Assembly: GCA_021292105.1 (NCBI GenBank)
Contig: CM037869.1
Coordinates: forward strand, 10,498,471-10,562,470
Length of the DNA stretch: 64,000 bases
Origin: Anadara kagoshimensis
Lineage: Eukaryota; Mollusca; Bivalvia; Arcoida; Arcidae
Direction: 5' to 3'
Shown here: positions 1-64,000 of the stretch, piece by piece
Layout of the letters: each line of letters begins with the position of its first letter
Position numbering within the stretch: the first letter of the stretch is position 1
Made by a program: the position numbers and the translations under genes
Notes under the pieces: model-generated
What the model was told of the DNA's origin: nothing
What the model saw: the letters and a program-made list of their open reading frames with translations, nothing else
The model's database searches: none

Positions 1-918
1 TACCGAAATGGTTAATTATCTCGAAAACTATAAACTTTTTGTATAGGCATGTATATTAGAATGTTGTAGGTATTGATACAACGATCATTTTGATGTATAG
101 AAAAAGGTCATGGGTTCAAAGGTCAAGGTCACACATGCGAAACAATACCGAAATGGTTAATTATCTCGAAAACTATAAACTTTTTGTATAGGCTTATATA
201 TTAGAATGTTGTAGGTATTGATACAACGATCATTTTGATGTATAGAAAAAGGTCATGGGTTCAAAGGTCAAGGTCACACATCCTTAACAATACTGAAATG
301 GTTAATTATCTCGAAAACTATAAACTTTTTGTATAGGCTTATATATTAGAATGTTGTAGGTATTGATACAACGATCATTTTGATGTATAGAAAAAGGTCA
401 TGGGTTCAAAGGTCAAGGTCACAGATGTGAAACAATACCGAAATGGTTAATTATCTTGAAAACTATAAACTTTTTGTATAGGCATATATATTAGAATGTT
501 GTAGGTATTGATACAACGATCATTTTGATGTATAGAAAAAGGTCATGGGTTCAAAGGTCAAGGTCACAGATGCGAAACAATACAGAAATGGTTAATTATC
601 TTGAAATCTATAAACTTTGTATAGGCATATATATTAGAATGTTGTAGGTATTGATACAACGATCATTTTGATGTATAGAAAAAGGTCATGGGTTCAAAGG
701 TCAAGGTCACATATGTGAAACAATACTGAAATGGTTAATTATCTTGAAAACTATAAACTTTTTGTATAGGCATGTATATTAGAATATTGTAGGTATTGAT
801 ACAATGGTTATCATGATGTATAGAAAAAGTCATTGGGGTTTAGTATTTATGTTTTCTTAAAATCTATCAGCTAGCCATTAGTTATCAGGTGAGCGTATCA
901 GGCCTATGGGCCTCTTGT
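1..918 (+). mobile_element. Helentron-like (HINE/pearl-type) element, 3' part
   Basis: About six tandem units of 145 bp run from the window edge to about 830. Copies of AAAAAGGTCATGGG start at 101, 246, 391, 536 and 679. They are followed by a unique tail holding GGTGAGCGTATCAGGC and a near-palindrome (AGGCCTATGGGCCT), ending CTCTTGT at about 918. The tail matches the end of the complete element at 16775-19658, so this is the 3' part of another copy whose 5' end lies outside the window. It encodes no protein; ORFs in the array are artefacts. Helentron-derived non-autonomous elements with a tandem-repeat core are known in bivalves; the family assignment rests on structure. Confidence 0.75.
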
Positions 919-1879
919 TACAAAATTATTCACCAATAGTTCCAAAAAGGGATTACCAAAATTGGCTAAATTTAAGTTAAGGAAAATCTTAGCTAAGAAA
1001 TGATTGTTAAACCGGAGCCTGATGTACAAATTTATTATAATACAAAATTGTACTGGCAATTCTGATTAGTAATAAGTTGTGTCTCCGATTATTGATTGTC
1101 AATTTTTGTTTGATGGACATCATTATCAATAGTATAGGTAGTTCATGATCCGATTGCAGGGTGTTTGTAAACATGGATTAATCCACACCCTCTAAAACAG
1201 TTAGAATAATGTCTGAATAAAATAAGGCTATCCTACGTCTTCTCTGTCTCAATATACCTGATATTATAATAGACTCAATGTATACATTGCCATCAGATTG
1301 TGAATGACCTATATGACATTAGATGTTGCAAAAATAAGGTGCTTAAATCAAAGAGGTTTTTTTTTTTGTGGTATGACGGGCTAGTTATTGGTGCAAATGT
1401 GTTAAATAAAGTGTGTTTGAGATTTAAATGGTACATTATTTCAGAGAAATGAGGGAATGGTTTTAAAATGATACATGTAATTGTAATTTTGAAGAATACT
1501 AATTGTTGCAAGAAATTTGCAAAAGTTCTGTAACATGCATAGAATTAAGAAAATTCTAAATTGTATGTCGGTATATTTACCTGTTTATTCTTCTGAAAAT
1601 TAACTGCTGCAAAAATTTATGATATATTGAAGAATAGAGAATGAGAAACAGAAAGTCATAAAGCTATTTCTAACACAAGTACATGTATTTATGATAATTT
1701 TATATCTGTCAGAGAGGAATTATCAAGAAATTTTAGATTTTAATTACCGGTAAGCTCCAATGAATTTACAACTAAAGATGTTGTATGTTTGTATGTATAT
1801 TTATGTATATGTATATAAAATTATGATAAAACTATCAGTCTTTAATTATAACTTCTGTGTACACTGGTGACAGCCTATG
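919..1879. other. Intergenic stretch, no gene seen
   Basis: AT-rich sequence with short ORFs only and no recognisable domain. No tandem repeat or clear inverted repeat was seen. Confidence 0.5.
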
Positions 1880-1881
1880 TA

Positions 1882-2055
1882 CAGTCAAACCTGTCTAAAA
1901 GGCCACCCTAGGGAACTAGTAAAAGCGGCCTTTATGGCAGGTGACCTTTATACACTGGTTCAAATAATATGAATTAAGAATAATTGGGATATGATTTTAC
2001 TGGCCTTTATAAGCAGGTGGCTTTTATATAGAGACTTTTAAAGCAGGTTGGACTG
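1882..2055. mobile_element. Short Tc1/mariner-type MITE, TA target sites
   Basis: A 174-bp element with about 15-bp inverted ends: CAGTCAAACCTGTCT on the left and AGCAGGTTGGACTG on the right, with a few mismatches. It is flanked by TA at 1880-1881 and 2056-2057. The CAGT start, the TA flanks and the lack of coding capacity fit a non-autonomous Tc1/mariner relative. Confidence 0.75.
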
Positions 2056-2057
2056 TA

Positions 2058-3200
2058 TTTAATTACAGAAGTGCAGTAGTCAGTCTAGAGGGGGTAAATG
2101 TGTCTTTGTCCTGCTGTTTTATCTGATGACCCACATGCTATTGCTATAGTGGACTAAATTTAACCTTGTATAAATGCCAAACTATTGGTCTGATAAAGTC
2201 CATTGAAAATGTCCTCTCTTAAACAAATCCTAGATTGAACACTGGAAGTGATATGTTAAAACTTTGTCTCCTGGATAAAATCACAGACCAAGAAGTTCAT
2301 GGGCCTTGAAGTGCTCACCTGAAGATATTGAATATGGTAACTTTTGAAAGTGAAGCAAAAATGTAGTTAATGTACTGGTCCTATATATGAACTATCAAGC
2401 TTCATTCATCTTGTTTCATGAAAAAGGTGTTTAAGGTATATCTGGCATATGACATCATTTATTCTTGGGAATATTATGAGTTCCAGGATATGAGTTGTCA
2501 ATGTGCAATTGTCCTTTTTGCATATAGTGAAGTCATCTTAGAAGTGATTTCGAAAAGGAAACTAATTTGTGTCAAGTTTTGATACTTACCAGACACAAGG
2601 TAGGAAGTGGTTTATAATAATATGCACTTGTCTCATTAAAAAAATTGCAATATTTCTCACAATCTGTTGGCGTATTCATAAATTCATATGATGTGGTGTT
2701 TAAATTAATAATTTCTTAATTAAATTGTAGTAATTAAGAAATAAATAAATCAAGAGATTTACAGAGGTCTAGACAACATAGCCTGACTTGTATAATCAAA
2801 AACAAACATCAATTCATGTCCAAATCACAATTCTAAAGCAAAGTAAAACCTTTGAAACTGGCAAATTAAGTTGAACCTGTGAACCAGGGAATGAGGCTGA
2901 GTGATCTGGAAGGGTAAGCACCTCTCGTTTACTGTTGCTAGCTACACCTGCCTCATTTGGTTTATTACAGATTTGTAGCTTGATGGTTTCCGCTTTAGAT
3001 TTTAATACTACTGAGTTGGTTGGAATTATTAAGATGTTCATACTCAGTGGTTTTAAGCATTTAAAAGCCAGGCAAAAACAGAAATATATATGCCCGTTTA
3101 TGGTGACAATTTTCCAGGGGAACCAACACCCACCACCTTTGGGCCCCTTGCATATTTATAACAAAAATTCACAATGGTTAAATTTAGTTCATAGGTGTGG
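2058..3200. other. Intergenic; one dispersed-repeat fragment
   Basis: No gene seen. The segment 2870-2960 (AACCTGTGAACCAGGGAATG, then GGAAGGGTAAGCACCT) resembles 47820-47900 and 49450-49500. It is therefore a short dispersed repeat of unknown class. Confidence 0.45.
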
Positions 3201-3395
3201 CAGTGGCAGACCCATTTGGGTCAGGACCATCCTCCTTTATTTCTATCACTTGTTCATATTTCTGAAACCTGTAGGGTTTCAAGCGGAATTTCCAAATTTT
3301 ACAGAGCCCCTACCTCCTGACCTCATTCTTCTGCATAAACGAAAACATTACCATCACCACCACCCCTCTTTCTAAAATTTCTGGATCCGCCACTG
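3201..3395. mobile_element. MITE-like element with CAGTGGCRGAYCCA ends
   Basis: A 195-bp segment with inverted ends: CAGTGGCAGACCCA on the left and TGGATCCGCCACTG on the right, two mismatches in 14. A related left end (CAGTGGCGGATTCAG) occurs at 5694, with a degenerate right end near 5895, so it is a family. The plus-strand ORF crossing it (2935-3375) has no recognisable domain and is not called. Confidence 0.6.
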
Positions 3396-3754
3396 TATGG
3401 TATTGATAAGCATGCGATAATTAAAGTGAGGAATTAGATGAACATTTCCAATAAAACAGGAGATTTAAAACATTCTGAATAACATGTGCGTGTCTCAAGA
3501 GCCGTTTTAAATCAATATTGAATGTAATAAGAAGTTTTAATTATCTGCAACTTAGTAATCAATCTAACCCAAACACATGTACATTCATATGGAGACCATT
3601 GATTAATTAGTTTTACGTCCCAGTCAAGAATATTTCACTTGTATCAAGACGCCACCAGCTAAATTTTGGACCTTTGCCGTTGGCTCCGAGCAAAGTGCAG
3701 TTAGATAGCAGAAATCTCTCGCTTGGGGTTGAACATTTTTTGTCGACAGTTTGG

Positions 3755-3869
3755 AATTAATGTCGTAACTATACTATCCAAACTTTCTATACTGTTCAGC
3801 GCCAAGAAAAAATTATAATACATGTATTATTTTTCTTGGTGCTGGATAGTATAGTTTAAACATTAATTA
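3755..3869. repeat. Long imperfect hairpin
   Basis: Arms around AACTATACTATCCA (3767-3780) and TGGATAGTATAGTT (3843-3856) enclose a near-perfect palindrome centred on TACATGTA, with CAGCGCCAAGAAA and TTTCTTGGTGCTG facing each other. The rest of 3396-4850 shows no gene. It may be a foldback element. Confidence 0.6.
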
Positions 3870-5294
3870 GTTCTTGTGCGTAGGGCCGAAATGAGCTGTC
3901 GATTTCATAGAATTCATAGAGGCACTTTAGAACATGTTCTCAATATGTTTTATAGGGTACCATGTAGGAAATATCGATAAAACATTTTTTAAATATATAT
4001 GGGCAACCATACGTTTTATAGAGTCTAATGTGTAAAACGTTCCGTTTTAGTGTTAGGTCAGTGTCCTAGTAATTATGGACTAAGTACCGTTTAATACAAA
4101 TTGAGCCTTTTTAAGAAAAAAAATCGAGTGGAAACATACAGTTAAGATATCTAACAGAAAGATAGATCTAAATGTTACAATTTGAGTGATTTATTCAAAT
4201 TAAGGAAGGAGTAAACATCCATTGATGAAATATCGATTTTATTAATAAAACTACGTATTACCGACAAGTGGATATTAGTTATTCATTTAAAGTTAGTAAC
4301 AGACTTATTAATATTATCAAACAATGATTAAAACAGCTAAATATTATGTGTTAATCCGTCGGGAAATCATGATACAGTTAGGTATAGTTCAATGTTTTAT
4401 CACTTCAGTTTGGATATTTACGAGACTATCAGCACATAAGCACATCATTACACAAAGATTCAGACACTTAAATATCGGATTATACTTTTCTGTTCTCAAT
4501 TAAAAAATTATGTAACAGATGACAAAATGTAAGCATTTTATCTAACCTTTTTTTAAATTGTCGAACTATTAAGTCGTTTTTTTCCTTGAATACCAGTTTA
4601 ATCCAAACCAAATTTTACTAGAATTCCATGGACTTTCCATGATACACTATTCTAGAATTCATTTGCCATCCATTCAAAGAGAGGGAGATAGTTTCTTGAT
4701 ACCAAAATATTGTAGATAATTTATCATACATCCAATGTCTGAAACTAGTAATGTCTCAATCAAACGCATTACTTAAAAAAATCGTACCCACCCACCTCCA
4801 CATTAGTTAGGTATCCTTTAACAGGCGCCCGTTATATATATTCGAAGCACCTTTCGTACGCACACCTTTAGTGTGCGTCGTTAACATGTAATTCCGACTT
4901 CTCCTCTGAAACTACAAGACAGATTTTAACGAATTTAGTTAGAAGTATATATGGGCCGGGGCAATTCAGGTTTGTTCATGGCGTTTTCATGGCGTTTTCA
5001 TGGTTACCACAACTAGGTCAAGATGACCTAGGGGTGCAAAAATCTTTAAAAATTTTCTCAGAAACCGGAGATTGGACAATAATAATAATAATAATAATAA
5101 TAAATTTTATTATAGTTTCATCATAATATATACAACATATAAAACATTATTAGCACACATAAAATATATAAATATGCCACTCTTAAAAGAGTTATAAGAG
5201 ACTTTAAAGTTATAAAAACTAGAACAAAAAACCCTTATTAAAAACATGTCATATACATGTACATAGTAAAACAACTGCTTATGAATATTAAAAA

Positions 5295-6388
5295 TGACTG
5301 CGACGTAATAAAACACTTCTGCAGAACTTGGCAGCACTTAAATACATATCACTGTGGGCTAAAATCATACATAATTTGTCGGAATCGCTTAAAAGATCAA
5401 AACTAAAACCATAATTAAAACCAACACTTCTCGGTTTCTCAAATAAAACATCTCTTACATAGGCGTAGGAGCAGGGGGGCAGCGGGGGCCGGGCCCCCCA
5501 ATGTCAGAGAAGGGGGGCCAGGCCCCCGCAATATATTGTGTGAAATTCTGTATCATGCTAAAAAAATAGAAAAAAAAAATTAAAAAAACCAAGAGCTTTA
5601 ACAGGAAATGTCCATCTGGTAACCAATCAATTATCAATTTCATCATTATACTTGTAAAAGGGCGTCAAAATTTTCCGGGGTACCCCCATATCCAGTGGCG
5701 GATTCAGCGGGGGGCGTACCCCCCCCCCCCCCCCTTTTTGTCGCTAATAATACATATTGTTCAGTTTAGATTGCACCAGAATGCAGGATTTTGCGCCATT
5801 TTTTTCAAAATTTTCCGGGGGAGCATGCCCCCGAACCCCCTAGAAGGTTCGTGCCTTCGGCTTTCACATTATACGCCCCCTTTCTAAAATTCTGGATCAT
5901 CTCCGATGAAGAGATTGATAATGGAACTTGTGTCATACGGTTATTTTATATAATCTTGCCTTGGTATCACAGTATTTTAACCTATCGAAACGATGCACAA
6001 TACATTGAGAATGCGTCTAGACAGGATTTAGTTTTGAAAATTTTCCGGGGCCGGACCCCCACCTATGCGAGGGGTTTAGCACCCCTCTCATACTCTCCCC
6101 GCCTCGTGCCTGTGGCACGAGGTCGTACCTACGGCACGACATAGACATAGCTTCGGTTTGGCCCCCCCCCCCCAATATTAAAAAACCTCCTACGCCTATG
6201 TCTTAAATCGTCATATAAAACACAATGTAAAATAACATGGGATTCCGATTCCACACAATTTACACAGTTAAAACAAGTACGGTTTCTAATGGGATACCTT
6301 CATACCTCCCTGTCTCAATACGAAGTGGTGCTATTCCACACCTAAATTGTGCCAGGGCACTCCTCTGTGCATGATATAAAAAACCCTG
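5295..6388 (-). pseudogene. LINE ORF2 C-terminal remnant, interrupted
   Basis: Read on the minus strand with 5458-6200 removed, two stretches show a typical LINE ORF2 C-terminus. The upstream one (about 6206-6340) reads APLRIETGRYEGIPLE and then a CX2CX8HX4C cluster around CVNCVESESHVILHC, after small frame corrections. The downstream one (5295-5457) reads RDVLFEKPRSVGF ... LSAAKFCRSVLLRRSHF and a stop. The reverse-transcriptase and endonuclease parts are absent, so the copy is dead. Confidence 0.7.
5458..6200. mobile_element. 743-bp TIR element with TCTTA target-site duplication
   Basis: Perfect 14-bp terminal inverted repeats CATAGGCGTAGGAG are flanked by a TCTTA direct repeat at 5453-5457 and 6201-6205. 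The interior is C-rich, with three copies of AAAATTTTCCGGGG (about 5667, 5807, 6037) and two poly-C runs. It has no credible protein; the 117-residue ORF at 5791-6144 is low complexity. A MITE related to 3201-3395 (left end at 5694) appears nested inside. The 5-bp duplication does not match the usual 8 bp of hAT, so the superfamily is left open. Confidence 0.75.
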
Positions 6389-6999
6389 TAGTCTCACTTA
6401 GCATACATTTGGAATTTCAAGGTAAAAAGGTAAGTTTTTTATGTATGCTAAGTGAGACTGGAACATGTTTGTGGATCATGGAGAGAACAATAGAAATTAA
6501 TTACAGGTAAACTAAAGTCTGTTTCAAGATAAAATCGCATTAATGCAAATCATACAAGCACCATACAACCAATTTAACAAGATTTAAATGTGTTCAATTC
6601 TATTTTAATCTGAATACTGAAAACTGTTGAAGATGTTAGCCAATATCTTTATAATAATATAATCAAAATTATTTTTTTTAACATTCACATTTTCAAATTG
6701 CGAAAAAGACAGAATTTTCACTATAATTAGCAGGTTTTTAATTAAAAAGACCTGAATTCATTTACCAATAAATAAAAACTTATGGAATACTTTAAACAGA
6801 AAATAATAATAATTTTTTACAAAGTCCATAAATCTCACTACATAAGGGAATTTTTAATGGCAGAAAAACAAAACTTAAATCTTTAACATCGTTATTGTCA
6901 TTACATTTCTCTTAGAAACTGCTTGAAATCCTGGTGCAGACTTAAGTTTATTAAAATTTTGTTTTTCTAAAACTTGACTATATTCCCGTTCGGGGTCTT

Positions 7000-7668
7000 C
7001 CCGATTCTCCCACTTTTAATTACCGGTAAAGATAAACATTGGTCTTAAATGTTATTTTAGTAATTATAGTCTATTTCCTTATCCTTCGTTTCATTCACCT
7101 GGATTTTTACCCGGTTAAAATAATTTGTTCTTTAAATGTAAAAAACATTAAAAATAATAGAAATAAAATAAAATTTTAAAAATACCTGTTATTGTTATAA
7201 TAACACTGATCAGCCGTAATTTAAAAAAAAGTTAGTTAATTTTTACCCTGTTAAAATTATTTATTTATTTTTTAAATGTAAAAAATATTTTTAAAAAATA
7301 AAATAAAATAATTTATGAATTATGATAATAATTAGAGCCATCCAAATAACACTGATCAGTCGTAATTTTAAAAAGTTAAATGTAAAAAATATATTAAAAA
7401 ATAAACAAGAGAAAAGTGTCAATGTAACACAATTATTGTCCCGGCTTTTGTTGCTTAAAATTATCAACATTATATGTTATACATGTATTTGTTTTAAAAG
7501 AAACTTGATAAATATAAACGTTAAAATTATGTTAAAGTTAGGAACTTTCTGATAAAAATAACCAGGTATTAGTCTTGTTTAAAACAGACTATAATCTTAA
7601 TCCTATTGTTCTAATTGTGTATATAAGGGATTATAATTCTATAGGAAATTAAAAGTGGGAGAATCGGG
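7000..7668. repeat. Nested inverted-repeat element
   Basis: A 22-bp perfect inverted repeat beginning CCCGATTCTCCCAC (7000-7021) returns as its complement at 7647-7668. Imperfect similarity extends outward into the CCCGTTC motif on both sides. The interior repeats the motif AACACTGATCAG-CGTAATTT (7203 and 7349). It is noncoding, and looks like a small element nested in 6391-8672. Confidence 0.5.
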
Positions 7669-7896
7669 AATGAACCTCCCGTTCATAAAACAAATTTATT
7701 GATTTATTTCTATGTATTTATTCCTTTATTTAATTTAATTTATTTATTTTAATTTTCTTTCTTTATTTATTTATTTACCAATTTTTATTTCTTTACTGTT
7801 TTATATTAATACATTTATTTCTTGATTGATCTATTTATTTATTTATTTATTTACTAGTTTTTATTAATTATTTATTTATTCTTCTACTGGTTTTCA

Positions 7897-8310
7897 TTTC
7901 TTATGAATAAATGAATGAATGAATGAATGAATGAATGAATGAATGAATGAATTTCTTTATTGAAAAAGCTGATAATATTTTTTTTAAATATTGAATATTC
8001 AGCTTCTTATGAAACAAGTGAAATTTCAAGTCTATTGAAGTTATATTTCATTTCTTATGAATAAATGAATGAATGAATTTCTTTATTGAAAAAGCTGATA
8101 ATATTTTTTTAAATATTGAATATTCAGCTTCTTATGAAACAAGTGAAATTTCAAGTCTATTGAAGTTATATTTCATTTCTTATGAATGAATGAATGAATG
8201 AATGAATGAATGAATTTCTTTATTGAAAAAGCTGATAATATTTGTTTAAATATTGAATATTCAGCTTCTTATGAAACAAGTGAAATTTCAAGTCTATTGA
8301 AGTTATATAT
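7897..8310. repeat. Three tandem units of about 130-150 bp with internal (GAAT)n
   Basis: Each unit contains an expandable (GAAT)n run, TTTCTTTATTGAAAAAGCTG, a small hairpin (GCTGATAATATT ... AATATTCAGC) and CAAGTCTATTGAAG. The units differ mainly in the GAAT copy number: ten or more, three, and about eight. The surrounding 7680-7890 and 8340-8520 are simple T/A-rich sequence. Confidence 0.7.
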
Positions 8311-10100
8311 CCAAGTTTGAATCACACCACCAAATCAAAACATGTGTGATCGTTTTATTTATTTATTTTTTTAAATTTCATTCATTCTTTTCCTGTTTTT
8401 TTTTAATTACCTTTGAATGTATGAATGAATGAATGGATTTATTTATTTATTTATTAACTGATTATTATTTTTTTATTGATATTCTTTTATTGTTATTTTT
8501 GTTGCGTTTTACAAAAAAAAAAAAAAACAGACTAATCTTTAACTATGATGATAATTATGCATATTTAGGAAATGGACTATAGCCAGGTGTACATGTCTCA
8601 GGTGAAATTTGGTGATTTTAAAATGTATGCTAAGTGAGACTCTGGATTTTTAAAATGTATGCTAAGTGAGACTAAACCTAAAAAACTACTAACATAGAAT
8701 TCAGTATAAAAAGATTTTTTAAAAGTTCAATAAGTCCTTAATTTATTACCCCCGGGGCCACGTTTAGCACAATTTCGGTTTAAATCATCTAACCAGTCTG
8801 CTATATATAAATCCATGTTACCGTTGGAAACTAATTTAATTAAATGTTTAACGTCCATCTCACAGTAGAAAAAATATGATGTGATATTTGGCTTCTTTAT
8901 GGTCTTAAGCCTATAGTTTGTTCATTTCATGAAATTCGAACATAAATTAGGTTAGGCGTTTTTGTGTTTAATTTTGAAAAAAAAATCGTAAAATATTTTC
9001 AAATTGTTATAACTTGTTTATTTGATCAGATAATGACATGAGGTTTTCAGTTTTGACATATTCTTGTAATTACCTTAAAAAGGGGATCAAAGTCAATTGT
9101 GAAGGTCATGACCTAATTTTTTACCTTTCTGATTTTAGAATGTTGTTGGTATTGCTATAACGTTTTGTACAAATGTTGTAGATATTGATACAATGATCAT
9201 TTTGATGTATAGAAAAAAGGCTATGGGTTCAAAGGTCAAGGTCACAGATGCCGAAATGGTAAATTATCTCAAGAACTATTAACTTTTTGTATAGATTGTA
9301 TAAAATTATTGTTGATATTGATGTAACGATCATTTTAATAAATAGGTAAAGGTCATGGATTTAAAGGTCAAGGTCACAGATGGGAAAGAATACTAAAATG
9401 GTAAACTGTTTTAAAACTATCAAGTTTTTGTATAGGTTTGAATATTAGAATGTTGTAGGTATTGACACAACGATCATTTTTGGGTTTTCAGTTTTGACAT
9501 AATCTTGAATTTATCTTTAAAAATGATCTTGTAATTACCTTCAAAATGGGGTCAAGTTCAATTGTGAAGGTCGTTACCTAATTTTTCACCTTTCTGATTT
9601 TATTCATTATCTGGAAAACTATATTTGTTTTATATAGACATTAGAATATTGTTGGTATTGATGTAACGATTATTTTGATATATAGATTAATGTCATGGGT
9701 TCAAAGATCAAGGTCACGGATACATAAGAATACTGAAATGGTAATTTAACTGGAAATTATAAACTTTTTGTTCAGATATGTTTATTAGAAGGAATACTGA
9801 AGTTGTTAATTATCTGAAAAGCCAAATTGTTAATATTTAGAAAAATTTCGACATTGTGGCTACAGTATCATGTTTTCTTAAAATGTTTTAGCCAGTCATT
9901 AATTAAGAAATAAGATAACTTTATGAACTTGCAAAGTATAATGAGCTGTTCATAAAGACATTGGAAAGTTGCCTTATATCTTATATTTACAACATTTATA
10001 AAAATGATTTTATTGCCGTCTCATATTTTCGATGTTAATTTGATAACAATTTGAAATGCGCTGTTGGTGCACCTTTTCATAAAAATGGGTCGTCTCCTGT

Positions 10101-10460
10101 CATTCAACGAGAGCATTGGCACCTAACGTCGATCACGTCAGATGTCAACGAGAACATTGGCACCTAACGTCATCACGTCAGATGTCAACGAGAGCATTGG
10201 CACCTAACGTCATCACGTCAGATGTCAACAAGAGCATTGGCACCTAACGTCATCACGTCAGATGTCAACGAGAGCATTGGCACCTAACGTCATCACGTCA
10301 GATGTCAACAAGAGCATTGGCACCTAACATCATCACATCAGATGTCAACAAGAGCATTGGCACCTAACGTCATCACGTCAGATGTCAACGAGAGCATTGG
10401 CACCTAACGTCATCACGTCAGATGTCAACGAGAGTACTGACATCTGACGCCATCACGTCA
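10101..10460. repeat. 40-bp minisatellite, about 9 units
   Basis: The unit contains GAGCATTGGCACCTAACGTC and ATCACGTCAGATGTCAAC with very few changes; the last unit is diverged. Each unit carries two ACGTCA motifs (CREB/ATF half-sites) separated by a few bases. The array lies near the 3' end of the decayed Helentron-like element. It encodes nothing and lacks the spacer structure of a CRISPR array. Confidence 0.9.
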
Positions 10461-10590
10461 GCGCATGGAGCAATGTCTATGAAATTGCAAAGTATAGTCG
10501 ATTTCAAATATTTTATTGAAGCAAAGATATTGCAATTGTAAATATCCATCAAGTAAGCGTATCAGGCCCAATCGACCTCTTGCTGCATCT

Positions 10591-11070
10591 CGCAAAGGCT
10601 CGTTGCATAAAAACTATTCAAATCGTTTTAAACACTAATGTAAGATTCTCTATTTATGGTACAAAAGGGGCTCCATAGTTATCTAATGTTGACACAATAT
10701 TTCTATAGAGAAGACTAAATCCGTATTCATTTAATGCATTTTATCATTGATTTTCAATTTATTTCCGTCATGTATGTATAACAAGAGTGTCATGAGACCA
10801 GTACTTTTGTCACGTCCCGCAGATGACACTAAACTTATTATGAATCCTTTATAAAATGAAGCTGCGGAAATGATGACAGTGAAGAATGACATATACATAC
10901 GGGTATTTATCACTCTGAGGCTTGAATACAGTCCCACTTCATGTACCCCTACCTTGTATTATGAATTTTTGAAAAAATATTTCTGACATATTTGCATTTC
11001 AAGTATTACTAAACGAGGGTGTTAAGTCGCTGCAAGAAATGTTTTTACATTTAACCTTAATTTGCGTGTT
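10591..11070. other. Intergenic, no gene seen
   Basis: Unique-looking sequence. Short ORFs only, none with a recognisable motif. Confidence 0.4.
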
Positions 11071-11403
11071 GTTTGCTACAGTAGCTAAATTGGTGCTCTC
11101 TTTTTATGTTGGGGGTCGTGGGTTTGAACCCCGATGGTGGTCTGACCAAGACTTGAAAAAGGTAGCGCCAAGCCACTCGGTATTTAGAAATGAAAGCCAC
11201 GGGTTCTGCAGAAGATACCTTAAAAACCGATGCCTTGTGTCACGACAGGTGTGGCACATTACATAACCCTCCCGCTCATTGCCCTGGGCGCACTGCAAAG
11301 GTAAAACTTTCTGCCACTTCACCTACAGCTGGTGACCTTTCGATATAAGTGAAATAATCTGTGATTGAAACGTAAAACCCCATTCAACCAAGCAACCAAC
11401 CAA
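11071..11403 (+). mobile_element. tRNA-derived SINE
   Basis: A tRNA-like head has a box A resemblance at TAGCTAAATTGGTG (11082-11095) and a good box B, GGGTTTGAACCCC (11120-11132). The body (ACTTGAAAAAGGTAGCG, then AAAAACCGATG) and the tail (CAGCTGGTGACCTTTCGATA, then TAAAACCCCATTCA) also occur at 23755-24042 and 36106-36235. It ends in AACCAAGCAACCAACC. Short ORFs on both strands here are spurious. Confidence 0.75.
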
Positions 11404-11698
11404 CATTCCCACTTCAATCACCCAAATGCGTTGATATTTTTAAATGTCTATAGTTTATTATACGAAGTTGTTTAACAACTCTAAGACGTGTTTTATCTTT
11501 AACGTTATTTTTGCGTGTCTATATAATATTATGAGTATCTATCTAGTCGTTTGCTAAGGATTGACCTTTTTCATATTGACTGACTAAATGAACAACTCCA
11601 GTCAAATCAAACTAGATAAGCTACATGTCTTTATTGCATAGGTTTTTTTAAAACCTTTGTCAAGTTATTAAAATTACGGGTATTTTGTGTTCAAATTA

Positions 11699-11741
<43 letters not shown>

Positions 11742-11957
11742 ACACTGCTGTTTTTTTTAATATTAATTAATCCATGTACATCACAATATATACCCGAAAG
11801 TGTGCAACGGGCAATAACTAAATCCAAATTAGCAGATTTATTTAGAGTTTAAAGTATGGGTCATAAGCACGATATACACTTGATCAAACATTGATGATAA
11901 GAACCTATCTATAAAATACTTCGGTATATGTCAATAGAATATGACAACATAGCAATG
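11404..11957. other. Intergenic with (AT)n microsatellite
   Basis: A pure (AT)n tract lies at 11702-11739. No gene or other structure seen. Confidence 0.6.
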
Positions 11958-12148
11958 TACAGTACAGGCCTAATTAGTTAACGAATTAGTGTCGAACCGG
12001 CAACTCATCTCGACCCTTCGTTAGTCGCATTTCGACAACTGTTATCTATCTCTCGACACCAGCTATCCATAACTTGGCCACTCGACAGTCGATTTTTTCA
12101 CTCCCGTTTCGTTACGTCAGGTGTTAAACTTTCGACAGGTCTGTAGTG
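11958..12148. mobile_element. MITE-like element, ACAG..GGCCT / GTTAAACTTTCGACAGG family
   Basis: The ends are ACAGTACAGGCCTAATTAG on the left and GTGTTAAACTTTCGACAGG on the right; they match imperfectly as inverted repeats and match 55062-55262 better. The centre is rich in CTCGACA/TCGACA motifs. Partial ends recur at 16590, 22665 and 43866-43910. Confidence 0.5.
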
Positions 12149-12814
12149 GATATCGCAGTGAAAAGGGTCAAAGTGTTGATATCATAATACTTTTCCTTCC
12201 TGTCGTGGACTTAAAAACTTTGGTGTTTTTTTGACGGAAAATGCTGATAAATGTGTTATGTTGTTCATATAGCTGTTTGTCACATGTTCTTCCTTTTTCA
12301 GCATTCGTAGGCAATGTTGATGAAGCGTTGGATTCATTCTACAATTGATGATTTTCGTGGTTGGTAAGTTAATCAATGTCATTTTTTAATGAGAAAATCT
12401 TTGCTCTGGTGATCGAGTGGTATATAACAGCAGGTTATTCACAGGGGTTAAGCCTGCGTAACTGCAGTTGCACGACCTTCCGTTCTCGAGGCGAATTCAC
12501 AACACCACCGAGCCAGTTCATTTCATACAGTCAAATTAAGTGTTTAGTAATATTATTTAAATTAATCCGGAAATTCAGTATGTTTACACGTTGGTGCAGT
12601 TAAGTACATCTTACCGAAAATTTCAAACGTCGATTACTGTTAAATAAGCGATATTGGTGTTTGGTCCACGCTTCAGATTTGTTTTGTTTATAAAGCCCGA
12701 AGTACTTCGGGTACAATTTAACATTCGTTTGTGTAAACCATGTGGTTCAAAATTGAATTCTTCATATATTAATATAAACCTTCTCCACTGGTTTGTTGAT
12801 CTATTTTTGCTTTT

Positions 12815-13170
12815 AAGCAAACAACATTGACCTATCCGCTAGACCTTTCATTAGGAATATTCAAATAGGAGAATCCACTCAATACCTAAGAAGATTTAGG
12901 ATTCGCAATTATTGTATAAACGTTAACAATGTATGTTTTCAATGAGGTTAGAAGAAATAAACACCTTAGTTCCATAATCATAAATGTACTGGTCTGCAAT
13001 AAATATTCAAATTGAAGGTCAAGCGAACAGGTACGTGTTGTTTGGTTATACTTTGGAATGCTGTTGTCACTCTCATTATAACAAAGTACATTGTACCATG
13101 AGAAATATTTGTTCAGAATTTGCTATATAAGAGACACCACATAAATAATACTTTACATTTGTTTTAAACA
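12815..13170 (+). promoter_or_regulatory. Promoter of the Toll-like receptor gene
   Basis: TATATAA at 13124-13130 lies 70 bp before the ATG, so transcription should begin near 13155. The block from AAGCAAACAACATTGACC (about 12815) through the TATA box is clearly related to 19659-20005 and 22850-23139. Aligned landmarks are AAACAACA-TGAC, AAGGAATATTCA, TGTACT and CTATATAAGAGA (CTATAAAAGAGA in the second copy). Conservation at three places in one orientation supports a real promoter unit. A weak splice-acceptor look-alike (TTTGTTTTAAACAG, ending 13170) would fit an upstream exon, but the TATA box makes this unnecessary. Confidence 0.6.
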
Positions 13171-13200
13171 GATTTGGTCTGCCGAAAGACTGGAAAAACA

Positions 13201-15699
13201 ATGGAACGTAACCGATATAACAGATCTAAATTGGCCAGGGGAGTAATACTGTTGGTTTGTGTCGTCTGCTGCCATGTGCCAGGAATACGATGTTCCATTT
13301 TGACACCAAAGAAATGCAATTTCTCGAAAAACAAGTTTGAAAATGAAATCATCGTTAACTGTTCGTCACAAAATCTTCAGGAAATACCCAAAAATATACC
13401 CAGACATGTAACAAAATTGTTACTAAGCAACAACGTCATCAAGGATGTTCCTAACTACGTGTTTAGGAATCTACTTCACTTAAACGTTTTAGACTTGTCA
13501 TATAACCAAATCAGTCATATTGGACCGGAAGCTTTGTCTGGGTTAACTAATCTTTTAACTTTAAATTTGTCTCACAACGGACTTGTCTATAATGAATCAA
13601 ATTATCCAAGAAATCTGTTTAAAGCTACCCCTAAGTTAAGACACCTGTATCTCCATGGAAACAATTTCAATAGTTTACAGAGTACAAAGTACCCAGACGA
13701 AGCTCTCAGTAGATTGTCTTATGTACAATCGCTCTCTTTAGATGGTCTTAACCGAGAGTTCGGTCACGGGTTTAAATACCTGTCACGTCTTACAATTCTG
13801 AACATATCTGGATACGATAACGGGTGTTTTACAGAAACTATAGATGATAAAACATTTGAAAACTTGATGAATACGTCCATTAAATCTATTGATATGACCG
13901 CATGTAAAATCAGCCATATATCACCGAATGCTTTTAAATACCTGACAAACCTGGAGGTTCTGACGTTAAATGGAAATTTTGATTTAACTTTTGAAGGAGT
14001 CAAAAACGTGACGATGAGCTTAAAGTACACCAATATGTCTGAACTTAATCTGAATCATATCAACAGTGGCTCTCCAAAAACTCTAAAGCACGACATTTTG
14101 TCTGCTTTAAAAAACACAAATATAAGAAAATTTGATTTTGGTCATAATCATATATATAATTTAGATCCGGAATTTGCCTTTACACTCCCTCGTTCAATTA
14201 CCTATTTATCTCTTAGTGACAACCTGATTATTGATGTCCGACCTTTGGTCTTTTTGATCTTGTTGGCAAACTTAAAAGTATTAGATGTAAGCAGACAACT
14301 ACAGTTACATCATACACAGAATATGACGTCATTCCTAACTAGTATCATGATCCCAATACCACCTAATTTGGAATATTTAATTTATAATAACAATAAACTC
14401 GGTGCTACGAATGTCCATAGAAACACTAAGGTTGCTACCAATAAATTAAAATACGCAGATTTTTCCTCAAACGCGATGACACATATATACTCTACATTGC
14501 AGGGGTTTAATCATTTAGAATTCTTCAATTTGTCAAATAATGGTATCCTTGGTATCAACACAACATTTTTTGGATATTTTGAAAATCTTAGAACCCTTGT
14601 CCTCAGCTATAACCATTTTGGACTGTTTATTTTACAGAACCAGTCATGTCAGTTATTTTCTAAGCTTACAAGACTTAACCTACTGGATTTAAGTTTTAAT
14701 AACATAAAACAATTGCCATTTTGCATTTTTCAAAACTTAAGAAATTTGAAAAATTTGGGTTTGAATAATAATGCATTGACTGGGTTAGATTTCAAGATAG
14801 ATCGTCTTCAAAGTTTGGAGTTGTTGGACTTGTCATACAACCAATTGTTAAAACTTTCCAGCGATAACATGTGTGACATCGACAATATTATCCGGATTAA
14901 AAATAATACTCTAAGGATAAACTTGAAAGGAAACCCTTTAAAATGTGGATGTGAAGACACTGGATTTCTGATATGGCTAAACAATCATATCAAAGCGTCT
15001 ACAATACACCTAGAAGATATGGACACATACGCATGTGTACATGAAAACGGAAGTATGATCCATTTCCGTGACTTTGACCAAATCTTATTGGATTATCAAG
15101 TCACGTGTGTTGCTAAAACCGTCATATTGACATGCAGTATTGGCTTTGTGGTTGTTCTCCTTCTTCTGGTCATTTTAACATTATACCATTATAAAAGATG
15201 GAAGATTCAGTACCTGTTGCACGTCAAAGTTAAAACTTTCATTCAATACCGTCAACTTGTCCAAGATAACAGACTATCTGACGTTTACATCTCGCATAGT
15301 GATTCACAAAATGACTTGGCTTTAAACTTGGAGGAAGCTCTACGGGCGCACGATTATCAAGTCTGTGTGGCTGATGGTCACGGTCAACTTGAGATGCCTG
15401 GAATAACAAACGCTATTCAAGAGAGTACATACGTCATAGCATTGATCACAAAAGATTATGTCAATGATCACATGAAAACTTGGGAATTCAATATGGCAGT
15501 CATTGATGGGTTGGCTCAGAATTATCAGAAGGTACTTCCGGTGTTAGTGGAGCGTGACATTCCCGTCAACCAGTACGATGAAGCCATGATAAACCATTTG
15601 ATGTCCAATAATCCTAAAATTTATCTAGGAGAAGAGGATCTAGTTATGTATTTGACAAACGAATTAAACAGGCTGAACCACCAATTAAGAGTAAACTAA
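13201..15699 (+). CDS. Toll-like receptor, single-exon, LRR-TM-TIR
   Basis: A membrane pattern-recognition receptor: extracellular leucine-rich repeats sense a ligand and the cytoplasmic TIR domain recruits adaptors toward NF-kB-type signalling. From the ATG at 13201 (A at -3, G at +4) it is 832 residues. Order: signal peptide about 12-31, leucine-rich repeats about 65-575 (LxxLxLxxN pattern), one C-terminal cysteine cap (C582, C584, C612, C636), transmembrane helix about 640-662, TIR about 693-823. With a single cap it is the single-cysteine-cluster type. TIR box 1 is SDVYISHSD. The box 2 region reads QLEMPG, keeping the BB-loop proline but not the usual Arg-Asp. The C-terminal FW box is absent. 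The reading frame opens at a TTG at 13174, but ATG is the credible start. Ligand unknown. Confidence 0.93.
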   Translation: MERNRYNRSKLARGVILLVCVVCCHVPGIRCSILTPKKCNFSKNKFENEIIVNCSSQNLQEIPKNIPRHVTKLLLSNNVIKDVPNYVFRNLLHLNVLDLSYNQISHIGPEALSGLTNLLTLNLSHNGLVYNESNYPRNLFKATPKLRHLYLHGNNFNSLQSTKYPDEALSRLSYVQSLSLDGLNREFGHGFKYLSRLTILNISGYDNGCFTETIDDKTFENLMNTSIKSIDMTACKISHISPNAFKYLTNLEVLTLNGNFDLTFEGVKNVTMSLKYTNMSELNLNHINSGSPKTLKHDILSALKNTNIRKFDFGHNHIYNLDPEFAFTLPRSITYLSLSDNLIIDVRPLVFLILLANLKVLDVSRQLQLHHTQNMTSFLTSIMIPIPPNLEYLIYNNNKLGATNVHRNTKVATNKLKYADFSSNAMTHIYSTLQGFNHLEFFNLSNNGILGINTTFFGYFENLRTLVLSYNHFGLFILQNQSCQLFSKLTRLNLLDLSFNNIKQLPFCIFQNLRNLKNLGLNNNALTGLDFKIDRLQSLELLDLSYNQLLKLSSDNMCDIDNIIRIKNNTLRINLKGNPLKCGCEDTGFLIWLNNHIKASTIHLEDMDTYACVHENGSMIHFRDFDQILLDYQVTCVAKTVILTCSIGFVVVLLLLVILTLYHYKRWKIQYLLHVKVKTFIQYRQLVQDNRLSDVYISHSDSQNDLALNLEEALRAHDYQVCVADGHGQLEMPGITNAIQESTYVIALITKDYVNDHMKTWEFNMAVIDGLAQNYQKVLPVLVERDIPVNQYDEAMINHLMSNNPKIYLGEEDLVMYLTNELNRLNHQLRVN

Positions 15700-15840
15700 T
15701 TATTATAAATGTGGTTATTTTTGCGGGTGAAAATTTTCAAAAAAATCGTATTGTTGGCATTTCGCGAGTGAATTATTTTCGCACTTTTGTATAGAAAATG
15801 ATTTGCGGCAATCTTCGCGAGGGCAATTTTCGCGAAATTT
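15700..15840 (+). other. Receptor 3' flank, duplicated just downstream
   Basis: A TTTTCGCGAG-rich 3' flank follows the stop. From about 15618 in the CDS to 15840 the sequence recurs at 15838-16480 with few changes, so the last coding bases and the 3' flank form a local tandem duplication. Confidence 0.7.
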
Positions 15841-16480
15841 ATCTAGGAGAAGAGGTTGGTTGGTTGAATGTTGCTTAACGTCGCGTCAGCAATTTTTCAG
15901 CTATTCGCGACGAGAACTATTTTATTGATCTCTATGGATTAATCTATGAACAATTTTGTGTATGCATGTGAAGTGCGAGTGTGTTGTATGGTCTGCCTTG
16001 TACTAGACTTTCAGGACGACTTTAACGTGCTAGCTCACAGAGTCAGTACGCCGCAAACAAGCGTACCGCTCCCCCAGTCCATTATACTGATACCAGGTGA
16101 ATCAGTAAAGGCCAAGGGCAAGGAAATTTCACTTTTACAAGAAAAATTCACTTTCCCACATGTGGTCCGAGCGGGACTCGAACTCACAGCGGTGAGAGAC
16201 CCTGGATTTGAAGACTGACGTCTTATCCATTAGGCCACCGCGGCCTCTCTATAGAAGAGGAGGATCTAGTTATGTATTTGACAAACGAATTAAACAGGCT
16301 GAACCACCAATTAAGAGTAAACTAATTAAATAAATGTGGGTTTTTTTCGCGAGTGAAATTTTTCAAAATAATCGGATTGTTGCCATTTCACGAGTGGGTT
16401 ATTTTTGCACTTTTGTATAAAAACGATTTGCGCAATTTTCACGAGGGGAATTTTCGCGATTTTTTTACAATTCGCCGATA
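15838..16480 (+). pseudogene. Duplicated 3' tail of the Toll-like receptor, split by a SINE
   Basis: 15838-15855 repeats AAATTTATCTAGGAGAAGAGG from the end of the CDS. After the SINE, 16261-16480 continues with the last codons (GATCTAGTTATGTATTTGAC and on), the stop and the 3' flank. Coding identity to 15643-15699 is nearly complete, so the duplication is recent. Only about the last 27 codons are present, with no promoter or start. It may be a trace of a lost second receptor copy or just a local 220-bp duplication. Confidence 0.8.
15856..16252 (-). mobile_element. tRNA-headed SINE with AGAAGAGG target-site duplication
   Basis: The SINE is flanked by AGAAGAGG at 15848-15855 and 16253-16260. 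On the minus strand it starts with a tRNA-like head (16163-16245): box A TGGCCTAATGGATAAG and box B GAGTTCGAGTCCC, resembling tRNA-Arg. It ends with TTAAGCAACATTCAACCAACC. The anticodon arm does not pair properly, so it is not a working tRNA gene. The insertion splits the duplicated receptor tail, so it came after that duplication. Confidence 0.85.
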
Positions 16481-16573
16481 AATTTTAAAAATTACAACCA
16501 GGTCTATAGTATTCTTATATCAGTGATAATTAAGCTAATTAAGGCTTTTGAGCACCGTGACTAATAGTGCACA

Positions 16574-16774
16574 AGTATTGACTCCTTTTCGTTAGCTCAG
16601 TGTTAAACTTTCGAATCTGGTTTTATTTTGTTTTTTTTTTAATTATTCTGTTCTGAATTGTATAACATAAATTTAAACCGTTTATGTCACTCAAATGAAA
16701 ATATTGAGTAACATGTTCATTAGTAGAAATTTTTATATATATATCTTATACTATTTATAAATATGTCCATTTTT
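16574..16774 (+). repeat. Orphan promoter copy 1, distal part
   Basis: Nearly identical to 22648-22848. It starts AGTATTGACTCCTTTTCG, passes through GTTAGCTCAGTGTTAAACTT (an end of the MITE family seen at 55062) and finishes CCATTTTT at the insertion point of the Helentron-like element. The copy resumes at 19659. Confidence 0.85.
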
Positions 16775-19658
16775 AGCTCACCTGACCGAAGGTCATGTGA
16801 GCTTATGGCATAGCGCAGCGTGTGTATGTGCGTGTGTGCGTGTGTGCGTCGTTAACACCTATTTTCGACTTCTCCTCTGAAACTACTGGACAGTTTTTAA
16901 TGAAACTTTGTCAGAAGTATATATGGGCCGGTGCAATTCAGATTTGTTCGTGGCGTTGCCATGGCTACCATAACTAGGTCAAGGTGACCTAGGGGTGCAA
17001 AAATCTTAAAAAATCTTCTTCTCCGAAAGTACTGATTGGAGAAAAAATCTGATGTGATATTTGGCTTCTCTAGGGTCTTAAGCCTATAGTTTGTTCATTT
17101 TGTGAAATTCTGATAAAAAATAGGTTACGCGTTTTTGCGTTTAATTTTGAAAAAATCGTAAAAATGCTTCAAATTGTTATAACTTGACTATTTGACCAGA
17201 TAATGACATGGAGTTTTCAGTTTTGACATCTTCTTGTTAGTATCTTCAAAATGAGGTCAAGGTCAATTGTGAAGGTCGTGACCTAATTTTTTTTACCTCT
17301 CATTATAATTATTATCTCGAAAACTATAAACTTTTTGTATAGGCATGTATATTAGAATCTTGTAGGTATTGATACAACGATCATTTTGATGTATAGAAAA
17401 AGGTCATGTGTTCACAGGTCAAGGTCACAGATGCGAAACAATACCGAAATGGTTAATTATCTCGAAAACTATAAACATTTTGTATAGGCATGTATATAAG
17501 AATGTTGTAGGTATTGATACAACGATCATTTTGATTTATAGAAAAAGGTCATGGGTTCAAAGGTCAAGGTCACAGATGCGAAACAATACCGAAATGGTTA
17601 ATTATCTCAAAAACTATAAACATTTTGTATAGGCATGTATATTAGAATCTTGTAGGTATTGATAAAACGATTATTTTGATGTATAGATAAAGGTCATGGG
17701 TTCAAAGGTCAAGGTCACAGATGTGAAACAATACCCAAATGGTTAATTATCTCGAAAACTATAAACATTTTGTGTAGGCATGTATATTAGAATATTGTAG
17801 GTATTGATACAACGATCATTTTGATGTATAGAAAAATGTCATGGATTCAAAGGTCAAGGTCACAGATGTGAAACAATACTGAAATGGTTAATTATCTCGA
17901 AAACTATAAACATTTTGTGTAGGCATGTATATTAGAATGTTGTAGGTATTGATACAACGATCATTTTGATGTATAGATAAAGGTCATGGGTTCAAAGGTC
18001 AAGGTCACAGATGTGAAACAATACCCAAATGGTTAATTATCTCGAAAACTATAAACATTTTGTGTAAGCATGTATATTAGAATATTGTAGGTATTGATAC
18101 AACGATCATTTTGATGTATAGAAAAAAGGCCATGGGTTCAAAGGTCAAGGTCACAGATGTGAAACAATACTGAAATGGTTAATTATCTCGAAAACTATAA
18201 ACTTTTTGTATAGGCATGTATATTAGAATGTTGTAGTTATTGATACAACGATCATTTTGATGTAAGCAAAAAGGTCATGGGTTCAAAGGTCAAGGTCACA
18301 GATGCGAAACAATACCCAAATGGTTAATTATCTCGAAAACTATAAACATTTTGTGTAGGCATGTATATTAGAATGTTGTAGGTATTGATACAACGATCAT
18401 TTTGATGTATAGATAAATGTCATGGGTTCAAAGGTCAAGGTCACAGATGTGAAACAATACTGAAATGGTTAATTATCTCGAAAACTATAAACTTTTTGTA
18501 TAGGCATGTATATTAGAATGTTGTAGGTATTGATACAATGATCATTTTGATCTATAGAAAAAGGTCATGGGTTCAAAGGTCAAGGTCACAGATGTGAACC
18601 AATACAGAAATGGTTAATAATCGCGAAAACTATGAACTTTTTGTATAGACATGTATATTAGAATGTTGTAAGTATTGATACAACGATCATTCTGATGTAT
18701 AGAAAAAAGGTCATGGGTTCAATGGTCAAGGTCACAGATGCGAAACAATACCGAAATGGTTAATTATCTCGGAAACTATAAACTTTTTGTATAGGCATGT
18801 ATATTAGAATGTTGTAGGTATTGATACAATGATCTTTTTGATGTATAGAAAAATGTCATTGGTTTAAAGGTCAAGGTCACAGATGTGAAACAATACTGAA
18901 ATGGTTAATTATCTCGAAAACTATAAACTTTTTGTATAGGCATGTATATTAGAATGTTGTAGGTATTGATACAACGATCATTTTGATGTATAGAAAAAGG
19001 TCATGGGTTCAAAGGTCAAGGTCACAGATGCGAAACAATACCGAAATAGTTAATTATCTCGAAAACTATAAACATTTTGTATAGGCATGTATATTAGAAT
19101 GTTGTAGGTATTGATACAACGATCATTTAGATGTATAGAAAAATGTCATGGGTTCAAAGGTCAAGGTCACAGATGTGAAACAATACCGAAATAGTTAATT
19201 ATCTCGAAAACTATAAACATTTTGTATAGGCATGTATATTAGAATGTTGTAGGTATTGATACAACGATCATTTTGATGTATAGAAAAATGTCATGGGTTC
19301 AAAGGTCAAGGTCACAGATGTGAAACAATACAGAAATGGTTAATAATCGCGAAAACTATAAACTTTTTGTATAGGCATGTATATTAGAATGTTGTAAGTA
19401 TTGATACAAGGTATAGAAAAAAGGTCATGGGTTCAAAGGTCAAGGTCACAGATGGAAAACAATACCGAAATAGTTAATTATCTCGAAAACTATAAACTTT
19501 TTGTATAGGCATGTATACTAGAATGTTGTAAGTATTGATAAAACGGTTATCATGATGTAAAGAAAAAAGTCATTGGGGTTTAGTATTTATGTTTTCTTTA
19601 AATCTATCAGCTAGCCATTAGTTATCAGGTGAGCGTATCAGGCCCATGGGCCTCTTGT
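16775..19658 (+). mobile_element. Complete Helentron-like element (HINE/pearl type) with 145-bp repeat core
   Basis: The ends are set by comparison with the uninterrupted copy at 22848-22850: CCATTTTTTATG is unbroken there and split here. The 5' end forms a 13-bp-stem hairpin (AGCTCACCTGACC / GGTCATGTGAGCT, 16775-16803). A unique 5' region follows to about 17290, then about 15-16 tandem units of 145 bp, then a tail with TCAGGTGAGCG and the AGGCCCATGGGCCT palindrome, ending CTCTTGT. Insertion in a T-run without a long duplication, subterminal inverted repeats and a terminal hairpin all fit a Helentron-derived non-autonomous element. There is no Rep/helicase coding. ORFs inside the array are artefacts. 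Confidence 0.85.
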
Positions 19659-20005
19659 TTATGTAGACAAACAACAATGACTTGTCCGTTTGACCTTTTA
19701 TAAGGAATATTCATACAGGATATTAGGATCCACCCAATATATAGGCGATGTTAAGATTCGCAGTTAATACAATACAGGTGTATAGTTTTTACCTGTACTT
19801 GTGTTCACTATACAAAAATGTACTAGTGCATAGTAAATATTTAATTAAAGGTCAAATGAACAGGTCAATGTTGTTTTCCTATACATCATAACGTAGAACA
19901 CTGTTTATATTGTATGCCAAATGATTTTTGTATGTATTTGTAGTTTGTATTCATTCATTATTTATTTCCTCTATAAAAGAGATATTACATTATAACATAT
20001 GTGTT
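19659..20005 (+). repeat. Orphan promoter copy 1, proximal part with TATA box
   Basis: Continues the block broken at 16774. 19659-19950 is nearly identical to 22850-23139 and more distantly matches the receptor promoter 12815-13140. The similarity seems to run through TATAAAA (19972-19978), aligned with the receptor TATA box (CTCTATAAAAGAGA versus GCTATATAAGAGA). Instead of receptor coding sequence it runs into the 3' end of the minus-strand LINE. Confidence 0.7.
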
Positions 20006-20127
20006 AACATATATACATGTATAATACTAAATGTCAAAGTTTAACACAAGAACAACTAAATAAATAAATGGTACATATTTACATATTTACGCATAATATA
20101 TTATGTCTGAGTAACACCTGTGACCAT

Positions 20128-22638
20128 CTACCCCCTTGCATTTAGGGTGGAGATATATGTGGCTGACATCTGTTTCACAAAGCAGTAGCAGGCAGTGGTA
20201 AACCGATGAAGATGGGGTTGCTCTAAATTTAGTCCTTCGCTATTTCCCAACAGTACCAACGTAAAATCAGTTTCACTACAGCTTAGTAGAAAAGCTGATA
20301 TGTAAATTGGAAAGTCGTCTGTTAATTTTTCGAGAAACAGATTTCGAATCGCATTCAGAGATAAACATGTGCTTAAGATGTGTTCCAGTAGGTCACTATA
20401 TATCGAGTCACATAAGTAGCAGACATTGACATTATGTTGTGGGGGTACAGTCCAAAGTTTTGAGACGAATCTTGCTACCTGTAGTTCCTTGTTGTTAGTC
20501 GGATATTTCCAAACAAGCGACGGTTTTATAGAGGAGTGAAGTTGGTTAAATCTACTGAAACTATCATCGTTTGTAACTCTCTGAAGCCAAAGTGTAGATT
20601 CTCGACCGTATACAGCTGTGTTAACAATTTGTTTCCATTGTATTTTGGTGGGAATAATCTGTTCTTTTACGAAGAGTTTCAGGTGGTCATATAACAAGTA
20701 CTTCTGTATTAGTCTAATTATATCCGGAATAAAGCCAGTCATGTTACTATTGTCGGAAGCGGTAATGTTCTGATATAATCTGTATAGAAAAACCTGTTTT
20801 GTATGTGAGTGATGGTTAAGATTACATAATCTATTGTAAAACAGAAGCTTCCTTCGATCAATTTCGCTGTTTATTCGATGAATTCCTACCATGCTCTGGC
20901 AAATGTCCGATCTAGTATTCCAGTTGAAATCTTGGGATTTTTTGACAATGAAGTGTTGAAAAACATCTAACATTTTAATGTCTGACTGTTTCAAGTTATG
21001 CCAAAGTTCACAACCGTATAGTACAGATGGTAGGACAATTTTTTTGTAAAGGCTGATAACGGTAAGCGGATTTAGAGAGTCCCTAGATGGAAGAGCAAAG
21101 AAAGATTTTCTGCCTTTTTCACATGCCGTTTCTGTCCGTAAAGATGATGAGAGATCTGATGATTGTATAATACCTAGATGGTTATATGTAGTTTGAACTG
21201 GAAGTTGCTTGTTACCGATTTTCCACACAAGGTTCTGTTTGAGGGTTCTTTTAGGTCCGTATACTAGTACAGCTGATTTTGACGGGTTAAATTTAAATCT
21301 CCATTTCTTTGAGTAACTATATGAAACATCTAGCATCTGTTGAAGGCCGTATGGTGACGTACTGATACATGTTATGTCATCTGCCAGTGTTGGATTTCCA
21401 GATTTTACGTCATGAACACACGCGGATGATGGACATTTTTCTAAGTTGGAGATAAGACCGTCTATAAACACTAGGTACAAGAATGCTGACAAAACACTAC
21501 CTTGTCGGACGCCTTGAGTCTGTTGAAACCATTCTGATTGAACTGAATTTGCAACGACAGCACTCTCTGTATTCACATGAAAGTCATTAATTAGCGACCA
21601 TAAGGTGCCTTTAATGCCTAATTTGTGGAGTTTTACACAGAGACCAGTTCTCCACACTGTGTCAAACGCTTTTGAACTGTCTAAGAATGCAACAAAGACT
21701 TTACTTCCTTGTTCTATATTGTATAACACAGTCTCTTGAAGTTGAAATGAAGCTGTTGAACATCCTGATCCTTTGATGAAACCATGCTGTTGTTTGGAAG
21801 GAAAATCGGTAAGATTAACAAATTGGTCTATCCTAGAAATAAGTAGTTTTTCGAACAGTTTAGAGATCGTAGGTAAGAGTGACACTGGTCTGTAACTATC
21901 TGGAGAACTTTTAACTTTTCCACCAGCTTTATATATGGGAACAATCAATCCACGTTTCCATGCTGCGGGAATATAACAGTTACTAACAACGCCATTAAAC
22001 AATTTGGTAATTACAATAAACAATACACTGCCACCGTGGATTATGTGTTCATTTTGAACACGGTCGTGACCAGGCGCTTTACGTACCTTGAGTTCCTTAA
22101 TAAGAGTCTGAATTTCACTGACAAGTATTTCACCACCAGGGAGATAACTGTGCGTTGAGCTATTAGAATGTGAAATATTATCATATTCCGTGCTTATATG
22201 ATCATAGAAATCACGGTCAAACTCGGGATCATCCACTTGAGAATATATACTATTGTAGTATTCAGCAAAAGCGTTAACAACATCTTGAGGCGTGTTATTA
22301 ACAGTGTCGTTATACACAATTTCAGGATAAATTTTATCACATCGCGATTTTTGTTTGTGAACAAGACGCCAAAATAATCTGATGTCGCAGCCTGCTGCCG
22401 AGTCGATATCGGAGTATGTTTTATTTATATATTCTTCGGCTGCTTCTTCCTGGGTGTATTTGAAGTGTCGTTTAGCGCGTTTGTAATTATAATAGGACAA
22501 GTATTGCATTCCTCGTGGTTTGCCATCTAAAATCCATATTTTTCGCATTTCACGTTCGTTTTTGTGCATTTTTGACATTTTCAGTCCAGTACGGCTTAGT
22601 GTGAGGATTGTAGTTTGAACGCGGTATGCAACTGTCAC
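20128..22638 (-). CDS. Non-LTR retrotransposon reverse transcriptase (ORF2), endonuclease missing
   Basis: An uninterrupted 836-residue ORF. Reverse-transcriptase landmarks are SYRPVSLLPTISKLFEK (249-264), HGFIKGSGCSTA (285-296), motif A FLDSSKAFD (catalytic Asp about 320), GVRQGSVLS (376-384) and LADD (about 418-421; Leu where Tyr is usual). A C-terminal knuckle C-X2-C-X9-H-X4-C lies around VCYLCDSIYSDLLEH. The order fits the Jockey/CR1/I groups. The apurinic endonuclease expected upstream is absent and the similarity to a LINE stops near 22645, so the insertion is 5'-truncated. It is flanked by two copies of the duplicated promoter block. The open frame suggests a young copy. No clear target-site duplication was found. 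Confidence 0.85.
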   Translation of the reverse strand: MTVAYRVQTTILTLSRTGLKMSKMHKNEREMRKIWILDGKPRGMQYLSYYNYKRAKRHFKYTQEEAAEEYINKTYSDIDSAAGCDIRLFWRLVHKQKSRCDKIYPEIVYNDTVNNTPQDVVNAFAEYYNSIYSQVDDPEFDRDFYDHISTEYDNISHSNSSTHSYLPGGEILVSEIQTLIKELKVRKAPGHDRVQNEHIIHGGSVLFIVITKLFNGVVSNCYIPAAWKRGLIVPIYKAGGKVKSSPDSYRPVSLLPTISKLFEKLLISRIDQFVNLTDFPSKQQHGFIKGSGCSTASFQLQETVLYNIEQGSKVFVAFLDSSKAFDTVWRTGLCVKLHKLGIKGTLWSLINDFHVNTESAVVANSVQSEWFQQTQGVRQGSVLSAFLYLVFIDGLISNLEKCPSSACVHDVKSGNPTLADDITCISTSPYGLQQMLDVSYSYSKKWRFKFNPSKSAVLVYGPKRTLKQNLVWKIGNKQLPVQTTYNHLGIIQSSDLSSSLRTETACEKGRKSFFALPSRDSLNPLTVISLYKKIVLPSVLYGCELWHNLKQSDIKMLDVFQHFIVKKSQDFNWNTRSDICQSMVGIHRINSEIDRRKLLFYNRLCNLNHHSHTKQVFLYRLYQNITASDNSNMTGFIPDIIRLIQKYLLYDHLKLFVKEQIIPTKIQWKQIVNTAVYGRESTLWLQRVTNDDSFSRFNQLHSSIKPSLVWKYPTNNKELQVARFVSKLWTVPPQHNVNVCYLCDSIYSDLLEHILSTCLSLNAIRNLFLEKLTDDFPIYISAFLLSCSETDFTLVLLGNSEGLNLEQPHLHRFTTACYCFVKQMSATYISTLNARG

Positions 22639-22647
22639 AACATTGAC

Positions 22648-23139
22648 AGTATTGACTCCTTTTCGTTAGCTCAGTGTTAAACTTTCGAATCTGGTTTTAT
22701 TTTGTTTTTTTTAATTATTCTGTTCTGAATTGTATAACATAAATTTAAACCGTTTATGTCACTCAAATGAAAATATTGAGTAACATGTTCATTAGTAGAA
22801 ATTTTTATATATATATATCTTATACTATTTATAAATATGTCCATTTTTTATGTAGGCAAACAACAATGACTTGTCCGTTTGACCTTTTATAAGGAATATT
22901 CATACAGGATATTAGGATCCACCCAATATATAGGCGATGTTAAGATTCGCAGTTAATACAATACAGGTGTATAGTTTTTACCTGTACTTGTGTTCACTAT
23001 ACAAAAATGTACTAGTGCATAGTAAATATTTAATTAAAGGTCAAATAAACAGGTCAATGTTGTTTTCCTATACATCATAACGTAGAACACTGTTTATATT
23101 GTATGCCAAATGATTTTTGTATGTATTTGTAGTTTGTAT
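22648..23139 (+). repeat. Orphan promoter copy 2
   Basis: A 492-bp block nearly identical to 16574-16774 joined to 19659-19950. It lacks the Helentron-like insertion, so it shows the pre-insertion state. Its proximal half is homologous to the receptor promoter, but it stops before the TATA box and runs into a tandem repeat. No receptor coding sequence follows. Confidence 0.85.
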
Positions 23140-23250
23140 GATATATGTATTTGCAGTTTGTATGATATATGTCTTTGTAGTTTGTATGATATATGTCTGT
23201 ATGATATATGTCTTTGCAGTTTGTATGATATATGTCTTTGTAGTATTCCA
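23130..23250. repeat. Short tandem repeat of about 24 bp
   Basis: About five imperfect units of GTATGATATATGTCTTTGCA with a TTT link. The array replaces the rest of orphan promoter copy 2. 23250-23395 holds nothing recognisable. Confidence 0.75.
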
Positions 23251-23394
23251 ATCAAGTTAGTTGTATTCGTATAATTTCAATGCCACTAGATATGTTACTC
23301 AATGGAAAGGAAAACACAACTTTGTAAAGATTTAAAACATCTTTGAAAATTTGGTATGATATTTTGCAAACAGATTGATTTGTAAACTTTATGG

Positions 23395-23515
23395 CGGATG
23401 TAGCTAGCTAGACAATAGATACTTATACTCCCGGAGCACCCAGCCTCACTTCTCTAATTTGACGGCTTCAAAGTTTATACTTTGCTTTGGGGTTGTGGTT
23501 TGGAAATGTTTGTTT
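23395..23515 (+). mobile_element. Retroelement 3'-end fragment
   Basis: Contains GTAGCTAGCTAGACAA, then CCCGGAGCACCCAGCCTCAC and TCAAAGTTTATACTTTGC. The same arrangement recurs at 57215-57370, after the dead reverse-transcriptase ORF at 58075-58240, and in part at 41690-41810. It is a 3' fragment of that retroelement family. 23520-23755 is intergenic with no feature. Confidence 0.6.
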
Positions 23516-23754
23516 GTTTGTTTTTATTTATTTTTATTTTTGTTCACTCTTAATATCAAAGATCATCTTGTCGCAGCGGAATTAAAATTCAAATCATCAG
23601 ATCATTTTTGAAAAATGATTGCATCATTTGTATCATTAAGTAACATGTTCAGTGACATTAGCATTAAAAAATGTTAATATTTGACATCATTAAGGAACTT
23701 CTCTGTCTGTTTATAAACATGTGTTTTATAACCATGACAACATTCTAACTGAAA

Positions 23755-24042
23755 TATACGTCAGGGTCTGACCCCTTGAAAAAGGTAGTGACTGTTCTTT
23801 CGCCAAGCACTCGACATTTAGAAATGACAGTCACAGGGTCGGTAAAAAGAGATCTTAAAAACCGATGTATCGTGTTACCACAGGCTTGACACGTTAAAAA
23901 ACAGTCCTCCCTGCACCGTTGCTCTGAGCGCAATGTAAAGGTAAAGGTTTCTGCAACTTACCTATAGCTGGTGACGCCTCGATATAGCTGAAATATTTTC
24001 GGCTGATTTGTAAAACCCCATTCATTCAATCAATCAATCTTT
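23755..24042 (+). mobile_element. SINE, head missing
   Basis: Body and tail match the SINE at 11140-11403: CTTGAAAAAGGTAGTG, AAAAACCGATGTATCGTG, TAGCTGGTGACGCCTCGATA and TAAAACCCCATTCATTCAAT. The tRNA head is absent. Its 3' half is included in the large segmental duplication and recurs at 36106-36235. Confidence 0.75.
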
Positions 24043-24899
24043 ATCATGTTACTTACTTTATTTATATTTTTCATTGTTTGTAACTAAAAACACAAACAAC
24101 TAGAGGACGAAATAAAATAAAGGAATTCATAAGATACACTTTAATTGAGATCCTATATAATATATTTACTAAGATAAAAGTTAACCAATGGCGAGGGGGT
24201 ATGTATTAATAAGGCAACAAGCACATTCAACCAATACCAAAAACACCTATGTCGTACACTCCAGATTTTCATTTACTTTCCGCATTTATTGTTCCATATT
24301 TTAAAAAAAGACACTCATAAAACCAAGGTTAAACCGCTTTGCTTTCCAAAATTTACCGTTTATATTTTAGAATTCATTTTTATTTATTCACAGTTTCTCA
24401 AAGTTCCTCTTCTGACTAAGTATCTATCTATTCCCTATTGTCAGCTCAAAGCAATCGGAATCTAAATTTTGGCCGGGTGGATATGAATCTTCATATGATG
24501 GTTGGTTTTTCCAGTATCTATCTAATCTCGACTCATAACTTGTGATTTCATTTGCTGCAGTATTAATTCTAATTAAAAAGCCATGGAGCCATTGATTCTG
24601 ATTTTGTCCAATGGTCCTACTGTTAAGACCATAGCGAGCCACATTAACATTGCATGAATGCAAAAATGCATTTTAGAGGACAGATTTTGAAAACGTACCC
24701 TCTGAAAAATCATAGAATGAACATTTGCTGTAACTACTAATGTTGGTATGCTGTTTCATGCGCCAAATATACGATGTATAAAGGAATAGTTCCTTATGTT
24801 GAATCTTACTCATTCAAACTTTAACAATTTAAATTAAGGAACCAATATGTTTCTATAGACAGTCGTCTGTTGTCGGTTTCAAATTAGGAATTCACCATT

Positions 24900-25400
24900 C
24901 GATGGTCGGAAGTCATATGTTCCACATTTTGAGATTTCCTATTCATATTTGAAATTCATTCATGAAAACATAAAATCCACGCATCTCAAGATGTTTATTT
25001 GGAATTTATATGCTCCATATTTGGAAATCCTTATTCCGATTTGGAATTCATTCGCGGAAATCATGAAATCCACACGTACAGAAGTTGTACATTTAGAATT
25101 AATTAATCAACATATTAACATTTTCCACATATGGAAATCCTTATTCACTTCAAAATACATTCGCAGAAATCATGAAATCCATGCATCCATCATTCTGATA
25201 TTCATGTAGAATGAATATTTTCCACATTTTACGATTCCTTATTTACATTTGGAATTTATTCGTGCATAACATTATACCACGCATTCAGAATTCAGAAGTA
25301 TTCGTTCTACATTTGGAATCCTTATTCACATTTCGGAATCAATGTCTTAAAATCAAGATTTCACCCGTTCCTTATTTGAGTGTACTATATCTAAGACATT
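24900..25400. repeat. Degenerate tandem repeat of about 110-120 bp
   Basis: Repeating motifs CCACATTTTGAGATTTCCTA, TTGGAATTCATTCGTG and AATCATGAAATCCA recur four or five times with heavy divergence. The block is also present in copy B (37130-37600), so it predates the segmental duplication. ORFs here (24949-25426) follow the repeat and are not genes. Confidence 0.65.
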
Positions 25401-25789
25401 TTAACCGCGGTAGCACTTCTAAATAGTTACCATTCAAATCGTATATAGGCAGTGCAGTTCAACAAATGGCTCGCATCATATGTAGGTATTACTGCTATTT
25501 GTCATATTCTACTTTTTAATGCATTATTGAATGTAGATGAAGTTTAACAATTTGAACATGTCGTATATGACAGTGTAGTTCAACCAATGGGCAGTGCTGA
25601 TGATCAGTTAAATCAACTTTTTGTACACTGATGTCTGCAATTCAAAATTAAAGTAGTTCCATGTACCAACCGATTTTCTTTAAACTTTCTGCAATCACTT
25701 GAAATTAAACAATATATGCATGCGTATGCCATCCAGTTTGTTTGCAGGATTTAGTTCACTGACATTGCAGACTTGAATTTTTAGCTGTT

Positions 25790-28700
25790 CTAGCGTTTTG
25801 TTGTTTCTCCCTCGTCTTTAACAGAACTATGTGAAAACTCCTCCTTAACAGACGACACTGACGTAGAAACGGTAGGTGGGCGTGGCTGGTATTTTTGCTC
25901 CGGAATTGCTGAAAAATACAAATACATTACTATTGAAAATTGTTACTTTAATTAAAATTAAGAAGAATTTAAAGTTAACATTTTTTTCAAATTTAAGCGA
26001 CTATTTCTCTCTCTAGTTATCAAAAACGATCTTCTGCAGCAGTGTAGACATTCCAAACCAATGTTTTAGGTACAAAATTTGCGTTACGTAGGACGCTTAT
26101 TTATAGTATACGATAGACCTCTTACATGGTTGATGTCCATGCATTGTAGCAACTGCTAGTGAAGTCCAACGCCTAATGAATTCAAAAAATTAGGGCTCTT
26201 GATATTACAAGTTCTCGAAATTATACGACTGTATTTTATATCAAACGGCGATAGTGCAAAATGCATTTTTATTTGTCCATGCATTCACTGTTTCTTGTTA
26301 TGCATTTTTGTCATTAAGGTCCGTTTGTGTGCTCTCATATGTATTGTTGTCATAATAATGTTTTGTAACTTCGCATAAACAAATTTGCATTTGATTTTAA
26401 CGGGAACAGCTCAACATATGGACGCATTTTATTGTTTTGCACGGCAATTTGAAAACAAAATGCCACCAATTGATGGACATAAGGTAAAAACCTCATCCCT
26501 AGGATGTTTACATTCAGTTTATTTGAAAGACTTTTGTTCCATTCACAAAATATACCTGGGAAATTATGTGATATTGTGTCTGTAACAGCTGAAAAATCAA
26601 AGCCTTTATCAAATACTAGCGTTGGACATCGTGATTTTTAGCATGCGCTATTAAAATCCAAAGTAAATTTCAGTTTGCATTTTTTAAAAACAAGTGCTGT
26701 CTTTTGCAATAAGTCCATATATTGACCAAATATTTATTTCGTAGAGTGTATTTAAAAATCTTTAACTGCCAACGACACGATTTGTCTTCAAATGTACACG
26801 TTAAGCTAGAATGACTGATGGGATTTTGATGAGGTATTGTAATACACTTCACAGTCACAGTTAACTAACACGAAGAAAATCTGTTAAACCAACGACTTTC
26901 TGAATCACGTGTTACTTACCGCCAATGTTCGGCATCAAAGCCCGTTAAATGTCACAGAAGGGTGTCTTTGGTGTGATTTATGTTTATGATCTATTAGTTT
27001 CTGGCTGTCACTAAGTACATTTGATTCTTCTAAACCCAGCTGTTGTCATCCATTTAGCTATTATGTATGTAATATAAATTAACTCCTTAAGCCTCAAGGT
27101 TTTGAGAAATTGTAGGAATTTCCAAAGCTATTGGTCGGCCTGGTGTAATGGCATAAAGAGTTTCGCACTTTCAGTATTCATGGAATTTTTATAATGGTTG
27201 ATGACGCCCCCGGTATTTCCTCTTTATAACTCTGATAAAACTTTACCTGTTCATTGTTGCATTGAATATGTGCTAATTAGCACACATACGAAGTATCACA
27301 AAACATCAGAACACCAGTTCATATGTTACATTACCTGGTTATTGTTCAAGCATTCCTCCACGCAAGATATATAAGGTTTAAGTCATTCTTGAACGATCTT
27401 GAGAAATATATATATCTTATTAAATATGGATAAAAAGGTTCATCTCTTATTAAAAAAAATACAAATGTCATTTTATGTCGCCATTTTGACTTCAAATACG
27501 ATACAGATTAAATATTAAGATTTTTTTAAAAGACGTAACAGATAATTTCATAATTATGCGTGGTTGGAGGGTGATACAGATTATTAGTTCCAAGCGGTTT
27601 TTTGTTTAGGGGGTGGGGCTTCCATGATACCTTACCATACCTACTACTGATAAGTTAGTATTGAGGAATTTAACATCCAGAAAGTGCGCAATGGGATGTC
27701 CCAAAATCATTTGGCGTATCTGCCATATAGAAAACACATGATGTATTTTTCCTTTATTTCTGATGTCTAAAAGACAGTCTCTCGTGTTAAGATGGCAATG
27801 CAGCCACTATACGTCTAAATCATTACTGAGGTTATAACTTAATAAAGCGTCTTAGTGACTCTTAGTCTACGAAATCACTGTTGCTAATTTCCGTGTTTTC
27901 CAAGAAATCCTCCGTTATTTAAATAACTGAATAACTAGATTTATTGGTCGTTAAATGACTCGATTGAAGCAATAGCAATCCGCATCATTCTATCTTCAGG
28001 GCTGAAACCATTTACAGCTAACTCTAACTGCAATGCCTCTTTTATAGTAAGCTGTCTCGTAATGTCAATTCATGTCTAAGTAGCACTCTTAAGTGAATCT
28101 GAAGTATGAACAAGAATTGCAATAAAGCTGTGACAAAGTTGTTAAATCTGTTAAATCAGACGCTTCTACAACACGTACATGTAGTACAGACTCTTGTTTC
28201 ACAATCATTCCCTAACAAAGAAAATCTGACAAAAATGAAATCTTAATAATTTTGTTATTTTGTAAGATATTCAGGAATTTAAGGTGTCATTCAAAGACAA
28301 TACCAGTTTATAACATGTGTATTTAAATTCGCAATAAATTTGTATTTATAGTTTCTAAAAAGATTACCAGAATTTGCATAATTTCAGTTAAGGAATGATT
28401 GTGAAATTGGAACCTAGTACTTCTAAATTATTACTACCGAGAACATCTACAGATGTATTTTGCAAAATAAAAATATTCTGGTTTGATATTAAAATTTGAT
28501 ATTATTGATATCATTTACCGGCTTCATGTTTTTACTTATAAAGCAATTGTAGTAAATTATTGTTCGTGTTTTCTTATATTGCTTCGTTAGTTACAAACTT
28601 CTTTTGGATTGTTAGTTTACGAAATGAGTGCATTTTAGGTGTTGGTCTATTGGTTCCCTATTTAAGCCTTAATCCGCTACCAAAACACATTTATCCCAAA

Positions 28701-31034
28701 TGTTATACTAGTAACATTCTGTAAACGTATTTATTTTAGCGGTGTACTAATTTTCGCATATTTCGCGGTCGTTTGTTGTGCGTGAAAATTAATACAGAGC
28801 GAAAATTATATTATGCCTATTGTGTTTTAGTGCATATTTAAAAGATGCAAACATTTAATTACACGGATCTGCCTTAATTGCCTATATCGCGAAAATAAGT
28901 ACACGCGAAATCAAATACGTTTACAGCAATCAATAAATATTCATCATTGACTATTACTTTTTATATCATTTCTGTTATTGTTCATGTGTATACATTGATT
29001 CTGTATCATGATGAAAAAGTCAAACATAAAGAAATTAGAATGATCAACCTTTAATGACAACTAACATTTTTTTGATTAAAATAAATTTCAGTTTTCAAGG
29101 CAACACGAGATAACTTTATCACAATTTAACGCATACGGATTTCTTTTTATCAACATTACTGTAAGCTAATAAATGGTTAGAGTGCTCATCAAAAGCATAT
29201 TTTTTTTCAGCACTTATTATTTAGCTATATCTCTCGTTAGACTTTCAGTTACTAGCTATGTATATTTCATCCATTCGACAGCCATGTTGGTTCTGTATTA
29301 AGCTTCCTACAGGTCTACTGTACGCTGTTCATTTTGCGTCCTTGTGTTAATTTCGCTGTTAGCCTTTCAGCCACCAGCTATCCATTTTCCATAGCATTCG
29401 GCATCCGAGCTACGACTCATTTTGTTGGTTCTGTATTAAGCTTCCTACAGGTCTACTGTACGCTGTTCATTTGGCGTCCTCGTGGTGCTGTGTAAGCAAT
29501 CCCTGACTAACACATCATACAAGATTTATGCTTGTTATAACGACTACAAGCTGCTGCTGAAACCAGATACTCATCATTACAGTTATACTATATCATATCA
29601 TACAAGTGATTTCTTATCCTGAACCTGAAGGAGTGGCTCTGTTTTATCTGCATTTATCAAGATATCTTTAATCGCCCACGATACTAATGAGCCTACAATA
29701 CTAGGGGCGTCTATCAAGTAGGGCAAACTAGGACTACTGAGGGTTGTAAATAACCACGTTCTGTCTTTTCCATACTTTCTATGCCAAACAGCGCTTTTAA
29801 TAAATTCTCCACATTTATAGTTACAACTTTCTTTTTATCCATTAATACGACGTTTAAGAAGAAAATCACAGTACGATTTTGGTAACGAGATTCCCTGTTC
29901 CATTTAGTGTTGAAACGAGATAGCAACAAAAAAAACCGTTTATACTTATATATCCATAAAAAACAAATGAGTTTTAATTTGTAGTGACACATTTATATTC
30001 TCTGTTTGAAGAAAGCTTACATATTGTTTGCCTGTAAGTATAGTATTATTCTCTGACAGAGTTTTTGATGAATACCTCTCAAAATCTCAAAAATGCATAT
30101 GCAATTGGTTACTTACAGATCATATTAGTCAATTTGAAAGTCATACAAATTTGTCTATGAGCATCAGAAAGATAAATAAAACCCTTCTATTAATTTTGTT
30201 AAGCAGGGTGACGTTTTATTACGCCAAGACATTATACCGATACCACCAGTAGCTTTCAAAACTAAACCATCTAGAAAATTCTATTGTCACATTCATGGGC
30301 GAGAACGCATTTGGTAAGAAAAACTGAGTTAGCAACACACATTTTAATTTTAAAGAAGACTTTCGTATTCGTCAGACATCAATTGTATGTAAATCTATAA
30401 ATATTTGTGTTAACTTGATAAACATGATAAAGGACTCCTTCTCTATATGCTATTTGTTTGATTATATATTTGGTGTATTTATCAATGAACTTTATGCATG
30501 CTGACGATTCTTTCTATTGGAGATGTTGTTTTTTGTCCTTAACGAATTTGACGTCAGTATGAAAAACATCAATTCATTTTATATATCATTTAAAACGGTT
30601 GCTATAGCAACAAAAGAATGAAATAACGATGTTTTTTTTAATTTTCTTGTATACTGTAAAATTCTATGTAACTTAATATATATTTAAAATTATACCACTG
30701 TGTATGCTACTATCCTGATTATTGAATGGAGGTTTTAAAAGCATTTTACATAATTGTTATATTTTTCAACCCCTTAAAAATTTAGGATTCACAATTTTGG
30801 TCCAAGCAATACCGATGAGGAATTGTATTCCGAAACAGCCGTCTAGAGCTGTAAAATTAACACGGGTATAATATGTAATTAGGTACTAAAACAATCAAGA
30901 AAGTTATAAGACTTACAGTATCTTTCCTCTCCGTCAGGTTCACCCCGGGTGTCTGTCATGGTGGTATCCATCTCACTTGGTTCTCTGTAAGACTTCATCT
31001 TAACATGTGTTGTTCTTGAATTCGCACACCCCAT
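25790..31034 (-). CDS. Small predicted N-myristoylated protein, two exons (copy A, intact)
   Basis: Exon 1 is 30917-31034 and exon 2 is 25790-25908 (stop included), with an intron of about 5 kb. The donor reads TACT|GTAAGT and the acceptor TTTTTCAG|CAATTCC. Exon 1 ends in phase 1 and exon 2 is open only in the matching phase; the join gives 78 residues. The protein begins MGCANSRTTH: Gly2, Cys3 and Ser6 fit N-myristoylation plus palmitoylation, predicting a membrane-anchored peripheral protein. The rest is polar and low in order, with REPSEMDTTMTDTR, a Pro-rich YQPRPP and a Ser-rich tail ending KDEGETTKR. In copy B most exon 2 changes are synonymous, arguing for past coding selection. Kozak context is good (A at -3, G at +4). 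I do not recognise the family; vertebrate OCC1 also starts MGC-NS but shows no further similarity. Confidence 0.7.
28719..28926. mobile_element. MITE with about 38-bp inverted ends
   Basis: The ends CTGTAAACGTATTTATTTTA and TCAAATACGTTTACAG pair over about 38 bp with a few mismatches, continuing through GTGTACT and TTTTCGC. It is 208 bp and noncoding. No matching segment was found at the corresponding place in copy B, so it probably inserted after the duplication. Confidence 0.7.
29286..29481. repeat. Partial direct duplication, 138-bp period
   Basis: GTTGGTTCTGTATTAAGCTT and the following CCTACAGGTCTACTGTACGC occur at 29286 and again at 29424, about 57 bp each and nearly identical. Nearby CGTTAG/CTTTCAG motifs suggest decayed MITE sequence. 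Confidence 0.7.
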
Positions 31035-31049
31035 CTTATACCGACTTCA

Positions 31050-31195
31050 GATATACGTTGTGTGACGTTACTCACATCAGAAATATTATAAAGGGTCAAT
31101 TTCATCAGTGGGTTTGCACTGTAAAAAACAAAGGCACTATTGGTGCCATGCGGTCCAGAAACTTTTTTCACGTCCAAACAGTGTGGCTAAAATAT
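31050..31195. repeat. Single copy of the 135-bp unit that is triplicated in copy B
   Basis: Contains CTCACATCAGAAAT, GGCACTATTGGTGCCATG and CTTTTTTCACGTCCAAA directly upstream of the small gene's ATG. The same block occurs three times at 44105-44490. Both ORFs across it are spurious. Confidence 0.75.
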
Positions 31196-31779
31196 CCATC
31201 ATATGTAGTTTAAAGTTAAAAGATAAAAGTGTTACTTTAAAATTAATATATCAATTTCTATCCACTATAATAAATATATATTGACTACGCAATCTGTCAG
31301 ATTGATATTTGACAACTTTGTTCTAAATAATGGTAGTTCTTGCAATTTCCACAGTAAGCCTTAGGTTGAAATTTAAAAAAAACCACTTTACAAACCACTT
31401 CCATTATTATATTATTTTTGTACATATCCAATATTCAGTCTGTAGAATCCAATCACTGACAGACAGTTCTGCTATGTTTTATTCTGCTCATGAAGTGTTT
31501 ACATTTTGTGTGTTTGTCCCAGAAAAAACAACATGTATTTATGTGACAGTTGTATCAATGTTCTCTTCTATAAGTCTGCTGCACGGATGTTGTATTAACC
31601 CGGTATACAGACTGTGTAGTGTTCTTTCTATGTAATGGTGTATATTCTACATTATAACTGTCTCCTCATTGATTTTATGAACACATACCAAATCGGTTGT
31701 AATTTATCGTTTATTAACGACTTCTATATGTACATGTATTACTTTGTGAAATAATCATCTTCAAACATACGACGGATGA

Positions 31780-34700
31780 CTATTATTTGTCAATACATGT
31801 ATGTCCTACATGACGGAGGACGAGTAATTGTCAATACATGTATGTCCTACACGACAGAGAACGAGTAATTGTCAATACATGTATGTCCTACATGACGGAG
31901 GACGAGTAATTGTCAATACATGTATGTCCTACACGACAGAGAACGAGTAATTGTCAATACATGTATGTCCTACATGACGGAGGACGAGTGATTGTCAATA
32001 CATGTATGTCCTACGAGTAATTGTCAATACATGTATGTCCTACATGACGGAGGACGAGTAATTGTCAATACATGTATGTGCTACATGACGGAGGACGAGT
32101 AATTGTCAATACATGTATGTCCTACACGACGGAGAACGAGTAATTGTCAATACATGTATGTCCTACATGACGGAGGACGAGTAATTGTCAATACATGTAT
32201 GTCCTACATGACGGAGGACGAGTAATTGTCAATACATGTATGCCCTACATGACGGAGGACGAGTAATTGTCAATACATGTATGTCCTACACGACAGAGAA
32301 CGAGTAATTGTCAATACATGTATGTCCTACATGACGGAGGACGAGTGATTGTCAATACATGTATGTCCTACATGGCGGAGGACGAGTAATTGTCAATACA
32401 TGTATGCCCTACATGACGGAGGACGAGTAATTGTCAATACATGTATGCCCTACATGACGGAGGACGAGTAATTGTCAATACATGTATGTCCTACATGACG
32501 GAGGACGAGTAATAGTCAATACATGTATGTCCTACATGACGGAGGACATGTAATTGTCAATACATGTATGTCCTACATAACGGAGGACGAGTAATTGTCA
32601 ACACATGTATGTCCTACACGACGGATGACGAGTAATTGTCAATACATGTATGTCCTACATAACGGAGGACGAGTAATTGTCAACACATGTATGTCCTACA
32701 CGACGGGGGACGAGTAATTGTCAATACATGTATGTCCTACATGAAGGAGAACGAGTAATTGTCAATACATGTATGTCCTACATAACGGAGGACGAGTAAT
32801 TGTCAATACATGTATGTCCTACACGACGGGGGACGAGTAATTGTCAATACATGTATGTCCTACACGACAGAGAACGAGTAATTGCCAATACATGTATGTC
32901 CTAAACGACGGAGGACCAGCAATTGTCAATACATGTATGTCTTACACGACGGGAGACGAGTTATTGTCAATACATATATGTCCTACACGACAGATAACGA
33001 GTAATTGCCAATACATATATATCCTACACGACGGAGGACGAGTAATTGTCAATTCATGTATGTCCTACACTACGGAGGACGAGTAATTGTCAATACATGT
33101 ATGCCCTACATGACGAAGGACGAGTAATTGTCAATACATGTATGTCCTACACGACAAGGGACGAGTAATTGTCAATACATGTATGTCCTACACGACGGAC
33201 GACGAGTAATTGTCAATACATGTATGTCCTACATGACGGAGGACGAGTAATTGTCAATACATGTATGCCCTACATGACGAAGGACGAGTAATTGTCAATA
33301 CATGTATGTCCTACACGACAGAGGACGAGTAATTGTCAATACATGTATGTCCTACACGACAAGGGACGAGTAATTGTCAATACATGTATGTCCTACACGA
33401 CGGACGACGAGTAATTGTCAATACATGTATGTCCTACATGACGGAGGACGAGTAATTTTCAATACATGTATGCCCTACATGACGAAGGAAGAGTAATTGT
33501 CAATACATGTATGTCCTACACGACGGAGGACGAGTAATTGCCAATACATGTATGTCCTACATGACGGGGAAGAGTAATTGTCAATACATGTATGTCCTAC
33601 ATGACAGAGGACGAGTAATTGTCAATACATGTATGTCCTACATGACGGAGAACGAGTAATTGTCAATACATGTATGTCCTACATAACGGAGGACGAGTAA
33701 TTGTCAATACATGTATGTCCTACATAACGGAGGACGAGTAATTGTCAATACATGTATGTCCTACACGACGGGGGACGAGTAATTGTCAATACATGTATGT
33801 CCTACATGACAGAAAACGAGTAATTGCCAATACATGTATGTCCTACACGACGGAGGACCAGCAATTGTCAATACATGTATGTCCTACACGACGGGGGACG
33901 AGTAATTGTCAATACATGTATGTCCTACACGACAGATAACGAGTAATTGCCAATACATGTATGTCCTACACGACGGAGTACGAGTAATTGTCAATACATG
34001 TATGTACTACATGACGGGGTTGAGTAATTGTCAATACTTGTATGTCCTACATGACGGAGGACGAGTAATTGTCAATACATGTATGTCCTACACGACGGAG
34101 GACGAGTAATTGTCAATACATGTATGCCCTACATGACGGAGGACGAGTAATTGTCAATACATGTATGTCCTACACGACAGAGAACGAGTAATTGTCAATA
34201 CATGTATGTCCTACACGACGGAGGACGAGTAATTGTCAATACATGTATGTCCTGTATGACGGAGGACGAGTAATTGTCAATACATGTATGTCCTACATGA
34301 CGGAGGACGAGTAATTGTCAATACATGTATGTCCTACATGACGGAGGACGAGTAATAGTCAATACATGTATGTCCTACATGACGGAGGACATGTAATTGT
34401 CAATACATGTATGTCCTACACGACAGATAACGAGTAATTGCCAATACGTGTATGTCCTACACGACGGAGTACGAGTAATTGTCAATACATGTATGTACTA
34501 TATGACGGGGTTGAGTAATTGTCAATACATGTATGTCCTACATGACGGAGGACGAGTAATTGTCAATACATGTATGCCCTACATGACGGAGGATGAGTAA
34601 TTGTCAATACATGTATGTCCTACATGACGGATGACGAGTAATTGTCAATACATGTATGTCCTACACGACGGAGGACGAGTAATTGTCAATACATGTATGT

Positions 34701-34820
34701 CCTGTATGACGGAGGACGAGTAATTGTCAATACATGTATGTCCTACATGACGGAGGACGAGTAATTGTCAATACATGCATGTCATACATGACGGAGGACG
34801 AGTAATTGTTATCAATGTAT
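31780..34820. repeat. 41-bp minisatellite, about 74 units
   Basis: The unit is about GTAATTGTCAATACATGTAT followed by GTCCTACATGACGGAGGACGA. Common variants are ACATGA/ACACGA, CGGAGG/CAGAGA and GTCC/GCCC. The period is exactly 41 bp, with one shortened unit near 32010. Since 41 is not a multiple of 3, each frame repeats every 123 bp, producing fake ORFs such as MSIHVCPTR. The array starts about 750 bp upstream of the small gene's ATG. Copy B has only one to two units (45045-45120), so the expansion or loss followed the duplication. Confidence 0.97.
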
Positions 34821-36016
34821 GTCCTACTGCTTGGTTAGTGGAAATTATTCTCAATCATAATTTGGGATATTAAGCAGTTAATCTCATTTATTTTCGATTT
34901 ATCTACAATTTAGTTTTCTCAAAATCGACGTATTTTATCACAAGCCTGATTTAATTTACATGTGATTTATCCCAACAAAACATATACACACAGCTGTTAA
35001 ACCAACTCGGAACACTGCATACACACTATTGCTTTGAATGTTTAATTTCAATATCATTCATTGCTTTGCGTTTTAATTTTCTGCATGTTTACAAATTCAG
35101 TATCGCTATCACAAGTCAATACTACAATTTCTGTCAATTTACAATAGCATGTTGTATCATACACGCTATTGCATTGGACTTTTGCGTTTCTAATTTCTGC
35201 ATATAAACGAATTAAATATCAATATTACTATTACAAATTAATTTTGTTATTTAATTTCCCCTAATCTGAAGTAAATTTTGCGATGCGATTGTCACATGCA
35301 AATGTAACATGTTCTCCTTCTAGTAAAAGGATGTTTGTCTAAAGTCTGCAATTTTTGACGGTTCAAGCACTCGGCGTTTTAGATTTAGCAGGCTTATATA
35401 TGATATAAATCAGGAAGTATAACTTGTTTAAGTTTGGATTAATCAATGTCTAGTTAAACCGTTAAAAATCGATAAGAGATGACAAATCAAATTTTGAGTC
35501 ATATAAATGAATACAAGAGACATTTGTAGGTGCTATGTTGATTATTCTGATCTATACACGCTGTATAACGCCATTATTGACAGCAATAATCTATCACTAA
35601 AATAAAACCAGTGTGCAGGAAATGTTATATTTATCTTAAGACGATGCTGTATTAGCGCTAACTGTTCTATTGACTACTTGTTGCATTAATGGTTAAAGCA
35701 AACCATTTAATTTTACTAATATCATACTTGTCAAATTCAATTAAAATAAAGACATACCTCATGTTATGTCAATACTGTAAACGCGGTCACGTGTCTATTT
35801 AATACGGATATCCAGGCGTCAAGTCCGTACTCTATTCAGGCGGTTTTTAATTTGTTATTGTATTATTATATTACATAGCTTCTGATTTTTTTTATGAAAA
35901 CATTGAATAAACGTTTCAATTGTTTCTGAAACTACGTATTTGAATTCGATGGTTTGCCAATTCGCAAATAAACGCAAAATATATGTCTCGACAATTAGTT
36001 ACGAAACCGATAATAC

Positions 36017-36103
36017 ACGAGCGCAACCAGTAATACTCGAGTACAGCCGGTAAAATGCGAGTACAGCCGGTAAAATACGAGGACAGCCGGTAAATAACGA
36101 GAA
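36017..36103. repeat. Short tandem repeat, about 21 bp
   Basis: Four to five units of CGAGTACAGCCGGTAAAATA. A diverged version (ACCGGTAATACACGGGCGC) stands at the end of copy B (46370-46430). It marks the junction between the two segmental copies. Confidence 0.75.
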
Positions 36104-39100
36104 GAACTCGATGCACATTGCCCTGGGAGGACTGAATGTAAAAATTTCTGCAACTTCACCTATGGGTGGTGACGCATCGATATAAGTTTAATATTTTTGA
36201 CTGAGTTGTAAAACCCCATTCATTCAGTCTACAATCTTTTTCACGCTACGTACTTTATATTGTTCACTGTTTGTAACTAATAACACAACAACTACAGGAC
36301 AACATAAAAAACGAACTCACAAAACCCACTTTAATTGAGATGCTTTATATACATGTATACTAATCAAGATAAAAGTTATTTAAAGGCGATGGATTATGTA
36401 TTAATAAGGCAACAAGCACATTCAACCAAAACCAGAGAAAAAGGTTTGTAGTACACACCTTATTCTCATTTACTTTTCGCATTTATTGTTGCATATTTTG
36501 AAACAAACTCGACGCAACCTTCTCGTCACTAACCAGTGTTAAACCGCTTTACTTTACGAAATATTCCGTTTATATTTTTGAATTCATTTCTTATTTATTC
36601 AGTTTGTCAGAGTTGCTCTTCTGCCTTTAAGATTCTCTCGTATTCCTTACTGTCGGATCATATCAATCAGAATATAAACTTAATGTGTGGTCATGTCCAG
36701 GTTGGTGAAACTGAACAAATCTCCTGATAATCATGATACAATGGTTGTTTTTTCCAGTATCTATCTAATCTCGTCTCGAAAGCTCTGATTGTATTTGATG
36801 CAGTGTTACTTCTAGAAGGAAGCCATGGGACCATTGATTAATATCCCCCCATTGACCCTATTGTTGAGGCTTTAGTGGGCCACATTAAACATTGCATGAA
36901 TGCAATAATGCATTTTAGAGAAAAGCTTTTGAAAATTGTCCCTCTAAAAAATCCTAGAATGAACACGGTTCTGTAACTAGAGATGTTGTTAAACTGTTCC
37001 ATATTCCAACTGAACGATGTCTAAAGGAATGGTTCTTTATGTTGGGTCTTATTTATTGAAACTTTAATCATTTAAATTAAGAAACTAATATGTTCCCTAT
37101 TAGACATTCGTCTGTTGTCGGTTTCAAATTAGGAATTCATCATTCGATGGTTGGAAGTTATATGTTCCACATTTTAAGATTTCCTATTCACATTTGGATT
37201 TCATTCGTGGAAAACATAAATTCCACGCAGGAATTTATATGCTCCATATTCGGAAATGATTCAAATCCTTATTCAGATTTGGAATTCCTTTGTGGAAATC
37301 ATCAAATCCACACGTTCATCATTCAAACGTTGTAATTTAGAATCAATTAACTAAAATATTAATATTTTCCACATTTGGAAATCCTTATTCACATCAAAAG
37401 TCATTCGTGGAATCCATGCATTCATGATTCAGATATTCTTTTAAAATTAATTTGTTCCACATTTTGCGAATTTGGAATTCATTCGTGCAAATCATGAAAT
37501 CCAGGCATTCAGAAAATGTCAATTTAGAATTTATACATTCCACATTTGGAATCCTTATTTATATTCGGAATTCAAACGCTTTTCTACATCAGACGTATTT
37601 TAACCGCGACAGCAGTATAAAGCTTTTATACACTTCTAAATACAATACAGATTGTACTGGAACTTAAAACATTGCTATGACGTCATGCTTTGTCTTTGTA
37701 TGTGTATTAACTAGCCTAATCGCCAGTTATTACCTGTGAGTGTCCAATAAGTTGATACAACATTAACTAATCGAATGGACAGTTAGAATACACAGCTAGA
37801 TTAACTTTTTGGACAGTTACAGGTGAACTGATTATTCATCCGAAACAGCTTAAGAGTCCAAATAGCACAGAAAAATAGAACAAAAACTAAAATGGAAAAG
37901 TTGTGATTTTTTTTACATTTCTAGCTCATTGCACTGTTTTCACATCATACTGAATAGTATTATTTAATTCCAGAAGAATTACACTATCTTCATAGATAAC
38001 GCTAACGCTAACCCGCCTCTATTAATTCTTTCTCTCACAGAATGAACAGCTTTCGGCTTCTCTCTATAACAGATTACAAATTGCTTTGAACTTACTGCAA
38101 AAATTCACACCAATCAAGTAGTATGTGAGCAGTGCAGTTTAACAAAAGGCTCACATTGCATATAGGCACTGCTGCCATTTGCCATGTGCTACTTTTGAAT
38201 GTATTATTGAATGTAGATGTATTTCAACAAATTGAACACGTCGTATACGACAGTGTAGTTTAACCAATGATCAGTGTGGATGATCAGAAAATCAATTGTT
38301 TGTACTAAAAGTAGTTCCATGAACCAAGCGATTTTCTTCGAAACTTCTACAATCACTTAAAATTAAACAATTTATGCATGCGTACGCTATCCCGATTGTT
38401 TGCAGGATTTGGTTCACCGACATTGTAGATTTTTGGCTGTTCTAGCGTTTTGTTGTTACTCCCTCGTCCTTTACGGAACTATGTGAAAACTCCTCCTTAA
38501 CAGACGACACTGACGTGGAAACGGTAGGTGGGCGTGGCTGATATTTCTGCTCCGGAATTACTGAAAATACAAATCCATTACTATTAATAATTGTTATTGT
38601 AAATTTGTAGAATTTAAAATAAACCTTTATTTTCAATTTTTGAGCCAATGTTTCTCTCTCTAGTCACCAATAACGATCTTATGTAGCTGTAGCAGTATCA
38701 AACTTTCCAAACCAATGTTTTAGGTACAAAATCCGCGTTACGTGGGACACTTATTCAAAGTACAAGTTAGACCTCTTACATGATTGAGGTCCATGCATTG
38801 TAACAACTGCTTGTGAAGTCCAACACCTAATAAAGTAAAAAGATTGAGGCTTCAGACGAGAAGTCTTTTTGATATTACATCATGAATTTATTCTAGAAAC
38901 TGTACGACTGTTAAAACGGCGATAGTGCAACACGCTTTTAGCCACACACACATCATACTTTTTATTTGTCCATGCGTGCAAGCTGTTATTTTTAGCATTT
39001 CTTGTCATTTTAAATTGTTCGTGTTGTTGTCCTTATAATGTTGTGTTTAGTGGCACCAACAAATATGCATTTGATTTAAACGGTAACAAAGTATGAATGC

Positions 39101-40129
39101 ATTTTATTGTTAACCAATTGTCACACCAATTTGAATAACGAATTGGCATCATTTATTTCAACATAAGGAACAATCATCGTCGCTGGGCAACGAAAATGTT
39201 TACATTCAGTTAATTTGAAAAAAAATTTGGTCAATTAACAAAATATACCCGGAAAGTATGTGAAATTGTGTCTGTAACAGCTGAAAAATCAAAGCATTTT
39301 TATCAAAATACTAGCGTTTGACATTGTGATAGTAACATGTACTATAAAATCTAAAGTAAATTTCAGTTTGCATTTGTGAAAAACAAGTTCTGTCTTTTGC
39401 AATTGACCAAATATTTATTCAGGAGAGTTGATTCATAAGCCTTTAACTGCCAAAGACACGATTCACGTTAAGCTAGCTATAGAATGACTGATGGGATTTT
39501 GATGAGATATTGTGGTAGATGGATTTAAAAAGATTTCCCAGTCACAGTAAACCAACTCGAAGAAAATTCGTTAAATCAAAGACATTCTGAACAATGTGTT
39601 ATTTACCGCCAATATTCGGCATCAAACACGTTAAATGCCACAGAAGGGTTTCTTGATTTTAATATGTTTATGCTGGTTCTGGCTGTCACTAAGTACATTT
39701 GATTCTTCTAAACCCAGCTGTTGTCATCATCCATTTAGCTACAAAGCACGTTATAAAAATAACTCCCTCAGGATTTTGCGTTGAAATTACTATTTTTCGG
39801 CCTGTTGTAATACATAATGCCATCAAGAGTTTTCAGTATTCATGGACTTTTGATAACGGTTGATGACGCTCCCGGGTTTGCCTATAACTATAATAGTATT
39901 TTACCTGTTTATTGTTGCATTGAGTATGTGCTAATTAGCTAAGTATATCACAAATTCCGTCTACTTGAACAATCAAAACACTTGTTCATATGAACTTTAC
40001 CTGGTTATTGTTCAAGCATTACTCTACGCTTGCAAGATATATAAGGTTTAAGTCCTTCTTGAACGATATTGAGAAACATATGTTGCTCTATGTTTAAAAT
40101 TATTGAAATATATGAATATAAAAGTTCCA

Positions 40130-40131
<2 letters not shown>

Positions 40132-40188
<57 letters not shown>

Positions 40189-40210
40189 ATGTGTGTGTGT
40201 GTGTGTGTGA
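40132..40210. repeat. (CT)n followed by (GT)n microsatellite
   Basis: CT repeats from about 40132 to 40188, with small interruptions, run directly into GT repeats to 40209. Confidence 0.95.
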
Positions 40211-41309
40211 TCAGCTTCTTCTTTAAAACAACTTGACGGATTTTAATAATACTTGGTCAGAAGTAGAATGTATAGATTTGTGAAATTCAAATCCGTTCAC
40301 AACACCAAAGAAGTTCACTGGTAATTGCGTTACCATATAGACAACTTTAATTTCAGTTTGTATTGTTTATTGCTGTTTGAAGATAAAAACAACATTTTTA
40401 TATTCTTTTGTAAATCTTATTCCTAAGATAACTAATTTGATCTGCCGATATTAACTGCATCAAAGTAGATTTTAAAATAATTTAAAAATTATGACGCCTT
40501 TAAAATATAAAGATAAATAATAACTTCACACACTAGGATTGGATACAAATACGTACATCAAAAAGTGTACAATGGGCTGTCCAAAATCATAAGGGGTTTG
40601 GCGTGTCTGCCATATGAAAACACGTGATGCGTTTTTTCCTAGATTCCTGATGTCAAAATGACACAGTAGACTGTTGTGTTAAGACGTAGACAACAATGTA
40701 ACAATCATACGTCTAAATCATTATTGAGGTTATAACTGAATAAATCGAGTTAGTGACTCGTCTATGAAATCACTGTTGCCAATTTCCGTGTTTTCCAAGA
40801 AATCTTCCGTTATTTAAATATCTGAATAACTAGATTTAAACTACATTAAAATGACTTGATTGAAGCAATAGAAGTCTGCATCATTTTATCTTCAGGGATA
40901 AAACCATTTATGGCCGACTATAACTAGAATGCCTCTTTTATAGTAAGTTGTCTCGTAATGTCAATTCATGTCTAAGTAGCACTCTTAAGTGAATCTGAAA
41001 TATGATTAAGAACTGCAATAAAGATGTGTGACAAAGTTGTTAGATCTGTAAAACCATACGTTTCTACAACACGTAGTACTACATTTCAAGCTGTATGACA
41101 AACGTAAAAACTTCAATTTTTCTTTCTTTTCTATAAAGTAATATATCTTCTTTTCCTGCTAATTGCGTATTTGTTTCACAATTAATACGTTATGGTAGGA
41201 CTTGTGCTTACTATAAGAACTTTATACACGATGCAAGCTGCTTAAAAAAAAATTTAAGCCAGAATATTGCAGGCCTAGGGATTTCAAGGTTTATGACCTT
41301 CAAAATCGT

Positions 41310-41590
41310 TTATTAGTATAATTTCTTGCACCCATGATAGAAAAATCCATAGAAAGAGATGCAAGATATCTCCATCTTATACCCACTGTGCAAGATAACC
41401 TACACGCTGATTTTCCTGCAAAATTTGATAACAAAATCAGAGGTTTATCGATAAGTTGAAATCGATTTAAACTGAAAATCTGTAATTTCTGGTGCAAGAA
41501 ATAGAATAATCACTACTTGTTCTCGTTCTGAACTAAATATATTATAACTCGGGTTGAGATTTCCCTATCTTGCTTCACAAGTTGTAATAG
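41310..41590 (+). mobile_element. Dispersed element with TTCTTGCACC ends
   Basis: TTCTTGCACC near 41322 and GGTGCAAGAA near 41491 form short inverted ends. The whole segment, including CGGGTTGAGATTTCCCTATC and CACAAGTTG beyond them, recurs in the opposite orientation at 62480-62735. The copy-A counterpart lacks it, so it inserted after the duplication. The minus-strand ORF at 41300-41497 belongs to the repeat. Confidence 0.6.
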
Positions 41591-41689
41591 ATTCTATTAG
41601 TCTGTATATTTGACGTCTCATAGTTCCATCTTCATATCGTTCTCAATTTGATTATACACGTGTAGGTTGTGACTTGCTTAACAGGACGT

Positions 41690-41810
41690 TTTCACCTTCC
41701 GAAGAACTCGTACTCACTTTCCTGGTAGAAGTTCACGTGTTTGACTTTATCTGATGTTTTCAGAGTTTTTACTTTGCTTTGAAATTTCGATTTGGACTAA
41801 GATTGGTATG
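41690..41810 (+). mobile_element. Retroelement 3'-end fragment
   Basis: TTCACGTGTTTGACTTTATC, CAGAGTTTTTACTTTGCTTT and GATTTGGACTAAGATTGGTA match the 3' ends at 57290-57360 and 58170-58230. Confidence 0.5.
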
Positions 41811-42044
41811 TTGTTTTTGATTTTATACTTTTTAATGGTTTTGATAAATTCTCTACAGGAATCGTCACAACCTTCTTTTTATCCATTATTACGATGTTTG
41901 AGAATAAGATCTCAATAAGATTTTGGATACGAGATTCCCTGTGTGATTTAGTGTTGAAACGAGATAGCAACAAACCCGTTCATACCTATCCATCAATAAA
42001 AACAAATGAGTTTTAATTTGTCTGTTCTCTCTGTGTGTATATAT

Positions 42045-43004
42045 AAAGTCCATTTAATAATTATTGAAATGGGGAAAATAAAAATTGAACTGAGCGAGAA
42101 AAACACTTTATTAATAATTTAATGAAATATTTCCAAAAGTGGGAACAACACGTTACTATGTTTTCAGTAATTAATAAATGCATACATACCGGTTGGCATT
42201 TTTTGTTTGTAATTTCATGTGCCTTACTTTTGTATTCAGTAAGTAATGCACAAATTTGCTGGACATCTTTATATTTCTATAACTTTTTATGAATATATAT
42301 ATTTACGCAATTCCTGGCTTCTTCATTTAACGTTTTAAGTTTGTCAAGTTTAAGTATGTTCGTTATGCTAAATCATTCTTAAATGAATTTCAGTAAGACG
42401 TATGGTAAACAGAGAGAGAGAGAGAGAGAGAGAGCGTTGTCTCAAATAATGATTTGCACGCGTATTGTGGCAAAAATGCTATTTCGTACAAAAATGTGGT
42501 GACGTAAAAAAACCAAAGTTTTAGTACATGACATACTCGTACATGCAGCATTATATAAGTAACACCGCTTTTTTGAATGTACATGTATTTTATGATTAAA
42601 TCAAAAAAGTGGTATATGACAAAATAATAACTATTAATAAATTTAGGTAAATCAATAATTTAAACAATTTTGAGTAATTTTTAGAACCAAAATTATGAAA
42701 AAATATTCGTCCTTGTCAATCATATGTAGTGTTGCGTATCAACATTTTCGATAAGTATGTCTTATGCAAATTAGCTCAGTATTTACCTTTCCAAAATGGT
42801 TTAGACAAAATAGCCGTTGATAAAAAATGACCAAAATTTACGGAGTATGGGGCAAAACTGAGAAAAGTTTCAGAACAGAAATATTAAAAGTTAATTACGG
42901 CATGAATTGTATAATAAATTTACGATTTTACTTTTATAATAAAAGGTTTCGTTTTAGAGAACTTAACGAAAAACCTAGAGACTAAAGGATCGTAAATGGA
43001 CTTT
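42045..43004. mobile_element. 960-bp insertion with AAAGTCCATTTA inverted ends
   Basis: AAAGTCCATTTA at 42045 and TAAATGGACTTT ending at 43004 bound a segment absent from the same place in copy A (about 29990-30010), so the sister copy serves as the empty site. Inside are an (AG)n tract (42411-42434) and a hairpin around CCGCTTTTTTGA / TCAAAAAAGTGG (42566-42612), which is also seen near 56040-56115. No protein. Confidence 0.6.
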
Positions 43005-44104
43005 TTTAGAAGGCACCTTATATATTGTTTATCTGTACAGTATAGTATTATACTCTGACAGAGCTTTTGATGAATACCTCTCAAATTCTCAAAATTTGAA
43101 ATGCAATTTGTTACTTACAGATCGGCTTAGTAAATTTAAAAGTCGGACAAAAATGTCAATATGCATCAGAAAAATAAATAAAACCTTCTATTAATTTTGT
43201 TAAGGAGGGTGCCGTTTTATTACGCCAAGACATTATACCAATACCACCAGTAGGTTTTAAAACTAAACCATCTAGAAAACTCTATTGTCACATTCATGGG
43301 CGAGTATACCTATGTTACAACGCATTTTGTAACAAATACGAGCTAGCAACACACGTCCCTGTCACATTTTATTTTCGAAAGACTTTCGTACTCGTCAGAC
43401 ATCAATTTTAACCTGCAATGTATCTAAATATATAAATATTTGTGTGAGGAAGGACTCCTTCTCTGTATGCATTTTGTTCGATTAAATATTTGGTGTATTC
43501 ATCAATGAGACTTTTTTATGTTGATGGTTCTTTCTGTTTGAGATGAGTGTTTATGTCCTTAACACCTTTTACGTCAGTATAAAAAACATCAAATCATTTT
43601 ATATTTTATATTTTATATATCAAAACGGTTTCTATAGCAACAAGAGAATTTCCAAAATTGAATAAAATAATGATTTTTTTTAGTTTTCTTGTATACTTTT
43701 AAAATTCTGTGTAACTTAATATTATAACCGTTTCAGATCGGTTATTGTATTCTATTTAAAACTATACCCTGTGTATGTTACTATCCTGATTATTGAATGG
43801 AGATTCTAAAAACTTGTAAAAAACATTTTAAATAATTGATATTTTTTTCAACTGGTACTAATTCATTAGTTAGATGTTAAACTTTCGACAAGCCTCTACT
43901 GTACTCATAACAATAAGGACAGTATAAATCTCTGTATATAGACTTACAGTATCTTTCCTCTCCGTCCGGTTCCCCCGGGTGTCTGTCATGGTGGTATCCA
44001 TCTCACTTGGTTCTCTGTAAGATTTCATCTTAACATGTGTTGTTCTTGAAGACGTACATCCCATCTTATACTGACTTTAGATATACCCTTATGTAGTAAC
44101 ACAC

Positions 44105-44490
44105 GGTGTATAAAGTAACACACGTTAGAAATGGTCTAAAGGGCCAATTGGCTCTGTATACGAGAAAGGCACTATTGGTGTCATTTGATCCAAAAACTTT
44201 TTTCATATGTCGTAATACACTATGTATGAAGTAACTCACATCAGAAATGGTCTAAATGGTCGATTGGCTCTGTATGTGAGAGCACTGTTGGTGCCATGTG
44301 ATCCAAACACTTTTGCACGTCCAAAAAAGTGTGTCCAATATCCACCATCATACACAGTGTATGAAGTAACTCACATCAGAAATGGTCTAAATGGTCGATT
44401 GGTTCTGTATGTGAGAGCACTGTTTGTGCCATGCGATCCAAAAACTTTTTCACGTCCAAAAAAGTGTGTCCAATAGCCACGGTATGTATT
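44105..44490. repeat. Three tandem units of about 119-135 bp upstream of copy-B exon 1
   Basis: Units start near 44105, 44224 and 44359. Each has GTATGAAGTAACTCACATCA, GGTCTAAATGGTCGATTGG and CACGTCCAAAAAAGTGTGTC. The last two units are nearly identical. Copy A has one unit. The block sits 40-430 bp upstream of the ATG on the minus strand, in the promoter position. The ORF through it is an artefact. Confidence 0.9.
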
Positions 44491-46440
44491 TTTAACTTAA
44501 TAGATTAAAGATTCTAAATTGAATATATCCATTTCTATCCACTATAATTGAATATATATCGAATAAAGCAATCTGTCAAATTGATGTTGGACAACTTTGT
44601 ACGTGTTTTAAATAATGGTAGTTCTTGCAATTTCCACAGTATGTCGTAGGTTGAAATTTAAAAAGCACTTGTGATGAAACACATCCATTATTATATTATT
44701 TTTGTACATATCCAATATTCAGTCTGTAGAATCCAATCGCTGACAGACAGTTCTGTTAATGTTTAATTCTGCTCACGAAGTGTTTACATTTTGTGTGTTT
44801 GTCCCAAAAAAATCAAAATGTATTTACGCGACAGTTGTGTAAATGTTCTCATCTATAAGACTGCTGCACGGATGTTGTATTAACCCAATATACGGACTGT
44901 GTAGTTTTCTGCCTATGTAATGGTGTATATTCTACATTATAACTGTCTCCTCATTGATTTTATAAACACATAACAAATCGGTTGTAATTTATCGTTTATT
45001 AACGAATGTAATTACTTTGTGAAATAATCATCTTCAAACACACGACGGATGACGAGTAATTGTCAATAAATGTATGTCCTACATGACGGAGTAGAATACT
45101 AGTAACTTGTTATCAATGTATGTCCTAGAACTGATTGGTGAGTGGAAATTATTCTCAATCATAATTTGGGATATTAAGCAGTTAATCTCCTTTATTTCGA
45201 TTTATCTTCAATTCAGTTTACTCAAAATTGATGTATTTTTATCACAAACCTGTTTCAATTTACATGTGCATATTTATCCCAACAAAAGATATACATACAG
45301 CTGTTAATCCAACTCGGAAACTGTGCTATCATACACACAATTGCTTTCTTAATTTCAATACCATTCATTGCTTTGCGTTTTATTTTTCTGCATATTTACA
45401 AACTTCATATCACCATTACAGAATGCTACAATTTCTGTCAATGTACAAAGACATGCTGTATCATGTAACACGGTTTTGCTTTGAACTTTTAAATTTTCAT
45501 ATCATTTATTGTTTTGCGTTTCAAATTTCTGAAATTTATTAATTAAATCTCAATATTCCTATCACAAATAAATTCTCTAGTTTAGTTTCCGCTATTCTGA
45601 AGTAGTTTTAATGATATGCCTGCCACATGCAACTTTAAAATGTTCTCCGTCTAGTAAAAGAATGTTTAAAGTCTGCAATTTTGACGGTTCCACATACTAA
45701 CCGTTTTAGATTAAGCAGTTCCGTGTATTATATACACTCTTTAAGTTTGGATTAATCAGTGTCTAGTAAGAGACCGTTAAAGAATCGATAAAAGTTGACA
45801 AATCAAATCTGGAGCCATATAAGTGATTACTAGAGTCGTTTGTAGGTCGTAGATTAAAGATGCTATGTTGATTATTCTGATCTATACAAGCTGTATAACG
45901 TCAATATTGATAGCAATAATGTATCACTAAAATAAAATCAGTGTGCAGGAAATGTTATATTTATCTTAAGAGGACGGTGTATTAGCGTTAACTGTCATAT
46001 TGACTACTTGTTGCAAAAGTGTTTTGAAGCGAATCAATGAAGTCCCCATTTAATTTTACTAATATCATACTTGTCAAATTCAATTAAAATAAAGACATAC
46101 ACCATGTTGTGCCAATACTGTAAATCTATTCAATACGGATATCCAGGTGTCAAATCTGTACTCTATTCGACTGATTTCGTATTAACCCATTTTAAATGTA
46201 TACTTGGTTATTCCAGCGTAGTATTATATAGCTGCTAATATTGTCGTATATTAAGACATTGAATTTACGTTTCCGTTGTTTCTGGACTGGACTTACATGT
46301 TCTCTTTCGCAGAATTGAATGCGGGAGTTTGCCAGTTCGCGAATAAACGCGATCTCGGCAATTAGTAATGAAACCGGTAATACACGGGCGCAACCGGTAA
46401 TACTAGAGTAAAATCGGAAACACGCGAGCAATACAGAAGT

Positions 46441-47263
46441 TAAACTTACCAAGGAAGAGATAAATTTTTTTTAGCTTTGCAGCTGAAAACGTGCGATTTT
46501 GAATTAAGACACATCAATAGGAAAAAGGCTTGTAGAATATGTAGATTGTATAGCTGAAAATGGTATGGAAAGTAACATTGAGTAAGAACACAAAGTAATA
46601 TACGATAAATAGCCGCAAGGTATTAAACATATTTTAAATTAATACAAAGAGCGTTAAAACTTAGGACACTGAAGGGTACTAAACAACATGACAAAATGAC
46701 ATGGGGGCAAATGGTTGTTACACAGAAAATTACTTGCACCATTTTACATATTCAGCAAAACGTTTCCATCTCTCGACGTATGTGTGTACCTTATTTTTAT
46801 TTTTAAAATAGAAAAGTAGAAAAATATATATTAATAGTGTTTTGGAATATTTCTGGTAGATTTTTAGGTAGATAAATATGCTGTTCTGGAAGGGACGATA
46901 TATAACCGCTTATTGCAGTGAAGATTATAATGCTCTATTCGCATATTTTTATGAAAACATTGTCAGAACTGTAAGACAGCCAACCTATACTATATATAAT
47001 AAATCTTCTAAAACATAACTGAATTAATAATTAATAATCAATATTTCAATAATAATAATGTATCATTCTGAAACAATATAGTTTGGATACATAGGACCAC
47101 AATTAGAAAGATGTTATATCATAAAATTTTGTACACAAAGATAATGAATCTTTCGTGGATGTGTTTGGGTGTTTCAGATGAATAAATATATAAATAATTG
47201 TCATACCAGGCCAGGTAAGATATTGATTCCGAGGATATAAATCTCAGGTAAATACTAATTCTT
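46441..47263. other. Intergenic, no gene seen
   Basis: AT-rich DNA between the segmental duplication and the BTB-tail duplication. No domain, tandem repeat or clear inverted repeat. Confidence 0.5.
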
Positions 47264-50200
47264 CATAATCATCTGTAACTTATCTTTATACATGAAGATA
47301 GAAAGGATCGGTTACCATGGAAACGAATAAATTTAATTCAATTCAAAAGAGAAATATAGATTCTTTCTCACAATTTTATGGTGTATACATATAGATATAA
47401 TTAGCCGACTATCCTAGGTGATATCATTAATGAAATGAAAATGTTCTAGAAATTGTTTGATGTATCAGAACCGATAACGGAATCACAAATTCTGTTTTTA
47501 CCGTCTTTTTTTATCTTTTCGGCCAATTAATCAACTTCTTCGACATTTTCAAATTCATGTATATGCTAATAGAAGTGTACGAAACTTTATACTCGTAAGC
47601 CTAGCATTACTAGTTAGTTACCGTGGCAGTATACGTTTTTTCTGATCATCATGCTCAATTCACTGTCATTAAAACAGACATAATAATAAGAGAATGGAGC
47701 GGTCTTATTCTTATTCGTTAACTTATATTGATTCGGTAAGTTCTGGGAAGGGGAGTAAACCAGGGAACCTGGTCCAGGTGCAAATCAAAATCCCCCGAAA
47801 AAGCTAAGCAAAAATAGGTAGATTAGTTAAACACGTGAATTTTTACCAGGGAAGTGAGGCCAGGTGTTCCGATGGGTAAGCACCTACTGTTTAGCTAGCA
47901 GTGAAATCAAAATTGAGAATGAATGGAACACAGAAAATGGAACTTTGGGACGTATTCATTACAATTATGGATATAGAACCAGTTTACTCAAGAATAATAT
48001 TTAGATATCAGCTATAGAACTTTTTGATGGATAAGCCCAGGATTGTAACATCCCCCAGTTTAAAATTAATTTGTAAGTTTTGAAAAAGTTTATTGTACAT
48101 AAATAAAAAAACATAATGTATAATAATTTTATCAATTAATACAGAATATACAAATTAAAAAAATAAAAAGTTGTAGCTGTTTCATATACATATACATTTA
48201 TAATTATATAAATCCAATATTAGTTATTACAATTAAAATCACATATAATCTTAATATCAAAGTATGAATATAAATTGTCATATAGTTAAAAACAGAATTT
48301 TGAAAAACAACAACACAGACGGGAATTGTAACGGATTATAACGCGCAATCCAGAATCGTGACGGTAATTTGGTGGTTTGTACATTTGTGTTTGACATTAA
48401 ATCCTAAAATAGTAAATAATGAATAGTTTGGGATTAATCAATTATGCCCGTTATATTTAATTCCATTTAATTAAAAATATTAACTTTTTAGTTACTATGT
48501 GATCAAAACCCAATAGCATTGTGCAGAACGATATGAACACCATTTACGTCGCGAAGTCACAGAATAGCGTCAATTTTACAGGAAAACTTTACTTTATACG
48601 ATTTCATATCCAATATAAATAATTGCTCTGAACAAACATTATGGTGTATCTGGTATCATGTCGCACGCTAGCGAAAACCATTGAAATGCATTCTAATTGC
48701 GTTTCTTAATTTTGTCTTATATATATATTTATTTTCACTGAAAGTTTTACAACTTATGAGTGTATATACAATATAATACAATATTTGGCAATGTTCATAG
48801 AAATGGTACATTAAATTGAAATGTTTACAACAAAAATAATTATTCTTGCTTAATGTCAGAAATGTTAAGACAATATAAAAATGTAAGGTTTCACAAAATA
48901 TAAAAATGTATCATGGTACATCTCGTATTATTGTGACACGCTCGTGAAAACCTTTGTAATACATCTTAATTTTGTTTTTCTTAATGTTAAAAATGTAAGG
49001 TTTCACGTAATATAAAGTTCCTTGGTATTTTTAAGCTCACAATGTCAGTTTTCAAACTCTATCCCCTTGATCATATTTCTGCCATAACATTTTAGTGTAA
49101 CAGCAACACCATTTGTGCTGAATATATATATTATCATCTGTAACTCATCTTTATACCTGAAGACCGATTCAGGACCGGTTACCATGGAAACGAATAAATT
49201 TAACTCAATTCAAAAGAGAAATATAGATTTTTTGCTACTTTTTCTTTATCACAATTTTATGGTTTATATATATAAATGTATATAATTACCTGCCTACCCT
49301 AGGTGATATAAGTAATGAAATGAAAATGTTCTACAAATTAATTGTTTGATGTATCAGAACCGATAACGGAATTAGTGATTCTATAATCTACCGTCTTTTT
49401 TCAATTAAAAAACTGCTAAAACTGGTAAATAAGTAAAAAGTGAATTTTCACAAGATAGGCGAGGTCAGGGGTTTTGGAAGGGTAAGCACCTGTTTAGTTA
49501 ACACATGTGAAATCAAAATTGAGAATGAAAGGAACATGGAAATGGCACTTTTGAAGGTATCCAGTACAATTATAGAGATATAGCCAGTATACCCAACAAT
49601 AATATTGTGATGTCAGCTATAGAACTTTTTGAGGACCTTAATAAGCCTAGGCTTGCAATATCTCCAAGTCAACAATTAATTTGTAAGCTTTGAAAAAGTT
49701 TATTGTATATAAATAAAACAAATATAATACACTGTTATCCATATCAATAAATACAGAATATAGAAATAAAAATAAAGTGTTTTGATAAGGTTGCAGCAGA
49801 GCCTCACATATACTTTTATAAATCCAATATTAATACAAATTAAAATCACATATAATCTTAATATCACAGTATAAATAAATGTATATATTGTCAAATGATT
49901 AATGAAGGAAGCTTGAAAAACGTAACACAGACGGGAAATGTAACGGATTATAATACACAATCCAGAATCGTGACGATAATTTGGTGGTTTGTACATTTAT
50001 GTCATCGGCATATAAATTCCTTAAATAGTAAATCATGATTTTTTTAGATTAATCATATGTCCGTTGTTATTTCTTTCCATTAAATTGAAAATATTAACTT
50101 TTAGTTACTATGTGACCAAAACTAAATTGCATTGTGCAGAACGATATGAAAAATATTTACGTCGCGAAGTCACAGAATAATGTCACAGAAAAACGTTGAT

Positions 50201-50600
50201 TTGTACGATTTCATCCAATAGAAATAATTGCTCTGAACAAACATGGTGGATTTCGTATTAGGTATAACACTAGTGAAACCTATATAAAAACATTCTAATT
50301 GAGTTTCTTAATTTTGTTTTGCTTAATGTCAGAAATGATAGGACAATATAAAAATGTAAGGTTTCACGTAATATAGAAATGTATTATGGTATATCTTGTA
50401 CTAGTATCAGATGACACGCTAGTGAAAACTTTTGAAAAACATCTTAATTTTGTTTTTCTTAATGTCAAAATGTAAGGTTTCATGCAATATAAAGTTTCTT
50501 GGTATTTTTAAGCTCATAATGTCAGTTTTCAAACTCTATCCCCTTGATCATATTTCTGCCATAACATTTTAGTGTAACGGCAACACCATTTGCACTGACT
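47264..50600. repeat. Tandem duplication of the BTB gene 3' end and downstream flank
   Basis: Unit 1 (47264-49121) and unit 2 (49130-about 50600) share ATCATCTGTAACTTATCTTT, GGTTACCATGGAAACGAATA, GTATCAGAACCGATAACGG, the TAAGCACCT-containing repeat, GTAACGGATTATAA and the final coding bases of the BTB gene. Divergence is moderate with many small indels. Unit 1 carries extra sequence at 47520-47760 and 48600-48800. It also carries an AT-rich minus-strand ORF of no significance in unit 2 (49700-49996). Confidence 0.85.
49045..49121 (-). pseudogene. Duplicated last codons of the BTB gene
   Basis: Matches 50522-50598 with about three changes: the stop codon and about 25 C-terminal codons. The rest of the exon is absent. 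It lies at the end of the upstream unit of the tandem duplication and cannot be expressed alone. Confidence 0.85.
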
Positions 50601-53600
50601 TTGATCGGTTCAGTCCATTCTCCAACCGGAATACCAGGCAAGTCCATTAACCTCTGAGGTAAATGAGGATATGCAGTTCGAATATTGAGACCACAAAGTG
50701 TACATTTATTGTTTATTTTAAAGTTTATTTTATTCCATTTTCGAGAGGGCAAGGGATAATTCATATTAAACACGCCTCTTTCATCCATCACGTGTTTTTC
50801 TATGTGATTGGTTGATTTTGGTTCCCCTACTGAGAATATCACGTGATCTATGACGTTTTCACAGCTCGCGCATTTTAATGTATGTAACATTGTTATTTCA
50901 GTTAGTTTGAGTGGCATGTTGGAGAAGACGGCTACAGTTTCCTGATTTATACATTTGTAATCCGTAACAAGATCCCCAGTAATCAGCATATGTTGATCAT
51001 CTTTGGTACATCCCAATACATTCTGAATATCCAATAACAATGGAGTTATAGTAACTGGGGTCAGGTCAAGGGGCGGTACTGGAGATTCGAGTGATGTGAT
51101 TGGCTGTTGGGTCTCTGGTACTGATATGACGTCAGATATAACGTCAGCGTTGTTGTTTCTCAGGTTTTTGACGATATCGTCTGTCGTCATGGCAGCAGTG
51201 ATGGAGGTTAGTCCATTAATTCCATTTTTCCGAGGTTTATCGATAAAATCTGGTATATCTTTCCTGTTGCTATTGGATTTACAGGTAAAGAACTTAAACA
51301 ATTGCAGTTGTTCGCGTTCTGTTAGCACGCCGGTATCAACCACGTATTTGGTAAACTCGTCTAGGGTCAATAGAGGGATTCTGATGTGGAAAAATAATTC
51401 TCCTAGCATCTGACGTTCATGTTGTCCGCTTGGTATCATGCCTTTCCTCTCACATTCTGCCGCAGCCCATTTCATTACAGCTCGGAAGATGCTTACTTCT
51501 TTAGCTGTTAAGTTCTCACTTCTTAAAATGCATCCGATGCTAGCTTTAGACAGTGAAGTAAAACCCTTAGACTTTAATACCTTTTCAGTATTTTCTTCAA
51601 TTATTCGTAGTGCTTTCAAAACAAGATTGGTCAATCCGAAAAATGAAGCTTGTTCAAATATCACACAAACGTTGCTGACGGTCACTGCACTTTCCAGATA
51701 AGTCGCGCACTTTTTGGACAGTGTTGTAACTTGGTATTTTTCTGAAGCGTGCAATAGAGGAGTTACGATGTCTCTGTCAATGTCAATCTCATCAGTGTAC
51801 AGGTATCTGTCAAATATAAAATGAACATGTAACACTTATATGGATAGAATATGAGATGGCACTACAAATACTAGTAAACCCTATTGAATCATGATGTAAC
51901 CACATCACACGGTATGATTTAACACAAGGCAGAATCGCATCTTTAAGAACTTTTAAGTCTAGCTTAAAGATGCGCTTAAAGATGGTTTAAAGGTGGATTA
52001 AAGGTAGATTAAAGACAAAGGTATCTTTAAGCTCCTTTAAGCCACCTTTAGCCAATTTAAAGCTACCTTTAAGTATCTTTACACTAGAGCTTAAATGTGG
52101 CTTAATGGCACTGAAATTTTAAGTTCCTTTACATCGTTTGGCTTAAAAGTGACTTAAAAATTGTATACATGTATGTATGTATGTATTGAATATGGAATCT
52201 AAAAAACCATTTGGAAACTGATGCCAAAATAGAAGAAAGGAAATTGTAACTGAAAAACATGTACTCGACAACAGCCAACGCATTAATTGATTTTATAATT
52301 TTATATTAAGCAACAAGGTATGAAGTACACGTTTTCACAAAAACCACCGGTTTTACTTTTCTTTTGAGCTTATAGAGTCAGTTATAGCATAATACTTCTT
52401 GAAATGTCGAAAAATTGCGGTTTTTCGCTTACAGTGCTTCTGAACTTGCAAGACTAGGAGACGTCTATACAGCTAACTGTTAACTAAGGAATGCATTTAT
52501 GTCCAGTGAACATTCCACAGTAACAGACTGGGTTTGAATATCTAACAGAACTTATGTTTTGTGCTAATCGCGTAGAATGAGACAGTCAAATGTGTTTGAC
52601 ATGATAGTTTGGCTGGTTTACAAGTCAGCCGCGAAAACTAACATTAGAGTCAATTTGCTATAATGCCTGATACATGTGTAGTAAGAATATCTAAAACGGA
52701 AAAAATGCAACTAAAAATTATTTACTTGGTAAAAGTGAACACCGCCAAGAACACGAACAAATAATTGATAAAACAGCCGAACAGGAAAAGTACGGAAGTG
52801 TATTAGGTAAGTCGATTTATCGACATAGTTAAGTCGATTTATCGAGAAACTAAGTCGACATATCAAACTTAAAAAAATTGTCGTGGCCCTAATACGCTTC
52901 CGTAGGAAAAGAGAATATATATATATATATATATAAAGTATAATCAAATCAGTGTATTTGAACCTTGTGTCCTATTTCTTATTCAATTTGTCAATGTGTC
53001 ATATTATAAATTTTTTAATTTTCTGAATGATATATTCAAAAATTCATAATATGACAACATATGACAAATGTTTTGATCAGTCTTTAAATATGTCAGTGGA
53101 AACAATTTTTTATCAATTTCAAGTATTCATACTTATTTACCACACCTTCAAACTTACAACCACAAGAACAGCCAAAAAATCCCAAAATCAAACACAGCAA
53201 ACAAACCTAAACACGGTATGTAAAAATGGCTGGCAATACTCACTTCAAGAAAAGACGGAAGATCTCCCACGTCACGTCCTCAATTTGAACCTCAGGATTT
53301 ACTTCCGGTGAATTGCCGTAGAACATAGATTCAAATTCGGGGCTCCTTGATGCCAAAAGGAATCTGTGTGCCGGAAGTGGCGTCTTGTCTGGTTCATGCG
53401 GGAACGTGAAATAAACATCTGACATCCGTTCATTGAGGTACAGTGTTGATATACATTGTAAAATGGACTTTCCTTGCTGCCAGTCCATCCTTCATCAATA
53501 ACTCTGAAATTCATATTAAAAGTATATATTTTATAACAATTATCTTAAAAAATGAAGTTATCACATTATAAATAGATTCTCATTGCTGCCAGAACATTAG

Positions 53601-54600
53601 GACTCTCTTTATGCATACAAGTAGATCATTTATACTTTTAAAGTTCATAAGCCAATGCAATCTTAAATAGGAGGTTTGGCTTAGGAAACAAGAAGCGCCA
53701 CCATTTACTTCATACAGTTTTGAGCGATGTTTCGCATTGGAGGCAAATGAAGCCATGTATACTATTCATTTTTGCAGTGTGAGACTCAAAACATCATCAA
53801 AGTTCTATGTAGATGGTTTATGAGTTTATGATTTATTCTAATTTTCTTTCTGTGTCATGCCATGACAATACGGTCTAATTTTAGTCAAGTAACCTGAAAA
53901 ATACTAGAACCACGCGGGTAGAGAGTATTCTGTCATATGTCTTTAATCTTGTTATAATACTGGTTGCCTGTTGTTTAACGTCAATTCAATCTTTGTAAGC
54001 TATTTGTCATTGTATTACTAGTTTAATCTCTTAATGCACACTGCATCTGATTTTATCTTTGTTCGTTTATTAATGACATGTTCTAGATTTTAATTTCATA
54101 AAATAATGCATTCAAAAGTGGAAAATAATACTTTTGAATACATTATTTTATAAAAATTCAAAACTAGCACATGTATGCCATGAATGTGTATTTGTCAAAT
54201 ATTTATGTCCTGGATGGCATAATTAGTTTTAAAAATATGACAAAACTGTAACATATTTATAATCTAAAAACATGAATAAACTAAAACGCAAAAACCATAA
54301 AAAACAAAAACCCGTGTTCAGACATGGTTTACACAAGGCGCGTATATAGACTTGTATTGTTTCTTAGTCGAACTTCCCTGTAATTATTTAAAACAGTGTT
54401 TTGTTACGCATGACTACAATAAAACTAAACTTAATTAGTTTTTTCTTTCACATATGAATTTTTAAATTAATTTTTATACTTACCTCGGTGCAGAAAACCG
54501 AAAAAACGATGCTAAAACCTCGTGAAAAGGTATGATCCTCAGAAAATAAAATATTTCCCACCCACCTATGTCGGTATAGATCTCATCAATTAAGACAACA
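50522..54600 (-). CDS. BTB-BACK domain protein (BTBD-like), three exons
   Basis: Exon 1 (about 54600-54484) is noncoding and ends at donor GAG|GTAAGTAT. Exon 2 (53503-53244) follows acceptor TTTCAG, with the ATG at 53488 in good context (A at -3, G at +4). Exon 3 (51806-50522) follows acceptor TTTGACAG. Donor AA|GTGAGT and the acceptor join in frame (LFL-K-YLYTDEID) across a conserved BTB motif. The product is 509 residues: BTB about 15-120 (MSDVYFTF, PAHRFLLASRSPEFESMFYG), BACK about 125-235 (SVFRAVMKWA-type helix seen as IFRAVMKWAAAECE), a Ser/Thr/Pro linker, and a C-terminal domain with CASC and CTLC pairs in the position of a PHR domain but not clearly one. BTBD-type proteins usually bridge Cullin-3 to substrates; this is inferred. 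A 21-codon upstream ORF (ATG at 53495) overlaps the start. TATTATAAGG lies upstream of exon 1 at 54622-54631. Confidence 0.88.
51945..52165. repeat. CTTTAAG-rich inverted/tandem repeat in the BTB intron
   Basis: Short units such as TTAAAGGTGGATTAAAGGTA on one side face CTTTAAGCCACCTTTAGCC and GCTACCTTTAAG on the other. The segment could fold back on itself and looks like a low-complexity foldback element. Confidence 0.55.
52791..52904. mobile_element. 114-bp TIR element with GGAAAAG target-site duplication
   Basis: The ends TACGGAAGTGTATTAGG and CCCTAATACGCTTCCGTA are flanked by GGAAAAG at 52784-52790 and 52905-52911. The interior holds three spaced copies of AAGTCGATTTATCGA-like sequence (from 52808, 52832 and 52852). 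It lies in the BTB intron, close to an (AT)n run (52917-52935). Confidence 0.8.
53515..54483. other. First intron of the BTB gene
   Basis: Noncoding. Contains a hairpin at 54094-54152 in which ATAAAATAATGCATTCAAAAG pairs with CTTTTGAATACATTATTTTA, resembling a small foldback element. Nothing else seen. Confidence 0.65.
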
Positions 54601-54631
54601 TAGACGTAACATTGTGTCCGTCCTTATAATA

Positions 54632-55061
54632 CTGAAGTACAATGTCTAATTGAATTTACCGTGTGTAGGTTTTATGGAACTATTTAAACTTATATATTTA
54701 CATTTAGGTGATTAAGTCACCCGTGACTTGTAATTCAAAACTTTTCAACCCGTTAGTTTTACGACTTAATGAACCTGTTTTATTTTAAGTGTTTCTTTAG
54801 AGTGAGATAATGATAATTTTTTTATTTTAATTTTTGACTAAGTAGAGGTCTATCTTTTCAACATCTCTTGTTAGTGTCAGTATTATCTTTATAAGAATTA
54901 TAATACGTTTCACAATACTATTTTTGTTCCCATGTTTGTAAGATCTTGATGTTATTTCAGATACCTAACATTGTTTTTAAATCAAGTTACAGTTATGTTA
55001 GAGATAAAATGTTTTCTCAAGATCTAGGTTTGGAAGAACATATACAGAACAGACTTGTCGA
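54632..55061. other. Upstream flank of the BTB gene, no gene seen
   Basis: AT-rich, with short ORFs only and no repeat recognised. Confidence 0.4.
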
Positions 55062-55262
55062 AAGTTTAACACTGAGCTAACGATTTATAACCAAATCGGG
55101 GACTCACACTGGTCCCTCGTTAACTACATCGCTACAGCATTTAAGCAGCTGCTATCTATCTTTCAGCAGCTGTTTTTGCCCACTGACTATTGCAATTCGG
55201 AGGCCGAGATTCAACTCCTTTTCGTTAATCCAGTGTTAAACTTTCGACAGGCCTGTACTGTA
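55062..55262. mobile_element. MITE with GTCGAAAGTTTAACACTGAG ends
   Basis: The left end ACTTGTCGAAAGTTTAACAC and the right end GTGTTAAACTTTCGACAGG are inverted repeats of about 30 bp, continuing into GAGCTAACG / CGTTAATCC. About 200 bp, noncoding. The same family occurs at 11958-12148 and as single ends at 16590, 22665 and 43866. Confidence 0.75.
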
Positions 55263-56319
55263 TCTTTATAATCATATATATCATTTTTGAATGCATTTAA
55301 TGATAAAAATTAAAATAAATAAATAATATATGACATATGTATAAAACAGAAAATTATAGTATTCATTAAAATTCGAAATGTGTTTTATAACATGAAATTT
55401 ATATAGGCGAATTTTAGAGCAAAACATACTAAACTAATAGATAGAACACAGAAAATGATTTTTTGCTGGGCCACTGGTTGTAAAATATAAGAATACTTTG
55501 CAGAAAAATACCTGTTGACGTCACAATAACTAGAGTTCTACCTGTATAGGTTACATAAATGGTTCACTGGTTGTGAACTTATAATATGAAACATAACATA
55601 TAGAGAATATCTCTGAATTGGAGAAAACGATACAGAACAAAACGTTTTTCTTATTTCTTCCTTATAGTTCCTTGTTTTGCCTATGGAAAATTGCGTTGAA
55701 CTACATATCTGAATTATCATTTACTTGTATTGCATCGTGTTCGTTGTTCCCTTTGCTGTTGTCAAGTACGCGTTTTTTAATTGCAAATTTCTTTTAATTG
55801 AGTGCGCCTCTAAAAAAATGTAAGGGGACTGTTAACGAAACCGCTAGGTTAGCACATCTTTGGCAAAGCATACAGTTACTAAGTGAATCGGCTACACCAC
55901 TAAAATTTTACTATAAAGCAGGCCAAACAGTTAAATATCGCAACCAAATATCCCACAATGAAACACATCTTGTATCAAAAGCTAAAACCAGTAATTAGCA
56001 TAAACGTTAATAGAGACAATGAAATTATGGAATTATCATATACCACTTTTTAAAGTTAATCATAAAATACATTCAAAAAGAGGTATGACAATATTTTATG
56101 ATTAAATTAAAAAAGTGTTTTATGGCAGAATAGTCAATATGTATGGCACATCTAAATATTACTAACATTTTCGTTTTGATAAACTGAGCAGTCGAATTCC
56201 CTTTTTACATTCTTTAAATGTCGGCACGTTTGACTAAAGTTAAAAACAGAACTAGAAAGAAAGAAAGAAGACATTGTCGTGTTACAAATTTATCTGAAAT
56301 TTTTGCCAGAAATTAGTGT
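55263..56319. other. Intergenic, one AT-rich hairpin
   Basis: No gene recognised; the 66-residue ORF at 55798-55998 shows no motif. The pair CCACTTTTTAA / TTAAAAAAGTG with TAATCATAAAATA / TATTTTATGATTA (56043-56118) forms a hairpin like the one at 42566-42612. Confidence 0.5.
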
Positions 56320-57120
56320 TCGGGATGTATCAAATTATTCTACACCTTGAAACGTTACAATAATGACCAGTCTGCTACAAATCTACGTGGGACAATTATT
56401 AACGTCAAAGAAATCCCTCTATCAGAAGAATTGACAGCACTAACACACAGAAAGCAATTTCCAGTAATCATCAGTCTGGACAAACTTCTATCTGAAAACA
56501 ACGATGGCTTGTTATTTTGTTGTATTTACAGGAAAGCTAATAATCACAATTCAAATAATGACAAGACTATAAATAACTTGCTGATTTATTCAGCAAATCT
56601 GAGTGGATTTACGCACTTGGACATAACTGGGGACTTGTTTGCTAAAAGTAATAAACTGGTCACATATCATCAGCAAGCGAGGGCAACTAATTTTTCAAGA
56701 AACTGACACCGACCTTTTCATTTATCAACACGTCACCGATTACACCAGGATACGTGACAAAGCACTCAATTAACAGATGATTTGATTTTTAGCAACAAAC
56801 CCAACATGATTGACCATATAAAACTGTCTGATTCAACAGGAATAGGCGGTCTTACGCCATTAGTTACGTAGATTGGTAAGAAAATTTGCAATTTAAATAA
56901 AATTTCCACAAAGGCAACCACAAGGAAATGAAAATTATCTTGGACAAGCAGACTGGTCATTCTTCAAAATCATGGGAACACTTAATCAGATCTGCACAAA
57001 CTTTGCTCAAATTTTATTACTAGGCCAGTATCCTTTTTAGACGGATACAGCAAGTACCTGTACGTTAGGATCCGATCCGACAATAAAATGGTATTGCACA
57101 AGAAGGGTACTGTTCTTAAT
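56320..57120 (+). pseudogene. LINE endonuclease-region pseudogene
   Basis: An open stretch at 56347-56706 reads GLLFCCIYRKANNHN, SNNDKTINNLLIYSANLSGF and THLDITGDL. These match the central part of the LINE apurinic-type endonuclease (the CIYRSP..NN and ITGDFN motifs). Further on, in shifted frames, come FIYQHVTDYTRIRDKA, DLIFSNKPNMIDHIKLSDST and GNHKEMKIIL, the usual sequence after that domain. Frameshifts and stops make it dead. The reverse-transcriptase domain is not found downstream. Confidence 0.7.
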
Positions 57121-57214
57121 TGTAATGTCACTGTCGTTTCTCCTTGAAGGTATGAACTCAATTCGTGTTGTATTTTGTCTTTTGTCGGATTTGGACAAAA
57201 ACGCTAAGCCAAGA

Positions 57215-57370
57215 CGTGTAGCTAGCTAAACAAGATGGGCTTGCCCTTCCGGAGCATCCGACCTCACTTCTATGGCGAAAGTTCACGTGTTTAACCTAAC
57301 TTGTCAGTATCAAAGTTTATACTTTGCTTCTGGATTGTGATTTGGACATGGATAAGTATGTTTTTTTTAT
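57215..57370 (+). mobile_element. Retroelement 3'-end fragment
   Basis: GTAGCTAGCTAAACAAGATG, CCCTTCCGGAGCATCCGACC, TTCACGTGTTTAACC and TCAAAGTTTATACTTTGCTT match the 3' end that follows the dead ORF at 57640-58035. 57371-57640 is otherwise unremarkable. Confidence 0.6.
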
Positions 57371-57639
57371 CCATATGTACATACTTGCAGCTTCATAACA
57401 TCTTAATTGACGACTTACTTTGTCCGTTAAAACATGCCAAAATCACAGTAGGTGGACAATCCTAGGGGTATGGGAAGTTTTGAAAAAGAACACAAAATAG
57501 ACAAATAGTCAAATATGATGAACGTTCCGTTGGAAGCAGATTTAAGCACAACATGGTTAATCTGTAGAGAAGTCTATCACCAAATCATTACATTGATGGC
57601 ATTCTATCGCTTAACCATCAAAGCCATGAATTAGGAGAA

Positions 57640-58240
57640 TTGTGTGAATGCTATCTATCCTAGTGAGTTTGAAATAAAAGATGCCATCGATTCATATTCT
57701 GCCTCATATTTGGGCGCATACCTCAGAACTACGGAATGCTATATTTGAAGCTATGAAGCTACATCAGTGACACACTTTCTATTGCCAACTTTCCTTTTCT
57801 ATGCAGCAATTTACCTGCTTCTCATGAGTGTGTGTTTCAGTTTATATGCTGTTCCAACTACAGGAACCTTATACAAGGAAACAAGCTGGTTACAAATAAA
57901 TTGTTGATTCAGGGATATTGCAAGCCTATGCATATCAGGGCCCTTAAATCGTTCTATGGCTGTCATCACAATCATGTTGATAAGTATGATGTCCCTGTAT
58001 CCAAAATTACCCTGGAGATATTTAACATCCCATAGCTCTATGTTCCTTTCATGTGACAATTTCGATTTCACGCATGGTGGGTGTAGCTAATTAGACAGGA
58101 GGCGCCTACCCTTCTGGAGCACCGTCATACTTCCCAGTTGGACGTCAGTTTGCATATTTAACCGTTTGCCAGTTTTCAAAGTTTTTACTTTGCTTTTGGG
58201 ATTGTAATTTGAACATGAACTGGTATGTTTGCCATGTTTG
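57640..58240 (+). pseudogene. Retroelement ORF C-terminal remnant with its 3' end
   Basis: In shifted frames: SEFEIKDAIDSYSASYLGAY, then FPFLCSNLPASHE, then FQFICCSNYRNLIQGNKLV and LKSFYGCHHNHVDKYDVPVS. These match, from memory, the end of a reverse-transcriptase ORF abundant in bivalve genomes (consensus close to FPFLCSNIPA ... KFYGRHH.LV..Y..S). The 3' end 58075-58240 has GTAGCTAATTAGACAGGAGG, CTACCCTTCTGGAGCACC and TTTTTACTTTGCTTTTGGG. The class of element is not assigned. Both ORFs across 57811-58071 are part of it or its shadow. Confidence 0.6.
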
Positions 58241-58421
58241 TGTTTAATAAACAATGCAGTCAACTGTTGTCTGTTACAATAAATCTATATCACAACATTA
58301 ATATATATCTTACAGTGTACAACAATTAATGTACATGACAAAGAAATCCAAGTTCCAATGGGCTTGAATTAGTACTAATGTTTGTAGTGTGACAGTATCT
58401 GAAAAAAAGAGTTTCCATGAT

Positions 58422-60402
58422 GAAACCATGGCATTGGTTTGTTGTTGGAACTGGATTGTGTCATGCTAATAGAGGACATGAAACCATGGCATTGGTTTGT
58501 CATTGGAACTGGATTGTGTCATGCTAATAGAGGACATGAAACCATGGCATTGGTTTGTCATTGGAACTGGATTGTGTCATGCTAATAGAGGACATGAAAC
58601 CATGGCATTGGTTTGTCATTGGAACTGGATTGTGTCATGCTAATAGAGGACATGAAACCATGACATTGGTTTGTCATTGGAACTGGATTACGTCATGCTA
58701 ATAGAGGACATGAAACCATGGCATTGGTTTGTCATTGGAACTGGATTGTGTCATGCTAATAGAGGACATGAAACCATGGCATTGGTTTGTCATAGGAACT
58801 GGATTGTGTCATGCTAATAGAGGACATGAAACCATGGCATTGGTTTGTCATTGGAACTGGATTGTGTCATGCTAATAGAGGACATGAAAGCCTGGCATTG
58901 GTTTGTCATAGGAACTGGATTGTGTCATGCTAATAGAGGACATGAAACCATGGCACTGGTTTGTCATTGGAACTGGATTGTGTCATGCTAATAGAGGACA
59001 TGAAACCATGGCATTGGTTTGTCATAGGAACTGGATTAGGTCATGCTAATAGAGGACATGAAAGCCTGGCGTTGGTTTGTCATAGGAACTGGATTGTGTC
59101 ATGCTAATAGAGAACATGAAACCATGGCATTGGTTTGTCATTGGAACTGGATTGTGTCATGCTAATAGAGGACATGAAACCATGGCATTGGTTTGTCATA
59201 GGAACTGGATTACGTCATGCTAATAGAGGACATGAAAGCCTGGCATTGGTTTGTCATTGGAACTGGATTGTGTCATGCTAATAGAGGACATGAAACCATG
59301 GCATTGGTTTGTCATAGGAACTGGATTACGTCATGCTAATAGAGGACATGAAAGCCTGGCATTGGTTTGTCATAGGAACTGGATTGTGTCATGCTAATAG
59401 AGGACATGAAACCCTGGCATTGGTTTGTCATAGGAACTGGATTACGTCATGCTAATAGAGGACATGAAAGCCTGGCATTGGTTTGTCATTGGAACTGGAT
59501 TGTGTCATGCTAATAGAGGACATGAAACCATGGCATTGGTTTGTCATAGGAACTGGATTACGTCATGCTAATAGAGGACATGAAAGCCTGGCATTGGTTT
59601 GTCATTGGAACTGGATTGTGTCATGCTAATAGAGGACATGAAACCATGGCATTGGTTTGTCATAGGAACTGGATTGTGTCATGCTAATAGAGGACATGAA
59701 AGCCTGGCATTAATTTGTCATTGGAACTGGATTGTGTCATGCTAATAGAGGACATGAAAGCCTGGCGTTGGTTTGTCATAGGAACTGAATTGTGTCATGC
59801 TAATAGAGGACATGAAACCATGGCATTGGTTTGTCATAGGAACTGGATTGTGTCATGCTAATAGAGGACATGAAACCATGGCATTGGTTTGTCATAGGAA
59901 CTGGATTACGTCATGCTAATAGAGGACATGAAACCCTGGCATTGGTTTGTCATAGGAACTGGATTATGTCATGCTAATAGAGGACATGAAACCCTGGCAT
60001 TGGTTTGTCATAGGAACTGGATTACGTCATGCTAATAGAGGACATGAAACCATGGCATTGGTTTGTCATAGGAACTGGATTACGTCATGCTAATAGAGGA
60101 CATGAAACCCTGGCATTGGTTTGTCATAGGAACTGGATTGTGTCATGCTAATAGAGGACATGAAACCCTGGCATTGGTTTGTCATTGGAACTGGATTGCA
60201 TCATGCTAATAGAGGACATGAAACCATGGCATTGGTTTGTCATTGGAACTGGATTGCGTCATGCTAATAGAGGACATGAAACCATGGCATTGGTTTGTCA
60301 TTGGAACTGGATTGCATCATGCTAATAGAGGACATGAAACCATGACATTGGTTTGTCATAGGAACTGGATTACGTCATGCTAATAGAGGACATGAAAGCC
60401 TG
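58422..60402. repeat. 58-bp minisatellite, about 34 units
   Basis: The unit contains AAACCATGGCATTGGTTTGT, CATTGGAACTGGATTGTGTC and ATGCTAATAGAGGACATG. Variant positions are ACCATGG/GCCTGG, CATTGG/CATAGG and TTGTGTC/TTACGTC. Between about 59160 and 59640 the variants alternate, giving a 116-bp higher-order repeat. Non-coding: 58 is not a multiple of 3 and stops occur. 58241-58421 is unique intergenic sequence. Confidence 0.97.
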
Positions 60403-60410
60403 CTGTTTCA

Positions 60411-62077
60411 AGGACTTTCAAACAACTGATTACAATATGACTGAAGATATATACATGGATGCAAAAAAATATTGATTGATTGGCAAAAATTTGGGTACCA
60501 GTATTATAACTTGTCACAAACCAGAAAATCAAAACTGAAGTAAACTATTAACTATCTACTGACTTGGGGATAAATAACTAAAAGTAAGTTTTAGACATTT
60601 ATTTCTAACTTGCTGATGTGTGTGTGTGTGTGTGTGTGTGTGTTCACAATAGTTTTAATCTCAAAATTTTGATTCTTAAACATTCAAGTATTGCACACAA
60701 GTCAAAATATATTCCCATTACAATGACACTATCTTGGATTGCCACCAAGTACATTATCAGTATACAGCAATGTTTAACACTATAACTACATAACTATAAT
60801 TCAATGTGCCAGGAAATAATTATTGTAGTTTTATTTGCATTTTAAAATTTAGTAAAAATACTAAGATGTTGGCAAAATCTTTTTTCATTTTAAATGCATT
60901 ATATAACATTATACTGTTATCATACAGTTATTGTATATTATTCATTATACCCCAAGGTTAGACGAAGGGTTAACGCCCCTACTCCATAAAAATCCTTTTG
61001 TAACAGAAACTATAATCCTGTGATATACTTTAGTCATTTCATGATTGTTATATTAAACATACAAACATGTCATACATGCAGTAATTACATTCTGGTATAA
61101 TCAACAAATATATAATATGCATTTCATTTTCACATTTTTATTGTAAAAAAAGGTTTAGTGTCATTGTCCCATTTACAACACATCTGTAACTTGTGTATTT
61201 CACTAATTTATCATTATGGCATTAAAACAGCTTAGTTGAATAATAATAATAATAATAATAAAAACCCAGCATTTTTCATCAGATCCATGTTCACATTTAT
61301 AGGCTTGGTGTTGCTATACTCCTCGTCAATAGGGTTGTAAAGTCTTGCCATGTACCAGTAACCAGCATGTTTTATGATTTTCAAATGCAGTAAATCCTCA
61401 ATTGATTGCCACCATTTTTCCAGCCTGATTTTGGTGTTATAAGGGATTTAGGGAAAAATCAAGGAAGAAAAAACATAAAAGAAAAATACTTTTAGGACTT
61501 CAAAATACATGGCAATAAGTGAGGTGGAAAAATTATAAAGTGGCTTTATAATGAGATTTTACTGTACATTGAAAATCAATAAGATTCAACATTTCAAAAA
61601 GTACACATGAATATTTGTCAAAATCTGGGTCAAGTTCAAAATGTGATTCAGTTGATAGGCATTGCAATGAAACCTGTAGTAAGTAAATTCTTGTCTACTG
61701 TGTTGTAATTAAAACCAATAGCATATGATTTTGGTTCATTAAAATTTCAACCCAGTTTTGGGCACTAGTCAAAATGAATATTTGTCAAAGTCTGGGTTGA
61801 GTTTGAAATTCAAGTCAGCTGAAGGCAGTACCAAGAAACATCGCAGTCAAACCTGTATGATGTAAATTCTTTTTCTACTGCGCTCTGTTTTAAACCACTG
61901 ATATATTGTGATTCTGGCGTGTTAAAATTTTAACCCAGTTTTTGGACATTGGTCAAAACAGTCTTTCTGTAATGTAATACTTTTGGAAGTCTGTTTATTT
62001 ATATCAACTTGACAAGACATATACACCCTGTATAATAGTTTTATCACATAAACACAAATATCTATAGTCACTCTGCA
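60411..62077 (-). other. 3' flank and probable 3' UTR of the FUN14-domain gene
   Basis: No coding exon seen. It holds (TG)n at 60616-60642, (AAT)n at 61238-61260 and several minus-strand AATAAA-type signals, so the polyadenylation site cannot be chosen. 61605-61775 and 61776-61945 are a diverged tandem duplication (GAATATTTGTCAAAATCTGG, GTAAATTCTTGTCTACTG, TTCAACCCAGTTTTGG). Confidence 0.5.
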
Positions 62078-62858
62078 TCAAAACGCCATCCCAAGTAGAA
62101 ATCCACCAAAAAATCCTCCAGCCACAAAAACATTATTTCTCAAAAATATCTGAAACTGATAAAAAATAGCATTTTTTTTTAAATACAGAAAAAATAATGA
62201 GTACAAAACATATCCTTTTTAAAGTTTAACTGTTTTGTGGGTTATTTCGGGGCTAAATTTCAACCTAATATGACATACCACTTACATGGGTAACAGGTTA
62301 ATAAAGACTAAAGGTCAAGATTTTTTTAAATGATTTTAAAATAACTACATAAAATATGTTGATGAAATGATCAACAGTCAATGTCATTGCACACACACAT
62401 TGGAATGTTGCATGCTGGTTATCAAGGAAGCAAAAATGATATTACACATAGGCAATATGATTTTTGCTGAGTTCTGGACCAAATATATTAGAACGAGGGT
62501 TGAGATTTCCTTATCTGGCACCACAAGTAGTGATTGATTCTATTTCATGCATCAGAAAGTGCAATTTTTCAGTTTAAAACCAATTTCAGCTTTCGATACA
62601 CCTCTGATTTTGTTGATAAAATTTTGCGGGAAAAACAGTGTGTCTTGCACAGGGGGGTACAAGATAGAGATATCTTGCACCTCTCTTTTTATGGATTTTT
62701 CTATCTGAGGTGCAAGAAAATATAATGAATGTACCTACATTTTGTATCACACCACCATAATTTCTTCTTGCTCTCCTTTCTATTTCCCGTCTTGCTGTTT
62801 CCATTTCAGAGTTTAATCTGTTCCAGTTAATTTTGATATATCCTTTATGTTGAGCTAT
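62078..62858 (-). CDS. FUNDC1: FUN14 domain protein (FUNDC1-like), last two exons, partial
   Basis: FUN14 proteins sit in the mitochondrial outer membrane; FUNDC1 is a mitophagy receptor. The exon at 62739-62858 follows acceptor GATTTATCAG and reads IAQHKGYIKINWNRLNSE then METARREIERRARRNYGG, the hallmark segment after the FUN14 transmembrane helix. The last exon, 62078-62149, follows acceptor GTTTCAG and reads IFLRNNVFVAGGFFGGF, LLGMAF and stop, the typical C-terminus. With donor AAT|GTAGGT both exons are in phase 0 and join directly. The alternative donor GTAG|GTACAT would need an unseen micro-exon. The first exons, with the LC3-interacting motif and first helices, lie beyond 62858 and were not found up to 64000. 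The open frame 62586-62930 runs through intron on both sides. Confidence 0.82.
62480..62735 (-). mobile_element. Dispersed element in the FUN14 gene intron
   Basis: Recurs inverted at 41310-41590. Shared landmarks are GAGGGTTGAGATTTCCTTAT, CACAAGTAGTG and CTCTGATTTTGTTGATAAAA; it ends with GGTGCAAGAAAATAT next to the exon donor. The element abuts the splice donor, so it may influence donor choice. Confidence 0.55.
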
Positions 62859-62939
62859 CTGATAAATCAAAACATAAATTAACATACTGAAATCACTAAA
62901 TAATAATGTAGTACCTTTCATCACAGCCATACTGCATAT

Positions 62940-64000
62940 ATGGAATATTGCAGCATGAAGTGAGCCAAACAGCCCAATGAAAACAACATATGAGTACCGG
63001 GTAAGTTTAAAACTGATTTTTTTTTTTTTTTTTTTTTTTTTTTACATTTATACATTTTTGTTCAATTTAAAATGTGGTGGTTTTATGATTCATCAATATA
63101 ATCATACATATCATGAAGAATAGACTTCAAAATACTGTAAACTTGATTATTTTGGAACAGGTGTAATTTTCAAGAATTTGGTGAAGGATACAATAACACA
63201 AAAATAACCCTAAGTAAAAATTAAAGCATTTTGTCTGCAGAAAGGAAGTAAACATAGAAAATCACGAAAATACCCCCATGCAAAATGATCAGAGCAACAA
63301 AATTGCAAAATGAACCACATTTACAGTATGGTCTATACACCCAAGAGACATACAAACAAACAGGGGTTAACTGTTGAACCATGTGAACAATACCTCTTAA
63401 CCAGGGCCCCACAAACGCCGACAAGGTCATTCGGTGGTAAAAATCACCGCTAAAAAAAAAAAAAAAAAAAAACCTCATTCATAAAAAACACCCCCCCCCC
63501 CTTATTTTTCATAATGGTTTATAGAGCTTTTTGGTGGAGCTTATATTCTGTCTGGAATGTTACACAGCAAAAATCTACTTTCAGATGCTTCCTTTCTTTC
63601 TTCATTTTATTTATGAAAAACTTTATTCATCCAAACAGTCACTACAAAGTCGGGAAAGAGTGGGTAACGACTATTTGTCGGGTTAAAGTAAAAAATATGG
63701 CTGTCACATGTTTACTGCTTGCATGGTATTAATCATTAAAATCTGGGTTTATTTAGAAGAATATTAAAGAGATCATGATTTTATTATCGTCACACAGCCT
63801 TCCTATGAATAAGGAATATATAATACGGTAATTTTGTTCATCTGCCTTGTGCAATCCACATCGCTTGCCTACAGTAGCTCTGTTCCAGAACAGATGGAGA
63901 TTTTCTTTTTGGTGCCGAATATTCAAATAGGATTCGAATAACAGCTAACTAATATTCAAATGCTTAATTTGGTATTCTTTTCAGCTCTCTTTTTTCAGCT
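62940..64000. other. Probable intron of the FUN14 gene; simple repeats
   Basis: Poly-T at 63019-63049, poly-A at 63452-63470 and a C-run at 63489-63501. No FUN14 N-terminal exon recognised on the minus strand. The ORFs at 63221 and 63514 show no domain. Confidence 0.4.

Follow-up and report, generated by a model that had tools for sequence, protein, structure and literature searches.

Organization of the locus

The 64,000-nucleotide stretch of DNA analyzed here (the window) carries a tandem duplication of 8-9 kb, and within it, on the minus strand, lies a two-exon gene that is very probably protein-coding (Table 1). In copy A, the exons contribute 118 and 119 nt to a coding length of 237 nt ending in TAG, the phase matches across the intron, and the frame is open throughout, giving a predicted product of 78 aa with the N-terminus MGCxxSR. 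The start codon has A at −3 and G at +4, and the donor GTAAGTCT and the acceptor TTTTCAG are common to both copies. A sequence-only reading of this DNA had proposed the two exons, the GT/AG pair, the matching phase, the start context and the residues Gly2, Cys3 and Ser6, each of which was found where it had been placed; it had also held the exons to be too short for ORF calling, and neither appears in the program-made ORF list, whose lower limit is 100 aa.

Both exons occur again in copy B. The same reading had noted this duplicate but had missed that it is frameshifted: an open frame with start and stop across a canonical GT-AG intron was found in copy A and not in copy B as assembled. The disruption, a single-nucleotide deletion, adjoins a GGGG run. 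Copy B in its assembled form is either a pseudogene or a truncated version of the gene, unless the deletion is an assembly error. That it is functional too, because the frameshift arose during assembly or base calling at the G run, because it encodes a truncated lipidated peptide of 39 aa, or because alternative splicing rejoins the frame, is possible, at odds that we place well below even: the lone indel beside GGGG, the otherwise restrained amino-acid change and the intact splice sites favor it, while the window's three long ORFs, of 841, 836 and 437 aa, are all uninterrupted, so that indel errors seem infrequent in the assembly, a weak argument against. No third copy of the gene beyond chance was found in the window by blastn, or by tblastn among the first 30 matches listed.

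Table 1. Coordinates of the gene, its duplicate and the conserved segments around it (positions in the window)
Feature	Position	Strand	Description
Copy A of tandem segmental duplication	23938..31849	.	Chained blastn segments, ~75-83% identity; alignment
Copy A exon 2	25790..25908	-	Encodes SIPEQKYQPRPPTVSTSVSSVKEEFSHSSVKDEGETTKR; first Ser codon split by intron; stop TAG
Copy A intron	25909..30916	-	5,008 bp; donor GTAAGT at 30916-30911, acceptor TTTTTCAG ending at 25909
Conserved intronic island	27820..28170	.	No coding pattern stood out in general scan
Conserved intronic island	30172..30300	.	Best open 90-bp window, 2 changes per 4 substitutions
Copy A exon 1	30917..31034	-	Start codon to phase-1 donor; encodes MGCANSRTTHVKMKSYREPSEMDTTMTDTRGEPDGEERY + 1 nt
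5' leader adjoining start codon	31035..31094	-	In-frame stop 5 codons upstream of ATG; also in copy B
Conserved upstream island	31310..31790	.	Best 119-bp windows 90-96% identity over all columns
Copy B of tandem segmental duplication	36135..45127	.	Chained blastn segments; alignment
Copy B exon 2	38442..38560	-	First codon reads as stop in shifted frame
Copy B exon 1	43948..44064	-	117 nt; 1-nt deletion in codon 31

Coding-type constraint between the copies

The duplication supplies an internal comparison that shows selection on the frame without an outside genome. Between copies A and B the exons differ by 14 substitutions, nine of which are synonymous, and all nine fall at codon position 3 (binomial P 0.017 for the position-3 bias of the substitutions). 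The dN/dS ratio between the copies, a check that had been proposed beforehand, was 0.14 (dN 0.028, dS 0.200; simulated P 0.0003), in a comparison of just two sequences, one of which (copy B) is frameshifted as assembled. Exon 2 shows eight substitutions, six of them synonymous, with two residues changed (P 0.006 for this exon alone), and exon 1 shows six, three of them synonymous, with two residues changed and one indel (P 0.03). Taken alone, the three of six in exon 1 are weak evidence for coding. The earlier description of the differences as mostly synonymous holds for the substitutions together and leaves out the frameshift deletion in copy B exon 1.

The alignable non-coding sequence of the duplication differs between the copies at 16.6% of sites, a divergence from which 39 exon substitutions would be expected against the 14 observed (binomial P 7e-7, which presumes even rates along DNA whose rates are visibly uneven). 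Identity by itself is no proof of coding: of 5,051 overlapping windows in non-coding sequence, 43 reach 94% identity or more between the copies. Open, gap-free 90-bp windows were compared for the ratio of amino-acid changes to substitutions. The lowest ratio among exon windows, 0 changes per 6 substitutions, came only from windows within or near exon 2; among 66 windows outside the exons the lowest was 2 per 6, and no scanned non-exon window equalled the best synonymous bias of the exons. With windows of 60 and 75 bp, one place outside the exons (~24950-24870) reached 1 change per 5 substitutions. Because the exon substitutions are predominantly synonymous, the surrounding non-coding DNA has diverged to this extent and the bias of the exons is unmatched in the scanned windows, the way in which the copies differ strongly backs a two-exon gene that is very probably coding.

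Were the exons instead conserved non-coding DNA, such as regulatory elements or an RNA, the open frame would be fortuitous. Such a reading could draw on the three islands of Table 1, which are about as conserved as the exons and have no clear coding pattern, on codon usage, which is indecisive (log-odds of 0.12 for the gene frame, a value within the highest 4.4% for intron windows, vs 0.09 and 0.25 for the other two forward frames), and on conservation between the copies that weakens but does not end at the stop codon. We regard it as very improbable in view of the synonymous excess, which has the same direction in both exons, the exon windows being the most coding-like among those scanned, the end of high identity at exon 1 within ~10 bp past the donor, and the single exon indel where 5.0 were expected (P 0.04). 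A dying gene, with function being lost in both copies and copy A only the less damaged, would account for the frameshift in copy B; it is scarcely probable, as copy A is fully open and dS is seven times dN.

N-terminus and character of the predicted protein

Gly2, Cys3, Ser6 and Arg7 are the same in both copies while residues 4 and 5 vary, and three of the five non-synonymous substitutions affect codons 4 and 5, where MGCxxSR leaves the residue free. Retention of these four residues around a variable pair is the pattern that N-myristoylation together with palmitoylation would require. In both copies, the context of Gly2 is of the NMT type (PS00008-like by the PROSITE pattern, with Ser6 and without Pro7), and Cys3, the only cysteine of the 78-aa protein, follows it. 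A PS00008-like N-terminus is begun by six of the 3,087 ATGs in the window; ATG-Gly-Cys starts also number six, and of these only the starts of copies A and B combine Ser at position 6 with 20 codons free of stops.

By charge and hydropathy the protein plots with disordered chains (mean H 0.348 vs a boundary of 0.422). AlphaFold gave pLDDT values of 71 and 76 for single 39-aa pieces modeled without an alignment, by which disorder is neither shown nor excluded. The acidic, Ser/Thr-rich tail contains two YxxP motifs (Y16 and Y39) and several CK2-type sites. Motifs of the YxxP, VKxE and CK2 kinds are short and common. Where the sequence-only reading spoke of a small, probably dual-lipidated, disordered protein, the coding gene is borne out by the copy comparison, and sequence composition points to an N-terminus suited to double acylation on an otherwise disordered chain.

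Searches for relatives

At E values up to 10, no Pfam family was matched by the full 78-aa protein, by either copy-A exon or by copy-B exon 2. A match of Shugoshin_C to codons 1-30 of copy B (12.9 bits vs a cut-off of 23.3, E 0.099) was taken as chance, as were the four distinct sequences returned by a PDB search (best E 0.41). Pattern searches gave six matches in viral contigs and 58 in prokaryotic genome contigs, with none confirmed in either, collections whose content has no bearing on lineage restriction. The strings 'MGCANS' and 'MGCTSSR' were not found in the papers whose text was searched, and nothing relevant on small lipidated proteins of molluscs or on smORFs was apparent from titles and the opening lines of abstracts.

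Comparison with known acylated families

An MGC start is found in several acylated proteins. BAALC (brain and acute leukemia, cytoplasmic) is disordered and begins in this way; smAKAP (small membrane AKAP, C2orf88) is a small peptide adaptor with an MGCxxS start; and the SH4-type N-termini of Src-family kinases and G-alpha i/o combine MGC with Ser6 and nearby basic residues. The predicted product shares these SH4-type features but, at 78 aa, is unlike the kinases and G-alpha i/o in having no kinase, GTPase or other Pfam domain. It resembles BAALC in its MGC start, its predicted disorder and an RE......T.TD stretch after the anchor that aligns with the human sequence; it differs in length (the longest human isoform has 180 aa), and past residues 1-7 the similarity is not above that of shuffled sequences. 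Small size and the MGCxxS start are shared with smAKAP, whereas the PKA-binding amphipathic helix of that protein is not indicated. A PKA-anchoring helix in the tail was dropped as a candidate, the maximum hydrophobic moment of the 78 aa not exceeding that of shuffles (P 0.97, an indirect test).

Another possibility is that the gene belongs, as a diverged invertebrate representative, to one of the small acylated families already described, with BAALC and smAKAP the foremost candidates; comparison with human sequences gave z 3.7 and a shuffle P of 0.004 for BAALC, P 0.048 for OCC1 and P 0.064 for smAKAP. We consider membership improbable: the BAALC signal is gone once residues 1-7 are removed (P 0.22, again with the human sequence), convergence being expected to give that motif, and neither the full protein nor either copy-A exon matched the BAALC or smAKAP families, for which Pfam models presumably exist, at E up to 10. 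One paper states that the BAALC gene is absent from lower organisms such as Caenorhabditis and Drosophila, which counts against BAALC membership, and that in rat BAALC carries myristate on Gly2 and palmitate on Cys3 (PMC7462906). In another, smAKAP is described as a membrane-bound, RI-selective AKAP (PMC10881042).

A model for the gene and its product

These observations have led us to favor, with a probability of about 0.75, a model in which copy A is a real coding gene of an invertebrate, probably a bivalve, whose product is an acylated, disordered, membrane docking peptide, the gene having been duplicated and copy B later frameshifted. Transcribed and spliced as predicted, copy A would yield a highly charged, disordered cytosolic protein of 78 aa. 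Removal of the initiator Met would allow an N-myristoyltransferase to acylate Gly2, a DHHC enzyme would palmitoylate Cys3, and basic residues among R7-R17 may provide extra membrane contact. The acidic tail, with its YxxP tyrosines and CK2-type sites, would then be held at the inner face of the membrane, where it could serve as a phosphorylation-regulated docking peptide. After the tandem duplication, selection would have constrained the protein in both copies over much of the elapsed time, with the frameshift in copy B probably acquired later.

A more extended proposal is that the gene represents an undescribed, lineage-restricted family of dual-acylated disordered adaptors of ~80 aa, whose two YxxP tyrosines recruit CRK-type SH2 adaptors to the membrane and in which tandem duplication and loss lead to copy-number variation between individuals; this we regard as rather unlikely. 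If the family is old or widespread, it would add a membrane-tethered adaptor to the inventory of mollusc signalling; if it is young, it would be a clear-cut example of a newly arisen lipidated protein. Two exons of ~40 codons separated by 5 kb are easily missed by gene callers, and a disordered protein this small yields no domain match, so such genes are possibly under-counted in non-model animals. Taken alone, the gene is a modest annotation result.

Conserved islands outside the exons

Certain non-coding islands within the duplication show roughly the degree of conservation seen in the exons, a feature that the sequence-only reading overlooked. The shorter of the two intronic islands is apparently non-coding. 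In the upstream island no coding pattern stood out, the best open 90-bp window having 3 changes per 6 substitutions, and a plus-strand ORF inside it (31330-31635) was not taken as a gene because of a 1-bp indel in copy B. This island is a candidate promoter/enhancer or 5' UTR exon.

Gene structure and the duplicated copy

The minus-strand gene termed copy A is very probably a genuine small gene, easily overlooked, for which the window itself supplies good evidence. Its two exons (118 + 119 nt) join in phase to give 79 codons, stop included, and the 5,008-bp intron begins with GTAAGT and ends with TTTTTCAG, bearing out the splice pair and matching phase claimed in the sequence-only reading; the good start context claimed there is likewise present (A at −3, G at +4). 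In both copies the frame is closed by a stop codon five codons before the ATG, so translation would naturally begin here unless a further, unseen exon is spliced on directly upstream. A codon-usage model built from the Toll-like receptor and BTB-BACK protein ORFs, both in the window, did not single out the frame, which scored 0.12 versus 0.09 and 0.25 for the other two.

Features of the window (positions; strand where assigned)
Feature	Position	Strand	Description
Copy A exon 1	31034-30917	-	118 nt; encodes MGCANSRTTHVKMKSYREPSEMDTTMTDTRGEPDGEERY
Copy A exon 2	25908-25790	-	119 nt; encodes SIPEQKYQPRPPTVSTSVSSVKEEFSHSSVKDEGETTKR
Copy B exon 1	44064-43948	-	duplicate of copy A exon 1
Copy B exon 2	38560-38442	-	duplicate of copy A exon 2
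Conserved island	31310-31790		identity between copies about equal to exons; apparently non-coding
Conserved island	30172-30300		as preceding
Conserved island	27820-28170		as preceding
Toll-like receptor-type ORF	13174-15699		up to 841 aa, uninterrupted; LRRs + TIR domain
Repeat-bearing inserted element	16775-19659		about 15.7 copies of 145-bp tandem repeat
Reverse transcriptase ORF	20128-22638	-	maybe 5'-truncated
BTB-BACK ORF	50522-51835	-	

Copy B, with donor GTAAGTCT and acceptor TTTTCAG, arises from a tandem segmental duplication in which blastn matched 23938-31849 to 36135-45127 as chained segments in the same orientation. Much of the mid-intron (about 29.9-28.2 kb) was unaligned between copies in the global alignment, which also missed a 188-bp local blastn match at 29795-29982. 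Alignable non-coding DNA differs at 866 of 5,211 sites (16.6%, with 111 gap events), a low estimate as the stretches were picked for at least 75% identity; a different column selection gave 503/3,446 (14.6%). We judged this divergence too high for two alleles wrongly placed in tandem, and therefore regard the copies as paralogues.

As assembled, copy B is broken: with a nucleotide missing from codon 31, it reads 31 copy-A-like residues and 8 unrelated ones before exon 2 opens with a stop codon. Since this is the one disabling change and other change is restrained, the frame was probably lost recently, or else the assembly is wrong at this point, next to a run of G. An internal 135-bp tandem duplication in copy B (44215-44480), not seen in copy A, lies shortly before exon 1. 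A large minisatellite (31771-34827; 41-bp unit x 75) adjoins the upstream edge of duplication copy A.

Coding constraint

Between the copies, the 237 exon columns hold 14 substitutions versus 39 expected and 1 indel versus 5.0 expected. Nine of the 14 are synonymous, so that the mostly synonymous difference noted earlier stands, though the 1-nt deletion in copy B had gone unreported. The ratio of dN to dS, proposed as a check in that reading, was 0.14 (Nei-Gojobori; dN 0.028, dS 0.200). When 14 substitutions were placed at random with the flanking transition:transversion counts (250:253), a mean of 10.2 amino-acid changes resulted, and four or fewer occurred with P 0.0003 (0.00035 on repetition); taken singly, exon 1 (6 substitutions, 2 residues changed) gave P 0.03 and exon 2 (8 and 2) P 0.006. 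As dS is at least equal to the flanking divergence, synonymous positions appear to evolve freely and amino-acid-changing ones to be constrained.

A control scan covered both strands of 37 gap-free blocks (3,748 columns), counting 90-bp windows that were open, with at least 4 substitutions and no more than 20% difference. In the exons, the best windows showed 0 amino-acid changes per 6 substitutions, and 2 of the 66 non-exon windows had a ratio of 0.4 or less, the lowest being 0.33. With 60- and 75-bp windows, one non-exon site near 24.9 kb fell to 0.2, the exons to 0. High identity as such is not distinctive of the exons: among 5,051 overlapping non-coding windows, 43 were at least 94% and 103 at least 93% identical. 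Each of the three conserved islands may be a promoter, an enhancer or a 5' UTR exon belonging to the copy A gene.

The predicted protein

Both copies begin MGCxxSR. Positions 4 and 5 account for three of the five replacement substitutions, and Gly2, Cys3 and Ser6, singled out in the sequence-only reading, are kept in both copies, as is Arg7. PS00008-like patterns denote N-myristoylation, and this conservation fits such a modification together with palmitoylation at Cys3, the sole cysteine, both predicted. Residues 2-17 carry a net charge of +4; one third of the 78 residues are charged, 21 are Ser/Thr, and the charge-hydropathy value falls on the disordered side. The membrane-tethered, disordered protein envisaged earlier agrees with the conserved motif and composition, and the predicted lipid tether is likely. 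AlphaFold models of each exon piece by itself, without alignment, had mean pLDDT of 71 and 76 and pTM of 0.14 and 0.17, values that speak neither for nor against disorder. The tail contains two YxxP motifs (Y16, Y39), two V-K-x-E and seven CK2-type sites; copy B has the codons for both YxxP motifs as well, the second past the frameshift. The protein might act as a membrane-tethered docking peptide regulated by phosphorylation, a guess consistent with its composition.

Neither a Pfam family nor a PDB relative was found for the protein, in line with the earlier failure to recognise a family; searches of viral and prokaryotic collections found no relative, and the exon pieces matched no Pfam family, with one sub-threshold match for 30 codons of copy B. 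Alignment against five human small MGC proteins gave shuffle P values of 0.004 (BAALC), 0.048 (OCC1), 0.064 (smAKAP), 0.16 (LAMTOR1) and 0.22 (C1orf21). With residues 1-7 removed, all five gave P 0.13 to 0.99; the likeness is therefore chiefly the common acylation motif. BAALC is still the best functional parallel: one report describes it as disordered by NMR, and the rat protein as acylated at Gly2 and Cys3 (PMC7462906).

Neighbourhood and mobile elements

The window has a G+C content of about 33%, which, like the oyster-type mobile element below, fits a bivalve genome. PDB sequence relatives of the Toll-like receptor-type ORF include Toll-like receptor 3. The repeat-bearing element, with ends AGCTCACCTG... 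and ...GGCCCATGGGCCTCTTGTT, is inserted between two T's, the uninterrupted site lying at about 22648-23139. In build, it resembles the Crassostrea gigas Cg_HINE elements, which are described as Helentron-type, with satellite-like repeats and a TT preference (PMC7492417). Further copies or remnants of its 145-bp array family lie at 1-919 and 8867-9790. The reverse transcriptase ORF sits between direct repeats of about 495 bp (16574-16774 + 19655-19950 versus 22648-23139; 98-99% identical), which could be an unusually long LINE target-site duplication, one copy later struck by the Helentron-like element. A second large minisatellite (58-bp unit x 34) occupies 58420-60397.
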